Shown here one piece after another: positions 1 through 64,000 of a stretch of DNA of 64,000 nucleotides (its first letter is position 1; every line of letters begins with the position of its first letter). Under the pieces are notes generated by a model. It saw only the letters and a list, made by a program, of their open reading frames with translations, was not told the origin of the DNA and made no database searches. This DNA comes from Fragilariopsis cylindrus CCMP1102 (lineage: Eukaryota; Bacillariophyta; Bacillariophyceae; Bacillariales; Bacillariaceae). Position numbers and translations under genes: made by a program. Location of the stretch: the NCBI GenBank assembly GCA_900095095.1, contig FMBT01000323.1, forward strand, positions 310,001 to 374,000, read 5' to 3'.

Positions 1-581
1 TTAAGAGGTGGTTGACAAGTGCCATGTCCTTGTGAAAATCCATCACTATTTTTAAAAAACTGGATTTTGTTCTCGCTTTTAATCACATTAATAATCGAAG
101 AGCCTACGGACTTCACAACGACAATGTTAGTAATATCTAATACCGATGATGACGGTTGTAAAGACGGATAGAAAAATTCTGTTAGTCCATAATAATTCAG
201 GAGTGAACGAAAATTATCTTTTCTGTCATCTCGAATTGTGGGAGGTGGTGCTGGTTTTGAAGGATCCTCTCTCTTTTTCATACGAAGAAAATCCACAATA
301 ATTTCAATCAGTTCAGAGTTTTCATCTATAAAGACACGACCATTGCGATCGCGTTTCAAAGATTCCTCCCATCGTCCACTAAACATGTAAGAAAACATTG
401 TATCGGGAGCGACGAGTGTGAGAGTGCTACGAAGTGCCTCGATGATTTTCCCTCCAGCATTTATTTCAATAATATCATCATCATCATTGGTACTAGTAGT
501 AGCAGCAGCAGCGCCAACAGCAGAGTTCATGACATCCTTTTCCTTTTGAAGTTGTTCTGTCTCATCTTTCAATAGTTTCAT
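1..581 (-). CDS. BTB/POZ (KCTD/T1-type) domain protein, 5' part, runs off the left edge
   Basis: The minus frame stays open from an ATG at 581-579 to the window edge (193 codons). After a short coiled, Lys/Glu-rich start and a poly-Ala/Asp stretch, residues about 37-135 match the T1-type BTB fold: a first strand ending in NAGGK, then LRSTLTLVAPDTMFSYMFSG, then RVFIDENSELIEIIVDFLR, and a helix with LLNYYGL. Such domains form homo-oligomers and often bridge to Cullin-3 ligases or ion channels; which applies here cannot be told. The start is uncertain. The same frame is open upstream to about 730 without an ATG, and an ATG at 687-685 gives an acidic start (MDDESG) that stops after 12 codons in another frame, so an upstream exon or a frame error is possible. 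The C-terminal part lies outside the window. Confidence 0.7.
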   Translation of the reverse strand, partial: MKLLKDETEQLQKEKDVMNSAVGAAAATTSTNDDDDIIEINAGGKIIEALRSTLTLVAPDTMFSYMFSGRWEESLKRDRNGRVFIDENSELIEIIVDFLRMKKREDPSKPAPPPTIRDDRKDNFRSLLNYYGLTEFFYPSLQPSSSVLDITNIVVVKSVGSSIINVIKSENKIQFFKNSDGFSQGHGTCQPPL

Positions 582-840
582 CTTCTTTCGTTGAGATTCT
601 TGCAATCGCTCCCAAAGGGTGGATGGATCATCATCATCGTCATCATCATTATTGCGTTTGTGCCACGGTGCCGCTCTCGTCGTCCATTGTCCACACTCTT
701 TGGGTGTTGACTTGTACAATATCGTTTATGGGAAGAAACCCATCTTTGGTTTTTATCGAGTTTCGTTTTCAATTCGCATGCGCGTAGCTTCATTTAAACT
801 CAAATTTTGGAAGAAAATATACAAGCAAGATGTCTCGACA

Positions 841-911
841 GCATCATTAGTTTAGTGGTAAAATATCTGCCTTCCAAGCAGATGTCCCGAGTTCGATTCC
901 CGGATGATGCA
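841..911 (+). tRNA. tRNA-Gly (anticodon UCC)
   Basis: A 71-nt cloverleaf reads directly. The acceptor stem is GCATCAT (841-847) with ATGATGC (904-910) and discriminator A at 911. The anticodon stem is TCTGC/GCAGA around loop CTTCCAA, with anticodon TCC at 873-875. The T loop is TTCGATT (892-898). Internal A and B boxes (TAGTTTAGTGG and GTTCGATTCC) are present, and no intron is seen. One oddity is an A-C mismatch (890 against 900) in the T stem, which is otherwise paired. The sequence closely follows eukaryotic tRNA-Gly-UCC. Confidence 0.95.
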
Positions 912-914
912 ATC

Positions 915-919
915 TTTTT
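915..919 (+). terminator. RNA polymerase III terminator of tRNA-Gly
   Basis: A run of five T starts 3 nt after the tRNA 3' end, the usual polymerase III stop signal. Confidence 0.75.
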
Positions 920-2784
920 AGATTGTCCCCCCTTTTCGTTTTGTAACTTTATATAATATTACCAGCCTTAAAATGTGTACTAGTTTTTGAAATGATATTG
1001 CATGCCTATACTTTTCATTCCTGCAACCAAACATTTACATGAAACAATAGCAGAACCTGGATGTACCCTTCTTGGAAACTTTGGCAGGTGAAGGTTATCC
1101 AATAACCATGTGCATTAAATGGGAAGATAAATATAAATAATGAGTGGGGGGATATTTAGACTTTAAAATAAGAGAGTGTAGTTTGATGGTCTAATCCTAC
1201 TAGTTTTCAATGTGTTCAGGACTAATAGCCATATGTGGAGAGATAACAATGACTCTAGAAACAAATTGAGCTAGACCATAGTGAGGAATAATTCATTCAC
1301 ATGCTGATAAATACCAGGGAGATTTAGTTTTAGCTGTTAACTATATCTTTGCTGTTGTTGTTGTTGTTGTTGTTCTGTTCTGGTCGGTCATCCATCTAGG
1401 CTCATTTGTGGAACTAGTGGTGAGCATGCAACTGTACCTGCCACAGAGGCTGAGTCCTATAAATTAGACTCTGTAATTTATAAAGTTAAAGTATACATTA
1501 ATAATCACCATTTTGGCCTAATGTCACCACCTCACTTGGGAACCTCATGGGTGATTTATTTACCACTTACCTCTACTTTCCCACCCATCTGATATTAGAT
1601 CTATTACTTAGCCCAGAAGATCCGTACCTGCCACCTCCGGCCCTCCCACAGGCTAGATATGCTACCCCATATATCATCAATTCCAATATTCTTTCCTTCA
1701 ACTAGCCATCCAAAATCACCCTGTAAACCTTATACCCAAGTGAGATGGGGAAGGAATAGGTAGTGTAGGAATGATTTGCTTCCTAATACAGTTGCAGGAT
1801 GTGCACCCCCCCCCCCTCCTTGGTCTATGCAAAACAACTGATTCACCTGGCCCATTATCCCACACAGAACCAAACGTGATGCATCCATAGGTAGTTCCAT
1901 GTATGTACCAAGCAAGCATTGCTTGCAACCTTGCCCAGCTCTGTCATTCCCTGCATAATTTATAGATTTAGTATTACTAGAGGAAGAAATTTAAAACCCT
2001 TTATGCTCCATGCAATTGCAGAGCACAAATCATAGTTATATTACAATGGAAAATGTGAGGCAGGCCTGCTTTGTATTGCCATGTCATTGCAGGGTACCGG
2101 ATGAGTGTTCATATTATGTGGCTATCTGATATATAGCCTACCCTCTGCTCTGGACTAAGGATCATTCTACCTTCCCCCTGCCTGGTTGATCCCCTGTCAG
2201 GTTGACAGTTCCAGGAGTAGAGGTGCCCTTTTTAAGGCTTACATATAGGACATTTTGGTTGTTGTGTCAAAAATTAAAGTAGTTATGATGTACAGACTGT
2301 ACGCTTGTGTGTGTCAAGCGTCCCAAACATACTGATAAAGTGCTAATACATGCAGTAACTAGATTCTCTATTATTGATATTAAGGTTGTGATAAGAAATT
2401 ATGAGTGCATCATGTTTCCTTATCATCATCTCCTTCCTTTAGCAGAAAAGATGTGATGTTGTTGTTTTAATGTGTGTACTGCGCTGTTGATATTTATATA
2501 GGTCCTATATATGATATATAGGTCACATATATATTATATGTAAATATATATATTATATAAGATGCGCTCATTTCACCTGGTCATTGGTAGTAAGGGCTTG
2601 AGCTCTCTAAGTAACTGGGCTAGTACAGCCTGTACACAAATACACTCTCTCCATAACAAATAAACCATATTGGCTTGAACGTGATTTGTGACCGGTAGTC
2701 AGTAGTGTGTCCATGTGGAGTGACTCATTGAGCAATTTTTTTGGGTGTACTAAGTCCATATTGATGGTGCATCAAGGCCTTGAC
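920..2784. other. Gene-free region
   Basis: No open frame with recognisable protein character was seen on either strand. A (TTG)n run lies at about 1354-1374, a C10 run at about 1806-1815 and an AT-rich TATATA stretch at 2500-2560. The sequence differs from the microsatellite-rich gene spacers elsewhere and adjoins a repeat element at its right end, so it may be old repetitive DNA. No family could be assigned. Confidence 0.4.
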
Positions 2785-3612
2785 TGCAATGTATGTATTT
2801 GGGTAATTTGATTTTTGATCAGAATAAATGAACCACAAAATATCTCGTTTAAAGAGGTTGCAGAGGACAACACCAGATGGGTCAGGTGCACAAACTTCCA
2901 ATAGTGTATCAGAACATTGTGTTTGCCTCCTACAACTTTTCTATTCCTGTGGTTGAGGAATAAAATTCATTTTGCTGGTGGGGAAGGCACTGTTGTGGAA
3001 GGTACACTTCAAACTACTTGTAACATGATTTTTGACCAAAAATGAACAACAAAATATCTCATTTGAAAGGGTTGCAGAGGACAACGCTAGATGGGACGGG
3101 TACACTAGCATCCATTATACCTAAACCTACAAGGTCCATATAATGCTTAGGTTTCTATGGAGGTTTATGAAGGTATAGGGTTGCATTCACCACAAAATGG
3201 GCCATTTAGGCCCCAAAACAGGGTTTTCCACTTTTATGCGCACCTAAGCTAGATCATCAACACAAAGCACCTAAAGTAGTTTCCCTTTGGTATATATGGT
3301 GTACCCCATCCACACATTTTGTGATGATTCACCTTTTTGAGTGTACTGTATGTCCACAAAAACTGCAAATGGGCCATTTTGGGGGTTTTTGATGTGTGTG
3401 TGTGTGAGCCTATATTGTGAGATACTAGTAGGCTTAGAAGACTAAGGATAGAACAGTTCTCCATCCAATAGGTCAATTGTAAACTTCATAGTTTAATTTT
3501 CCAAAAAAATGACTTTTGGGGTGCAAATATTTGATGCTAAAGTTGTTATTATATACTAGACTAACAAAATGCTAGTAAAATTTGGGCATTATTTAGTTTT
3601 TATATTGCATGA
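2785..3612 (-). repeat. Dispersed repeat, copy A (inverted relative to copy B at 29103)
   Basis: Read on the minus strand, this segment matches 29103-30125. It starts at a shared edge (3612 and 29103), passes through a conserved part with the reverse complement of CCAAAAAAATGACTTTT (3500-3516), and ends in about two units of the array seen in copy B, recognised by ACAAAATATCTC at 2835 and 3049. About 130 bp between the units and the edge part has no obvious partner in copy B. Homology stops just past TTTAGTTTTTATATT at 3597-3611, which suggests an element end. No coding capacity and no terminal inverted repeat within one copy were found, so the class is unknown. Confidence 0.6.
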
Positions 3613-3731
3613 TTTATTTTTTATATTCGTACAGTAACCGCGACCAAAATAACTTTTAGATAAGTGAAGGAAAGCTTGCTTGATGAATGATGATGACATA
3701 CCGTTGAAGTTGACACGTTTTTATTTTACTA

Positions 3732-4118
3732 GTGAAACGAATAATGCACATCATCATCACATACGACATCATCACATCTTGTTCATCCACTAATCGGAGT
3801 GTGTCAACCAACAGACAAGAGGAGCGGAGAAAGCAAACGAAGACAGCATATCGGCGATATAATATTCTAGGACTACAGTGCTGTATACAAAATTGTACCG
3901 TGGCTGACATCAAATCAAAACAAAACAGAAAACAGAACAAAACAACAAAACAGAAAACAAAAGGCGACCACTGGACACCGGACACTGGACACCGGACACT
4001 GGACACCGGACACAAGGCAACGAACAAGCAAGCAACAAACAAACAAACAAACAAACAGACAAACTCAACAAACAAACAAACAAACAAACAGAAGACGCAG
4101 GAAGCAAGAAATAATAAC
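3732..4118 (+). other. Probable 5' UTR of the ArfGAP gene with CAAA and GGACAC repeats
   Basis: This stretch is open in the frame of the downstream gene, but it is made of tandem GGACACC/GGACACT units (3974-4012) and AAAC repeats (about 4035-4095). They would encode only THR/Asn/Lys/Gln filler. It reads better as leader sequence than as protein. If the first ATG at 3732 were used, the protein would gain 129 residues. Confidence 0.5.
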
Positions 4119-5363
4119 ATGACTCCTAGTACTGCATTAATAATAAATCCTCCTCCTCCTCAACTGAATGATAATGGAGACGACAACGACAACGGCAAGG
4201 ATAATCATACTACCGTTGCTGTCACGACAACGACGACGACGACGACTGATAAAGAAGAAGAAGCCAAAACTGAAGCTGAAACAGCTCGTCAACGAAGAGG
4301 AAGTAGTGATGATCAAAGTAATCAAAGTCGAAATGATCAAAGTCTTTGTAGATCATCATCATCAAACAAATCCAAGACCAAATCCAATTCATCCAAATCC
4401 AAATCAATATCACATAAGAAATCATCACCAAAATCATGTGATGCCATAAGTATTGCTGAATTAGCACATGCTGAACTAGCGGAATTATTAGAACGTAGTA
4501 ATTTACATAATGCAAATTCAAAGAATACTGCGTCATTATATAGAGAATCAATACCATTACATTGTAAATTATTATTAAATGAATTATCTGGTAATAAATA
4601 TTGTATTGATTGTGGTAATGAAAGTAAAAATAAATCACAAAGTCAAAATCCAGAATGGTCATCCATATCCTATGGTATCTTAATCTGTATTAAATGTTCC
4701 GGCTTGCATCGATCATTAGGTGTGACAATAAGTAAAGTACGCTCGATACAAATGGATCATTTTACCTATCAGGAAATTATCACATTATTAGAAGGTGGTA
4801 ATACTCAATTACATAATTTTTTCAAAAGAAATAAATTAACTAAATATGAATTATTAGAAACACAAAACACAACAAATTCAAATCCAAATTCAAATACAAA
4901 TACACAAAATTCAAATTCAAATAATTCAACAAACAATTCAACAAAAAAATTAACAGTGGATAATGTAACATTGTTACGATATAAAACAAATGCAGCATTA
5001 TTTTATAAGAATCAATTAAGTGCACATGTACAACGTTTATTAGTAGATGTGGATACAAAACCATATATTGGACGACGTAAAAAGAGTAAAAGGGGTAGTA
5101 AAAATAGTAAAAGTAAATCGAGTAGTAGTAGTAGTAAAAGTGGTACCAGTAAAAGCGGTAAAAGTGGTGGTACAAGTAATGACAATGACAATGGTAATGA
5201 AGTCTTATCATCATTATCATCACCATCATCAGTTGTAGAATCACCAGCATTGGTTGATTATCAACGTGAATTATCAAGGTGTAGTATTAGTAGTACAACA
5301 GGTAGTGATGAGGGTGAAGAAATATCACATGTACATGTGAAACGAAGACCATTAAGTAATTAG
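4119..5363 (+). CDS. ArfGAP domain protein (GTPase-activating protein for Arf GTPases)
   Basis: The 414-residue reading starts at ATG 4119. After an Asn/Asp/Thr/Ser-rich leader comes an ArfGAP zinc finger: Cys162 and Cys165 (CIDC), then Cys190 and Cys193 (CIKC), followed by GLHRSLG, with the arginine finger at Arg198. The helix after it reads VRSIQMDHFTYQEIITLLEGGN. ArfGAPs stimulate GTP hydrolysis by Arf on Golgi and endosomal membranes, which drives coat release. The spacing between the two Cys pairs is 24 residues instead of the usual 16, because of an Asn/Ser/Gln-rich insertion. A second Asn-rich insertion (about residues 248-285) splits the C-terminal part of the domain before YKTNAALFYKNQLSAHVQRLL. 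The tail is Ser/Lys-rich and disordered. The subfamily cannot be set from this domain alone. Confidence 0.85.
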   Translation: MTPSTALIINPPPPQLNDNGDDNDNGKDNHTTVAVTTTTTTTTDKEEEAKTEAETARQRRGSSDDQSNQSRNDQSLCRSSSSNKSKTKSNSSKSKSISHKKSSPKSCDAISIAELAHAELAELLERSNLHNANSKNTASLYRESIPLHCKLLLNELSGNKYCIDCGNESKNKSQSQNPEWSSISYGILICIKCSGLHRSLGVTISKVRSIQMDHFTYQEIITLLEGGNTQLHNFFKRNKLTKYELLETQNTTNSNPNSNTNTQNSNSNNSTNNSTKKLTVDNVTLLRYKTNAALFYKNQLSAHVQRLLVDVDTKPYIGRRKKSKRGSKNSKSKSSSSSSKSGTSKSGKSGGTSNDNDNGNEVLSSLSSPSSVVESPALVDYQRELSRCSISSTTGSDEGEEISHVHVKRRPLSN

Positions 5364-6499
5364 TTATAGTGGCTGAGTACTTTCTCAATGCGGTACAGTC
5401 GAAGCGAAGAAAGAGTTGAGTTTGTTGAAATAATGAAATGGAAATGGAAATGGAAATGCGAAAACGAAAATTCCAGTGTATTGCAAACGAAAACGAAAAT
5501 TCAGGAGACCGAATGACACCCCCTCCCCCCCCCCCCATAAATGTCGAAAGAAAACAAGAAAAAACTTTTATTCTGGTGTTGTTCCATTCCTTTCTTCCGT
5601 TTGAAAATGAAGAACAAGAACCACACATCACCCCTACCTAGCTAATGCTGTAAATAAATAAAACAATTGATAAGTTTGTATACAAAATAAATTCTGCTAC
5701 AGTAGTTGGACTATTAGTAGTAGAATTTACTATACGTAACTTTTATATCTACATAACAGGTCAGGCCAGCCTGCCTTTCCGTCAATTTATGACTCGACTC
5801 GACTGCTGTAAGCTGACTTTGCTCCTCTCTTTCTGTCGGTACATTGTCTGACTGATTGGTCAGTCAATTACTGTAGTTTGTCAATTGTTGCTTCGATTTG
5901 TATATAATAGTCTTCTCTTGTTTTTCTTCTTTCTTTCTTTCCTTCTTTCTTTTTATTCCACTCATGCTTCTTGCAAATCGAACGACCAAATTCGAATTCG
6001 AATTCGAATCGATAGAGAATCGAATCGTCAGAGAATAAAGTGGAGGGAATGTGATGTGATGGGGAGGTCTGTTGCTTTTCTCGGACCACACGTACACGTA
6101 CACGTAGATGTAATGGATAATTATTACTTGAGGATGATGATGATGATGGCGATGATTGGTGATGATGACGATAATGATGACGATGATGATGATGATGATG
6201 AAACTGCTTGCATGGGCACAAAAATTACTATTGGTATCTCTTGATTTGTGCATGGATGTATAGATAGATCCGAAACTAATAGTAAAATAAGGTTGTTGGT
6301 TTGGATTTACTGTACTGTAGTTGATTTTTGAATCTTGCTTTTGATTTTTGCAGGTCTTCAGCGGTCGATGGTTACGCTGGTTTTGTCTAGTCTTGTTGAG
6401 TTGATATATTCCATATGTTGTTGTTGTCTCGTGGTATCGAATACAATTCAATTGATCGATAAATAGGAGTAGTAGTAAGTAATACCTTGGGTTCTTCTT
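5364..6499. other. Spacer between convergent genes, rich in simple repeats
   Basis: This separates the ends of the ArfGAP gene (+) and the coiled-coil gene (-). It holds GGAAAT repeats (5436-5457), a C-rich run (5520-5536), a pyrimidine CTTT stretch (5918-5954), overlapping AATTCG palindromes (5990-6009) and a GAT/GAC trinucleotide tract (6133-6200). No gene-like frame was seen. Confidence 0.5.
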
Positions 6500-8026
6500 C
6501 TAAAACGAGTGTCGTGATTTCTTGTTGTTTCTTCCACCACTTTTACCGCCACCACCATTCATTGATGTTGATGTGGATGCCTTTAATGCTGCTAATCTAT
6601 TCTGAGATAGATTACGATCCCGATCACGACGTAATTCCTGAATTTCACGATTCTTTTCACCTAATCGTGCTGTCATACCTTGTAAATGTGTTTCTAATTC
6701 AATTGCTTTACGTTTATAATATTCCACATCGGAGGAATTATTATTTGTAGAATTTGCATCCGCTGCCGCATAATTATCCACTAAGGATTGTGCCGAACGA
6801 CGTTCTCTTTCTAACCGGACTTTATCATTTCGAAGTTGTGTCCGTTCTTTTTTCAAATTTGACAAATCAATTGTTACTAGTTCTAAGGAACGATTCGCAA
6901 TTAATTTTTCTTCTGTTACTTCTAAACATTCGGAACGTGTATGTAATAAATCAGCACGTAATTTTGCTTCAATTAATTTTGATTGGGACATATCCTTGGT
7001 TTCTTCATTCGATGTACCCACTGCCTTCAATAAATTCTATATTTTTGTGTGTGTGTTTTCATGTAGAAATTATGAGACAGGGGAATAGAGCAATGTAGAC
7101 GATATTCCATTTGCTGAGAAGATAGATAGATAGATATAAAAAGACGCGGAATATATATCGACAGCAACAGCAACAGTGACATCAATTCTTACCTTAATAA
7201 TATCTTTCGAACGTAGTTCCGATTTACGTAACCGTTCTACTTCACGTACTTTTGTTTCTAAATTATTTTTTAATTCGATATTCAATTCTTGTAATGATTG
7301 ATTTTCTTCGGCAAATCTGATCGCTGGTTCATATAAATCTTTATGAAATGTTTGTAATACTAATTCAGTGGTTTCCCGGACACGTTTTTTATAAACAACA
7401 TCATTGGCATCGGCATTGGCATTAATTGTCTTCAACGACGAAGAAGGTATTCCGTTACTACCGGAAGATGAGGTCGAAGAGGTCTTGTAGTTGTCATTTT
7501 CTTTGTCATTGTTCGATGACGACAAAATGGAAGAATCGTCTCCTTCTACTGCTGGACTGTCTGCTTGTCGATTCCAAATACGTTCAAGTTCTTCCATTGT
7601 ATTAGTGTTGATGGAATTCGTCTTCCTCTTCTTGTTTTGATCGCGATGACGGTGTTGTTGATCATCTTCGTCGTAGTTGTTGTAGTCCTTATTATAATTA
7701 TCCTTCTCGTTGTTGTTGAAGGAATAGGAGGAAGATCCTTTATCACTACTACTACTGATATTAGCACACATCTCAGCAACTACGTCTCCCATTCCATCTT
7801 CCACAGAAGAAGGAGAAGAAGAGGTCGTGATGGCGTTCTGCTTTTTAGATGATGACGATGAAGAGATACCGCCGCCGCTATCAATAGCATTACCTTGCTG
7901 GATCGTGTTGCCACCGCCACCGCCGACGTCGTTATTGTCGACGTTTTTATCATCGTCGCCCTTGTTGTTATTGGATGACGACGATCCAGAGAAGTAACGA
8001 GAGGTAGAAGAAGCTAAAGAATTCAT
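6500..8026 (-). CDS. Two-exon coiled-coil protein of unknown function
   Basis: Exon 1 is 8026-7193 and exon 2 is 7036-6500, giving 456 residues. The 156-bp intron (7192-7037) has a GTAAGA donor and an ATATAG acceptor and falls between codons, joining SKDIIK to NLLKAVG. The first 190 residues are Ser/Asn/Gly/Asp-rich and disordered. From about residue 225 the protein is a long, highly charged heptad region with leucines at regular spacing (ENQSLQELNIELKNNLETK, then LELVTIDLSNLKKERTQLR). It is broken once by a short Asn-rich loop and ends in a basic KKSRHSF tail. A structural or scaffold role is plausible, but no family was recognised. The ATG at 8026 was chosen because the frame upstream is non-coding in character. 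Confidence 0.75.
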
Positions 8027-8964
8027 TTTTCTATTGCGAATCAAAAGAAAAAAGGAATCGGAAAAGGCAACGGGAATATACGCGACGAGAATAAAGATGG
8101 GACAGAAAATAGACTGGACGGAATAATGCGAGAAGAAGAAGCAACAGCAGCAACAGGAAATAAATGAATTGTAATAGGGGGAGACTTCTGTGTTGAATAT
8201 AAATGACGACCCAATGCGATACAATCGATAGTGTTTGTACGTTGCTTGAGTGTTGTTTTTGTTGGTAGCTATTTTGCTGGATATTGGATTTTGGCAGAAT
8301 TTTGCGAATTTCTTCTTGATTTTCTTTTTCACGCAGTGTTGTAAACGCCGTCGTCGTGTCAGGGACAAGATTTCGAAATAAATAATTTGAGTCGTGCTTA
8401 GGAACGGTGATTACAAAAATAAATGTGTTGTTCTGGCTAAATTTACCACAGCACCTAACTGGAGCATCCGAGAAAATTAACAATAAAAAAGCCTATTACG
8501 AAAACTACGCCTGCCTACAGTGTAATCATGTTCTATGCTATCCACTAGCTAGATAGCAGCAACATTCCTAACTATACCACCAATACAGTGCCAATAACAA
8601 TAACAATAAGATACAATATATATACGGATACCTTACACTATATATCCATCCTACAGTCATAATACTCGTACGTACTATTCGTTCAGATTATTGAGTTTCT
8701 AATAAGAGGAGTAGTAATTTTGTGTTACAACTACTGATAGCTAGTACTTGGATATTATCAATTTCGAAGTTGAGCACAGTAATAATGCAATGCAAGTAGC
8801 AGTAATGGCGAGGCAATCTGTCATACCATGCCATGCCATGTCTTGAATGAATGGAATGTCATTCAAAACAAGTGTACGGTATCCAGCATTATGGCGTTTT
8901 GTGGACATCAATCATAATACCTACTGTAGTAGCTTTCATTCCTCACACTCTTTCTCATTTCTTT
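8027..8964. other. Spacer upstream of the coiled-coil gene
   Basis: AT-rich DNA between two minus-strand genes, presumably carrying the promoter of the 8026 gene and the 3' end of the next. CCATG repeats lie at about 8826-8841. Nothing else is supported. Confidence 0.4.
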
Positions 8965-11900
8965 CTATTTGAACAATTTATCATGTACGCGTTGTCGTAT
9001 CGATCTAGGAGCAACCGTAAGCGGACTAATGATATCGGTTTCGAATAAATTCAAATCAAATCCTGGTATGTTGGCAAAATTATGTTTCTCCTCCTCCGTG
9101 TGCTGCTTGGATGATCCCTCATTGTCATCCTTCTTAGTCGTCGCCGGATGTTCATCTAACAGTATTGATGATGATGATTTAGCTTCTTGTGGACGTCTAC
9201 GAACTTCTTTCTTCGTTGTTTTTGCGTGCTCCCTTTTGGGAGTAGTATTACCATTAGTATAAGTCGAATCGTTGGTACCAACAGCATTACTACCGCTTGT
9301 TGTTCGTCTCTTTGTTGATTCGCCAGTCTTGGAAGTCACCTTCGCCTCCGTTTTGCTAGGTTCAACAAACTTTGGAGTGGATGGAGTGACGGGGGAATTA
9401 AATGCTAAAAGAAATTCCTCCTGGCTATTTTGATCTACAGGTGCTGCTGCATGGTTCGTCGTCACTTCTGGAACAGTATTCTGCTCCCGAGATGATGCCT
9501 TATTCGACGACGTCGTCCGTCTATGAATACTAGTAGTAGAATGTTTCTTTTTTTTCTTTCTCGTCTTTTTTCCAATATCAGCATCATTGTCAGCAGATCC
9601 TTTACCTTTTGCAGCATCATCATTAATATTTGAGGAAGAACCACCCACTGCAATTTCAGATTCAAATGCCGATCCTGTCTCATTAAGTTTAGTAGAAGAT
9701 GTTGGCTTTTTCGTTGTGGCTATTGTTCTATCGTTCGAACCAGACCCGGTGGATTTACGGCGTTTCCCGCCTTTCTTTGTCGTTCTGTTATCACTTTTGG
9801 TGCTATCATTTCTACTGGACGTTTTCTTCTTTTTTCGTTCCTTATCACTACTATCCCTATTTTTAGTACTGGTGTTATTATTAGTAAGACCTATAAAGTC
9901 ATCGAACGATCCCATCGAGTCGTGGAATTTGTTGCTATTATTATTTGAATCGGAATTTTCAAATGCAGAACTGAACGCTCCCGATGAATCCACCAATCCA
10001 GAAGAATCATCATTATTGGAATCTTTGAATGGGTTAAATAAATTACCCTGGCTCATAGATAGAGAAGAATTGAGTTTACTTGTAGTCGATGATAAACCAG
10101 AACCGTGCATAGATTTTGACTGCATCATACCTGACGATTTACTTTTAATCTTTCTACTCTGCTTTTCGACTTTATTAGTGGTAGTACCTTTAGGGAAAGC
10201 AAATGATCCAGAACCATGCATGGATTGTGACAATCCATCAATTCTTTTCTTTCTTCTGCTGTTATCAACAATACTGACTTTATTGTCGCAACTTCCAGAC
10301 GAAGCAGTAACCGGTGTTTCAATACTACTACCACCGTGTATTGTTTTTGATATTGATTCTACCGGCGTTTTATTTTTGATGAACCTTATCTTCCGATCTT
10401 CAGCACTGCGAGTGCGTCCAGCGCTACGAGTACGTGTACGGCGTTGTGATGACGATGATGATGTTCGGTTATTGTTCGCCACAAGCATTGATAACGAAGC
10501 ATTACCATCGTCGATATGTGTCCGCCGTCGTCGGTGACTACGATCACCACTAAACCCAGTAGATTTATTGAATGTTGATCGCCTACTGTCAGACGAACTT
10601 CTACTTTTAGAAGATGTACTTTTTGAGTTCCCAGTATTTGTACTATTACCCATTTTCAATACATCCAAACTTGGATTCTTTTTCTTTTTCCTCTTAATGT
10701 CATCGCTGTCGCCGTCTGGATCTTTGGGTGATACGACCGAGTTCTTCTTCGTTTTCTTCTTCTTCTTTATTATCTGCTGTTTCTTTTCTGTGATTTTAGT
10801 ATCTTGCGCTTCATCGTCATCCAACGCGGATGCATCGAGTCGACCACTCAATGAGCTAGTTTCTTCTTTTTCTTCCTCTACTTCAACTACAGTAGCTTCA
10901 ATACTACCTTTTACTTTTGCTTTTATTTTGGATGCTTCTTTTTTATTATCTAAAAATGCATCCCATGCACCTTCTGGTCCTAATCCACGAACAGATTCCT
11001 TCCATGATTTCCATTCAAATTCACTTGCAAATGATAATCCACTATCACTTATAACACTACCATTATCATCACCGCCATCCTTTTTCTTTTGTTTTGCTAT
11101 TTTTAAATCTTCTCTTGTAAACACTTGTGGTTTAATAACCATTTTACTTAAATTGGTTCCAAGAGCACCTATACTATTATTATTATTATTATTATTATCA
11201 TTTGCGGTAGTGGTGGAATGTTTTGAGGTCGTCGTGAATTTTCCGGCATCATTTTTACCATAATTATTATCTCTACTACCTGTATTATTACCACTACTTG
11301 CACCACTATGATCGTACATCATTACCAAAATTTCATCGGATGGTATAATTGCTTCATTTGGAAAATCATGACGGAATCGTCGGTGTAAAATTGGTGATGA
11401 TGATTTTCCTCCTGTAGTATTAGCATATAGAGACTTACTACCAGTAGTGGCATTATTAGTAATGGGGGTTGAGTAACGTCGACTACGTGAACTGCTAGTG
11501 TGTGTCGATGTTCGTGATACAAAAAGATCACCAGCAGAAGATTTTGTCCTTCGTACACCGGTTCGTGATCTATTTGCACTTGTACTTGCATTACTCAGTC
11601 GACGTTTCGTCCTTGTTGCTGTTCTTTTTGTTGTACTGATGATTGGATCAACAACATCATTTGTATTTGTATTTGTATTTGTTGCTGTTGCAGTACCCGC
11701 TGATCGACGGCGACGAGATTCTCGACTGACAGGAGTATTTCTACCTGAAGATTGACCATGATCGGAACGTCCTCTTAATAAATCGAAGGCCTCGTTATTG
11801 TTACTATGATTGATCCTACCTGTACTATTATTAAAAGCCGAAACTGATGCCATTGACAATGACGTCTTTGATGTTGTAAATTGTACAGATTTGGATCGTA

Positions 11901-12234
11901 CAAGTCTTGTACGTCGATTCTTATTTGCAGCGGCAGCAGCAGTCATTATATTTTCTGTAGTAATTGTAATTGGAGATCGTGCATTTGTAGGAGGTGTAGG
12001 TGGCGGCGCAGTTCTTGCTATTGCTGCCGTTGCTGTCGATATTGTATGCCTTATTGGTGTCGTTTTCGGTTCGAACAAAGAAGAAGAATAGCCTGATATA
12101 GATACAGAAGATGACGAAGAGTCATCGTCCTCGGTAGTACTGCTCGATGAACTACTATCACTGGAAACACTACTCCCGTCCTCGTTGTTGTCGGTAGTAT
12201 CGATTTCCCCTCCCGGTGTTTGCTTATTATTCAT
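8965..12234 (-). CDS. Long disordered Ser/Thr/Lys-rich protein of unknown function
   Basis: One uninterrupted minus frame encodes 1089 residues from ATG 12234, which has better context than the alternative ATG 12315 (27 residues longer). Almost the whole protein is low complexity (Ser, Thr, Asn, Lys, Arg). Short conserved-looking islands stand out: a Trp-rich block (FEWKSWKESVRGLGPEGAWD), a diverged repeat of the type K-x-(M/I)-H-G-(S/G) near 10110, 10225 and 10340, and a hydrophobic C-terminus (FANIPGFDLNLFETDIISPL). The islands suggest binding motifs within a scaffold. Many RRS/KRS sites could be phosphorylated. There is no signal peptide and no known domain. Being open over 3.2 kb argues for a real gene. 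Confidence 0.7.
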   Translation of the reverse strand: MNNKQTPGGEIDTTDNNEDGSSVSSDSSSSSSTTEDDDSSSSSVSISGYSSSLFEPKTTPIRHTISTATAAIARTAPPPTPPTNARSPITITTENIMTAAAAANKNRRTRLVRSKSVQFTTSKTSLSMASVSAFNNSTGRINHSNNNEAFDLLRGRSDHGQSSGRNTPVSRESRRRRSAGTATATNTNTNTNDVVDPIISTTKRTATRTKRRLSNASTSANRSRTGVRRTKSSAGDLFVSRTSTHTSSSRSRRYSTPITNNATTGSKSLYANTTGGKSSSPILHRRFRHDFPNEAIIPSDEILVMMYDHSGASSGNNTGSRDNNYGKNDAGKFTTTSKHSTTTANDNNNNNNNSIGALGTNLSKMVIKPQVFTREDLKIAKQKKKDGGDDNGSVISDSGLSFASEFEWKSWKESVRGLGPEGAWDAFLDNKKEASKIKAKVKGSIEATVVEVEEEKEETSSLSGRLDASALDDDEAQDTKITEKKQQIIKKKKKTKKNSVVSPKDPDGDSDDIKRKKKKNPSLDVLKMGNSTNTGNSKSTSSKSRSSSDSRRSTFNKSTGFSGDRSHRRRRTHIDDGNASLSMLVANNNRTSSSSSQRRTRTRSAGRTRSAEDRKIRFIKNKTPVESISKTIHGGSSIETPVTASSGSCDNKVSIVDNSRRKKRIDGLSQSMHGSGSFAFPKGTTTNKVEKQSRKIKSKSSGMMQSKSMHGSGLSSTTSKLNSSLSMSQGNLFNPFKDSNNDDSSGLVDSSGAFSSAFENSDSNNNSNKFHDSMGSFDDFIGLTNNNTSTKNRDSSDKERKKKKTSSRNDSTKSDNRTTKKGGKRRKSTGSGSNDRTIATTKKPTSSTKLNETGSAFESEIAVGGSSSNINDDAAKGKGSADNDADIGKKTRKKKKKHSTTSIHRRTTSSNKASSREQNTVPEVTTNHAAAPVDQNSQEEFLLAFNSPVTPSTPKFVEPSKTEAKVTSKTGESTKRRTTSGSNAVGTNDSTYTNGNTTPKREHAKTTKKEVRRRPQEAKSSSSILLDEHPATTKKDDNEGSSKQHTEEEKHNFANIPGFDLNLFETDIISPLTVAPRSIRQRVHDKLFK

Positions 12235-13335
12235 CGTTGCGTTGCGTTTTGCGTTTATTCTTTCCCGCCCGATAATAGTCCTTAAGCTACTACTAGAGTG
12301 AGTGCGACAATTCACTCCAATTCTTTTCTTCTTCTTCTTTTCCCTTAACAGTATTTATTTAAAGATTTTCCAGAACTTGTTCAACAAAAGAAAAGATAGA
12401 TCTGGTACTGTATGCGTGAGAGAAGACTCTAATAGTAGAATGTCTTTGGTTTAGCAGCCGATCATTGAGGAATTCGATCAAATGAATCAATTAGAGTGTC
12501 TGAATGGCTAGTACTGATGATAGCTAATTGTAAATTATAATGTCTTATGTGTCGACGTCGACTCCCTCTGTTTTCGCTCTTGTGTCATCTATTTCAAAAT
12601 TAGCTTGGGTCTCTTTTGGTGTTCGGAGGTTCTCGGCGAATTCTATGCTTTTTATGTGAGCTAGTACCTGAGAAGAAATACGGCACAATTCTTCCAAAGG
12701 CTTATATAATTTATTATTGATACTATGCCCTAACCAAAATATTGTACTAGCAGCAATGTATCAATTAAATTATACTCTTTAGAATAGATATTTATGTGCA
12801 GAATGAATGAACCGAATCACCATCTTTGTATATACGAGATACTTGTGACTCTATCCTGTCACTAACAACCAATGAAATTTGGCACAAATCCACACATCCA
12901 CACATTACATGCCATTCACAAAGACATGACATACATTCATCCTGAAAAAGAATGCTGCTGATGGTATAACTCTAATACTACCCTGTGTGTTTGTGCGCAA
13001 CAATACATACCATTCAGATAGAAAGAAATCCATCCATCACCCATGACCACCGTGCACCTTTATGGGGAGAATCTATCAATCATATATATGTCAACACTAA
13101 CTATTTGCTGCTATCAGATATGTCATCTATGAATATTTACAATTTAATACACAGTAGCAGAAAGAAGTACAAATTGACAGGTAGGGCAATGGTGTGTTAT
13201 TACTGTAATTTAGTATGTGTATGGTTGTGCTGGTCACTTCAGGAAAATGAGAAATGAAACAGTGCTAGTTAGCTAGAAAAATGAGAACAACTTGTGTGTG
13301 TGTGTCTGCAATGTTGTTGTTGCTTTACATACAAG

Positions 13336-13371
<36 letters not shown>

Positions 13372-14127
13372 ATTATAAAGCAAAGCAAAACCTCCAAACT
13401 ATATGAAGCAAAACCTTTTGAAAAGAATAAACAAGAAAGCTTGAAAGCATAGTTTGAAAGGAATAGGGCAGATGATACGGCAATTGCGTGATATTTTTAC
13501 TTGATGACTGGCTACTACCAGTAGCAGCTACAGTAGTAGACTAAGTCTTGCTTGATTAAGAATAGTCGGGGAATAATAATATAGATTCTATTTTTGCACT
13601 TTTTATTACACCCCCTCCCTTCCCCTCAATTGAGTCTAATATGTAGTCGATCTAATCGAGTTGAAGACAGATTGATTTGCATTTTATATTTCGGAGTTAG
13701 CACTGACCATTAAGGGCATATACTACAGTGTTCCCTGCTGTGTCCCCTCCATACAAATATTGTCTGTATGCTCGGGAGTTAGATCTCATACGATCCAAAT
13801 CGCCGATCGGTGTTCCAAAGGGAACTGGGCTCCCAAAATTTCAGGACAAGGTTCAACCTGAGACGAGTAGGATTCCAAAAGAACTTGGATGATTGACAAA
13901 TCTATTAATTTGTTGGTGGTTTTCTTAGTACGGACAAGTTAAATGGATTGTGACACCTGAAATTAGGTCATATTTTTTCATGAGAACTTTCCTATTACTT
14001 CCCAAAAGCTTGACTACAAATAACTCTTGTGAAGGGTTCAAACCGGGGAACTAAACAATCATCAAGTTTTCGCGAACTAGCTAACTACTAGGCTAGTGAT
14101 ATTGCTGGTAACAGTAAAGCTACTAAC
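12235..14127. other. Gene-free spacer with a (GA)n tract and a diverged repeat
   Basis: Contains a 30-bp (GA)n microsatellite (13339-13368). At 13600-13695 lies a pyrimidine-rich segment followed by TAGTCGATCTAATCGAGTTG and TTTGCATTTTATA, which recurs in diverged form at 15490-15580. A 60-codon plus-strand frame at about 13715-13902 has protein-like composition but no start or match and was not called. Confidence 0.45.
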
Positions 14128-15129
14128 TTAATTGGAATCGTACACCAGATAACCCACATCGCCTCGGCGAAGACAGATCATTTTGTCCTCGATTTTGACA
14201 ATATCCCACGGTATTTTTGACATTGTCTTCGACGGTTCGTTATTTATGATAATGTTGGGGGATTTTTTAGTCCACGGTAAAAAAGATTTGGCTTCGGTGG
14301 ACGTCCATTCAATATGATACTTGTAGTCTTGCTTGCTGTTGGGATTTTTTTTCTCTTTATTATTATTTGAACGCACCACCTTCCCGTACCACGTCACGTG
14401 CACTCGACGTAGGCTGCGGATGAGGAAATAATCCTGGATGAACACATTCGCCAACGTATCCTTGTTGGAATCGTCGTCGGTCGTCGGCGCCGAAAATACC
14501 ATTCGACCGGTCCTACTAAAGGTGAATTTGAATCTCTGCCATGTCCAAAATGGTTTGCACCACGCCGCGATTTCTTCCTGACTGGCCCCTGTGCGGTACT
14601 TGAACCGGAATTCGGTTCGACCGCCATCACTGGTAGTAGTGCCCCACAGAGAACGAATGTCTGCGGCTTCTACCGTATCCAATTTCTGGTCGTTTCGGGC
14701 AATCCATTGATTCCATCGCAACCGGTCACGGGGATCGGTGATCAAGTTGTTGTGTTTCGATACGGTCCTTCGGAGTTCGGAAGGTACGGCGATCGGATAG
14801 TTATTGTTATTGCCGTGTGCTACTCCATCGTTCGCTGCACCAATAACATTGTCCAGTAACTCCAAATCGTCCGGCTTGGGAACGGACAGCATCTGTCGGA
14901 GGACGTGTTCCGCGTATTTATGAACCATCATGGAGTACGGGATATACGATGCGACGACGACCGAAGCTGCTATGGCGGCGGCCCGTTGCTTCGGAGACAG
15001 AGCACTGATGCGCTTCAAGACTTTTGTGGCCCACTTCGCGGCCGACGCCTTGTTGGGAAACTTGAACCACCCATATGATGCATTTGTAGGAGATGCCAGC
15101 AGCAATAGCAGCATGTTACGGAGTTTCAT
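14128..15129 (-). CDS. Putative membrane or secretory protein of unknown function
   Basis: The single exon encodes 333 residues. It begins with a hydrophobic signal-like segment (MKLRNMLLLLLASPTNAS) and a second hydrophobic stretch at about residues 49-67 (RAAAIAASVVVASYIPYS). The rest is soluble-looking, with a conserved-style core (LRWNQWIARNDQ, then WCKPFWTWQRFKFTFSRTGR, RRVHVTWYGKVV) rich in Trp and Arg. A possible cleavage before Tyr-Gly-Trp-Phe could mean a plastid-type bipartite leader, but the diatom ASAFAP motif is not clear. Unlike its neighbours it has few homopolymer runs and uses many GC-ending codons (GCC, CGG, TCG). This may reflect a more conserved gene or a different origin. 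No family was recognised. Confidence 0.7.
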   Translation of the reverse strand: MKLRNMLLLLLASPTNASYGWFKFPNKASAAKWATKVLKRISALSPKQRAAAIAASVVVASYIPYSMMVHKYAEHVLRQMLSVPKPDDLELLDNVIGAANDGVAHGNNNNYPIAVPSELRRTVSKHNNLITDPRDRLRWNQWIARNDQKLDTVEAADIRSLWGTTTSDGGRTEFRFKYRTGASQEEIAAWCKPFWTWQRFKFTFSRTGRMVFSAPTTDDDSNKDTLANVFIQDYFLIRSLRRVHVTWYGKVVRSNNNKEKKNPNSKQDYKYHIEWTSTEAKSFLPWTKKSPNIIINNEPSKTMSKIPWDIVKIEDKMICLRRGDVGYLVYDSN

Positions 15130-16178
15130 CGTAAGGTAGCCTGTTATGAATTATGAAAGTACCATACGATCAAAATGCAATAAAAGATCACAAAGTTAAC
15201 CACGACACATCTAAAAAAACACAACACAACACACAAAGATTACATGGTCAAGCGATGTTCACCACTGCTGACAAGTGTATCTATGAAGAAGAAAAAGCAA
15301 CACGACACAACATCGACATCGACATACAAGTTGACACTTCACGTGAGCAGCTAGAACATCGGCATACAAGTTGACACTTAACGTGAGCAGCTACTGTAGA
15401 ACTTTGAATTTGATCTTGAGTTGAGTCAAATGAGTCGAGTCAATTTTAAATTTCGGGGTTCTACTGTACTGTACACTATAATATAAATCCCCCTGCCTCC
15501 CCTCCCTCAATATAATTCAATGTATTGTTAGTCGATCTAGTCGAGTCGAGGACGGATTTGCATTTTATAATCTTTCGGGGGATCTATGATTTAAATTCAA
15601 ATTCTTTCCCCTCCCTTTATTTTCTCTTCCATAGCTGTTCAGCACGTGCGTGGTTCTTTTTTCTTACAGACATTGGCGCCATATTTTGTTAGAAAAGCAC
15701 GTGGTCGATACATATTTTTAACTATGTAACACAAATTTATTTAGCAATCAACGACAATTTTTTAGTTTGAATAGAGTCAAAGTATCGAGTAAGCACCGAT
15801 TTGTTTTGTGCATAGCCAAAAATTTTCAATTTTTTAACGAGAGAAGAAGCATTGACTTCCTCGGCTTTCTGTCACGCGTTTAGACTACTTCATCGACGTT
15901 TGTTAAATTTGTAGTCGTTTTAAAATATATTGATTATTAATTTGAAATTCGAGTAACGTTTCTTCTCTCGACAAAGAAGCAGCACAGCAAGCAAGCAAGC
16001 AGCCAATAGTACATACAGCCAATACGATTAGTTTAATTCATTTCTTCTCTATCTCTCTATTCTTGAATTGTTAGGGTTTGTTCTACGGTACTTGATAGAA
16101 AACAAAACAAAACCATACGTTCATTCGGAAGGAAATAAAAGAAAGGAGAATACAAAACAAAACGCTTTCCCGAACACA
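15130..16178. other. Spacer between divergent genes (promoter region)
   Basis: Lies between the starts of the 15129 (-) and 16179 (+) genes. A 41-bp tandem duplication (CATACAAGTTGACACTT...GTGAGCAGCTA) is at about 15321-15402. The segment 15490-15580 is a diverged copy of 13600-13695. No further gene was seen. Confidence 0.45.
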
Positions 16179-17453
16179 ATGGATCCCGTAGTAAGAGCAG
16201 CATCAGCATCAGGAGGTGGTGGATTTCAATATACACCACCATCCTATTTATTAAGAGCAAGTGATACAACCAATCGACCATGGAATTATAATGGTTCTTC
16301 GTCTTCTGCCAATAATAATGAAGGTGATTTTTATGGCAATGGCGGCAATACTACAAACAATAGAAACAATAATGATGATGACGAAAGTGAAAATGAATAT
16401 GATTTACCACAAGAACAACGTCCACAAACACGTAGAGAATCTTATGTGGATGCTCATTTTCATCAACGTGTACGGACGAAACAAAGTCGATATCGTGATA
16501 TTATAACAGGAGTAGAAGAAATTAGTGAAACTTCTGAAACTGAAGGAACAGAGCATAATGCAAGTAATAAGAAACCGAATTCTGTAAAATTACGTAGTTC
16601 CTCTGAACCTACTACTTCAAGTAATATTGATGCAGAAACTGTACGAAATTTACGTGCACATCGGTTACGATCTAGTCTTTTGAAACCAACCTCCGATGAT
16701 TATGATCTACAAACAAAATTAGAACTAAGACGATTAAAAGCACGTAAAGATGATTCTGAACGTGCTGAACGTGCTTCACTTGTTGCTGCAAGTGAAATAT
16801 CAGAAATAATGGCATTAGAAAATGAAAGAAAAACCATTCAAGAAGAAAGAAAAGCATTGGCCATTGCAAAAGAGGAAGCATTCTATGCATTAAAACGTGC
16901 ATCGCAAATTAACGAAGAACGTCGTAAACAACGTGAATTAGATGCAATAATTGAAATGAATCGTTTAGAAGATGAAAAAATGACGAAAAGACGTGAGCAG
17001 CGTAGACGTCGTCGGAGTAGAAGTAAGAACAGTAATAACAGGAGTACTATGAAAACAAAGTCCTTTAATAACACAGATAATGATGATGATTTCACACTCT
17101 TTGATTTAGATAATGATTTTGCATTTTTAAATGATATCAGTGGTATTGTACGTGATTCAAGTTTAATGAAAGGTTGTTTAAGTGTCACCACTGGTTGTTT
17201 TGGTACTGGCACTTGTAATGATTTAAGTAGTGATTGTAAAGATACTATCATTGACAATAATAATAATACAGCACCTGATTTAGTACGATGTTCGGATACT
17301 AGTCACTCCGATATTGAAGGTGATGAGAATAATAATGGTGGTGAGAATGGCGAGAATATAATAGGTGAAGGTTTTGGGAATAGTAATCAGAATGAAACAA
17401 ACAATGGTAGTTCATTACGTCGTAGTCGTCTTTCTGCTCAATACAGAGTATAA
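16179..17453 (+). CDS. Coiled-coil, Asn/Ser-rich protein of unknown function
   Basis: The 424-residue frame starts at ATG 16179 (MDPVVRAAS), which follows an AC-rich leader. The first 190 residues are disordered. Residues about 190-290 form a charged helix or coiled coil (LELRRLKARKDDSERAERAS, then ENERKTIQEERKALAIAKEE) ending in a strongly basic block (RREQRRRRRSRSK) that could be a nuclear localisation or RNA-binding patch. The C-terminal third is Asp/Asn-rich with a small hydrophobic island around Cys residues (KGCLSVTTGCFGTGTC). No known domain was identified. Confidence 0.7.
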   Translation: MDPVVRAASASGGGGFQYTPPSYLLRASDTTNRPWNYNGSSSSANNNEGDFYGNGGNTTNNRNNNDDDESENEYDLPQEQRPQTRRESYVDAHFHQRVRTKQSRYRDIITGVEEISETSETEGTEHNASNKKPNSVKLRSSSEPTTSSNIDAETVRNLRAHRLRSSLLKPTSDDYDLQTKLELRRLKARKDDSERAERASLVAASEISEIMALENERKTIQEERKALAIAKEEAFYALKRASQINEERRKQRELDAIIEMNRLEDEKMTKRREQRRRRRSRSKNSNNRSTMKTKSFNNTDNDDDFTLFDLDNDFAFLNDISGIVRDSSLMKGCLSVTTGCFGTGTCNDLSSDCKDTIIDNNNNTAPDLVRCSDTSHSDIEGDENNNGGENGENIIGEGFGNSNQNETNNGSSLRRSRLSAQYRV

Positions 17454-17743
17454 AATTGATGGTGATGGTGGTACTCTGAAGACATCGTACAGACAAGACA
17501 GAAATGAAGAAGAAAGTGAAATGAATAAAAAAGAAGTGGAAGGAAAATGCTAAGAAAAAACTTACAAATATACCTAGGATACCTATATCTGTAGTATTAT
17601 ATTACCATACTATATATTATTATAATACCTCCTACTTGCTGTACTGTATCAGGCTAAATTAAACTAATGTAAATGTAAATGTTTAACTGTTTCTATATTA
17701 ACTAGGTGCTGTTGCTATTGCTGCCATAGCTTGCTGTTATAGC

Positions 17744-17774
<31 letters not shown>

Positions 17775-18689
17775 CATAGCTTGCATGACTGATGCATGAA
17801 AAGAGGATGATCTCTACTACTGTAGAGTAGTAGCATTCTTAATAATACAGTACCAAGATTTCAAGCACGGTGTGTTATGATTATGAATCCGTCCTCCAAC
17901 AGTATATTATTTCTTCATTACTTCCGTACGCATTTTAGTAGAATTTGTTTGTCTTGTTTGATTCCTCGATTCGATTGATTCATTCATTCGCCATATTCTT
18001 GATTCATTCGATATAGCTTAGTATCCCAATGTTCAGTTGTACAACTTCTACAGGAGTAGTACCACCGGTGCAGGTCCTATGTAATGATGACTACTTACAT
18101 ACGGTAAATCAACATCAATACTGCCCCTTCAATATATTATGTTCTATAATATTGTTCGCTTCGTATGTCTTGCCCTTGCCTGGAGCGCATGATAACAATA
18201 AATCTAACGTTAGATGGTCACCGTAAAGGATTTTATTGCTATTTATTTATTTTAGGGCATTTGTTTATTTTGGTGAAAGGAGAAGTACGGTAAGCTTTTT
18301 TCAAATGAATGATAAATAAATGTCGCATACAATTTTACGTATACCTTAAGTAAAAAATATATATATAAAGCGTACAAGCCGTATGCAAACTTGAGTAACG
18401 TTAGTACGATTACAAACTACTATTTTATCAAATGAAACACAGTAACGCGGTTACACACATTTTTGTATCATAAAATAAAATACAATAAGACTTACTGTAG
18501 TCATAATTGTATAACAGAGATACTGAAGTCGTTCTTGCAATGACAGAGACTGTACTGTAGATGAACGATTGCCACAGTAACCCCCACACACACTAAACAA
18601 ATAGAACAGTTCCGGTTCAAAGAAATCAAGATAAAAAAACGAGAACAAAAATAAAACGCGACTTCTTCTTCTTCTTTATTATTATTTCA
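17454..18689. other. Spacer between two plus-strand genes
   Basis: AT-rich DNA with a GCTGTT hexamer run (about 17735-17772) and repeated TATATA. It presumably holds the 3' end of the 16179 gene and the promoter of the 18690 gene. Nothing else is supported. Confidence 0.4.
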
Positions 18690-21600
18690 ATGACAACTAC
18701 TAATAACATTATTGATAGCAACGTCGTCCATCAGCAGCACGAGGAGAAGAACAAGGACAAGATTAGGATGATGATGACAGCGACTGAGAATGAGGATGAG
18801 ATGATGATGAAACAAATGATGAGGATAAACAAAGAAGAATCGGAACGATCACTGGAAGTATTAATGGGAAGATCAATTGGTAAACCACCCAAGACGATTA
18901 CTGTTGTTGCGGACGATAATGAAGAGGAACATGACACAGACGACGACGACGACGACGTCGTTGACGACGATAATGACGATAATGATGAGGGTGATGAGGC
19001 AAAAATGCAAAATAATATTGAAAAAAAAGTTTCATTCTTAAGTGATATTACTGATGATAATGATGAGGATGAAAGAAATATAATCAAAGAATACCAAATG
19101 AAAAGATCACAATTGTCATTCTTTAAACAACAAAAATCTGTACGGAATCAGACTCAGAATCAGACTCAGAAGCCTCAGACTCAAAAGCAGTCTCCCAATA
19201 CTAAAAACAAAAATGATGCATCTGCATTTGATGATCATCGAAGAAATCATGAAAACAAACATTCACAATTATTACATGAACGATATAATGCTACTACTCC
19301 TACAACTACAGTTACTTCTACAGCAGATGATAATGATCATGATCATGATGATCGTGATCATAATCGAGATGGAGGAAGAGAAGAAGGAGGAGAAGAAGTT
19401 GGAGAAGGAGAAGGAGAATCGACTAAGTCTAGATCTAAATCCCAATCTAGATCCAATGATCGTGATAAAGAAGAAGGAGAAAAATCGATTAAAGCTTTAT
19501 CTAAATCCAGATCCAGATCCAAATTGTTGAAGAAAAACAACAGTAACAACAGCAGTAAAAGTATCAATTCCAATTCCAATAGATCATCAACAACTAATGT
19601 CAATGAGTTACTTAATAAAAGTAATTGGGCTGTTACTAGTACTACTACTGGAAAAAGTAATAGTAAAAGTGGTGGTCTTGTAAATAGTGTTGATGGTAAT
19701 GGTAGTACAACAAGATTAGGAAGAAGAAGATCAGTATCAGACAGTGATATAGCAACAACAACAGCAATAACTGATTTCTTTTCTAATTTGCCGGAAGAGC
19801 AACAACAGCAACAACAAAGTCCTAATACGAACACTGCTACTGTAACTGCTATTGAAAATCCATATTCATATTTACCACATTCCGCAAAACCAACATCCAC
19901 AACAGATCGTCGTAGTAGAGCACGTCGTGGTAATAGTGATCGTGTTCTTGGTCGTAATAGTAATCATGTTACTCCTGATTCGAATCATACATCCACAACA
20001 GATCGTAGTAGACTAAGTCGTGGTAGTAGTGATCGTGGTGCTGGTCGCAGTAGTAATCATGTTACTCCTGATTCTAATCATACTGCTCGTAGTAATCGTG
20101 ATCGTGATCATCGTCATTCTAATCATCGTTCTGGTGGTGGTGGTGGTGTTGATCGTAATCGTAATCGTGATCGTCGCCATTCTGGTCCTGGTCCTGGTCC
20201 TAGTGATGGTGATAATAATATGACTACTACTACGCCTACTACTACACCTACAAGTACAAGTACTATTGACGATGATCCATATTCATATTTACCACACTCT
20301 GCAGAACCAAAAACAATGAAACGATCCTCAACAAGATCATCAACAAAATCAACAAGATCATCAACAACAAAATCAACAGATCGTAGTAAACGTCGTGGTC
20401 GTGATACTGGTCGTGTTACTGATCGCAATACTGATCGCAATACTGATCGTCGTCGTGATCGTCGTCGTCGTCATTCTGGTCCTAGTGGTCGTAGAGAAGG
20501 TGAAGAAGGCGATAGAGAAGAAGGTGGTGGCACTTCTTCTTCTTCTCTGAAGATAAGGACGACAAGAAGTTCTACACTTTCTCCACGTAATACTACTCCT
20601 ACTGATACTACTACTGGTACAACCGATCCTGGCACTCCTACTAAGAACAATGATATCAGTAGTAGTCCTAGTAGATTATGTTATAGTGAACGTGTTATGA
20701 AAGCAACAACAATAACACAACAACGAAAATTGTCAAAAAGAATGGATTCACTTAAAAGTTTTTTAAAAGATGAAAATGAAGAACTAGAACAAGAACAGTA
20801 TGAGGAATACGTACGTCTTACTCGTAGTTGTGTGCAACCACAACAGAAAAGGATACCAATTGAATTACCAGTAGATTTATTAAAAATGCCATTTATTGAT
20901 ATTGATAATGATAGTGATAGTGATGGTGATGATAAGAATGACGATGACGATAAGAAAAAATTATTAAAATCATCATCGAAGACAAAATTTGACTATAAAA
21001 AAATCGCTAAAACAATGAAAGAGACAGCCAAAAAGACTAAACGTAATATACGTAAACAATTTACTACTACTGGTGGTTCATTGTCATTGCGACAGGTTAT
21101 TGAAGATGATCCAGATCTAGATGATCCAGTATCGGTATCGTTGCCAAATTCACCATCAAGAACAATAATAGAATTAACAGCGAAGGAGAAGGCGATGCTA
21201 CCACAGCAACCACAACAACATCAACAACAAAAGCTTCGACAAGTTAATGAAGATGGTTCTTTTTCTTCTTCTTTTGTTTTTGCACAATTATTGTACGATG
21301 AAGACGAGGATGCAATGCAAATAGAAACTAATTCCATTAGTACTACTACTGATAAAAATAAAAATAAAAATCGATCACATGACGATGACATTATTAAAAA
21401 TAAAAAAGTTTCACACTACCCAATGTCACCGTATCAACAACAAAAGAAAAGAATAAATCGTCGCAGTAATCGGAAAGATAAGTCGGCACCGACATCCCCA
21501 TCAATATCAACAGCAACGTCATCACATGGGGGAGAAGGGCCGGACGATTCTATTTCTGCTGGTATTGCCGCTGCTAATGCTAATTCTATCGCTGCTGCTA

Positions 21601-23489
21601 CTACCGCTACTACTACTACCACTGATGATGATAAAAAGATCGATCATCCATGGCAGCCTCATACTCAATCGGCACCGAATGCTCCATTATTGACTACTAC
21701 TGCCATCTTCAGCAGTGGTAATAATAGCAAACCATCATCTATGACAGCAACGTCAGACTTTGCACCTCCGCCGCCGCCACCACTTTTCAGTGATGAAGAT
21801 AAAGGAGAAGATTCTATGGCGGAAGATGAGTCTATTCTTCATAGTAGTTCTGAAAACCACTTATATTTTCATAGTAGTTCTGAAAACCACTTCTACCAGC
21901 AGGACGACCACGAAAGTGATGGAGGAGAAGAGGAAGAAGAAAAGGAAGACAAGACGAATGATGGGATATATGATGACGACAACGACAACAAAGCACAAAG
22001 AAAAAAGAATGGCGTTAACCGAAAGATTCGGAATATTTTGAAAAACCCCTCTACCACCACCACCACCACCATAAATAATAGTCATCCAAAGAAACAGAAA
22101 GATCGTAAGGAAAATATTCCACAGCAACAGCAAAAGAAACCATATAAAATTATACTCTCTGATGGAGGAAGTTTCGACGATTGCCCAATTTTCAAAGACG
22201 ATGATGACGACGATAGCGATGAAGAAGAAGATGACGATAAATCTATCGACATGGATGATTTTGATATTGATACTGATATTGGTACTGCAGCTAATCATGG
22301 ATCTTCGTTCTCTGCTAGCTCTATTCATGATGGAAGTGGTCGTATCAATAATATTGTAAACGGCAATGATCCGACTGGTCCTGTAAGTCCATACACGTTA
22401 GCCGGTTCGTCACCAACAAAACCCTCCTCATTAAAAATGCCTCTATCAGCGATGATGAAAAAGACGCGTTCTCTCTGGAGTAGTACTTCTTCCATATTGA
22501 TAAGCAGCAATAGCAGTAGCAATAGCACCAACAACAAAGATAGTATCGGCAGTGGTACTACGGCGTCAACCAAGACATCACATTCTTTACCGACCTCACC
22601 ATTGAATTCGATTCGGCGTCTACCGAAGAAGATAGGGTCTCTTTTAAGTAATGGCCGTTCCTCTTATGATGGAAATAACAACGACGGAGACGCTAGAAGT
22701 GAATCCGAAGTTACAGTTTCGAATGGCGATGGAATCTTGGGACCAATACTTGGGAATCAAGAGAATGACGATGACGATGACGATGACGATGTCCAAGTCG
22801 ACCAGGATAGCTTCGAGCCACGCCATAGTCCTAGTAACGACGTCGATGACGCGAATGCAGAATTTCTTGGACAATCAACAGAAACAATTGATATTTCGTT
22901 GGAACTAATGCTCCTTCTGAAAAAGGAGGAAAATGTGCAAAAAGAAACGAAGAAAAAAGAGGAAGGTAGCAACACCGACGACGATGGGGCTGTTATACAT
23001 TCATCTAAAATAAGAAATAAGGTCGAATCAAGCGAACCAATACCATCTCGTTCCAGTGCGACTAGTAACGAAGGAAAGGAACACCGTCTACGGCAGCAGC
23101 ACACTCGTGTAAAACGTAGCAGTAGTAGTAGCGGAAGGAGACAGCAGAAAGAAAAAGAACGTCGTAAGCTAAAAAACAATGCGGGAAATACACGAAGTAA
23201 AGATCGTGGTAGTAATCGTACCGGCGACGATTCGATGATGACTAATGCAACTTCTAATGATCCTGCTGCGGTTACTACAGACAAGAATACCGAAAAACAT
23301 TCCAGTAAGACTCGTCGTCATCGACAAAATCGATCACCACCAAAACTAAGAAGTGGAAGTGCTAATGGACGACGACGAGCAGAAAGGGGTGCCAGTACTG
23401 GTACCCGTACTAAATCTGTTGATCCCACCAAAGTTAAGAGAGATGAAAATCGACGACAAGCACGTGATACTAAGGATGGTTTGAAGTAA
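18690..23489 (+). CDS. Very long disordered RS/acidic-repeat protein (1599 residues)
   Basis: A single open frame of 4.8 kb. The first 120 residues are acidic (long Asp runs), then come several Arg/Ser-rich blocks (KSRSKSQSRS, KALSKSRSRSK) and His/Arg/Asn tracts. A 9-residue motif, PYSYLPHSA, appears twice (around residues 391 and 529), each time after an acidic or Asn pair and before Lys/Glu-Pro. A second duplicated motif, HSSSENHxY, lies near residue 1055. Between them a basic amphipathic stretch (KKIAKTMKETAKKTKRNIRK) could fold as a helix. The C-terminus is again Arg/Lys/Ser-rich. Composition suggests a nuclear or nucleic-acid-associated scaffold, as in SR-type proteins, but there is no RNA-recognition domain. 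Function is unknown. Confidence 0.7.
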   Translation: MTTTNNIIDSNVVHQQHEEKNKDKIRMMMTATENEDEMMMKQMMRINKEESERSLEVLMGRSIGKPPKTITVVADDNEEEHDTDDDDDDVVDDDNDDNDEGDEAKMQNNIEKKVSFLSDITDDNDEDERNIIKEYQMKRSQLSFFKQQKSVRNQTQNQTQKPQTQKQSPNTKNKNDASAFDDHRRNHENKHSQLLHERYNATTPTTTVTSTADDNDHDHDDRDHNRDGGREEGGEEVGEGEGESTKSRSKSQSRSNDRDKEEGEKSIKALSKSRSRSKLLKKNNSNNSSKSINSNSNRSSTTNVNELLNKSNWAVTSTTTGKSNSKSGGLVNSVDGNGSTTRLGRRRSVSDSDIATTTAITDFFSNLPEEQQQQQQSPNTNTATVTAIENPYSYLPHSAKPTSTTDRRSRARRGNSDRVLGRNSNHVTPDSNHTSTTDRSRLSRGSSDRGAGRSSNHVTPDSNHTARSNRDRDHRHSNHRSGGGGGVDRNRNRDRRHSGPGPGPSDGDNNMTTTTPTTTPTSTSTIDDDPYSYLPHSAEPKTMKRSSTRSSTKSTRSSTTKSTDRSKRRGRDTGRVTDRNTDRNTDRRRDRRRRHSGPSGRREGEEGDREEGGGTSSSSLKIRTTRSSTLSPRNTTPTDTTTGTTDPGTPTKNNDISSSPSRLCYSERVMKATTITQQRKLSKRMDSLKSFLKDENEELEQEQYEEYVRLTRSCVQPQQKRIPIELPVDLLKMPFIDIDNDSDSDGDDKNDDDDKKKLLKSSSKTKFDYKKIAKTMKETAKKTKRNIRKQFTTTGGSLSLRQVIEDDPDLDDPVSVSLPNSPSRTIIELTAKEKAMLPQQPQQHQQQKLRQVNEDGSFSSSFVFAQLLYDEDEDAMQIETNSISTTTDKNKNKNRSHDDDIIKNKKVSHYPMSPYQQQKKRINRRSNRKDKSAPTSPSISTATSSHGGEGPDDSISAGIAAANANSIAAATTATTTTTDDDKKIDHPWQPHTQSAPNAPLLTTTAIFSSGNNSKPSSMTATSDFAPPPPPPLFSDEDKGEDSMAEDESILHSSSENHLYFHSSSENHFYQQDDHESDGGEEEEEKEDKTNDGIYDDDNDNKAQRKKNGVNRKIRNILKNPSTTTTTTINNSHPKKQKDRKENIPQQQQKKPYKIILSDGGSFDDCPIFKDDDDDDSDEEEDDDKSIDMDDFDIDTDIGTAANHGSSFSASSIHDGSGRINNIVNGNDPTGPVSPYTLAGSSPTKPSSLKMPLSAMMKKTRSLWSSTSSILISSNSSSNSTNNKDSIGSGTTASTKTSHSLPTSPLNSIRRLPKKIGSLLSNGRSSYDGNNNDGDARSESEVTVSNGDGILGPILGNQENDDDDDDDDVQVDQDSFEPRHSPSNDVDDANAEFLGQSTETIDISLELMLLLKKEENVQKETKKKEEGSNTDDDGAVIHSSKIRNKVESSEPIPSRSSATSNEGKEHRLRQQHTRVKRSSSSSGRRQQKEKERRKLKNNAGNTRSKDRGSNRTGDDSMMTNATSNDPAAVTTDKNTEKHSSKTRRHRQNRSPPKLRSGSANGRRRAERGASTGTRTKSVDPTKVKRDENRRQARDTKDGLK

Positions 23490-24449
23490 TAGACGACTAC
23501 GTGGTACAAATATTTTAGTTACCACAGTATATGATACTCGAACTATTAGATGAAGAGGAACGTGAACGTCTACTTGAGAATTGATGAAATAATCTAAACT
23601 GAAGTACAATACAGTCAGTATGCCAGTAATTTGTCGATGGTCGATGGTATTTCGAATTTTAGATAATTTTTTTTTAGATTCATTCAAACACACACAAATA
23701 TAACACGCCCTTTAAAGATTTATGGATGTATACGTATGCAGCACTTATTGGATGATATCACTTGTTATTTTCATTCTCTTACATGCCTCCTCTAGTGCCC
23801 CTACTCTAGCTAGTAATTTGGAATTCGTTTTCCTTTCTTTCTTCGTAGGCCGTAAACACAGAGGCGGAAGGCGGAAGGAACAGCCAAGATGAAATCCAAA
23901 CCATGCATGACCTACTTTTTTAAGTCACGGACAATGTTACGAATGAGATTTTTAAGTCACGTGTACAGTTTAACGCCAGCATTTTCTGATTTCCCTAGAT
24001 GATGAAAAAACGTAGGATCAGTCGTGATATATTATCTTCCACTTCAGTTATGTGATTGAGTCGAGTCAGTCGAGTCAGTCAAGTCAAATAAATCAAATCA
24101 AGTACCGTTACTGTAACAGCAGAGCCATTCAAGCAATATCGGAACTGAAACAGGCCTAACGTCGATTATAGTGAGTATCCAAGAATCAAATCCAACGAAT
24201 ACCGGTAGATAATGAGTACAAGTAGCCAAGAATCAAATCCAAGAACAATATTAAATGCTGTAAAAATTATGTTCAGGCAGAAAGCAGAAAGCAAGCAAGC
24301 ATCATCACATATAGAACGAATACAGTACACAAGAGAATGCATGTAGATGCGGTACTGTACTGTATCCTGATGCCCAGCCCTTATACTACTCTAAGGGAAC
24401 AGAATCAAACATTTGTACTCTCTTGAGGCAAGTCAAGTCAAAGTAGATT

Positions 24450-24480
<31 letters not shown>

Positions 24481-24495
24481 TTATTCTAGTATATC
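23490..24495. other. Spacer upstream of the acyltransferase gene, with (CGT)10
   Basis: Contains GAGTCGAGTCA-type repeats at about 24056-24090 and a perfect 30-bp (CGT)10 microsatellite at 24451-24480. The microsatellite ends only 15 bp before the ATG of the next gene and so probably lies in its 5' UTR. Confidence 0.5.
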
Positions 24496-27400
24496 ATGGT
24501 AAATCCAAATGAATTAATAACGAAATCTACTGCTGCTAAAGAAAGAGATACGATGGTATTATATGAACAAGATAATGATGGTTCAATGAAAGAAGAGGCT
24601 ATGATGATGGAAGGTAGTGGAGCAGCAAAAAAAATACAAAGAATGTTTCGTAGTAGAAATTCATTAATGGAGAAAGCACAATTAAAACACAACAACAAAT
24701 CCAAAGGGAATGTATATTTACCTATATTAATTATACCTGGAATTGCATCCTCCGGATTATATGTTGAAGAATCATCTTTAGATAATGACAAATATAAAAA
24801 TTTAAGAGTATGGATGAATGCAAGTTTTCTAGCAAAAAGTCGTTTTCAAAATAAAATATTGAATTTGGAGGATATTGAACGTTCCAAAAATAATGCTATA
24901 TTAAAATTAAGACAATCACAATTACAACAAAAACGATCAGTAGTAGCAGCAGTAGTAGTAGAAGCAGGTACTGTATCGGGTGCTCTGATATCAGATGTAG
25001 TGACGGGTGTGACTGCTAAAACTAAAGGTGTTGCTGCGTCAGCTTTTACTAAAGGTGTTGCAGCAGCAGCATGGCTTCATACTGAAACATTATCATCGCC
25101 AGACACAGATGAAGGCGATAATGATGATGGTCGTATTACAGACGAAATTAATAATAGATGTAATAGTCATGGATTTGCGAAAGAAGAAGAAGAATTAGAA
25201 ATAAAAAATGCATGGATACATCATATATCACTTGATACAAATATGATTGATGAAAAACCTGGTAATAAAATTAGAGCCTATGAAGGTGTAAGTTTAGGTC
25301 CTAGTTCTAAAAACGTATCATCAGCCATACAATATGATTATTTTATTTGTTTGTGTTCTGGTTTGTTGCTGTTGTTTGTTTGGTTTTGGTTTTCCTCTGA
25401 CGATGAATAAAAAGTTTCTCTATAATCTAACATTCCCAATTTTTTTCACTCCAATTTTTTTCACTACTGTGTACTAACAAAAACATACCAAAACAACAAT
25501 TAAATAGTTGAAAGGATGTGAATACTTAGTCGATGGTAAAATTGCAGAATCACAAGGATACGTTTGGGCACCAATGATTAAATATGCAACAGAAATTATG
25601 GGTTATGAAAGAGAAATAAGTATTGATGCTGCACCGTATGAGTAAGTACGTATAGTACAATTTACGGTTACAATTTAACAATTGCGTTTACTATATTTGC
25701 TATCATTATGGTTGCTGTTCTTGCTGCTGCTGCTGCTGCCATTGTTGTTTTTGTTATTGATTCATTTTGTTGTTGTTCTTTTCTAATACATTACTCCGTT
25801 GTCCTACACAAATTCAAATAATACCAATATCAATATCAATACCAATACCAATACCAATACCAATACCAATACCAATACCAATACCAATAATAGTTGGAGA
25901 CTTGCACCGAGTGTAACAGAAACACGAGATGGGTATTTAACAAAAACTATGATCCGTGTAGAACGGATGTATAAGGAAAATCATAATTTACCTATTATAC
26001 TATGTTGTCATTCAATGGGATGTAAGATGGGACATTATTTTCTAAATTTTGCAAAACAACAAAAGGGACAAAATTGGTTGGATAAATATATTCATACTTA
26101 TATGCCAGTAGCTGCACCACATGGTGGTGTTGCCTTATCAATTCGTACCGGTGCAACAGGGTCTGGATTAAATGATATGGTGGATACATTAGTTGGTAAT
26201 CCTGGTGATGGTTTAACAATGTATCGTTCATGGTCATCAGGGAATTGGTTAATGCCGCGATATTTACCTCCTAATGTATTCCCATCTGTTATTGTACGTA
26301 GAGAAGGTGAATTGGGTTTAACATTAACATCTGAAATTGAGGTTGGTTCATTATTTGCTTTACGTGAAAAACCACCAAAGGAATTACGATTAACTGTCCA
26401 ATTCCGTGGTCGGATTCGTGCACATTCAGACTATCATCGTGTTATTGTGAATAAAACCAATCCTGGTAGTATGACAGTTTCTTTTCAGGTAGGAATAAAC
26501 GCACGCATTGAAGTTTTATTATGATGTTATACTATGCTATGTTTCGGTACAGTGGTAGTGGTAGTGGAAGTGGCAAAGACAAAATCTCATCTTTGATTCA
26601 TTCTCGATTGGGTGATATGTTCCTCTCATCATCTTCGTTTAATCTGTTTTTTTTTCCTCCTGAATTTGATCACACGTGCGACGTACAGGAAACATTTTAT
26701 CTTGCTGTACCATCATACCTTGGTGAGGACGATGATGAGATCATAGGTGAATTAGTTTTTTATTTGGAAGAACCTGCCGGTAGGATCAATCAGAACGCTA
26801 CAGAACTTGGTAAACGATTCCGTAAAGCAACAGGATTTATGAGAGGATTCAAAAAGAAGGCATCAGCCTTTTATCGTGACGTTGCAAGGAAATGGGGAAC
26901 GGTATTGCGTGTTGCGTGTAACGAACAATCAATGATAATGCGTGTATCAGACTTCGGTGGTATAACAGCATCCGTTACTGGTAAAAAACATCTAGAAACT
27001 AATATATCAATTGTTGCTATGATCGGTGGGACTCATTCCAAAGAAATAATTGTCGAAGACAGTGATTCGGAAGACGACAGTGGGGGTGACGCTGATGAAG
27101 ATGGAAACAAATCAAGAAGTGGTATCGCTTTTACAAAACCAACGGAGAGTCATTATGGTGAATCGATTGGTTGTATTTCGTTGAAGATTAGTTACTGCCC
27201 TCCACCGAAGCCGTCAACAGAACCAACATTAACACCGATTGCAATAACAAATGAAGATACACCAAATCCGCCTATTATATGCAAACGAAATCGATTGAAC
27301 ACTGTGTCATGTGAACGGGTCAGGTATGATGTTTGGAGTGGAACAGATCTATTTAAAAATGATGGATTTGTCAATAATATGTTTGGTATGGTCGAAGAGT

Positions 27401-28020
27401 ATTATGAGGGTGATCCATTAGGACCAATCACAAAGAGTGCATTAGATCCGCCACCGGTGAATTGTGTCCGATCTATATATGGTATTAATGTTCCGACAGA
27501 GGTTGGTGCAATATATCGTAAGGTTCCAGTTGTTACCGTGGGTGATAACGTAGCAGATTCACGTTACATGTTAGATAAATCTGCAAGATTTCCCCCGGCG
27601 ACGACATTTGTATACGACAATCCTGATGATATTTGGTCAAAAAAAAATCTATTAACATACAAAGTAACGGATGGTATCGTTACGGAAACACCCAGGACGT
27701 TACAAAATATACCCGGTAAGAAAAAACAACGAGCAGTTTGTGGTGATGGTACGGTCCCGTATTGGAATATGGTCCATGCCTTGACTTGGAAAAATGATAT
27801 TGATGAATTAACGGTCGACGAATTAGATGGTGCAGTTCATCGTGATATCATCGGAGATGAACGATTTTTTGCATTATTAAAACGTTACTGTAGAGTTATC
27901 GATCCCAGAGCGAATGCTATGATGATGATGAAAAGTAAATACACTCTCAGTAGTGGTATTGGCGGTTTAAGTGATATGTCTCTCGGTTCTCATCCTTCAA
28001 ATAGCGATATTAGTTCATAA
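24496..28020 (+). CDS. LCAT/PDAT-family acyltransferase or lipase, four exons
   Basis: Exons are 24496-25287, 25508-25641, 25894-26488 and 26689-28020 (950 residues). All introns are GT-AG and the joined frame stays open. Family marks appear in order: PILIIPGIASSGL near residue 80, LKGCEYLVDGKIAESQGYVW, DWRLAPS created across the second intron, the nucleophile elbow CHSMG with Ser349, the acid Asp860 in GDGTVPYWN, and His891 in AVHRDI. This is the Ser-Asp-His triad of the lecithin-cholesterol and phospholipid:diacylglycerol acyltransferases, which move an acyl group from a phospholipid to a sterol or diacylglycerol. The order and spacing fit, but the protein is longer than usual because of Ala/Val-rich, acidic and C2-like middle segments (about residues 508-740). 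The N-terminus has an IQ-like helix (AAKKIQRMFRSR) instead of a clear membrane anchor. Substrate is not predictable here. Confidence 0.85.
25642..25893 (+). other. Intron 2 of the acyltransferase gene, hexamer repeat at the acceptor
   Basis: A 252-bp intron with GTAAGT donor. It carries GCTGCT repeats (25718-25738), and tandem AATACC hexamers (about 25820-25888) run right up to the TAG acceptor. The expected pyrimidine tract is absent. The splice is supported by the protein: it rebuilds DWRLAPS, a hallmark of the LCAT family. Confidence 0.75.
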
Positions 28021-28289
28021 AAGAAATAAAAGAGAAATGGAAAAGAGACAAAAATAGCGCACGAAAAGTCGAGAGTAACTTTACGCTTGCGACGGCATGC
28101 TATGCCCCATCGATCCGTTTCGGGATATAATATTGGTAATACTAGTGTGCACATTATTAGATGGTGCTGTTTGTGTTCATTTAATCTTGTTACGGTATGT
28201 AGTATCATTCCAGTATTAATTGGTAAGAGTTTTTTCCTCCCATTCTTGTTTGGCCTTCTCTCAATGATAATAATGGGTATTTTTCAATT
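28021..28289. other. 3' flank of the acyltransferase gene
   Basis: Short AT-rich flank between the stop codon at 28020 and a decayed coding region. No feature was recognised. Confidence 0.35.
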
Positions 28290-28870
28290 TACCAGTTGAA
28301 TACGGGTCGTTCCTACCGAAGCATTGCCATATTTTTGGTGATAGATCATTGCGGAACCAACACATCGTAGATGGTCGAAGATTGTTCATACCTTACAAAT
28401 TTAACTGGAGCATTATGTGGTCTTCACCGGAACCCCTAAATTTTGCATTCCGAATTAAAAGTCGTTCCAGAGACACGCACGCACCATTTACAAATAAATC
28501 TTATTCTTTGAAATCATTCTTTTTGTCTAACATATTATGTGCACCCTCGTCGAATGCAGAATCAGTCATCCATAGTAGCTTCTTTCAAATTTCTAGTCCA
28601 AAACAAATCAGATCCTGACCAATTCCGTCTTTTAGAACAATGATGACACGTTTCCTTTTCAGGAAATAGTTTATCAAAAATACTTGATATCAATCATTTT
28701 TTAAAGGTAACATGGTCATGTGTATAAGATCTTCTTGTGTTCCTAAATAAATCAATGAATGAACAAGGAAAGGATCTGGTAATGCCGTTAGTATTAATAC
28801 TACATGACCATATCGCTATCCCCATCAGCATCGTCAGCGGATTGTCCTCTCCTCGATCTTTGCAGGGTAT
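28290..28870 (-). pseudogene. Decayed coding region, possibly an F-box/LRR-type gene
   Basis: On the minus strand, pieces of protein-like sequence appear in shifting frames. One piece (28800-28695) reads ILTALPDPFLVHSLIYLG followed by TQEDLIHMTMLP, which resembles an F-box start (LP-D-x-L-x-x-I-x-x-Y-L). Next comes YQVFLINYFLKRKRVIIVLK and, further on, DSAFDEGAHNML, VSLERLLIRNAKFRG and, near 28355, STMCWFRNDLSP. An acidic run (DDADGDSDM) precedes the first piece. Several stops and at least two frame changes interrupt it, so it is not functional as written. F-box proteins recruit substrates to SCF ubiquitin ligases. The family call is a pattern judgement and tentative. Confidence 0.35.
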
Positions 28871-29102
28871 CTGACAGCTCCTCTTCTTCTTCGGGTCGAG
28901 GCTACTAGTAGATAAATATAGTGTGTGGAAACTTAATTTGTAGCTTTTAAAAATGTGGTGGTGAAGGAAGGCAAAAAGTGTGCTCAGAAAGTACACTTTG
29001 GTGCTTGTACTGTACACCACTGAAACAGACACATTCTTTTGAATTTTCGCGCCGGGGGACCTGTCGAAAGAATTGAATAAATCTCCGCGTGGAACTAGTA
29101 AT

Positions 29103-30125
29103 TAATATAAAAACTAAATCGTGCCCAAATTTTACTGGTACTTGTTAGTCTAGTATATAATAACAACTTTAGCATCAAATATATACACCTAAAAAGTCAT
29201 TTTTTTGGAGAAATAAGGTATAAAGTTTACAATTTACCTATTGGATGAATGACTGTTTGATTCCTTAGTCTCCTAAGCCTACTGGTATCTCATAATGTAG
29301 GCTCACACACGGCAGACATCAAATATCCCCAAAAAATGGTGTGCCTTCCACAAAAGCAAAATGAATATCATTCCGCAACCAGAGGAACAGGAAAATTGCA
29401 GGACGCAAATATAATGTTCTAAAACACTATGTGGATGCTAGTGCACCCAACCCATCTGATGTTGTCCTCTGGAACTCTTTCATCTGAGATATTTTGTATT
29501 CATTTTTGATCAAAAATCATGTTGTTGTTTTTGTGGCTTCCACATCAGCAAAATGAATATCATTCCCCAACCAGAGGAACAGGAAAATTGCAGGACGCAA
29601 ATATAATGTTCTAAAACACTATGTGGATGCTAGTGCACCCAACCCATCTGATGTTGTCCTCTGGAACTCTTTCATCTGAGATATTTTGTATTCATTTTTG
29701 ATCAAAAATCATCTTGTTGTTTTTGTGCCTTCCACACCAGCAAAATGAATATCATTCACCAACAAGAGTAGCAGAAAAGTTGTAGGACGCAAATGTAATG
29801 TTCTAAAACACTATGTGGATGTTAGTGCACCCAACCCATCTGATGTTGTCCTCTGCAACCCTTTCAAATGAGATATTTTGTATTCATTTTTGATCAAAAA
29901 TCATCTTGTTGTTTTTGTGCCTTCCACACCAGCAAAATGAATTTCATTCTGCAACCAGAGAAACAGAAAAGTTGTAGAACGCAAACACAATGTTCTAGTA
30001 CACTATGTGGATGTTTGTGCACCTAACTTATCTGGTGTTGTTCTGTGCAACCCTATTATTTGAGATATTTTGTGGTTCATTTCTAATCAAAAATCGTATG
30101 GTCCAAAATACATACATTTCATTAT
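29103..30125 (+). repeat. Dispersed repeat, copy B, with a 192-bp tandem array
   Basis: Copy B shares its left edge (29103) and about 230 bp of sequence with the reverse complement of copy A at 2785-3612. From 29341 it becomes a tandem array with unit starts at 29341, 29533, 29725 and 29917, an exact 192-bp period, recognised by GTGCCTTCCACACCAGCAAA or its variants. The first two units are almost identical over more than 140 bp and the later ones are diverged, so the array was extended recently at its left side. There is no coding capacity. It could be the satellite-like part of a non-autonomous transposon; the class is unknown. Confidence 0.7.
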
Positions 30126-32621
30126 TTAAACATACCACCTGGTAGATTAGAACACAGAATTGATTCACTGTCTTCACTAGGACATATTACTTGTGAATGG
30201 GAAGCATCATCATCCCAATTCACCATTATTCTGGATGTAATTGCAGTTTACCCCTATTTTCCCAAATTACTCATATAAAAACCAATCAAGGACCAACCGT
30301 ACTTAAAATAGTCACTGTTGGTTGGAAAATGATCCTAAACCAATTTTGACCAGAACATCCACACAAATAGTCGTAGAATAAACTAACCCACACAAACTTG
30401 TGCGAAATAATTTTTAGTTGATTTTAGTTAATATCGGCCCAAATTCGTTTTTGGCCCTTGGCGAAGAAAGAAAACCCCCTGTTCACTAATGTCCTCCTGC
30501 AGACATATAAAGATTAAACATATAAAGGCTAGCTATTGTACATGCATGTGTTCATGAACTGATGGAGCGCCTTCAACATATTTTTGAACCATTATTTATT
30601 ACACACAACATGGTAAGGTAAAGGAACTCTCTTTTATGAAGAATTGTGAACATGTTAAGCCCTTAATTTTGCAGCAGCAGGCCTTTAGTGCTACAAGGCA
30701 GTTAAGGCCTACAGTGGTACATTAAAACAAATTCCACCCCAAGATTATGCTGAACCTTGTTATTGCTATAATGTCAAAAATCATGATCATTTTATGCATG
30801 CAGGGTGCTATAGAGCATTTAACCTTGACAGATATAGTGTAGATCATCTAGATCCCAAGCAATGTAATGAGCTACAGTCAGGGGAAATAATTTCAGATTA
30901 TTCCCCCTGGCTACAGTCAACTATAAAAATGTGCTCATTAATTCCCAACTAGTATTAAATCTGGCATTTGTGGTACGACCAACAGTTTTTTTTCCACCTA
31001 CTGTATACAACTAAAAGTCATGGATGCTGGTGTTTCTGCATCCTTGATGTATGTTTCTCCTATCTCACATCCCCAAGATGTTCCTGTCCTTCATGTTGCC
31101 TGTCAGGCAGGTTTTGGATCGGGTCAACAACCCACCAGTGATATAGTGAATCTGTACATTTCTCCAAGCAGTTATAGGAGGTAAACAACAATAATTGTTC
31201 TGCATTCTACCTGTGTATAGTGTATAACACTCAACTGTTAATGCTAATGGATGCAGGTAAAGAATTTTAGTCATCAGATTGAGTCATGGTCCCGCCAACA
31301 GTATTAGAACTACAAGTATGTAAAACTACGCATATTTCATATGAAAAAGTAAACTACAACAAAGCCATGATTTGTTGTTGCTCAACAAGAACTGATAATA
31401 ATGCGTGGATTTGTTGTATTGCTGTGACTTCCTGTAAAATTTTGCTACTTAGTAAAGATTCTTCAGTAAACATTGTATATTCATTGGTTGATTTGCTCAT
31501 ATCCTGAAACATGCTGGTTTTATCTCTTTCTAGTAACCAAAAATTAGTGTGAAACAACACAACAAGAACAACTGCTACTGCAACTGTGGTGTGCAAATTT
31601 ATTTGTGTGCGCTTTTGCTTCAAATGCCATGTAAAGGTGGTGTGCAGTAATAGTGTAGTATCATCACTGGTTGATCCACTCCTGACTTACACATGCTTGT
31701 GTGGGTTATACTTCTGCCAACCAACCAACACTTGCAATAAGAACAACAGCTAGAACTAGAACTAGATCTGGATGCTGCTTTATCAGAATTTGTTGTTTTT
31801 TCTTGTAAATGTTTACATGAATATAAAATTGAGGTAAACGACAACAAACAGTATTTTTGCATCACACTCTGTCCATCACTGTCAACCAAACAACAACAGT
31901 ATCAAATCAGCAACAAAAACTTCTACTTTATAAGGTTTTGTTATCTACTTCTTCCTATAAACTTTTGCACCTAAGAATTGTGTTGATGTAGAGGACAACA
32001 GTACTATTGGTGTATCACTGGCAGTAAGAATAATAAAAAAAAAAATGGCTGTGTGAGACTTTGCTGTGCACTCCTATAAATTTCCTTAGGTAAGGAAAAC
32101 AATATTGGTGTATCATAGTGCCTGGTGGATCCACTCCTAGTGGCATCTAGGTTCTAATTCTGTTCTAACCAATAAATATGAAAAAAAACTGCTGTGCTGT
32201 GTGAGGGGATTTCTGTACACTTCTTGTAAAATTCTGCATGTAACAAGAAGGTTGCATTTTCCAGGCAAAGGACAACGGTATTATAGTGATGTGTAACACT
32301 GGCGAATCTACTTGTTGATACGTGCTAGTTCTATCCATTCATTCATTCCAGTCAGCCAACCAAACAAAATGTAGAAGCAGCAAAAATTGAGATTAACACG
32401 AACGAATTACAAGGAGGACTATTACTATGTAAAGTTGTAGTCGTAATGTTTTAATATGTTTATTTAATATGTATGTTCAATAAACCACTAGCTTCTCGCT
32501 TGTTATGGTTTCCAACTACGACACTCGTATAAACGTGTCTTCTTTTAATAATATCATATGCAAATAATAATGTGGTGCTCTCTCTTAAATAGTGACACAA
32601 ATAAAACCCCCTTCTATTCTC
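30126..32621. other. Gene-free region with decayed tandem repeats
   Basis: No gene-like frame was seen. From about 31370 to 32330 a degenerate repeat recurs. Its elements are a TCTTGTAAAATTTTGC-like block, a tract of AACAACA repeats, and a TATCACTGGTTGATCCACTCC-like block seen around 31660, 32010, 32110 and 32300. This looks like an old satellite or the inner part of the element that starts at 29103. Confidence 0.4.
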
Positions 32622-34317
32622 TTATGAGAAAAATCCACCGCGAAGTAAGTTGCGACGAGATGCAGTTTCAGCGCATCCTGTTACACAATTGATTTCGAGG
32701 CTGTAACAAACGGTTGGAATGTTTTCTTCGGTTGAATGGCAACACTTTGGAACAGTTCCATCGTCTTCTAATGTCAAAAATTCCTTAGTGATATCATCAG
32801 CAACACAGATCTCTAGGTAAGCCGTTGGGTTCATTACATTGCATTGAATCGTTATGGTATCATACGTTGTATTAAGATCAACATCCGCTACTTCGTAACA
32901 TTTAAGATCGAATACATTTTCCTTGTATTCGTAGTAGATGGAATCAATCATAGTACTTTCCATCCACGTTTGTTGGAGTTTTACAGTCACTGTTCTATGT
33001 CTTGTGAGATAATCTTGACCGCGGGTGTTTTTTTAAATTCAGGGAAGGCAGTGATACCCACCTGTTTAATGAGTTTCACATCATCAGGGCATATTGGTGG
33101 TAGAAAGAAATCGTCATCTTCGTCAGCACCATTCTCTACAAGTTTGGAAGTAGGATCCATTGTTGGATTTTTTGTGGGTGATGCAGTCGGTTCCTTTGTT
33201 GGATTCATGGTTGGTGATACAGTTGGACTCGAAGTCACTTTTGGTGGACTTGTAACACATTCGCCTTCATCGATAACTACAATATAACGAGACGAACAAA
33301 TGAATGAGTGAGTCATCAAGTTTGAAAAGAAGAAGTCGGGACTCACTTAACAAACAACAAACAAACAAACAAATGATAGGAACTTACATTGTTCATCGGC
33401 ATTACCACTAAATAGGAAGTTACCACCACCATACCATTACATTTATCAACACCACAGTAATGATCAAATGTTATAGTAAAGCAGATGTATCCTTGAATGT
33501 AAGGGCGACACTTCTTTTTTTCTGTTGTTCGGTAAGCGTTGTAGGATCAGTAGGATTATCTCCACCGGTTCCCTTGGTAGATGAATGAAATACAGTCCGA
33601 ACACCATCCGCACATGGTACCGCTGTCGTACCATCTTCACAACTTAAGATGACTTCCGATTCTTGTTCATTTGGATATAAAATAAAATCAGTTACTTGAT
33701 TTGTATCAAATCTAATCTTTTCTTTAATACCATCATCAGCCTCATTGCGTTCATCAATATCATAAAAGGAAAAACGGAATGAATCAACTGTTGCTAACTC
33801 TTCAGTTTCATGATCATAGAAACAAAAATTAAAATCAGCAGTCCCATCTTGCCCTTTATTATCATTTTCTTTCTTCATGATATTAATTTGACCAAACTCT
33901 CCCTTTTTACCGTTTCGGACGTCTGCTCTATCTGAATAACTATATAATAAAGGGTTGGATGAGAAGCGGTGAGAAACGAGACAGATGAGCAATTATATAT
34001 AATAGTAAGCGTTAATACATTTATATCCAGAAACTTGACTGAAGTGGACTATTAGACATGTATAATACGTATGTAACTTACTATGTTGTACCTTCTACAA
34101 CGGAAACAACCAGATCAACCTTGCGATCACGAACAAAACCAATATCTTCATATTTAATTATACCACCTGGTTCTTGTAATGTGTTTGTTGTAACCACCGA
34201 GTTAAAAAAATCAAGTTTGGTTGCTACTTCTTCTCTACCAAAACAATTCTCTTCCCCTAACGAGGAGGAGACAGAGAGAAAAAGAGATAAGGCGGTAATC
34301 GAATAGGAAGTCTTCAT
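32622..34317 (-). CDS. Secreted diatom-type protein with SPT linker; frame broken three times
   Basis: Exons are 34317-34082, 33939-33388 and 33276-32622, with introns of 142 and 111 bp. A signal peptide (SITALSLFLSVSSSLG) precedes a domain with YSDRADVRNGKKGEFGQ, FRFSFYDIDER, FDHYCGVDKCN and WYGGGNFLFSGNADEQ. A Thr/Pro linker (SPTVSPTMNPT...) then leads to a C-terminal domain with CPDDVKLIKQVG, IDSIYYEYKENVF, KCCHS and SLEINCVTGC. This two-domain layout with an SPT linker resembles a family of extracellular proteins common in pennate diatoms (from memory, not a database search). The expected 482-codon frame is broken near 33478, 33438 and 32990, each time as if one base were missing. Either the gene is dying or the assembly has lost bases. 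Confidence 0.6.
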
Positions 34318-35229
34318 CTTGCTTGGTACAGTTTTGTTTTTGTTTTTGTTGATTACGATTGATTCGAGATGATCACTTTTTCGATTTATGAGTACAAAGC
34401 AAAGTTCTACTTTTATAAGTTGTAGATGGGGGAGCGGAGGTGGGGAACAATTGTGTGTCGTTTAAAATACTGTATTTGTACCGTAATGACAAGCGAACGA
34501 AGGTTAATTGTTCACCAAGATCTCGTTTCCATAATGTTGGGACATTTTAAATTTCCCCTTCAGATTTGTGTAATGACGAAGAAGGTTCAACCAAGATATC
34601 GTTTATTTATTGAAACGGTAGGTGGTCTAATTGTTGGGACATTTTAGATCTCCCCTTCAGATTTGTGTATGTCGAAATGTTTCAATATATATGAAATTTT
34701 CGAGGTCCTTCTTTCGAAATATCCGGGTTCGAGTTATAGGCGGTATAATTTTCTATTTTTTAATATTAATTAATATATCCTTGTATTGAACTTTACAATG
34801 CAATGCATTTAGGGAACATTTGATTTCTATTTTTTAATATTAATTAATATATGCTTGTATCTAACTTTACAATGCTACACTATGCGTTACGGGAACATTT
34901 GAAATTTCCATAATTGTTTCATATATATTGACACAATACTATTATTAGGTTCGCGGGTTGAGTACAGTAGGTTTGAATGACCTGGTTTTACAGCACTCAC
35001 TTGATATGCGTTAGGGCCATTATCTTTACAATGCCACATAATTCTATCTATTTTCACAGTTTCGGGTTTGTCTTGGTAGCTCAACGACTACAGTTCAAGA
35101 ATTGATAAGGCAACGACTAACTCATTGGTATCTTGCTTCAAGAACATTATTTTATTATATAGTATATACATAACTTAGTATATTTTTTGGTAATGCAAAA
35201 AACGCCACGATTGTCTATTATAACTTTGT
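34318..35229. other. Spacer with short tandem duplications
   Basis: A block with GGGACATTTTA and CCCCTTCAGATTTGTGTA is duplicated at about 34540 and 34637. A block with TTTTTAATATTAATTAATAT is duplicated at 34756 and 34836. No gene was seen. Confidence 0.45.
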
Positions 35230-35695
35230 ATGTATAGATGTGATACATTATGTGACTGAACATATATAGCACCGACTGACTCTTGGTAGCTTACAATAAA
35301 TCGAAAAGACTGACTCTACTTTGGGATTAGTTGTGCTATATTATGTTGACTGAACATATATGGCACCGACTGACTCTTGGTAGCTTACAATAAATCGACA
35401 ATACGGTACTGACTCTAGTTTGGAATTAGATGTGATATATTATGTTGACTGAACATATATGGTACCGACTGACTCTTTGGTAGCTTACAATAAATCGAAA
35501 AGACTGACTCTACTTTGGAATTAGACTGTGATATATTATGTTGACTGAACATATATGACACCGACTGACTCTTGATAGCTTAAAATAGATCGAAAAGACT
35601 GACTCTACTTTGGAATTAGACTGTGATATATTATGTTGACTGAACATATATGGCACCGACTGACTCTTGGTAGCTTACAATTAATCGACACGTGA
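35230..35695. repeat. Minisatellite, five units of about 96 bp
   Basis: Units begin with TGACTGAACATATAT at 35253, 35347, 35446, 35542 and 35637 (spacing 94-99 bp). Each continues with CACCGACTGACTCTTGGTAG, then an AATCGA-containing stretch. Units differ at a few positions, so the array is young to middle-aged. No open frame runs through it. Confidence 0.8.
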
Positions 35696-36301
35696 CGGTT
35701 TAGAAAACTTCAAGCGGTGATATGCCAATATTTATATACGCTGTGAACTTCACCATTGACACGCTCGATCGAGTACTACTGTAGCATAGCATAGTGTCAT
35801 GCATGATGATGCATGATGCGTGTCGAACAACATCTGTTGTATTCGAGATTTGCAAGTCTAAGATAGTACAATGAACACTACATAATCAATCATAGTCCTA
35901 CACGTCACGGTATCATCTATGGTATATGTCATGCTGGTTCCATTGTGTTATGTTCGTCGCTTATTGTTGTGATTTGAGATTTGCAAATTCAGAATCAATA
36001 CAAAACGGAAGGTACGCGCCGTTATAGTTAAAATAATTATTTAGTCACGGAGGCAATAATGTTAGTCATATTATGTGTGATTGCTATGTGTTATCCGATC
36101 ATGGGCGTTCAAAATTTATGTGTGATTGTTATGTATTATCCGATCATGGGCGTATGGCTGCCAAAATAAAAATATTTTCCCTCTCCGCTTTCTTTCGAAT
36201 ATTTGAAATCAAAAAGCAACGGCGAATAATTTCACTAGCCAACAAAATCAAAATCTGACTTCCGATACTGTTATACCGACCTTTATGCATTTAAAATAAA
36301 A
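35696..36301. other. Upstream region of the secreted Cys-rich gene
   Basis: A 43-bp unit with TGTGTGATTG and TTATCCGATCATGGGCGT is duplicated at about 36073-36152. It probably holds the promoter of the 36302 gene. No other feature was seen. Confidence 0.4.
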
Positions 36302-37555
36302 ATGATCAGACAAACAATGAAGATTACTTATGTATTCATCGCTTCCCTCCTTGCCCTTTGCGTCTCCGTTGAGGGTGGTAACATTCGTGGTAAACAAACA
36401 GATCGAATTCACGGTGACAACGTTGGAGGAGAAGGAGCCGTCGTTACAACAACAATTGCATCACAACCATCACCAACAAATCCACCAACGCCATCTCAAT
36501 ATGAAATCTTTTTGGGGACAACTTGTCCAGGACAAGCATTTTCACTAAGTCAATGTATGGGTGTGACGTCGGTACCGCCTGCCGATTGTTACAGATGTAT
36601 ATTTTCTAGAACAACAGTCGATAGTTCGAATGTTAATAGATGTTTAAACTTATGTGGTGGAAGTGATGGATTGTGTAAACCGGAAGCAATAACTTTGTTG
36701 AATTGTGGAAACGGACGCATCTCTGAACCAACAACTGCAAGAACAACACAACCACCGGCTGTTGTTCCTGTTCCCGTCCCTGTCCCAAGTCCTGCAACAC
36801 CACCACCATTATCGCAAGGAACAACAACAACTACTACTACTAATCCACCTGTTGATAATTTCACCACTATGGATGATTGTCCACTAGATTTGCCAACCAG
36901 TGGTGACCAATGTGTTGTTCCTTCCGGGTTTCTTTACCAATCATGTGATTACACAGCAACAACAACAACAACGACGACGACGATGACGATGACAAGAGGC
37001 GGTGGCAAACGTGTACCTAGATGTTCGTGTAGAGCCGATGAAGGAATGTTTATGTGTTATACAGTTCCATTTCTACCACCAACATCAGCACCAACACAGC
37101 AACCAGTAACAGCAGTAGCAGCAGTTACAACACAATCTCCGACGACGACGACGATGCCTATCTCGGCACCGATTGCAGCACCAATTGCAGCACCAATTAC
37201 AGCACCGATTACAGCACCGATTACAGCACCGATTGCAGCACCCATTGCAGCACCGATTGCAGCACCAGTAACGATGACACCACCACCAGTTCCATCATCA
37301 CCGTTCAAAAATGATCTGCCATTACATTGCTACGTAGCTGGTATTGAAGATAATATTCAACAACTGCCACAAACTGGTGATAGTTGTTTGGTCCCAGATG
37401 ATATTGAATATGGTAATTGTGTATTTGGTGTTAATGATCCCGACGGTGTATATCTATATATTGTATACAGATGTCTTTGTAATCCAAGAAAATTACCTGA
37501 TGAAACTTATCGTGATAAATTTATCTGTAATGTTATCATTAATGAACCTTTCTAA
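36302..37555 (+). CDS. Secreted Cys-rich protein with Thr/Pro linkers and PIAAP repeats
   Basis: The 417-residue frame has ATGs at 36302 and 36317; the second gives a textbook signal peptide (MKITYVFIASLLALCVSVEG). Three Cys-rich modules follow. The first (about residues 74-137) has CMGVTSVPPADCYRC and CLNLCGG. The second and third, about 195-255 and 345-415, share the pattern D-C-P/H, then GD-x-C-x-VP, then a Cys and a C-x-C close to the end. Linkers are PVPVPVPSP, Thr runs and a tandem APIAAPITAP tract (37161-37270). This layout, small disulfide modules on extended Thr/Pro rods, fits a wall, matrix or mucilage protein. It may be O-glycosylated on the Thr tracts. No catalytic motif is visible. 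Confidence 0.75.
   Translation: MIRQTMKITYVFIASLLALCVSVEGGNIRGKQTDRIHGDNVGGEGAVVTTTIASQPSPTNPPTPSQYEIFLGTTCPGQAFSLSQCMGVTSVPPADCYRCIFSRTTVDSSNVNRCLNLCGGSDGLCKPEAITLLNCGNGRISEPTTARTTQPPAVVPVPVPVPSPATPPPLSQGTTTTTTTNPPVDNFTTMDDCPLDLPTSGDQCVVPSGFLYQSCDYTATTTTTTTTMTMTRGGGKRVPRCSCRADEGMFMCYTVPFLPPTSAPTQQPVTAVAAVTTQSPTTTTMPISAPIAAPIAAPITAPITAPITAPIAAPIAAPIAAPVTMTPPPVPSSPFKNDLPLHCYVAGIEDNIQQLPQTGDSCLVPDDIEYGNCVFGVNDPDGVYLYIVYRCLCNPRKLPDETYRDKFICNVIINEPF
37161..37270 (+). repeat. In-frame 12-bp tandem repeat encoding APIA/APIT
   Basis: The unit GCACCRATTRCA is repeated about nine times inside the Cys-rich gene and encodes a flexible Pro/Ala linker. Being a multiple of three, length changes would keep the frame. 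Confidence 0.75.
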
Positions 37556-38299
37556 ACGAACCAAAACAAACAAATAAAGCTTATACAGTACGATAGACGT
37601 CAATGCATCGCATTGGATTGCATTGCCATCATGATGATAAAAAATACATGATCGTACATCACAGGAGTAGAATAGAATAGTACTTCAATAATAATAATCC
37701 TCTCTATTCTATTATCAAAAATATAACGTACACACACATTCACTTTTTGCTATTTTTTTGCTAGCTCTCTGCTATCGGGATGGTTGTTTTTCTCATCACG
37801 TATTATATTGTATAACTTCTACTATTATTCTTAATTCAGTCCATAATCATTAGTCATGACATATAATGTAGTACGTTCTTCTAAAAATATACGTACGTAC
37901 AGTGCTCAACGATAACGATAACGATAACTATACTGTACAACTAGTTACTCATTAATAATTGTCTAGTACAATATAATCTAATCCTTCTGTTATTTGTTTA
38001 TCATTTATTCTTCTCTTTCCATTACAGTAGAAACGCGGCAGCAATTATTATTATCGATGTATAATCATACAATTCGAAATGAATAACAACAAAAACAACA
38101 GCAACAAAAACACACGATCAACTCTAATAGATAATCATAAGGCTGAACCAGCACGACAACTACATGAGCAAAAAAAAGTGTAAAATGTAGGATTTAATTA
38201 AATTTGGCATCTTCCGTATCTCTCGTTAGGAATATATCATTTTCATTGTTTAACGAAAGCGCATGTATTTTCATATGCCTCTTCGTGTAAAATCTAAAA
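37556..38299. other. Spacer between convergent genes
   Basis: AT-rich spacer between two 3' ends. CGATAA hexamers lie at 37909-37927. No gene was seen. Confidence 0.4.
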
Positions 38300-41200
38300 T
38301 CATCTTCCAATTCTTGTTGGTTCGGCCGATGGTTCGGAACTAGGTGCCTCGCTAGGATGAGCTGAAGGGGCGCGACTTGGTCCCTCACTTGGATCTAGAC
38401 TTGGAATAGAACTGGGTATAGCACTTGGTTTCAGACTTGGTGCTGAACTTGGATCTAGACTTGGAATGAAACTGGGCGTAGCACTTGGTAACGAACTTGG
38501 TTCTGAACTAGGACTAGAACTGGGAGCAGAACTGGGCATAGCACTTGGTAACGAACTTGGTTCCCAACTAGGACCAGAACTGGGAGCATTAGAAAGACTA
38601 GGGACATAACTGGGTTCTTCACTTGGAGAAGAACTTGGTTCTGAGCTTGGTGAGCTACTTGGCAACCTACTTGGCTCTGAACTAGGACCAGAAGTTGGAG
38701 ATAAACTTGGTGCTGAACTTGGATCTAGACTCGGAGTGGAACTGGGCATACCACTTGGGAGCAAACTTGGTTCCAAACTAGGAATAGAACTGGGCTCAGT
38801 AGAAGAACTAGGGACTGAACTTGGCTTGTCACTCGGAGACGAACTGGGTTCCAAACTAGGGAGCTACTTGGTGACTTACTTGGCTCTGAACTAGGAATAG
38901 AGCTCGGTGCTGAAGTTGGTGCTGAACTTGGATCTCGACTTGGAATGGAAGTGGGCATAGCAGTTGGCGATGAACTTGCTTTCAAACTAGGACTAGGACT
39001 GGGAGCACTAGTAGTACTAGGGGCTGAACTTGGGTCTCCACTAGGAGATAAACTGGGTTTCGAACTAGGTGAGCTACTTGGCGACTTACTTGGCTCTGAA
39101 CTAGGAATAGCGCTAGGTGCTAAACTTGGTGCTGAACTAGGATCTAAACTTGGAATGGTACTGAGGCTTGGGGCAGAACTTGGTTCAAGACTAGGCTCAG
39201 AGCTAGGAGCAGAACTAGGAGTTGAACTGGGCTCCAAACTAGGGAAGCTACTTGGCTCCTTACTTGGCAAAGCACTTGGGACAGAACTGGGAAATGTACT
39301 AGGAATTCCACTTGGGATGAAGCTCGGAATACCACTAGTACCTGTACAGTGTTTTGACATTCAGAAAAGCAGTTTTGAGTGCAGAGGTAAGGCAGGTTGT
39401 GTGAGAAAATAGTACAGTATAGCGTATGATCATAGTGGTACACATGAATGTATCTTTTTTATTAAACACACAGAAGAAATATGTCTATATCGATTATACT
39501 TACTTGGAACAGAACTGGGTAGTAAACTGGGCTCTGAGCTAGGAATGTTACTTGGCTTCCCACTTGGAACAGCACTTGGAATAGAACTGGGTTCCAAACT
39601 GGCAAGAGACTTGGGACAGAACTTGGTCTGCGACTTGGACCAGCACTAGGAGCTGAGCTAGCAGTATTAGTTGGGGTGTCACTAGGCTTAGTACTTGGCG
39701 CAGCGCTTGGTTCCAAACTAGGTTCACCACTGGGGGTAGAACTTGGAATAGTGCTGGGCAAGGAACTGGGTAAGGAACTTGGTACGCTACTGAATATATT
39801 TGATGGTAGTGCAGAAGGATTTGATGATATGGAAGGAACAGAAGATGGCACTACACTTGGATTTGAGCTAGGGTTGTAGGAAGGATTACTTGAGAGTGAT
39901 GGCTGCCCACTTGGAAGTAGACTCGGTTTGGATGAAGGTTCCATGCTTGATGTTGGTTCGAGGGTTCTTTCGTCACCATTGCAATTTACTGTTACAACAA
40001 GTTTATTGATGATCTCATTTAGATCATCGAAATTGTTAACACTAATCCCTTGATTTGTTGAGCAGCCTACCCCAGGTGCCTCTGGTTCACCCGCACATCT
40101 AGCAAGTGCGTTCAAAGCATTAAGAGCGTTTGCATCGTCAAGGACTGAAACGGGAATAATACTGATATCAAGATTGGCAGCATTATTTGCAGCATTCTCT
40201 GCTGCTGCTTGAGCAGTCTGTTCACCTTCGCATTTATTCTTTTTGTTACCTTGTCCTGTTGGTTCACCATCACCATCCAAGCAATTGGTTGGTATTCCAT
40301 CAGAAATTAAAACAATAATAGGATTTGGCTGACCATCCAGCTCTTTTTGACACCTGACAATTGCAGCCTCAGTATTAGTTCCACCACCCTTGTATTTATA
40401 ATTAGAGATGGTGGCTATAGCATCCTCTACACTTTCAGTAAGATTTTGTACTATGCCCGCATCCTGAGAGAATCCAGCAACACTGTATTGTTTGAGTATT
40501 GGAGCAAATCCTGCATCTTCAACACCCTGAAGTATCGAACTTGCAAAATTGGTAGCTTTTGTGAATGCTTCACAGCAAAGGTCTCCGAATGCCAACCTAT
40601 CACAGCACTGTGGTCCGCATGAAGATGAAGATTCAAGAGGAAACTGATCACACCTTTGGCAGGATTGATTGGGCGAACAAATTGACCCAGAGTCATCAAT
40701 AGCAATACACACACTAACATCTATTGCAGGGGAGCATGTAGGAAGCTGTGATGTACTCGGGATAAAACTTGGTGCACCACTCGGATCAAGACTAGGAAGG
40801 GAGCTCGGCAGAGAACTTGGTGAAAGACTGGGCTGAGAACTTGGTGGTTTACTCGGGATGAAACTTGGTGCACCACTCGGATCGAGACTAGGAACAGAGC
40901 TCGGCAGAGAACTTGGTGAAAGACTGGGCTGAGAACTCGGTGTTTTACTAGGAATGAAACTTGGTGCACCACTTGGGGTATAACTTGGTGTAACACTTGG
41001 ATCAAGAGTAGGAAAAGAGCTAGGTGGAGCACTCGGCGAAAGACTTGGCTTGAGACTTGGTATGAAACTTGGCAGTGCACTTGGTTTCAAGCTCGGGATG
41101 GAACTGGGTGTGCTACTCGGATCACCACTAGGAGCAGTACTAGGATTACTACTCGGCTTGGTACTCGGAGCTGCACTTGGGACATGACTGGGCTGAGAAC

Positions 41201-44172
41201 TGGGAATAGCACTTGGGGTATACCTTGGTGCGCTGCTTGGATCAAGACTAGGAACAGAGCTAGATAGAGCACTCGGCGAATGACTTGGCTTGAGACTTGG
41301 TATGAAACTTGGCAGTGCACTTGGTTTCAAGCTCGGGATGGAACTGGGTGTGCTACTCGGATCACCACTAGGAGCAGTACTAGGATTACTACTCGGCTTG
41401 GTACTCGGAGCTGCACTTGGGACATGACTGGGCTGAGAACTGGGAATAGCACTTGGGGTATAACTTGGTGCGCTGCTTGGATCAAGACTAGGAACAGAGC
41501 TAGATAGAGCACTCGGCGAAAGACTTGGCTTGAGACTTGGTATGAAACTTGGCAGTGCACTTGGTTTCAAGCTCGGGACGGAACTGGGTGTGCTACTCGG
41601 ACCACCACTAGGAGTAGAACTTGGATCCAAACTAAGTTCTGAACTAGGAGCACCACTCGGGTCGAAACTAGACAAAACGCTAGGTACAGTACTTGGCAAT
41701 GAACTGGGCTCTGAACTAGGAAAAGAACTAGGAGCTGAACTAGGAATGGAACTAGGTAAGCCACTTGGTTTATCACTAGGAAAGGAACTAGGGACGTAAC
41801 TCGGATTGAAACTGGGAGCTACAATTGGTTGAGGACTTGGATCGGAACTCGGAACAGAACTTGGTAAAAGACTGGGACTCGCACTAGGCCAAGCACTTGG
41901 GATAGAACTTGGTGCACCACTCGGATTGAAACTAGAAACAGCGCTAGGTATAGCACTTGGCTTCAGACTTGGAGTGGAACTTGGTATAGAACTTGGCATT
42001 AAACTTGGATCCGAACTAGGTTCTGAACTATGAACGGAACTTGGCGAGATACTCGGATCGACACTAGGATCTGAACTAGGAATGTTACTCGGATTGAGAC
42101 TGGGAGCCGCACTCAGTTCAGAACTTGGACCGAAACTCGGGTCAGAACTCGGCGAAAGACTTGGAATGGAACTGGTCATAGTACTGTGCAGCAAACTTGG
42201 TACAGTACTTGGGAATGAACTGGGCTCTAAACTAGGAAAAGAAGTAGGCTCTAAACTAGGAATGAAACTGGGTGAGCCACCTTGGTTATCACTAGGAAAG
42301 GAACTAGGGATGTAACTTGGATTGAGACTGGGAGCTGTGCTCGGTTCAAGACTTTGATCGGAACTCGGAACACTAGGTCCAGTTGTTGGTATAGGTGTTC
42401 GTGGTCGTGGTCGTGGCGCTTCTGTCGGTGTGCTTCCTAGAAGAAATTTGGTCGGGCTGTCAGTAGAAGGAACAGAGCTGGGTAGAGTACTCTGTGATTG
42501 ACTTGGCTTAAGACTAGGAATGAAACTGGGCTTAGCGCTTGTGCTAGTGTTAGGCGCGTTTGTTGCAGATGGTACAGCATTGGGTACATCACTTAAGCTG
42601 GGATATGACACGGGCAACAAACTCATTTCCGAGCTACTAGGGATGGAACTGGGTGCGCTACTCGGACCAAAGCTACTAGTAGGTTCGAGAATTGGGACAG
42701 AACTTGGTGAAGAACTTGGTTCCGTACTTGATTCACCTTTGTCTCCTAGAAGTAATTTTGTCGGTCTTTCAGTAGGGACCAATGGTACAGAGCTGGGCGA
42801 AAAACTTGGCTTGTTACTTGGAATAGAACTTGGTACAAAATTGGGTAACGCACTAGGCAATGAACTTGGTTCCGAACTCGTGGCGAAACTTGGTGTGCTA
42901 CTCGGGTCAAAGCTAGGTTCGAGACTACGGACATAACTTGGTGATGCGCTAGGTGATGTATTAGCTGGTAATGTCGGTGTTAGTGTTCCTAGCACTACTG
43001 TCGGTGTACTTGTTTTATTATCTATCTCTACAGGTGACTTGGATAGACTATCAGTAGGAGAATACGATAGTGATTCAGTAGAAGAATCAGTTGGTGATAT
43101 CGTTGGACTATCAGTTGGTGGTCGTGTCGGCGAGTCAGTCGGAGAATCTACTGGTGAATCGGTGGGTGATATTGTTGGAATGTTAGATGATAAAACCGAT
43201 GGTGGATCTGCTGTACTGCTAGAAGGACTGTCATTAGGAGAATCGGTTAAATCAATAGGAGGAACGATTGGTGGATCATTTGATGATTTCGTTTGTGAAA
43301 CCGTTGGTGAACCAGTTGGTGAGTCGGTAGGGGGATCCATTGGAGTATCAGTAGGAATATCAGCTGGTGAATCTGTCGGTGATGTCGTATATGATTTGGT
43401 GGGTGATTTCGTAGGCAACTCTGTAGGTGAATTAGTTGGACGTTTTGTTGCTGGACTTTTCGTTTTTTTCACCTTTTTACTTTTGGTAGGGGAATCCGTT
43501 GGACTGTCAGTAGGAAAATCAGCTGGTGAATCTATGGGTGATGTCGTATATGATTTGGTGGGTGCTTTCGTAGGCAACTCAGTAGGTGAATTACTCGGAT
43601 TTTTCGTAGTTGGACTTTCGGTTTTTTTCACCTTTGTACGTTTAGTTTTTGATTTCTTTGACTTTTTGATCTTCTGACCTTTACTTTTCCCCCCTGTACA
43701 CCCCTGTTCATCTCCTCTGCCTTTGCCGATGCTATCTCCTTCAATACTTTCACTTTTGTTGGTCGTCGAAGCATTTTCGTCTCCTTTGCCTTTCCCTTTG
43801 CCATTTCCTTTACTCTTTTTGCTTTCGTTGCTCCCAGAACACTTCTCTGAATGTTTTTTACTTTTTTCGCCTTCACTCTTTTCGTATCCTTTGCCTTTTC
43901 CTTTACTCTTGTCTCCTTTGTTTGTCTTGCCATTACTTTTACCGTTACTCTTTCCGCCTCCTTTGTTCTTCGAACCATTCTTTGATCTTTTTAGTCCACG
44001 TTCTAACACTACGTCGTTGTTTGAATCTTCTTTCTTATAGTTGTCGTCGGCACTGACACCGCCGTCGACAGCTTTCGCTGTACTAATTCCTTTTCCTAAC
44101 AACTCTCGATAGGTATCTTTTGCGAACAAGATATATTCATATATGGTAGTGGTACCGTTATTGTTATTGTTT

Positions 44173-44205
<33 letters not shown>

Positions 44206-44399
44206 TTGTAATTGTAGTTATTGCTGCTGTTATTAATAATTCTACCAGTACGAAGGAGGCTGACAAATAAGAAACCGGATCCGGCAGCTACCAATGTTAA
44301 TAACAGTGATAGAAGTAACAACGAATTAGAACGCGATCGATGTTCCTGTTGTTCTTTATCATGGCGTTGTCGTGGATTTCTTACAGTAAACAAGCACAT
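38300..44399 (-). CDS. Large surface protein with SPT and PSSxPS repeats and a von Willebrand A domain
   Basis: Exon 1 is 44399-39504, exon 2 is 39341-38300 and the intron is 162 bp with GTAAGT. The start at 44399 gives a basic tail and one membrane segment (SLLLLSLLLTLVAAGSGFLF), suggesting a signal anchor. A Lys/Gly/Ser-rich region, SPT repeats and long PSSxPS repeats follow. A von Willebrand A domain lies at about 40735-39975, with the MIDAS motif DDSGS, Thr in GGGTNTE and Asp in ISDGIP, which bind a metal and a ligand. PSSxPS repeats then continue to the stop. The A domain carries an unusual Cys-rich insertion (nine Cys within about 40 residues) just after the MIDAS. This layout fits an extracellular matrix or adhesion protein. 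Frames are broken near 39605 and 38865, each as if one base were missing (1980 codons if both were read through). Confidence 0.75.
40755..41042 (-). repeat. 96-bp tandem units inside the PSSxPS coding region
   Basis: Unit starts at 40755, 40851 and 40947 share CTCGGGATGAAACTTGGTGC or a variant. Each unit encodes 32 residues of PSSxPS-type sequence. It is next to a 240-bp tandem array of the same gene. Confidence 0.75.
41041..41620 (-). repeat. 240-bp tandem repeat inside the PSSxPS coding region
   Basis: The segment starting GACTTGGCTTGAGACTTGG recurs at exactly 41041, 41281 and 41521. The first two full units differ at only a handful of bases. Each adds 80 residues in frame. Near identity implies recent unequal exchange or slippage, so repeat number probably varies between strains. 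Confidence 0.85.
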
Positions 44400-45889
44400 C
44401 CTTTTCTTCCTTCGTTTTTTTTTATGTACACTTGAATCTGTGTGTGAAGTTTTTTTTGTGATTGTATATATATATTTGGTGTGGGAGATTATTATGGTTA
44501 ATTTTGGTAGCATACATACGAGATGTGTGGCCGTGATGAAATACCCTATTTTGATCATAAGTTCTCGACGCGTGCATAGTGATTACGCCGGTATAATAAT
44601 ACATAAATTTATTGATATTGTGCATTATGAGCGGAGAATTATTCCATTCTGCTTGTGCATTTTTTTTGTACGTGCAATCATGAGCGGGAGAATTATGCAT
44701 TCCATTCTGCTTATGCATTTTTTGCATGTTCAACCATCAATTATGAGTGGAGATGTTTTTTCGTTTCGTTCGAAAAGACGATTAAGTAGGTCCTAAGTGA
44801 CTCATTCATCAATCTAATCCCTTAATCATGATATTGGTGTGAATGATATGTCCAGTTGCTCGATCATATTTAGGGTTTTTTACTGGAGAACTGATCAGAG
44901 TTGAAGTTATCGCATTCTCTCTTGATGAGTGAGTCGACGCAGGGCTCGAGTAAAAAGTGAATAATGTTGTTTAATATGATCTGACAACAGGAAAGGAAAT
45001 TGAGTCGCGTTTTTCGCGTCGTGGTAGTCGCTTGGTCGTAGCCAAAATCCGTATTTGTGGCTTCACATAACCTACTTCCGGACCAAACCTGTTCAATAAT
45101 AGCTCGGATAGTAAAGCAGTCGTACAATTGTATCACGAAAATATCAATCAAAAACATATACGTTTAGCTTCAACAGGTCTAATTAGGAAGGGAAATGTGT
45201 CCTTCAACGGCACGGGGAAGGAGAGTTTAGTCAATAGCCGTTGTAGTCGTAGTAGTCTTGGTTAGCTGCGTCATCGTATAAAGGGAAAAATAATTGAAGA
45301 AGGGGGGCACGTTGAAGGAGATAACAGTTAACAGCTGTTGTGTTCGAAGTAGTCTTGGTTCGCTGCGTCATCGTAAGGGCTGGGCTATTAAACACTCATT
45401 TTTAGAATCAGGAAAAAACAAAGAATTCCAACTGCAAGTATTTGTAGTCACGTCCTAGCAAGCTTTTATATATATTGTTATTATAATAGAATATTACAAT
45501 ATAATATATATATTCCCCCTGCCCCTAACGTCAGCTCGAGATTCTCAAATTTGCTAACTGACATTTTGGGACTTAAAAATACGTCAAATTGGTAGAACAA
45601 CAGATCGAACATCAATCGGTCGATCGATCAAATGAAAATAGTCCAATGATGTCTAGATGATATAAGAGAATAATGGAGGTGCGGCTGTTATCTATTTTGT
45701 GGGAGTCATTTGTACAACATACGCATGCTATTTTTCCTCTTAAAAATACACGTCAAACATACCCGTTGATTATGGATCCACTTTTAAAGCTCTAGTAATA
45801 AAACAGATTATAAAAACATTTATTAGTATAACAATAATATACTCTAATGCGTATTTAGCTCATACTCTATAATTTGATTTGTAGTCCTC
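44400..45889. other. Spacer with short tandem duplications, promoter of the surface-protein gene
   Basis: At 44625-44755 a block with ATGAGCGG.AGAATTAT and CATTCTGCTT.TGCATTTTTT is duplicated, with a third partial copy. At about 45225-45390 a block with GTAGTCTTGGTT.GCTGCGTCATCGTA is duplicated about 118 bp apart. No gene is supported here. Confidence 0.4.
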
Positions 45890-46195
45890 CTCCCTTATGC
45901 GCCTCTTCTGGCGATTCGAAATTTGCAATACAACCCCACAGAATTTTTCCCAAATAACCAAATTCCGCTGAAACTGTTCATCCGTATTAACTGGATCGAG
46001 AGTTAAATATCGGCAGCAGTTCGTTTTTAGATTCGATTGACTAAGTTGCTCTTCTTCACGAGCTACGTAACGTAGTCCCTATCAAGATTCAACTTCTCTA
46101 CGATGGGTACTAAGATACAGTTTACGCAGATCTATTCATTCTTCTTCTTCTACTACTTCTTCTAACCGTCCACAAAGCGAGCCACGTATCCCCCA
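45890..46195 (-). pseudogene. Coding relic downstream of ORC3, unrecognised
   Basis: One minus frame over about 300 bp reads as protein. It includes IDLRKLYLSTHRREVES, GLRYVAREEEQLSQSNLK and CRYLTLDPVNTDEQF, then ends with RNLVIWEKFCGVVLQISN and a basic tail before a TGA. Stops after EEEE (TGA) and after REVES (TGA TAG) break it, and no start codon is in place. Composition (balanced, no homopolymers) is unlike the surrounding spacer. It could be the tail of a lost gene or a spliced exon. No family was recognised. Confidence 0.3.
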
Positions 46196-46212
46196 CACGG
46201 GCTATATCTTTT

Positions 46213-49200
46213 TCAACACCATACCACGGCAACCTTTTCATACGTGATCACTTCATTTTGTTGCTTTCCGCGTTGTTGTTGTTTCCACGTCGTTGTGGTG
46301 GGTTTCTTCCTAGGTCGGATTAATCCACATTTACGTAAAGTCCAAACCCCTATAGCAAAATCTTCCACGGTACCACCAAATGTATTGTACCAATCATCTC
46401 GATCAACTGACAATCGTCCCTCTAATAGTTCGTATAGTTGTCGCGATCCATATGGTAAGTTATCTAATATCCTTCGTCGGAAATTAATCGGCCGTCCATC
46501 ATTTACATTATTATTGTTAGGGTTGTTGTGAGTATTCCTCGTTTCTTCTTCTTCTTCTACCAGAGGTAGTGGTGGTGGTGTCATTATCGGCATCGGCATG
46601 AGAGGATTGATTTCAATCCAACGACGGGTCCAAAATTCAACTCGTTCTAATACAAGATGATTGATTTTTAATATTGTTTCTGTTATCCCCCTACGAATCT
46701 TCTTCTCGTTTCTAATACTACTAGTTATAATAACTGTACTATTATTAGTACGGTTTTTTTCTTCGTCTTCTTTGTCATCGTTTTTGTTAGTATTGTTGTT
46801 GCTAGTATTCGTCGTTGTCCTCCTCAAGGCCTCAACGAATACAATCATTTGTCGTACTATTGTAATAAGTTCATGTCGCTTTTGTTGATCAATTCCATTC
46901 ATTTTTCTACTACTACTACTACTACTACTACTTCTATTACTAGGACTATTATTATTTTTGGTCGTCTTCTCCTTATCACCACCTACTATGATTCCTCTTT
47001 GCAAATATCGTCGAAGTGTCCTTTCAACATGATCTTGATCATCATCTTGATCATCCTCATTATTCTCGTTTTCGTTTTCGTTTTCGTTATTGATATTCGT
47101 TTCATTAAATGTAGTAGCGGCAGTAGCAGCAGTGGTAGTAGTTTTTGCAGTAGTAGTAGTAGTAGTAGTAGTAGCTACTGCTGCAGCTCCTGCCTCACTA
47201 CTACTACTACCAATAATGATGCTGTCATCGTCGTCGTTGGTGGTGGTAGTGGGATGTGTTTTTTCCACCATCATGGGAACGTCTTCTTCGTCTCTTTCTT
47301 CTTCTCCTTCTTCTTCTTCTTGAGTTGTAACGTCAACTACGTCTACGTCAACGTCTACGTCTACTTCTATTTGTTTATAAACATCTGCCAATTGTTCTAA
47401 CGTCCAACTATATTGTTGTTGATATTGTTGATGTCCTGACGATGATAATAGAACACCTACCTCATTTCCATGTTCATTTTCATTCTCAGTTGACGTTGTT
47501 GTTGTTGTCGATGTGGTTGTGAGTGAAAGAATATGTAAGGGTAATAATGAACAGGAAATTTTCCACCAAAATTGTAAACATCCATTATGATTATTCTTAC
47601 TACTTTTTTTCGACTTTGATTTTAATAAATTATAACAATATAATAATGAATTGCATTTATCATTTAATGACATACCCTCCTGATTGTTACTACTACAAGA
47701 TGATAAAAGTTTTTGTGCATTATGATAAGAACAAAACCATGCGACAAATTCTGGTTGATATATATTCACATTATCAGTACCAATCATATTGTATAATAAT
47801 GATGATGTAGATGATAAGGATGTTGATGTTGATAATGATAAATGTTTTTGATCATCATTCTGTTGTTGATGTTGTTGATGTTGTCGATGTTGTTGTTGTT
47901 GCTGTTTCTGTTGTACTGAATTAGTTGGATTTGAGCTTGAGTTTAAGTCTGAATTTGTTTTAGGATTTGTATTTCTATTTGTATCATTTACATCTAAGTC
48001 TAATGATGAATTTGAATTTGAGTTATATAATGTATTCCATACAAATGAACCTTTATAGATAAAAAAATTCGATATCATATATAGTTTTAATTTTTGACTA
48101 AATGTTGTACATGATATGGTACCACCTAATGTATCTTGACATAAGCGTAACATAACTGAATTTGTTGCTGTTGCTGAAGAAGAGATTGCTGAATTTGCAT
48201 TTGAATTTGTGGATGATGTTGCTGATGGCACTACTAATAATGGCATTGGTGTATCTTTCATTTCATTTAAAAAGTATTGACACCAAATAGCTGTACCCAT
48301 ATTAGTATTTGGTGATGGCACTACTGCGCATGAATTTGAATATGAGGACTGTGGAATTTGACATCGTATTGTACGTATACCAAATCTTCCACCATTCTCA
48401 TTATAATTGGATGGATTTAATAATATATTATTGGATTGGAGATCATATTTCGAACCAATGGAATTTAAGACAATTAAACTAATAGGTATACCATAGTTCG
48501 TTCTCCATTCGATTACTGTTTCTAATAATTGTTGTTGTACTATATTTTGATTACTCACACCACTGCCACCGTCTTGACTATGAATAACTCTTGGATCTTC
48601 TATTAATAATATTAAATTTCCATGTTGTTGTTGTTGACTTTTATTACGACCACGTTCCTGACGTTTGCGTTTGTGTTTGTTACTATTGGTTGAGTCGTTG
48701 TCGTTGTCGTTGGTGTTGGCGTCGTCGTCCTCATTCTTCTTTTCTGTTGATGCTGTTGTTGTTGCTGCTGGTTCATTGTTATCGTCATTATTGTTATCAT
48801 TGTCGTCATACAGATATTTTAAATAGTCTAATATAAAATATTGTATACTTTGTTGTCTTTTACTTGCTGTTCCCTTCAATGCAATACCTTTCCGATCCAC
48901 TAAATGCTCGTAATGCTTACGTTTTGATACATTATAGGAATGTTTTTTTGTGTATGCAGCTGAAGAATCAACATTTGAATAATGAAATTGTTCAGTATCA
49001 TCATCAAACTCATCCATCTTTGGTATAATATGTGTATTCTCAAAATGATTTATTAATGCATCCCATATTAGTTGTAACGTTTCTGTCCAACTTGATAACA
49101 ATCTTGGTATATATAAACATATAGTATCTGTATTATTTGTATTATTATTGACACTATTCTCATTAATATTACTTTCATTCCCATTCCCATTTTCATTATT

Positions 49201-49863
49201 AGAATTTTGAAAATTCAATTCATTCCAGATAGTATGACAGATTTGTAATCGATCATTTAGACAATTTGATATTAATGACGATGATAGTATAAATAGTGGT
49301 AAGATTTCAAATGGATATTGTATTGACGACGTTGACGTTGATTTATTTGATGTATTTGTATTTGATGTTGACGTTGACTTATTTGACGTTGACTTATACG
49401 TTGACTTATTCGACTTGGGTAAACCAAATAAATCTTGACAATATTCCCATTCGTCGTCGTCGTCACTGTCATCGTCATCATCGCCTTTTTTGTCTCTATC
49501 ATCATCAGCATCATCATCATCAGAAGCGTCATCACCGTCACCACCATTGTCACCATCAACGTCACCATGATGACATCGTAATGTATTGATTATATAACGA
49601 CAGGTTGGTTGTACACATTTTTGAAATGTTTTTTGGACCGAGTGTTCAAAATGTTCATTCCAATATCGGATTGCTTCATTTCGTAATCGTATTTCCGATG
49701 TTTTGGTTGAGGTTATTATTCGATCCTCATAGGCTTTTTTGGATGGTGTTGGACAGGAATCATTTTTTAATAATTGACACCATGATGGTAATGCATTTGT
49801 CTGCTGCTGCTGCTGCTGCTGCTGATCTTGGTGGTGTTGATTATTATTGTTATTTTTGTTCAT
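46213..49863 (-). CDS. ORC3: Origin recognition complex subunit 3 (ORC3)
   Basis: A single 1216-residue frame from ATG 49863. ORC3 is part of the ORC2-3-5 core that loads the MCM helicase at replication origins in the nucleus. The match rests on the family pattern: an N-terminal block with RNEAIRYWNEHFEHSVQKTF, an AAA-like part with LILLIEDPRVI and a second strand PISLIVLNSIGS, the helical block CQDTLGGTISCTTFSQKLK followed by YMISNFFIYKGSFVW, and above all the C-terminal winged helix (RQLYELLEGRLSVDRDDWYN, FAIGVWTLRKCGLIRPRKK) ending in VAVVWC, like the WGGC end of animal ORC3. The usual length is about 700; the excess comes from Asp, Gln, Asn and Thr-rich insertions between conserved blocks. 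It is intact over 3.6 kb. Confidence 0.8.
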   Translation of the reverse strand: MNKNNNNNQHHQDQQQQQQQQTNALPSWCQLLKNDSCPTPSKKAYEDRIITSTKTSEIRLRNEAIRYWNEHFEHSVQKTFQKCVQPTCRYIINTLRCHHGDVDGDNGGDGDDASDDDDADDDRDKKGDDDDDSDDDDEWEYCQDLFGLPKSNKSTYKSTSNKSTSTSNTNTSNKSTSTSSIQYPFEILPLFILSSSLISNCLNDRLQICHTIWNELNFQNSNNENGNGNESNINENSVNNNTNNTDTICLYIPRLLSSWTETLQLIWDALINHFENTHIIPKMDEFDDDTEQFHYSNVDSSAAYTKKHSYNVSKRKHYEHLVDRKGIALKGTASKRQQSIQYFILDYLKYLYDDNDNNNDDNNEPAATTTASTEKKNEDDDANTNDNDNDSTNSNKHKRKRQERGRNKSQQQQHGNLILLIEDPRVIHSQDGGSGVSNQNIVQQQLLETVIEWRTNYGIPISLIVLNSIGSKYDLQSNNILLNPSNYNENGGRFGIRTIRCQIPQSSYSNSCAVVPSPNTNMGTAIWCQYFLNEMKDTPMPLLVVPSATSSTNSNANSAISSSATATNSVMLRLCQDTLGGTISCTTFSQKLKLYMISNFFIYKGSFVWNTLYNSNSNSSLDLDVNDTNRNTNPKTNSDLNSSSNPTNSVQQKQQQQQHRQHQQHQQQNDDQKHLSLSTSTSLSSTSSLLYNMIGTDNVNIYQPEFVAWFCSYHNAQKLLSSCSSNNQEGMSLNDKCNSLLYCYNLLKSKSKKSSKNNHNGCLQFWWKISCSLLPLHILSLTTTSTTTTTSTENENEHGNEVGVLLSSSGHQQYQQQYSWTLEQLADVYKQIEVDVDVDVDVVDVTTQEEEEGEEERDEEDVPMMVEKTHPTTTTNDDDDSIIIGSSSSEAGAAAVATTTTTTTTAKTTTTAATAATTFNETNINNENENENENNEDDQDDDQDHVERTLRRYLQRGIIVGGDKEKTTKNNNSPSNRSSSSSSSSRKMNGIDQQKRHELITIVRQMIVFVEALRRTTTNTSNNNTNKNDDKEDEEKNRTNNSTVIITSSIRNEKKIRRGITETILKINHLVLERVEFWTRRWIEINPLMPMPIMTPPPLPLVEEEEETRNTHNNPNNNNVNDGRPINFRRRILDNLPYGSRQLYELLEGRLSVDRDDWYNTFGGTVEDFAIGVWTLRKCGLIRPRKKPTTTTWKQQQRGKQQNEVITYEKVAVVWC

Positions 49864-50751
49864 ACTCTTATATTATTATTATTGTTTTTATTTTGTTTCG
49901 TCAATCGTCAATCGTCGATCGTCTTCAGTTACGCTACGCTACGCAGAGTGAGTGAATATTTTGTTTTGATCTGCCTTTTGATTTTGTTTTTGCTTGTTGT
50001 TGTTGTTTGCTACCAGGTGACTTGCTCCCTCTCTCCCCTCTCTCTATTTACTGTACTACAAATATAATGTAATGTAGTAACTGACGTTTAGCACTAACAG
50101 TAGCATCTATTTATTTCGTCGAAAACAAGAGGACAAGACAAATGATTTGTCATTGTTGTTTGTGGTGGTTGCTTCTTGTTTGTTGTTGGTTGTGAAAAAA
50201 AGAGAAATCCACACACACAAGAATGAAGGAATCTTTTCACTACAGTATGTACGTCAACCTCTCGCTCGCAGTCATGATGTGTTTTCCAGGGGGTAATAAT
50301 TGAAATTATTACCCCTGATGTTGTCGGCCTCTGGTAAGTTAGTGTAAGTATGATAAAAGGAGATCTCAAGCGCGCGATTAGATCATTGTAATTATTATAA
50401 CGCGCTCACAAAGTACAACAAGTAGTACATTACGAAAAAAATTATCAAACATGTTACAGTACCGGTAGGAAGTTTCAATCCTACATTATATACGAGAACA
50501 TGATGTACAAGTAAGAATCGCACGACCAATTTTTTTACCGGTTAGTCGGCAATGCGCTATGCCACTCGTTGTAACGTACTTCTACTGGTTAGCCAGCTTT
50601 GATCGAACCGGTTAACAAATATATGTTGAATCCATCACCGATACTCTAACCAATACAACAGTCAAGAAAATGATTTCACCTTTTCCCAAAATCAAAAATA
50701 ACAGATAACAAATCTATCAATCAATCAAACAATCAATCAAACAAACAAAAG
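49864..50751. other. Spacer between divergent genes, with a perfect hairpin
   Basis: Lies between the starts of ORC3 (-) and the secreted Cys-rich gene (+). It includes a 12-bp inverted repeat at 50290-50315 and AATCA repeats just before the ATG at 50752 (50716-50748). A tRNA-like stretch around 50530-50600 does not fold properly and was rejected. Confidence 0.45.
50290..50315. repeat. Perfect 12-bp inverted repeat with a 2-nt loop
   Basis: GGGGTAATAATT, then GA, then AATTATTACCCC. It is placed between two divergent promoters, so it could be a protein-binding palindrome or an RNA hairpin. No family is known to me. Confidence 0.6.
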
Positions 50752-51393
50752 ATGAAATTATCCACCACATTCCTAGCTTTATTTGCTGCTGTTATTGCAG
50801 CGTGTACCATGATGGACCAAGCCGATGCTCGCGTTGGGGGAGATCGCGATCTCAATGGTTGGCATGAGAAGTATACCCTATACTTTGCCAACAGTTGTAA
50901 CACTGATGTCAAAGTACAGATCAACTTTGACCGAGAGCAAACAATAGTAGCAGATAGCTGCCAGGTCTTCCAAAGTGGTCGTCAATACGAAGGCCCAGTC
51001 ACTTATACCGAATTGGATATTGATGACGGAGCTAAAACACAGATTGTTTTGTGTGAGTCTTATGACACCAACCTCTGCAACTTAGATGGTATGCCTGAAA
51101 ATGCTTGCGTCATTAAAGTTGACACTTGTCCCAAAAAACCACCGGTTCGAACTCCTACCCCGACTAAATCTCCAACGAGTCCACCTTCTCCTGGAAGACA
51201 ATGTGGTCGTAAATGAAACAACCGTTACGAATGTGGAAATAAAGACGGGATGGTAGACAAAGGGTTTCCATATTGTGGTGCTGCATGCACATATAATCGT
51301 TGTCAACCTTTCTTCCAAGAATGCAACAGTGACTCTGATTGTGATCCAAATAAGACTGTTTGTGGAGAGCAAGGATTTTGTGTTGGAAAGTAA
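50752..51393 (+). CDS. Secreted Cys-rich protein with one in-frame TGA
   Basis: ATG 50752 opens a signal peptide (STTFLALFAAVIAACTM), then a domain of about 110 residues with six Cys (NSCNTDVKVQINFD, LCESYDTNLCN, DTCPKK), a Pro/Thr linker (TPTPTKSPTSPPSP) and QCGRK. A TGA at 51214-51216 ends the standard frame at 154 residues. The very same frame then continues for 58 codons to TAA 51391-51393, encoding a second module with eight Cys (YECGN, FPYCGAAC, CDPNKTVCGEQGFC). The module has an odd Cys count (nine with QCGRK) unless the TGA stands for Cys or selenocysteine. Possible readings are recent nonsense mutation, readthrough, or selenocysteine. No function is known; the style fits an extracellular protein. 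Confidence 0.65.
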
Positions 51394-52269
51394 TCATATA
51401 AAGACCAATTAGAATAAAATTATTAACCAGAAGGAAGAGAGTTTATGTACCTTAATAGGATCTCATAGGTTCTCATAGTTTTTATAGTAGATGTACAGTA
51501 CCAACTGTAATAATTCTTTTGTTCTTTGCACAAGTTTCAGAACTCAATGATTCCGTGAGATAATACAAAAAAGATGCTACCCACCCGTGCAGCATGGTGG
51601 ATTTCATAGTAAATAATAATCAAAACCATCCATGATAGTTGATTGTAAAGTTGATTATTATTGCCTCAACCCATGTTATTTGGAGTTGAAAATGAAAAAT
51701 CCAACCCAAAATCATGAAAAATTCTACTCAATACCATGGAAATGTGGGTCTGAAACCAACAAAAAAATAGTCCACTGTACTGATGAACAAATGACGCTTA
51801 TAAGAACTATGTATTTCAGAAACTTTGTAAGACAGGACGTGAAATTCCAATTACAACCATATTTTTTGTCAACACCACAGAAAAAAAAGAGGTGCAAATG
51901 CGCACCTCACGGGCTAAGAGCACGAGCCAGTGCCAAAAGGAAACTTTAAGGAAAGGGACAGCTGGCGTGCCATCCAGTCTCAAGATTTGAACTGTGAAAT
52001 AAGACCAGTCTCAAGTTTTAAACGGTGAAATATTCGTGTCTCAACGAAAATTAGCGATACTTAACAGTACAGAAGGAGTGGTGCAAACGAAAACTCCTGG
52101 AAATATTTCAAGTAAAAGGGATAGGAGATGCAGTTCGAACACGTAAAATCGAACAAAAACAGCGAAAAATCAACCTAAGTTCCTTGGAATGAATAACGAA
52201 AAGCACACCTATCATAAAACTCAGATCGAAACAAGCAAAAAGCCTTTGTTATTTCATCAAATCAACACC
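51394..52269. other. 3' flank of the Cys-rich gene and upstream region of the next
   Basis: AT-rich. If the TGA in the preceding gene were selenocysteine, a SECIS element should lie here; an ATGA at 51547 is followed by a GTGAG and an A-run but no convincing stem was found by eye. No gene was seen. Confidence 0.35.
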
Positions 52270-52668
52270 ATGCCTCCGAAAAAACGCAAGGCAGCAACTG
52301 CAAGTAAAAGTGATGGTACTCATACGATGTGGCTCTTGATTTATGCAAGTAAAGGTTGCAGAGGGGGTCCCCAAGAGGAAAGAGAGGAGGTTCTTTACTC
52401 GACGAGGGAGAAGGCTATTTCTGGACTTCCGAATCTCATGGATAAGTTTGCAAACATTGGAAATGATTGGAGGGATGGGTTAAAAGGATTTGGACGAGAA
52501 GAAGCGGATCCGTATTTGGGTTTTAAATATTTCGGTATAACGGCGAGGAGGAACAAAGATGGAGGAATATTGTTATCCAACGCTCACAAAGATGGTGCTA
52601 GGCCTCCCATAACAGTGAGCATAAAACGTATGCTAGTGGATCCACCAGACTCAGAGGTTGGAAGGTGA
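52270..52668 (+). CDS. Small basic protein of unknown function
   Basis: A 132-residue frame from ATG 52270, which has good context (AACACCATGCC) compared with an in-frame ATG at 52189. It opens with PPKKRKAATASK, a classical nuclear localisation-like patch, then WLLIYASKGCRGGPQEEREE, LYSTREKAISGL, YLGFKYFGITARR and a tail with KDGARPPITVSIKRML. The folded part looks like one small alpha/beta unit. No family was recognised. No intron is needed. Confidence 0.55.
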   Translation: MPPKKRKAATASKSDGTHTMWLLIYASKGCRGGPQEEREEVLYSTREKAISGLPNLMDKFANIGNDWRDGLKGFGREEADPYLGFKYFGITARRNKDGGILLSNAHKDGARPPITVSIKRMLVDPPDSEVGR

Positions 52669-53351
52669 TTGTTCACTGACAAGAAGCTACTTTATCTTGT
52701 ACTCATCTTTTGAAGTAAAAGCACAGCTCGACTTTGTTTCAGAAACAATATTTTATATGCAATATATCTTCTCATTACTGTTTTTAGACCAACGCTACCT
52801 ACTTTTTTATGCGATTTTACGCAATTCATTTATTTATTCTCCTGGAGAAATGGATCATTTTCTTAACTAGTAGAATTCATATCATTTTAGTTTACAGATA
52901 AAATTATTAATGGAGACAATCAATCATTCAATTACTGTCGCAAAAAAAATAGTTCGCAAAATTCGGCTTTTAACTGTTGTTCTTGATGGAAGCCAAGACT
53001 ATTAACTAGTTATTGCATGCACGTCTTGAATTCCTTGTTATTATTTTCATTATTGGTAGTAATCGCTTCAAGTAGTTACGATACGACAACGATCGATAAT
53101 GCAAGGCGTAACAGGCACTTTCCACAAGTAAGACGTATTTACTATATTATGTCGTAACTTTTTGATTCGAAGTGTAATCAATTCAGCAAAGTCAGTGTCT
53201 GCTTACGGTGGAATGTAAGATGACACACACGAATAGGATCGACGAATATTTTCATCATATCGCACACTTGCTCCAATTTTGCGATCGGTAAAGACCTTCT
53301 TGTGCGAAGGCTGTGCGTGCGGTCCATTGATTTTATAGCAATCTCTAATAG
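52669..53351. other. Spacer between convergent genes
   Basis: AT-rich spacer, no gene seen. A short minus-strand open stretch beyond 53352 would need a 36-bp intron to join the upstream exon and was rejected. Confidence 0.4.
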
Positions 53352-56300
53352 TCAGTAGTAGGGATAGTAACATTGATTACCTTCAGGGGTGTCACAAACC
53401 TGGCAGATATCGTCTCCCCTGCAACCACTACATTTAGAAAGTTGATTCGTAGAGAATATATTGATAGACTCATTAGCAAAACATAGGCCTCCCTGTATAT
53501 TGATATAAACACAGAAAGAAGTAACGAAGACAAAAAAACGATGTACTTGTTAGATATTATATATTGCATATTAGATATTTTATATGTGGAAAAACAGCAA
53601 TTAATATGATGGTAAGATAGAGAAGGACAAGATACGTACAGTACTCGCAATGGCAATAATCAAGATCAATGCAATAACTGCCAAACTAACATTCAGAATG
53701 GTCCCAAGAAAATGATATTGAAGATCCTTTTCTTGTGCCTTTTTCTTTTCGCGTAGTATTCGTCGGTCTCGCAATAGTTGATTTTGTTTTCTCTCTCCTG
53801 GTATCGTAGGTGTTCTACCTCTACCGGAAGTACAATACGAATGTGCGCTACTATTTGTCTCAAGATTTGAGTTCGTACTTTTCGTTCTTTGTATGTTGGG
53901 GTTCCTTGACAGCGATGTCGTCAAAGCAGGATTTCGGGCAGGCCTTTCTATCGTCTCTCGTGACTTCGTCGATTTAATAATCCGTTGAGAAGATACTGCA
54001 GTTTCAGGTATGGTAGTATTTTTCTCTTCATCGAAACTTGGTTCCGAAAAATCACCATCATCATCGTCGTCATCACCAAAACTGTGTCCAGAAAGAGAAT
54101 CGCCGTCATCACCAGAATCAGAATCGCCATCGTACTGATGTAGTATCTTGGAACCAAGTGGCGATTTCCTTCCGTTCATCTCCATATCGTCAGTTGAGTT
54201 TTGACTCGAATAATACCTCGAGTTGTGACGTGAAGTTTCAAGAATCAATCGTCGACTTTTCTTAACATTTTCTAAACTTTCATCGATTTGTTTTAATCTG
54301 TCATTAGTTTCACGAAAAATACGAGCATTGACACGATATACTAAAAATTCAAAGAAGATAGCCAACGCTTCGATAACCCACATAGCCACCGCCTCAGCGA
54401 TGCTATCGTCAAAGAACATTCCTATGGTGATGATAAATCCGATCGTTGGGTTGACAATGTTAAATGGCATGCCCTTTTTAATAACGGGGATGATTTCGGC
54501 TAAAACTAGGACTATATATAGAGCCGTAACAACGCGAAACAGGATATCCCAATTTAAATCAAGGCTGGAAAATAAAACAAAATAAGTGAGTCGTCAGTGT
54601 GGCAGTAAATTTGAGAGTTGAATTGAATTGTAACAACTCACAGTATATCAAATATGGGATCATCACAACACTTAGTAGCACCCTTGTAGGTCGTAACAGC
54701 GACCATGGCAGCAATAAAATCTAACAGCATGGCCGTCCACGTAAATAATCGAATATTCCGTTTGAGATCTGTCTCACCCTTGTGGGGTGCCAACAATCGC
54801 ATGTACCTTAATGCTACTTTCCATTGTGGATCATCCTCGAAGAGATTTTCCTTGCTATCTACGGACATCTGAGAACGATTGCTCATATATGAATGATTGG
54901 AAAATCCCAAGAAACTTCCCCTTGATAACTGCCTCTTTAAACTCGGTCTCGGTTTACTGGCTTTGTTGCTAGCTGACTTTTCGTTTTTGCTATTGTCATG
55001 AATATCATTATTATCATCATTATCATGATTATTATCATTATTATCATCATTATCATTATAACCATTATCACCACCACCGCCGCCATCAAATTTGATCGGT
55101 ACTTCCTCGATCATTGAATCGTCGTCGTCGGAGGCGTAATTTGCTTCAGCCGATATATCAAATACGACCGAAGGACGACGAGCCGAAGCGTAGGACGAAG
55201 AATTAGTAGAATGCATAGAACTTTTAATAATCTCATCGTTGTTTCTACCACCACCACCACCACCACTATAGCCGGCCGAATGATGATTTGATGATGAAGT
55301 AGAAGCAGAAGCTGTAGAATGGTATGAATTTGACGGTAAGGATTTGTTGTTTGTGAAATTATTAGTAATTGGAGGACGATTCTGCTTTTGTTGATGATGA
55401 GAACTGGTTCGCAAAATACCTTGAGGTTTTGGTCGTTCTAGTAATAGAGATGGGGAAAGACTTCTACTGCCACCACCGATTCCTACTGTCTTCACTGCGC
55501 GACGTCCTCGTCCCGGCCGGCGCTGATCGCCACCAACACCAGTAGCATCGTCGTCGTCATCATCGTCATCATCGTCATCGTCGTCACTGTCATCTCCTTT
55601 AAGATCTACGAATGATACCAACTCGTCCAACATTTCAACATGATCATTTGGTGTCATATCCTTACTTCTTTTCCGTCGTAGTAAGGACGATGATAGTTGT
55701 TTCTGTTGTTGTTCTGTTGCTTGTTGTGGTTCCATATGCGAACTCTTTTCTTGTAACGATTGTGATTGTTGTCGACGAATGAAACGAAGTGGTTGTCCTG
55801 CTGTTTTCTGTGATAATGATGCTGATGATGGTGCAGACTTTACCGTCCTACCTCCACCAATGGGGGCACTTGCATTACGCTTCATACCTCTCCGAGGGGG
55901 TGGTCCACCACGAGTAGAAGAAAGCCGACCACCCCCGCCACTACCACCAATACCGCCATTCCTTATCTTATTGGTGTTTGTACTACTAGCACTAGTAGAA
56001 TTAGATGATCCCATCCTTTTCATTTCATTTAAATGATCCGCTGAAACACTACGAACATTGGACATCATTTTCTTTCTAGTTGCAAGACGATTAGGAGGTA
56101 CTAGTCGTTGTTTTTGTTGTAGTTGTTTGTTTTGGTTGGTCGATGCCGATATCGATGATGACGGTGATGATAATGCAATACCACTTTTTCCTCTCATCAA
56201 CCTATTATTATTATTCGTAATCTTATTCTTGTTGTTATTGTTGGTAGTATTAGTAGGAGGTTTAGACGATCGTGTTAATGATGATGACATTTCTGTTAAA

Positions 56301-57907
56301 TAATCAGCTGAATTACTACGACGTGTGATACGACGTGGACTAAAGGATCTACTTTTTAAAAGTGATGATGATGTTGTTGTTAAACTCTGTTCGTCGTTTT
56401 CGTCATCGTCGTCATGATCATGATCATCAGTGTCGTCATCATTGTCGCTATCACTGATACTGACATCATCACTACCGTCGCTATTGTCAATATCACAATC
56501 GTTACTACTAGTTCGTTTCTGTTTCGGAAGTGATACTTTAGTAGTACCATCAGGAAGAATTTTTAATTTCACATTCGGATCATTAGTAGCAAATTTATTA
56601 TTCTTTGTATTTTTTTTCCTTATCTTCACATTGTCATTAGCATTAGCATTCTCATCATAGTTTTCTTCATCATCATTATTATCATCACCATTAAGATTCT
56701 TTTGAAAATAAGCGAATCTTACCGATGATGATAATGATGAAAAGCTCTTACTATTATTATTACTATCATTATTATTGAGCGTTTTATTTCTTGGTCGTTT
56801 CTTTTTTTTTGGTTTACTACTAATAGACAACGAATCACCAGTTAAAATTGAAACTTCATCTGTATCTTTTTCATCTATTATAGATGATCCTGTTAATGTT
56901 GATGACACACTTCGTTTTATCTTTGCTCCTGGAATATGTTTTCTTCTTTTCTTCGATGATAATGAAATTGTATCTTCAGCAGATATAGTTCGTTGAATTT
57001 TTTTCAATGGTGTTGATACACTCCGTTGGATTTTGTTTCTTATTTTTGGTGGTGGTTTTGGTTGTGGTTGACGTAATGTTGGTGATAGGGATGCTGCTGC
57101 TGCTGCTGCTGCTACGTGCTTATGTTTTTCCTTTTTTAACTTAGTAGTACCACTACTAACATTACTATGTTGTGAGGCTGATGATGTATCTTCAGTAGAT
57201 ACGCTTCGTTGGATTCTACTATGAACTTTTTTTAAAGGTGTTGATACACTTCGTTGAATTGTATTTCTACTTCTTTTTGGTAGTGGTTTTGGCTTTAGTG
57301 TTGGTGGATGTAGACGTAATGTTGTTGGTGATAGGGATGATACTGCTGTTGTTGCTGCTGCTGCATGCTGATGTCTTCCCTGTTTCGTAACCGGAGTAAT
57401 ACCACTACTAACGTTACTATGTTGTGAGGCTGATGATGATGCCATTATTGAAATTGTATCTTCAGTAGATACACTTCGTTGAATTTTCTTCAATGGTGTT
57501 GATACACTTCGTTGAATTGTATTTCTACTTGTTTTTGGTGGTGGTTTTGGTGCATGTTTCTTTCTTGCCATTAATGAAATTGTATCTTCAGAAGATACAC
57601 TTCGTTGAATTTTATTTTGAACTTTTTTTAGTGGTGTTGATACACTGCGTTTCGGTGGATGTTTCTTTATTGATATTGGTACTGGTACTGGTAATTTCTT
57701 TTTCTTACCGTTATTACAAGAAATAATTGTTTCTACATCATTACTGGGACTATTATTAGTATGATTAGTAGTATCATTATCTAATTTCCATTTCTTTATT
57801 TTCTTTTTTATTATTGGAGGAGATTCTGATGTTGATGTTGCTACGGATGTTGCAGCTACCGCTATGGATGCTTTCTTCTTCACTACTACCGGTGTTGTTG
57901 CTGTTGC

Positions 57908-57939
<32 letters not shown>

Positions 57940-58144
57940 CTACCTCTACTGCTTTTGTCGTCGTCTTTTCAATTATCTTTTTCTTTTTCTTCTTTTTCTT
58001 CTTTTTACTACCAATTGTTGTCGAGGTTTCTATTGTTCCTGTTCCTGTACAAGTAGTATACATATCATCATTATCATAATCATTATCATCATCATCAGCC
58101 GCCGCCGAGGATGCTACCCTTTTAATCTTCTTTCCGGCTGCCAT
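53352..58144 (-). CDS. Multi-pass membrane protein with RSVS repeat region, three exons
   Basis: Exons are 58144-54642, 54564-53640 and 53492-53352 (1522 residues; donors GTGAGT and GTACGT; phases agree). The first 1100 residues are cytosolic-looking and disordered. Residues about 165-420 hold nine RSVS/RTIS sites in tandem pairs (QRSVSTPLKK then QRSVSTEDTIS), ideal sites for basophilic kinases and 14-3-3. Hydrophobic segments then follow at about 1131-1153, 1174-1196, 1202-1219 and 1223-1247, a charged helix (ETNDRLKQIDESLENVKKSR), a disordered acidic loop, a fifth segment (LGTILNVSLAVIALILIIAI) and a six-Cys tail ending CDTPEGNQCYYPYY. Four closely spaced helices with a coiled segment recall channel-like or tetraspan proteins, but no selectivity or voltage-sensor motif is seen. 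Function unknown. Confidence 0.7.
56960..57660 (-). repeat. In-frame repeats encoding RSVSTPLKK / RSVSTEDTIS
   Basis: Four diverged units of roughly 130-220 bp lie inside the membrane-protein gene. Each joins an RSVSTPLKK block to an RSVS(S/T)EDT block by a His/Pro/Ala-rich spacer. DNA similarity between the blocks is high (CTTCGTTGAAT recurs), so the units arose by duplication. Confidence 0.7.
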
Positions 58145-60020
58145 TGTACCAAAGTTATAGCGACGTCGTCGTACTACTGTAGTACCGGCGTAGTTCCAGT
58201 CCAGTCCAGTCCAGTCCGGTCCAGTCCAGTTGTTAGTTGTCGTTCATTTAATAAAGTTACAATAACTTCTTGGAAGCGCGATGTAGCAATGGCGATGCCA
58301 AAAGTTGTTGCTCACGATTTAAAAGGATGGATGATTTAGTATCTGTGCGTTTTTAATTTTATTATATATCTTGAAACAAATTGAAAATGAGCAAGAAGCA
58401 ACAACGATCCAAGAATGAGCAACAAAAAAGGGTTCTCTTTTTTAGTAGGGTTTTTTAACCCCGTTCCATTCCAGTCACCAAACAGTTAGCCTATGATGAC
58501 ACATGACATGCCGATGTGTGTTTCTGTGCTGTTGTGTCTTTTTCATTAGCTCCTTCCGTTACATTAATTTTCCCGGTGAAATTCAACGAAAAATGTGTTG
58601 TCCGGTAAAAAAATCATAACAGCATGAAATGAAAATGACTAGATTAAAAACAAATATCTTTGTATAAGGGTCCAGTCCCAAAAATTAAATTCTTTTATTG
58701 CCCCAAAGTCATTATCATTGTCATTTCCTATTCCATTCCATTCCATTCATTTCATTGCTCTTTGCATTGCTTGCATTACGACGTACTGTAAGTTACCAGT
58801 ACAAGATTTAACCTACGTCTACTACAACTACCTACATACAGACCAGCCATGCCAGGCAATGGCAAGAACTTACTCTTTTGCAACATCACGATTAGTATAG
58901 AAACTGCATCCGCGAATTTATTCAAGAACAACCCCGCAAATAACTGGTGGGACGGAACTACTAGATCATAGCCCACTAATAAGGCAGCTAGCTAACTTCT
59001 AACATTATTTAATTGCACCAAAACATTATTAACCAGCAGCACAGCACAAACTTGAAGCAGTAATATAATCATTGGTAAAATCATTCCCAAGGCTATAACT
59101 GACATGACTGATTGGTTGGTACATACAAAATGACACATGGGAGAGTTTTCCACTGTGTTGACAAATATAATGATGGGAAGAAATTTCCATCAATTGGTAC
59201 ACACAAAATGACAAATGGATACAAGAGTTGTAATTACCTGCATAGACACATGGAAGAGTTATCCACTGTGATGCAAGTGCAAAACCCTTGCATCATTTTG
59301 TGTTGAATGCACAGACAGTGTTTTAACAGCAAGACTTCCTGTCACAAGTCCTGCCCTACTACTACACTGTATGTAGCTGCTCCTTGTAAGTAGAGTCTGT
59401 GACTTTCCTTGCCTATTCTTAGCATTTTGAAAACTCATGCACCAGCTATCTCACTCACACAATGAGAAGTTGCACTTTTTGTGCAAGCTATACTGGCAAG
59501 CAAATGTTGTCGCCTACTAGCCATTAAACAATAACAACAACAGCAACAGCAACAACAAATTGTATGGGTATATTTGGTGTGCTGGAAAACCAAAATACTT
59601 TCTACCAGTATTGTTGCTGGGACAAGCAGTGTGCAAACAAACAAAAGAGACACAATGTGTGTGCATTCTACAGATATATACCAACACCGCACTTTAAAAT
59701 ATACAGTGGAGAGGAATAAGATTGAACACAGCAGCATGTAGAGGTGTGATATGTGTTGCTTTTTTTTTTTGATGGGATAGCATAGGTTAGGTGCTGCTGT
59801 ACAAGCAAGGAAGGCATACCAATTAATGAAAACTATTGGATAAGTAGCTAGCTAGGTTCTCCACAATAGAACATGACTATAAAGGCATCTTACAAAGATG
59901 TTAGTTTTGTACAATTATGAACTTATAGGGATACGATTATTTATACTGTACACTGAAATCTTTTATATCGAATTTTAATTGTGAGACACGTATACTACAT
60001 AGGGTCGCCAAAGTTTTTAG
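58145..60020. other. Gene-free spacer
   Basis: A CCAGT pentamer run lies at 58196-58230, just upstream of the membrane-protein gene, with CATTC repeats at about 58730-58750. A block with GGTACA.ACAAAATGACA..TGG is duplicated near 59117 and 59197. The rest shows nothing gene-like. Confidence 0.4.
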
Positions 60021-60881
60021 TTAAAAGAGAAAGAAGTAGACAACTCCTCCTACCAATAATAACGATGTAGGATGATGCATGTTCCAATTATTGCTGGTGG
60101 AATATGAACTACTGCTATCTTTCAAGTCAAATATGTCAGTCTCGAGGACAGAATACATTGATGTTTGGATAGCCAAAGTTTTATTGAAATTCTTGGTTGC
60201 ATTAGCACCGCCAATATACGTGATTACATTATTGGTGTAACCTTCTTTTGAGTTAGCGCTAAATGGTACATATACATTTCTGTCACTATAAATAAGGGGT
60301 GTATAACGGTATTTGGAATGTTCGAAATCGTCAATGTTGTCGTCGGTGGTAAAGTCGTAGTCGTCGTCCGTCGTTGAATTACATACACCATCCTTGTATG
60401 CGATAGAATTGTTAACTTCTGAAAGAAATCCGTCAAAGTTTGTGTCATTAGCATATTGATAACAATTGTATACGGTATTGAAACCAAATGTATTCAAACC
60501 AAATTCAATCGAGCATCGTTCATTGTATGGCATAAACACGTCTCCGTCTAAGAAACTATCCCCATCACAACCATACGATACACCTAAATGTTGGAACCAT
60601 AAGTAATTTTCGGGATCAGGGTAATTATCGACAGAGGATACGTACGGATTACATACTAATGCCATTTCTACATTCCTATTTCCTGTATAGATTCTGGGGC
60701 CATAGCTGAAGAAGGCCTGACAACTGATTTCATGACATTCATTATCGTAACCACAAAATGAAGCGTATCCACACATATCTGGTTGGTCACCAGTGCAGCT
60801 GGTAGCAGTTGAAGTACCAGCAAGCAGTAGTACGGTTGCTGTAGCAATTTTCGATGTTAGAAATATAAGTTTTGTCATCAT
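60021..60881 (-). CDS. Secreted, probably GPI-anchored Cys-rich protein
   Basis: A single 286-residue exon. The N-terminal signal peptide is IATATVLLLAGTSTATS. The body has paired Cys (CTGDQPDMCGYASFCGYDNE with CHEISCQAF), several N-glycosylation sites (NDT, NNS, NST, NAT, NKT) and an acidic loop (TTDDDYDFTTDD). The C-terminus has small residues (SSSSYSTSN) then a short polar gap and a hydrophobic end (TSLLLVGGVVYFFLF) with no charged tail, the pattern of a GPI-attachment signal. It would sit on the outer cell surface. No enzyme motif was seen and no family recognised. The first ATG at 60881 is followed directly by another at 60878. Confidence 0.75.
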   Translation of the reverse strand: MMTKLIFLTSKIATATVLLLAGTSTATSCTGDQPDMCGYASFCGYDNECHEISCQAFFSYGPRIYTGNRNVEMALVCNPYVSSVDNYPDPENYLWFQHLGVSYGCDGDSFLDGDVFMPYNERCSIEFGLNTFGFNTVYNCYQYANDTNFDGFLSEVNNSIAYKDGVCNSTTDDDYDFTTDDNIDDFEHSKYRYTPLIYSDRNVYVPFSANSKEGYTNNVITYIGGANATKNFNKTLAIQTSMYSVLETDIFDLKDSSSSYSTSNNWNMHHPTSLLLVGGVVYFFLF

Positions 60882-61422
60882 AGATTTATTCTTTTTCTTT
60901 AGTTTGATTTTATGATTGTATTTCTTTATCGTTTACGTTTTTTATACGAAACATTTTCACGTGAAGCTTTAATAAAAAGTACAATTTTGTAACCAGTGTT
61001 ATTCGTACGACAGTAATGCAGTTGTAATGTATGTTGGCACGAATGAAATAACGCGCGTCTGATTTGACGTCGACCCTTTTCTAAGCGGCTATGCTATGCA
61101 TCTGCTCTCACAAATATTCGAACTATGGCGAAGGTTTTAAATTGTATCTACCCTTCTACTATCACTTGTAGTATCGTTGGGTGTTGGCCACCGATTCTCA
61201 CCAGCATCGAGGAATCCTAGGGGGATGAATCGATCAAGAAAAACGACTTGAAGCAGAAGCAAAAACCAAATGACAATCCTTCTCGCAAATTGAATTTAGT
61301 TCGGAATCAAATCAAATCAATATTCCTATTCCCGTCGTCGATGGTGTTCCACACACATTTCTTTCGAAGTCAGTAGTTATACGGTACAGATGTCAATAGA
61401 GACTTTTTATCCAAGAACAGGA
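60882..61422. other. Spacer
   Basis: AT-rich upstream region of the GPI-type gene and 3' flank of the next. Nothing else seen. Confidence 0.35.
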
Positions 61423-61851
61423 TCAGTACAAAGCTCTCAATAAAGATAGGAAAAGTAGGAAACACAAAAAGGACAAAGCCATCCGACTTTCTTTTAGACA
61501 ACCGAGTAATACTCCAAACAAAAATGCTCCGAATGATGACATTTCCTTATTGCCGTCTTCTGAACTGTCTGCATAAGAAGCACGAAGCAACTTCACTACC
61601 GGTAACAACCCATCGTCTGATTCATTATTGGGTCCTTCCCAGCAGTTCCCAAGTATTTTTTCCAGTGATGACCGATCTTCCGAACCTTCATCACCACGGA
61701 TCATCCCTCCAACTATGAATGTAGTAGAACTTTCATCGAATTCATCTTCACAACCAACTGCGGACCCCACGGCTGCGGGTGATGATCCTCCTGATGTGTC
61801 ACCCGCACAATAAGTAGCAGGCCCATCATAGGCCAAGGCGGGTGTCGACAT
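61423..61851 (-). CDS. Small putative tail-anchored protein
   Basis: A 142-residue frame from ATG 61851. The first 105 residues are soluble, acidic and Ser/Gly-rich (AVGCEDEFDESSTTFIVGGM, RSSLEKILGNCWEG). The end is hydrophobic (FGAFLFGVLLG, then LSFLCFLLFLSLLRALY), which could be one or two membrane segments at the C-terminus. Codons are balanced and not low-complexity, which favours a real gene. It has no recognisable family and is short, so it may be spurious. Confidence 0.4.
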   Translation of the reverse strand: MSTPALAYDGPATYCAGDTSGGSSPAAVGSAVGCEDEFDESSTTFIVGGMIRGDEGSEDRSSLEKILGNCWEGPNNESDDGLLPVVKLLRASYADSSEDGNKEMSSFGAFLFGVLLGCLKESRMALSFLCFLLFLSLLRALY

Positions 61852-62004
61852 GATATATAAATATTAAAGTTTTTTTCGATCGTTCTTATATCTTTATCTA
61901 CCTATACTTTTTATGCTGATTCTAACTCTCTTAGCAGTTCCAGCAGTACACGCGTTGCAATGATATCTCTGCCTTTCTCTTCCTCCCTCTCTCTCTCTCT
62001 TCAC

Positions 62005-62039
<35 letters not shown>

Positions 62040-62452
62040 GTTCCGTCTTGTTGTGCTTTTGTTTAGCTACGGCGATGTGTCTTTTTTGTGTGTGAATTGA
62101 TTTTTTGCAGACGGGCGCCATACGTACCGATATGATTTTTATTATATTGGGGGAAGATTGATAGTAATATTGAATATAGTCAGATTTTGCACAAATCGTA
62201 ACTCTGATCTCGCTCCCCCTTTACATTATTATTACACACTTACTTTTCGCCCATCCAAACATCAATCACATAAAATCAAGATCTTTAAATTTTAAATAAT
62301 CTTCACATCCATCCATCCATCATCTCAAAAAAAATTAAGGACTGACTAGTCCAGCGAGAGGTAATAGGGGGATAAAGTCAAAGATCCCTCGAGAGATCAA
62401 AATCATAGCACGAACGCTTACTGCACTCGGTTCCATCAACAAGAAGATTAAA
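61852..62452. other. Divergent promoter region with a (CT)n tract
   Basis: Lies between the starts of the 61851 (-) and 62453 (+) genes. A (CT)n microsatellite with one interruption spans about 61985-62037. Confidence 0.5.
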
Positions 62453-64000
62453 ATGGGATTATTCTCCGAGGATAAAAAGAACGACGACGATTATGATAAC
62501 GATAATCGTAGTAGTGTTCGTGATCGTAGTACTAGTTTTGATGCACTCGTAGTCGGTGGAGGGATCATGGGTGTCTGTATTGCCCGGGATCTCGCATCAT
62601 CTGGATACAAGGTAGCAATTGTCGAACGAGATGCGTGTACGTGATTATTTATAATTGTATCCTATAAATGCATGTATATAGTTGTATGTATGGTATGTGG
62701 TATGTGTTGTTTCTGGATAAATTTTTGACGTCTATTCATTATCACACAAAGTCACTCCACCGCACTCACTCAGTCAGTCCGTTGTTTATTTTTTTGGTGT
62801 GTCGTTCTGATAATATTGATGAATCATACATTGATTACATTCTTACTATATATTACGTAATCTCGACCACACTGTAGCCCTCGGTGGAGTGTGGGTACAC
62901 AATGACTATCCGGGATTGCGACTTCAGGGTGTAGGTACAGCTTGGCGATGTCTTTCTTTGGCTCCAGATTTTCATAAACAAACAGATAACAATCAGCACA
63001 ATAATAATAATTACGATATAATACAAAATAATAATAGCAAGGACTGTCATCAAACTCCTACGAAGATGATGAACAAAAAGATGAAAACGGAATCATCGTT
63101 AGAACCTGACTCACGATTGTTGTATTGTCCATTGGCGTCTGAAACTCTATCCTATATCCAAAGCATGGCGGATCATCCAAACATCACCGTATTTACAAAT
63201 ACTTCCTATGAAGGTCTTGTGGATGTGAATAAGAAGAAGAGGGACGACGACGACGACGACGACAACGGGCAGCAGCAGCACAGTGCAAAACTATGTTCTA
63301 CAACGATTGATTCAAATCCAAATAATACAAATACTATGAATAGTATTAAGAATATTTTCGGTGGTGGCGGTGGTGGAATAACAACAACGCAAAAAGAAGA
63401 GAAGAAGAAGAAGAAGAGAGTGGTAAAACAAGTCGTCTCTGCCCAAACCATTATTCTAGCTGTAGGATATACGACACATAATTCTGGAAAACCATGGATG
63501 CCCATTGATCGAACTGCTGTCACGAATGGTGCCACGATAATTCATTCGGCAGAACTTTCCGGTAGTGCAGTACTACCACCATTCAATAATAATAATAATA
63601 ATAATAGTAATAATAATAATAATACAACAATAACAACCACCTCCAATAATAATCATAATCACCAACAAAATTCAAATGCCATTGGAACAACTTACGTAGT
63701 GGGAGGACAAAAAGCAGCAATCGAGGTACTAAAAAGCATAAATCCTACGACCGAAAATAATAAGAATAATAATGTCGTATGGGCACTCCGTCGTCACGGA
63801 ATATTTCTCAAGAGAGAGGTCATCGATGAGGCGCTTGCTGTTACTACAACCAATACAGATACAGATGATGCTCCAACAATATCGTGGATCATGTCACGCA
63901 TCGTTCGTCTCGTTCCTACATTGATCTACTTCGGTAAATTCCAGATGGCAGAAAGTATTCTAATGGCTTTGGGAATGGGAGTTCGGGTAGGTGAGAATGC
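62453..64000 (+). CDS. FAD-dependent monooxygenase-like protein, 3' end beyond the window
   Basis: Exon 1 is 62453-62636 and exon 2 starts at 62878 and is open to the edge. The 241-bp intron (GTACGT donor, GTAG acceptor) splits a Ser codon and joins VERDA to LGGVWVHNDYPG. Residues 30-60 form a classical FAD-binding Rossmann start: GGGIMG (35-40) with an acidic Glu58 at the end of strand two. LGGVWVHNDYPGLRLQGVGT matches the GGxW-x-N-x-YPG block of flavin and Baeyer-Villiger type monooxygenases, and VVGGQKAAIEVL looks like the second nucleotide-binding (NADPH) site. Such enzymes oxygenate small molecules using NADPH and oxygen. Asn runs, an Asp run and a Gly run are inserted between conserved blocks. 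The substrate is unknown and the C-terminus is missing. Confidence 0.75.

Follow-up and report, generated by a model that had tools for sequence, protein, structure and literature searches.

Does an in-frame TGA in a gene for a secreted Cys-rich protein of Fragilariopsis cylindrus stand for selenocysteine, is it read through, or does it simply end the protein? The question is raised by a frame in the 64,000-nucleotide stretch of DNA analysed here (the window), which starts with the ATG at 50752, runs for 154 codons to a TGA at 51214-51216 and continues for 58 further codons to a TAA at 51391-51393. The initial annotation had described this continuation with its eight Cys codons, all of which was reproduced, and had considered a selenoprotein, a programmed readthrough or a fresh nonsense mutation. 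As set out below, the third option is the best supported: very probably, a recent TGT-to-TGA nonsense mutation specific to one haplotype has hit a gene whose product is a secreted Cys-rich protein of two modules. The parts of the locus are as follows.

50752..51132, plus strand: first module, signal-like by eye where it starts, with a Cys-containing domain and KVDTCP at its end; open frame, with related modules aligned from contigs C336, C620, C582, C464 and C108.
51133..51198, plus strand: Pro/Ser/Thr-rich linker, frame-shifted in the C336 haplotype; frame and haplotype alignment.
51199..51390, plus strand: second module with ten Cys positions, broken by the TGA; frame and module alignment.
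51214..51216, plus strand: in-frame TGA at an ancestral Cys codon; TGT in seven of seven other module copies.
51391..51393, plus strand: TAA, ancestral end of the frame; same aligned end in C336, C620 and C259 (TAA) and in C500 (TAG).
50946..51165, plus strand: stretch siding with the dispersed paralogue on C620 against C336; 45 of 53 informative sites.
40754..64000, no strand: part of the window colinear with contig C336, the presumed second haplotype, the colinearity extending to where the window's own contig stops; identities of 82-95.5% in blastn pieces.

By itself, the length of the tail proves little: at this base composition, 57 codons stay open by chance with a probability of about 0.02, and among the 25 ORFs in the window that reach 150 aa, 5 (this ORF among them) are followed by at least 58 open codons. 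It is homology, not length, that lifts the tail above chance, since it belongs to a Cys module present elsewhere in the genome. With the TGA read as Cys, the second module has ten Cys as had been proposed, one lying before the TGA and eight after it, and it is 91% identical to the module on C336 and 45-53% identical to those on C620, C259 and C500.

Searching the genome gave at least 9 matches at the DNA level and, with the intact copy as protein query, at least 17. The second module was found at eight loci, namely in the window, on C336, C620, C259 and C500, and as decayed pieces on C31, C791 and C459 (12268). In all seven copies other than that of the window the codon matching the TGA is TGT, and a stop is found there in none of them; three of the seven are the relics on C31, C791 and C459 (12268), which were placed at the TGA codon by alignment. 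The TGA thus replaces an ancestral Cys codon, and here the initial annotation was borne out. The relic on C31 also has a TGA, at another position than that of the window.

The same comparison bears on programmed or leaky readthrough of the TGA, by which a minor full-length form would be made. The tail is in frame, complete, homologous and Cys-complete, as this reading would have it, but a programmed stop finds no counterpart at this codon in any of the seven other copies of this genome, and the other haplotype (C336) does not have the tail in frame. In addition, the base following the stop is A (TGA AAC), while the leaky stop context is TGA-CTA. We regard readthrough as very unlikely. A literature search for stop codon readthrough in diatoms returned nothing on this by title.

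Four copies carry both modules (window, C336, C620 and C259), and only the one on C620 is open throughout, with 217 aa. C336 has no TGA but leaves the frame within the linker, and its second module is open in another frame with all ten Cys kept. In the first module of C259 there are indels that shift the frame, together with two in-frame TGA codons. C500 is an open gene of 182 aa in which the same second module stands behind a different first part. The disabling change in the window is thus set against intact homologues, C620 over both modules and C500 over the second, and it has company in sister copies that are disabled as well, C336, C259 and the three relics. As far as the reading frames tell, neither the window haplotype nor C336 encodes the two-module protein, which is encoded by the dispersed paralogue on C620.

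C336 is best read as a second, strongly diverged haplotype of this locus. About 31 kb of C336 are colinear with the window, starting at approximately position 40754 and reaching as far as the window's contig does, and the blastn pieces are 82-95.5% identical; if short repeat matches and a single 383-base piece at 75% are set aside, identity is lowest (81.7%) around this gene. Together with the second copy that window positions 20001-22500 have on C277 (98% identity), this colinearity indicates that the assembly keeps both haplotypes, and other genes are also paired on different contigs (C464/C582, C90/C597 and C69/C547, for example). Within the first 40,000 of its 63,242 bases, C620 matches the window at the gene (50601-51413) and in an unrelated piece besides; C259 matches it nowhere but in 50484-51209. 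C336 could instead be a segmental duplicate. Window positions 40754-42728 match the start of C336 many times over, in overlapping pieces at different offsets; the stretch where that contig ends is thus tandemly repetitive. Diverged haplotypes of F. cylindrus have been described from a diploid PacBio assembly of 745 primary contigs (59.7 Mb) and 288 alternate haplotype contigs (9.1 Mb) (PMC5634323), and the two colinear versions found here, 82-95% identical, are of the same kind. The subject of that paper is allele-specific expression, and the passages and tables of it used here hold nothing on this gene or on disabled alleles.

If the assembly or its consensus were wrong, the window haplotype would really read a Cys codon and the gene would be intact, and the same kind of error could account for the frame shift in C336. 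We give this a small chance. The TGA is a substitution, and errors of long reads are mostly indels; moreover, the neighbouring family members on C620, C464 and C582 are open. Nevertheless, the likely source assembly, which is PacBio-based, was compared with 13 finished fosmids and agreed with them at 98.5-100%, the differences per fosmid reaching 387 SNPs and 135 indels (PMC5634323).

Between the window and C336, the frame of the first module has evidently been kept: five of five indels in it are multiples of three, compared with 7 of 27 in the flanks (one-sided Fisher p 0.004). The linker has one 6-nt indel and one frame-shifting indel of 22 nt, and the second module none. The 63 codons compared in that module differ by 5 synonymous and 8 non-synonymous changes (dN/dS 0.35), which are too few for dating them relative to the stop, and nine of the nine remaining Cys codons are kept in the window. 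Such an undecayed tail would fit a young stop and would equally fit a tail that is still used. The initial annotation had taken the conserved frame after the stop as an argument against long-term loss, and this holds insofar as the loss appears recent. Translation of the tail does not follow from it, however, since the module on C336 is just as open and has its ten Cys although it is out of frame; an open tail therefore marks the recency of the lesion and not use of the tail.

Another way to remove the stop would be splicing. On paper, in-frame GT...AG removals are possible, e.g., 51209-51319 (111 nt) with a pyrimidine-rich end, but 226 GT/AG combinations were listed without a splice-site model, so that some plausible ones are to be expected. 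Moreover, splicing would take out conserved Cys, and C620 needs no intron to stay open in the homologous region. An intron spanning the TGA is, in our judgement, extremely improbable.

There is more to be said for selenocysteine with regard to the organism than with regard to this gene. In this genome, TGA stands at the expected active-site position in genes of two families: GPx-like genes on C67, C464 and C90 (NVASQ-TGA), with GPx-like pieces on C90 and C597 (NVACL-TGA), and a gene on C79 (FCVS-TGA) which was matched as Pfam Rdx and which we take to be SelT-like. Of 15 tRNA-Sec matches in the genome, 13 exceed the cut-off; the genes are arranged head to tail, about three to a group, at spacings of 163-220 nt (L009-L011; C69, C547, C56, C138 and C678), and part of the 13 are likely to be haplotype pairs. 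A high copy number, with eleven tRNA-Sec predictions, has been reported for F. cylindrus (PMC5330540). It is therefore very likely that the organism decodes selenocysteine, in agreement with the initial annotation.

The presence of Cys at this position in all homologues would also suit a haplotype-specific change from Cys to selenocysteine decoded via a SECIS, and a pair of glutaredoxins, one Sec and one Cys, whose flanks are homologous, has been described in F. cylindrus (PMC7539508). As here, that pair consists of two very similar copies, one with a TGA and one with a Cys codon. It differs in that glutaredoxin is a known redox family with selenocysteine ancestral by the tree of that paper, whereas at the present locus Cys is the ancestral state, the scans turned up no convincing SECIS, and the copy with the Cys codon is itself out of frame. 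The paper also argues that a Cys-to-Sec change is hard unless a SECIS is already present (PMC7539508). Among 31 glutaredoxin matches in the assembly analysed here, none has a TGA inside. It is only a thought that the glutaredoxin pair may itself represent two haplotypes.

As to the gene itself, the replaced Cys lies in an apparent disulfide module and not in a known redox site, no selenoprotein family was matched, and no SECIS stood out 3' of the gene in scans whose sensitivity is low. Following the suggestion of the initial annotation that a SECIS might lie downstream, we scanned 51394-53500 with rules of our own: the strict rule gave none and the relaxed rule two weak sites, at 51792 and 51988. 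Under a middle rule applied to 51394-52400, no candidate was obtained in the window and none in C336, with candidates in only two of four control genes (L030, with 2 of 60 shuffles as good, and L038, with 12 of 60; L031 and L032 were missed); on C620 this rule gave one match, equalled by 11 of 60 shuffles. Weak sites turned up in both haplotypes under the loosest rule, some of them shared, the best one (-7.0) in C336 with a stem that falls short of the closing GA. The Rfam model SECIS_1 had no match in 50700-53000 or in the whole genome, and equally none at five selenoprotein-gene loci; as these were missed too, it was dropped as a negative test. Taken together, the scans suggest, at their low sensitivity, that the window gene may lack a SECIS.

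A selenoprotein, like readthrough, is thus an unlikely account of this TGA. That a selenocysteine codon has been caught at its birth, i.e., that a Cys-to-Sec replacement is segregating in one diploid diatom with a SECIS of a form missed by the scans, strikes us as highly improbable. If true, a selenocysteine codon would be arising in a secreted disulfide-rich protein, in an organism with an unusually large set of tRNA-Sec genes.

A recent nonsense mutation at this Cys codon, the reading that we prefer, would imply the following. One of two strongly diverged haplotypes would have acquired the TGT-to-TGA change, and in the second (C336) the second module has dropped from the frame by a different lesion. 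Translation would stop at the TGA and leave a secreted precursor of 154 residues, made up of the first module, the linker and QCGRK; alternatively, the mRNA could be lowered by nonsense-mediated decay. The product would most likely be the first module with a Pro-rich tail ending in QCGRK, secreted via its signal-like start as judged by eye. Such a one-module product is plausible, as first modules without this second module are found on seven contigs (C464, C582, C312, C108, C93, C628 and C41). The second module may be dispensable at this locus, because C620 still makes it and because first modules occur elsewhere without it. A literature search for pseudogenes or nonsense alleles of F. cylindrus had a single match, which concerned introns. 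At two of the seven contigs that have the first module without this second one, C628 and C93 (L023 and L025, respectively), the first module was seen as the C-terminal end of longer Pro/Thr-repeat proteins, directly before their stop.

The copies also seem to have exchanged sequence. Scored at informative sites, the window sides with C620 against C336 at 7 of 25 sites in 50601-50945, at 45 of 53 in 50946-51165 and at 3 of 62 in 51166-51393. Judged by eye, C336 is close to the C464/C582 type in the second half of its first module, and the second module of C620 is like that of C500, from which it differs by a dN of 0.15 compared with 0.33 from the window. The simplest reading of this pattern is conversion or exchange between copies, and 50946-51165 is possibly a gene-conversion tract. 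By swapping modules or tracts, the copies might give rise to broken and intact versions again and again, and the family is best read as one of shuffling, partly decayed secreted Cys-rich proteins. The locus thus points to an exchange of modules or tracts in such a family. In the main it serves as a correction: in an organism with selenocysteine decoding and diverged haplotypes, a TGA that replaces a Cys codon and is followed by an open tail mimics a selenoprotein and is more simply explained by a young nonsense allele. The control is C336, which is out of frame yet equally open and so demonstrates that little can be concluded from an open tail.

Regarding the nature of the lost module, its last approximately 27 positions match the squash-type trypsin inhibitors (knottins) of PF00299 (Pfam E 0.00029; PDB chain 1mcv_I, E 0.0035), with 21.2 bits for the window tail, 13.7 for C620 and 13.6 for C500, all of them under the cut-off of 22. 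The second module differs from a knottin by its ten Cys and, judged by eye, apparently lacks one of the knottin Cys. It would be a guess that the lost module is an inhibitor or binding domain. In the PDB profile search the first module found nothing (best E 0.51) and the second again weak squash inhibitors, and NCBIfam returned 0 families for 2 proteins. A structure predicted for the read-through window protein without an alignment had a mean pLDDT of 42.3, too poor for use. Searches for relatives in phages gave none, and those in viral contigs none that were confirmed.

Several copies lie approximately 5-21 kb from a contig end. A subtelomeric location was considered but not borne out: among 12 contig-end stretches a repeat array (44 CCCTAA) was present only at C108, the other 11 having at most two TTAGGG/CCCTAA. 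Finally, an imperfect direct repeat was noticed at window positions 51960-52060, upstream of the next ORF (ATG at 52270), part of it being unchanged in C336 by eye; perhaps it is a promoter element of that ORF.
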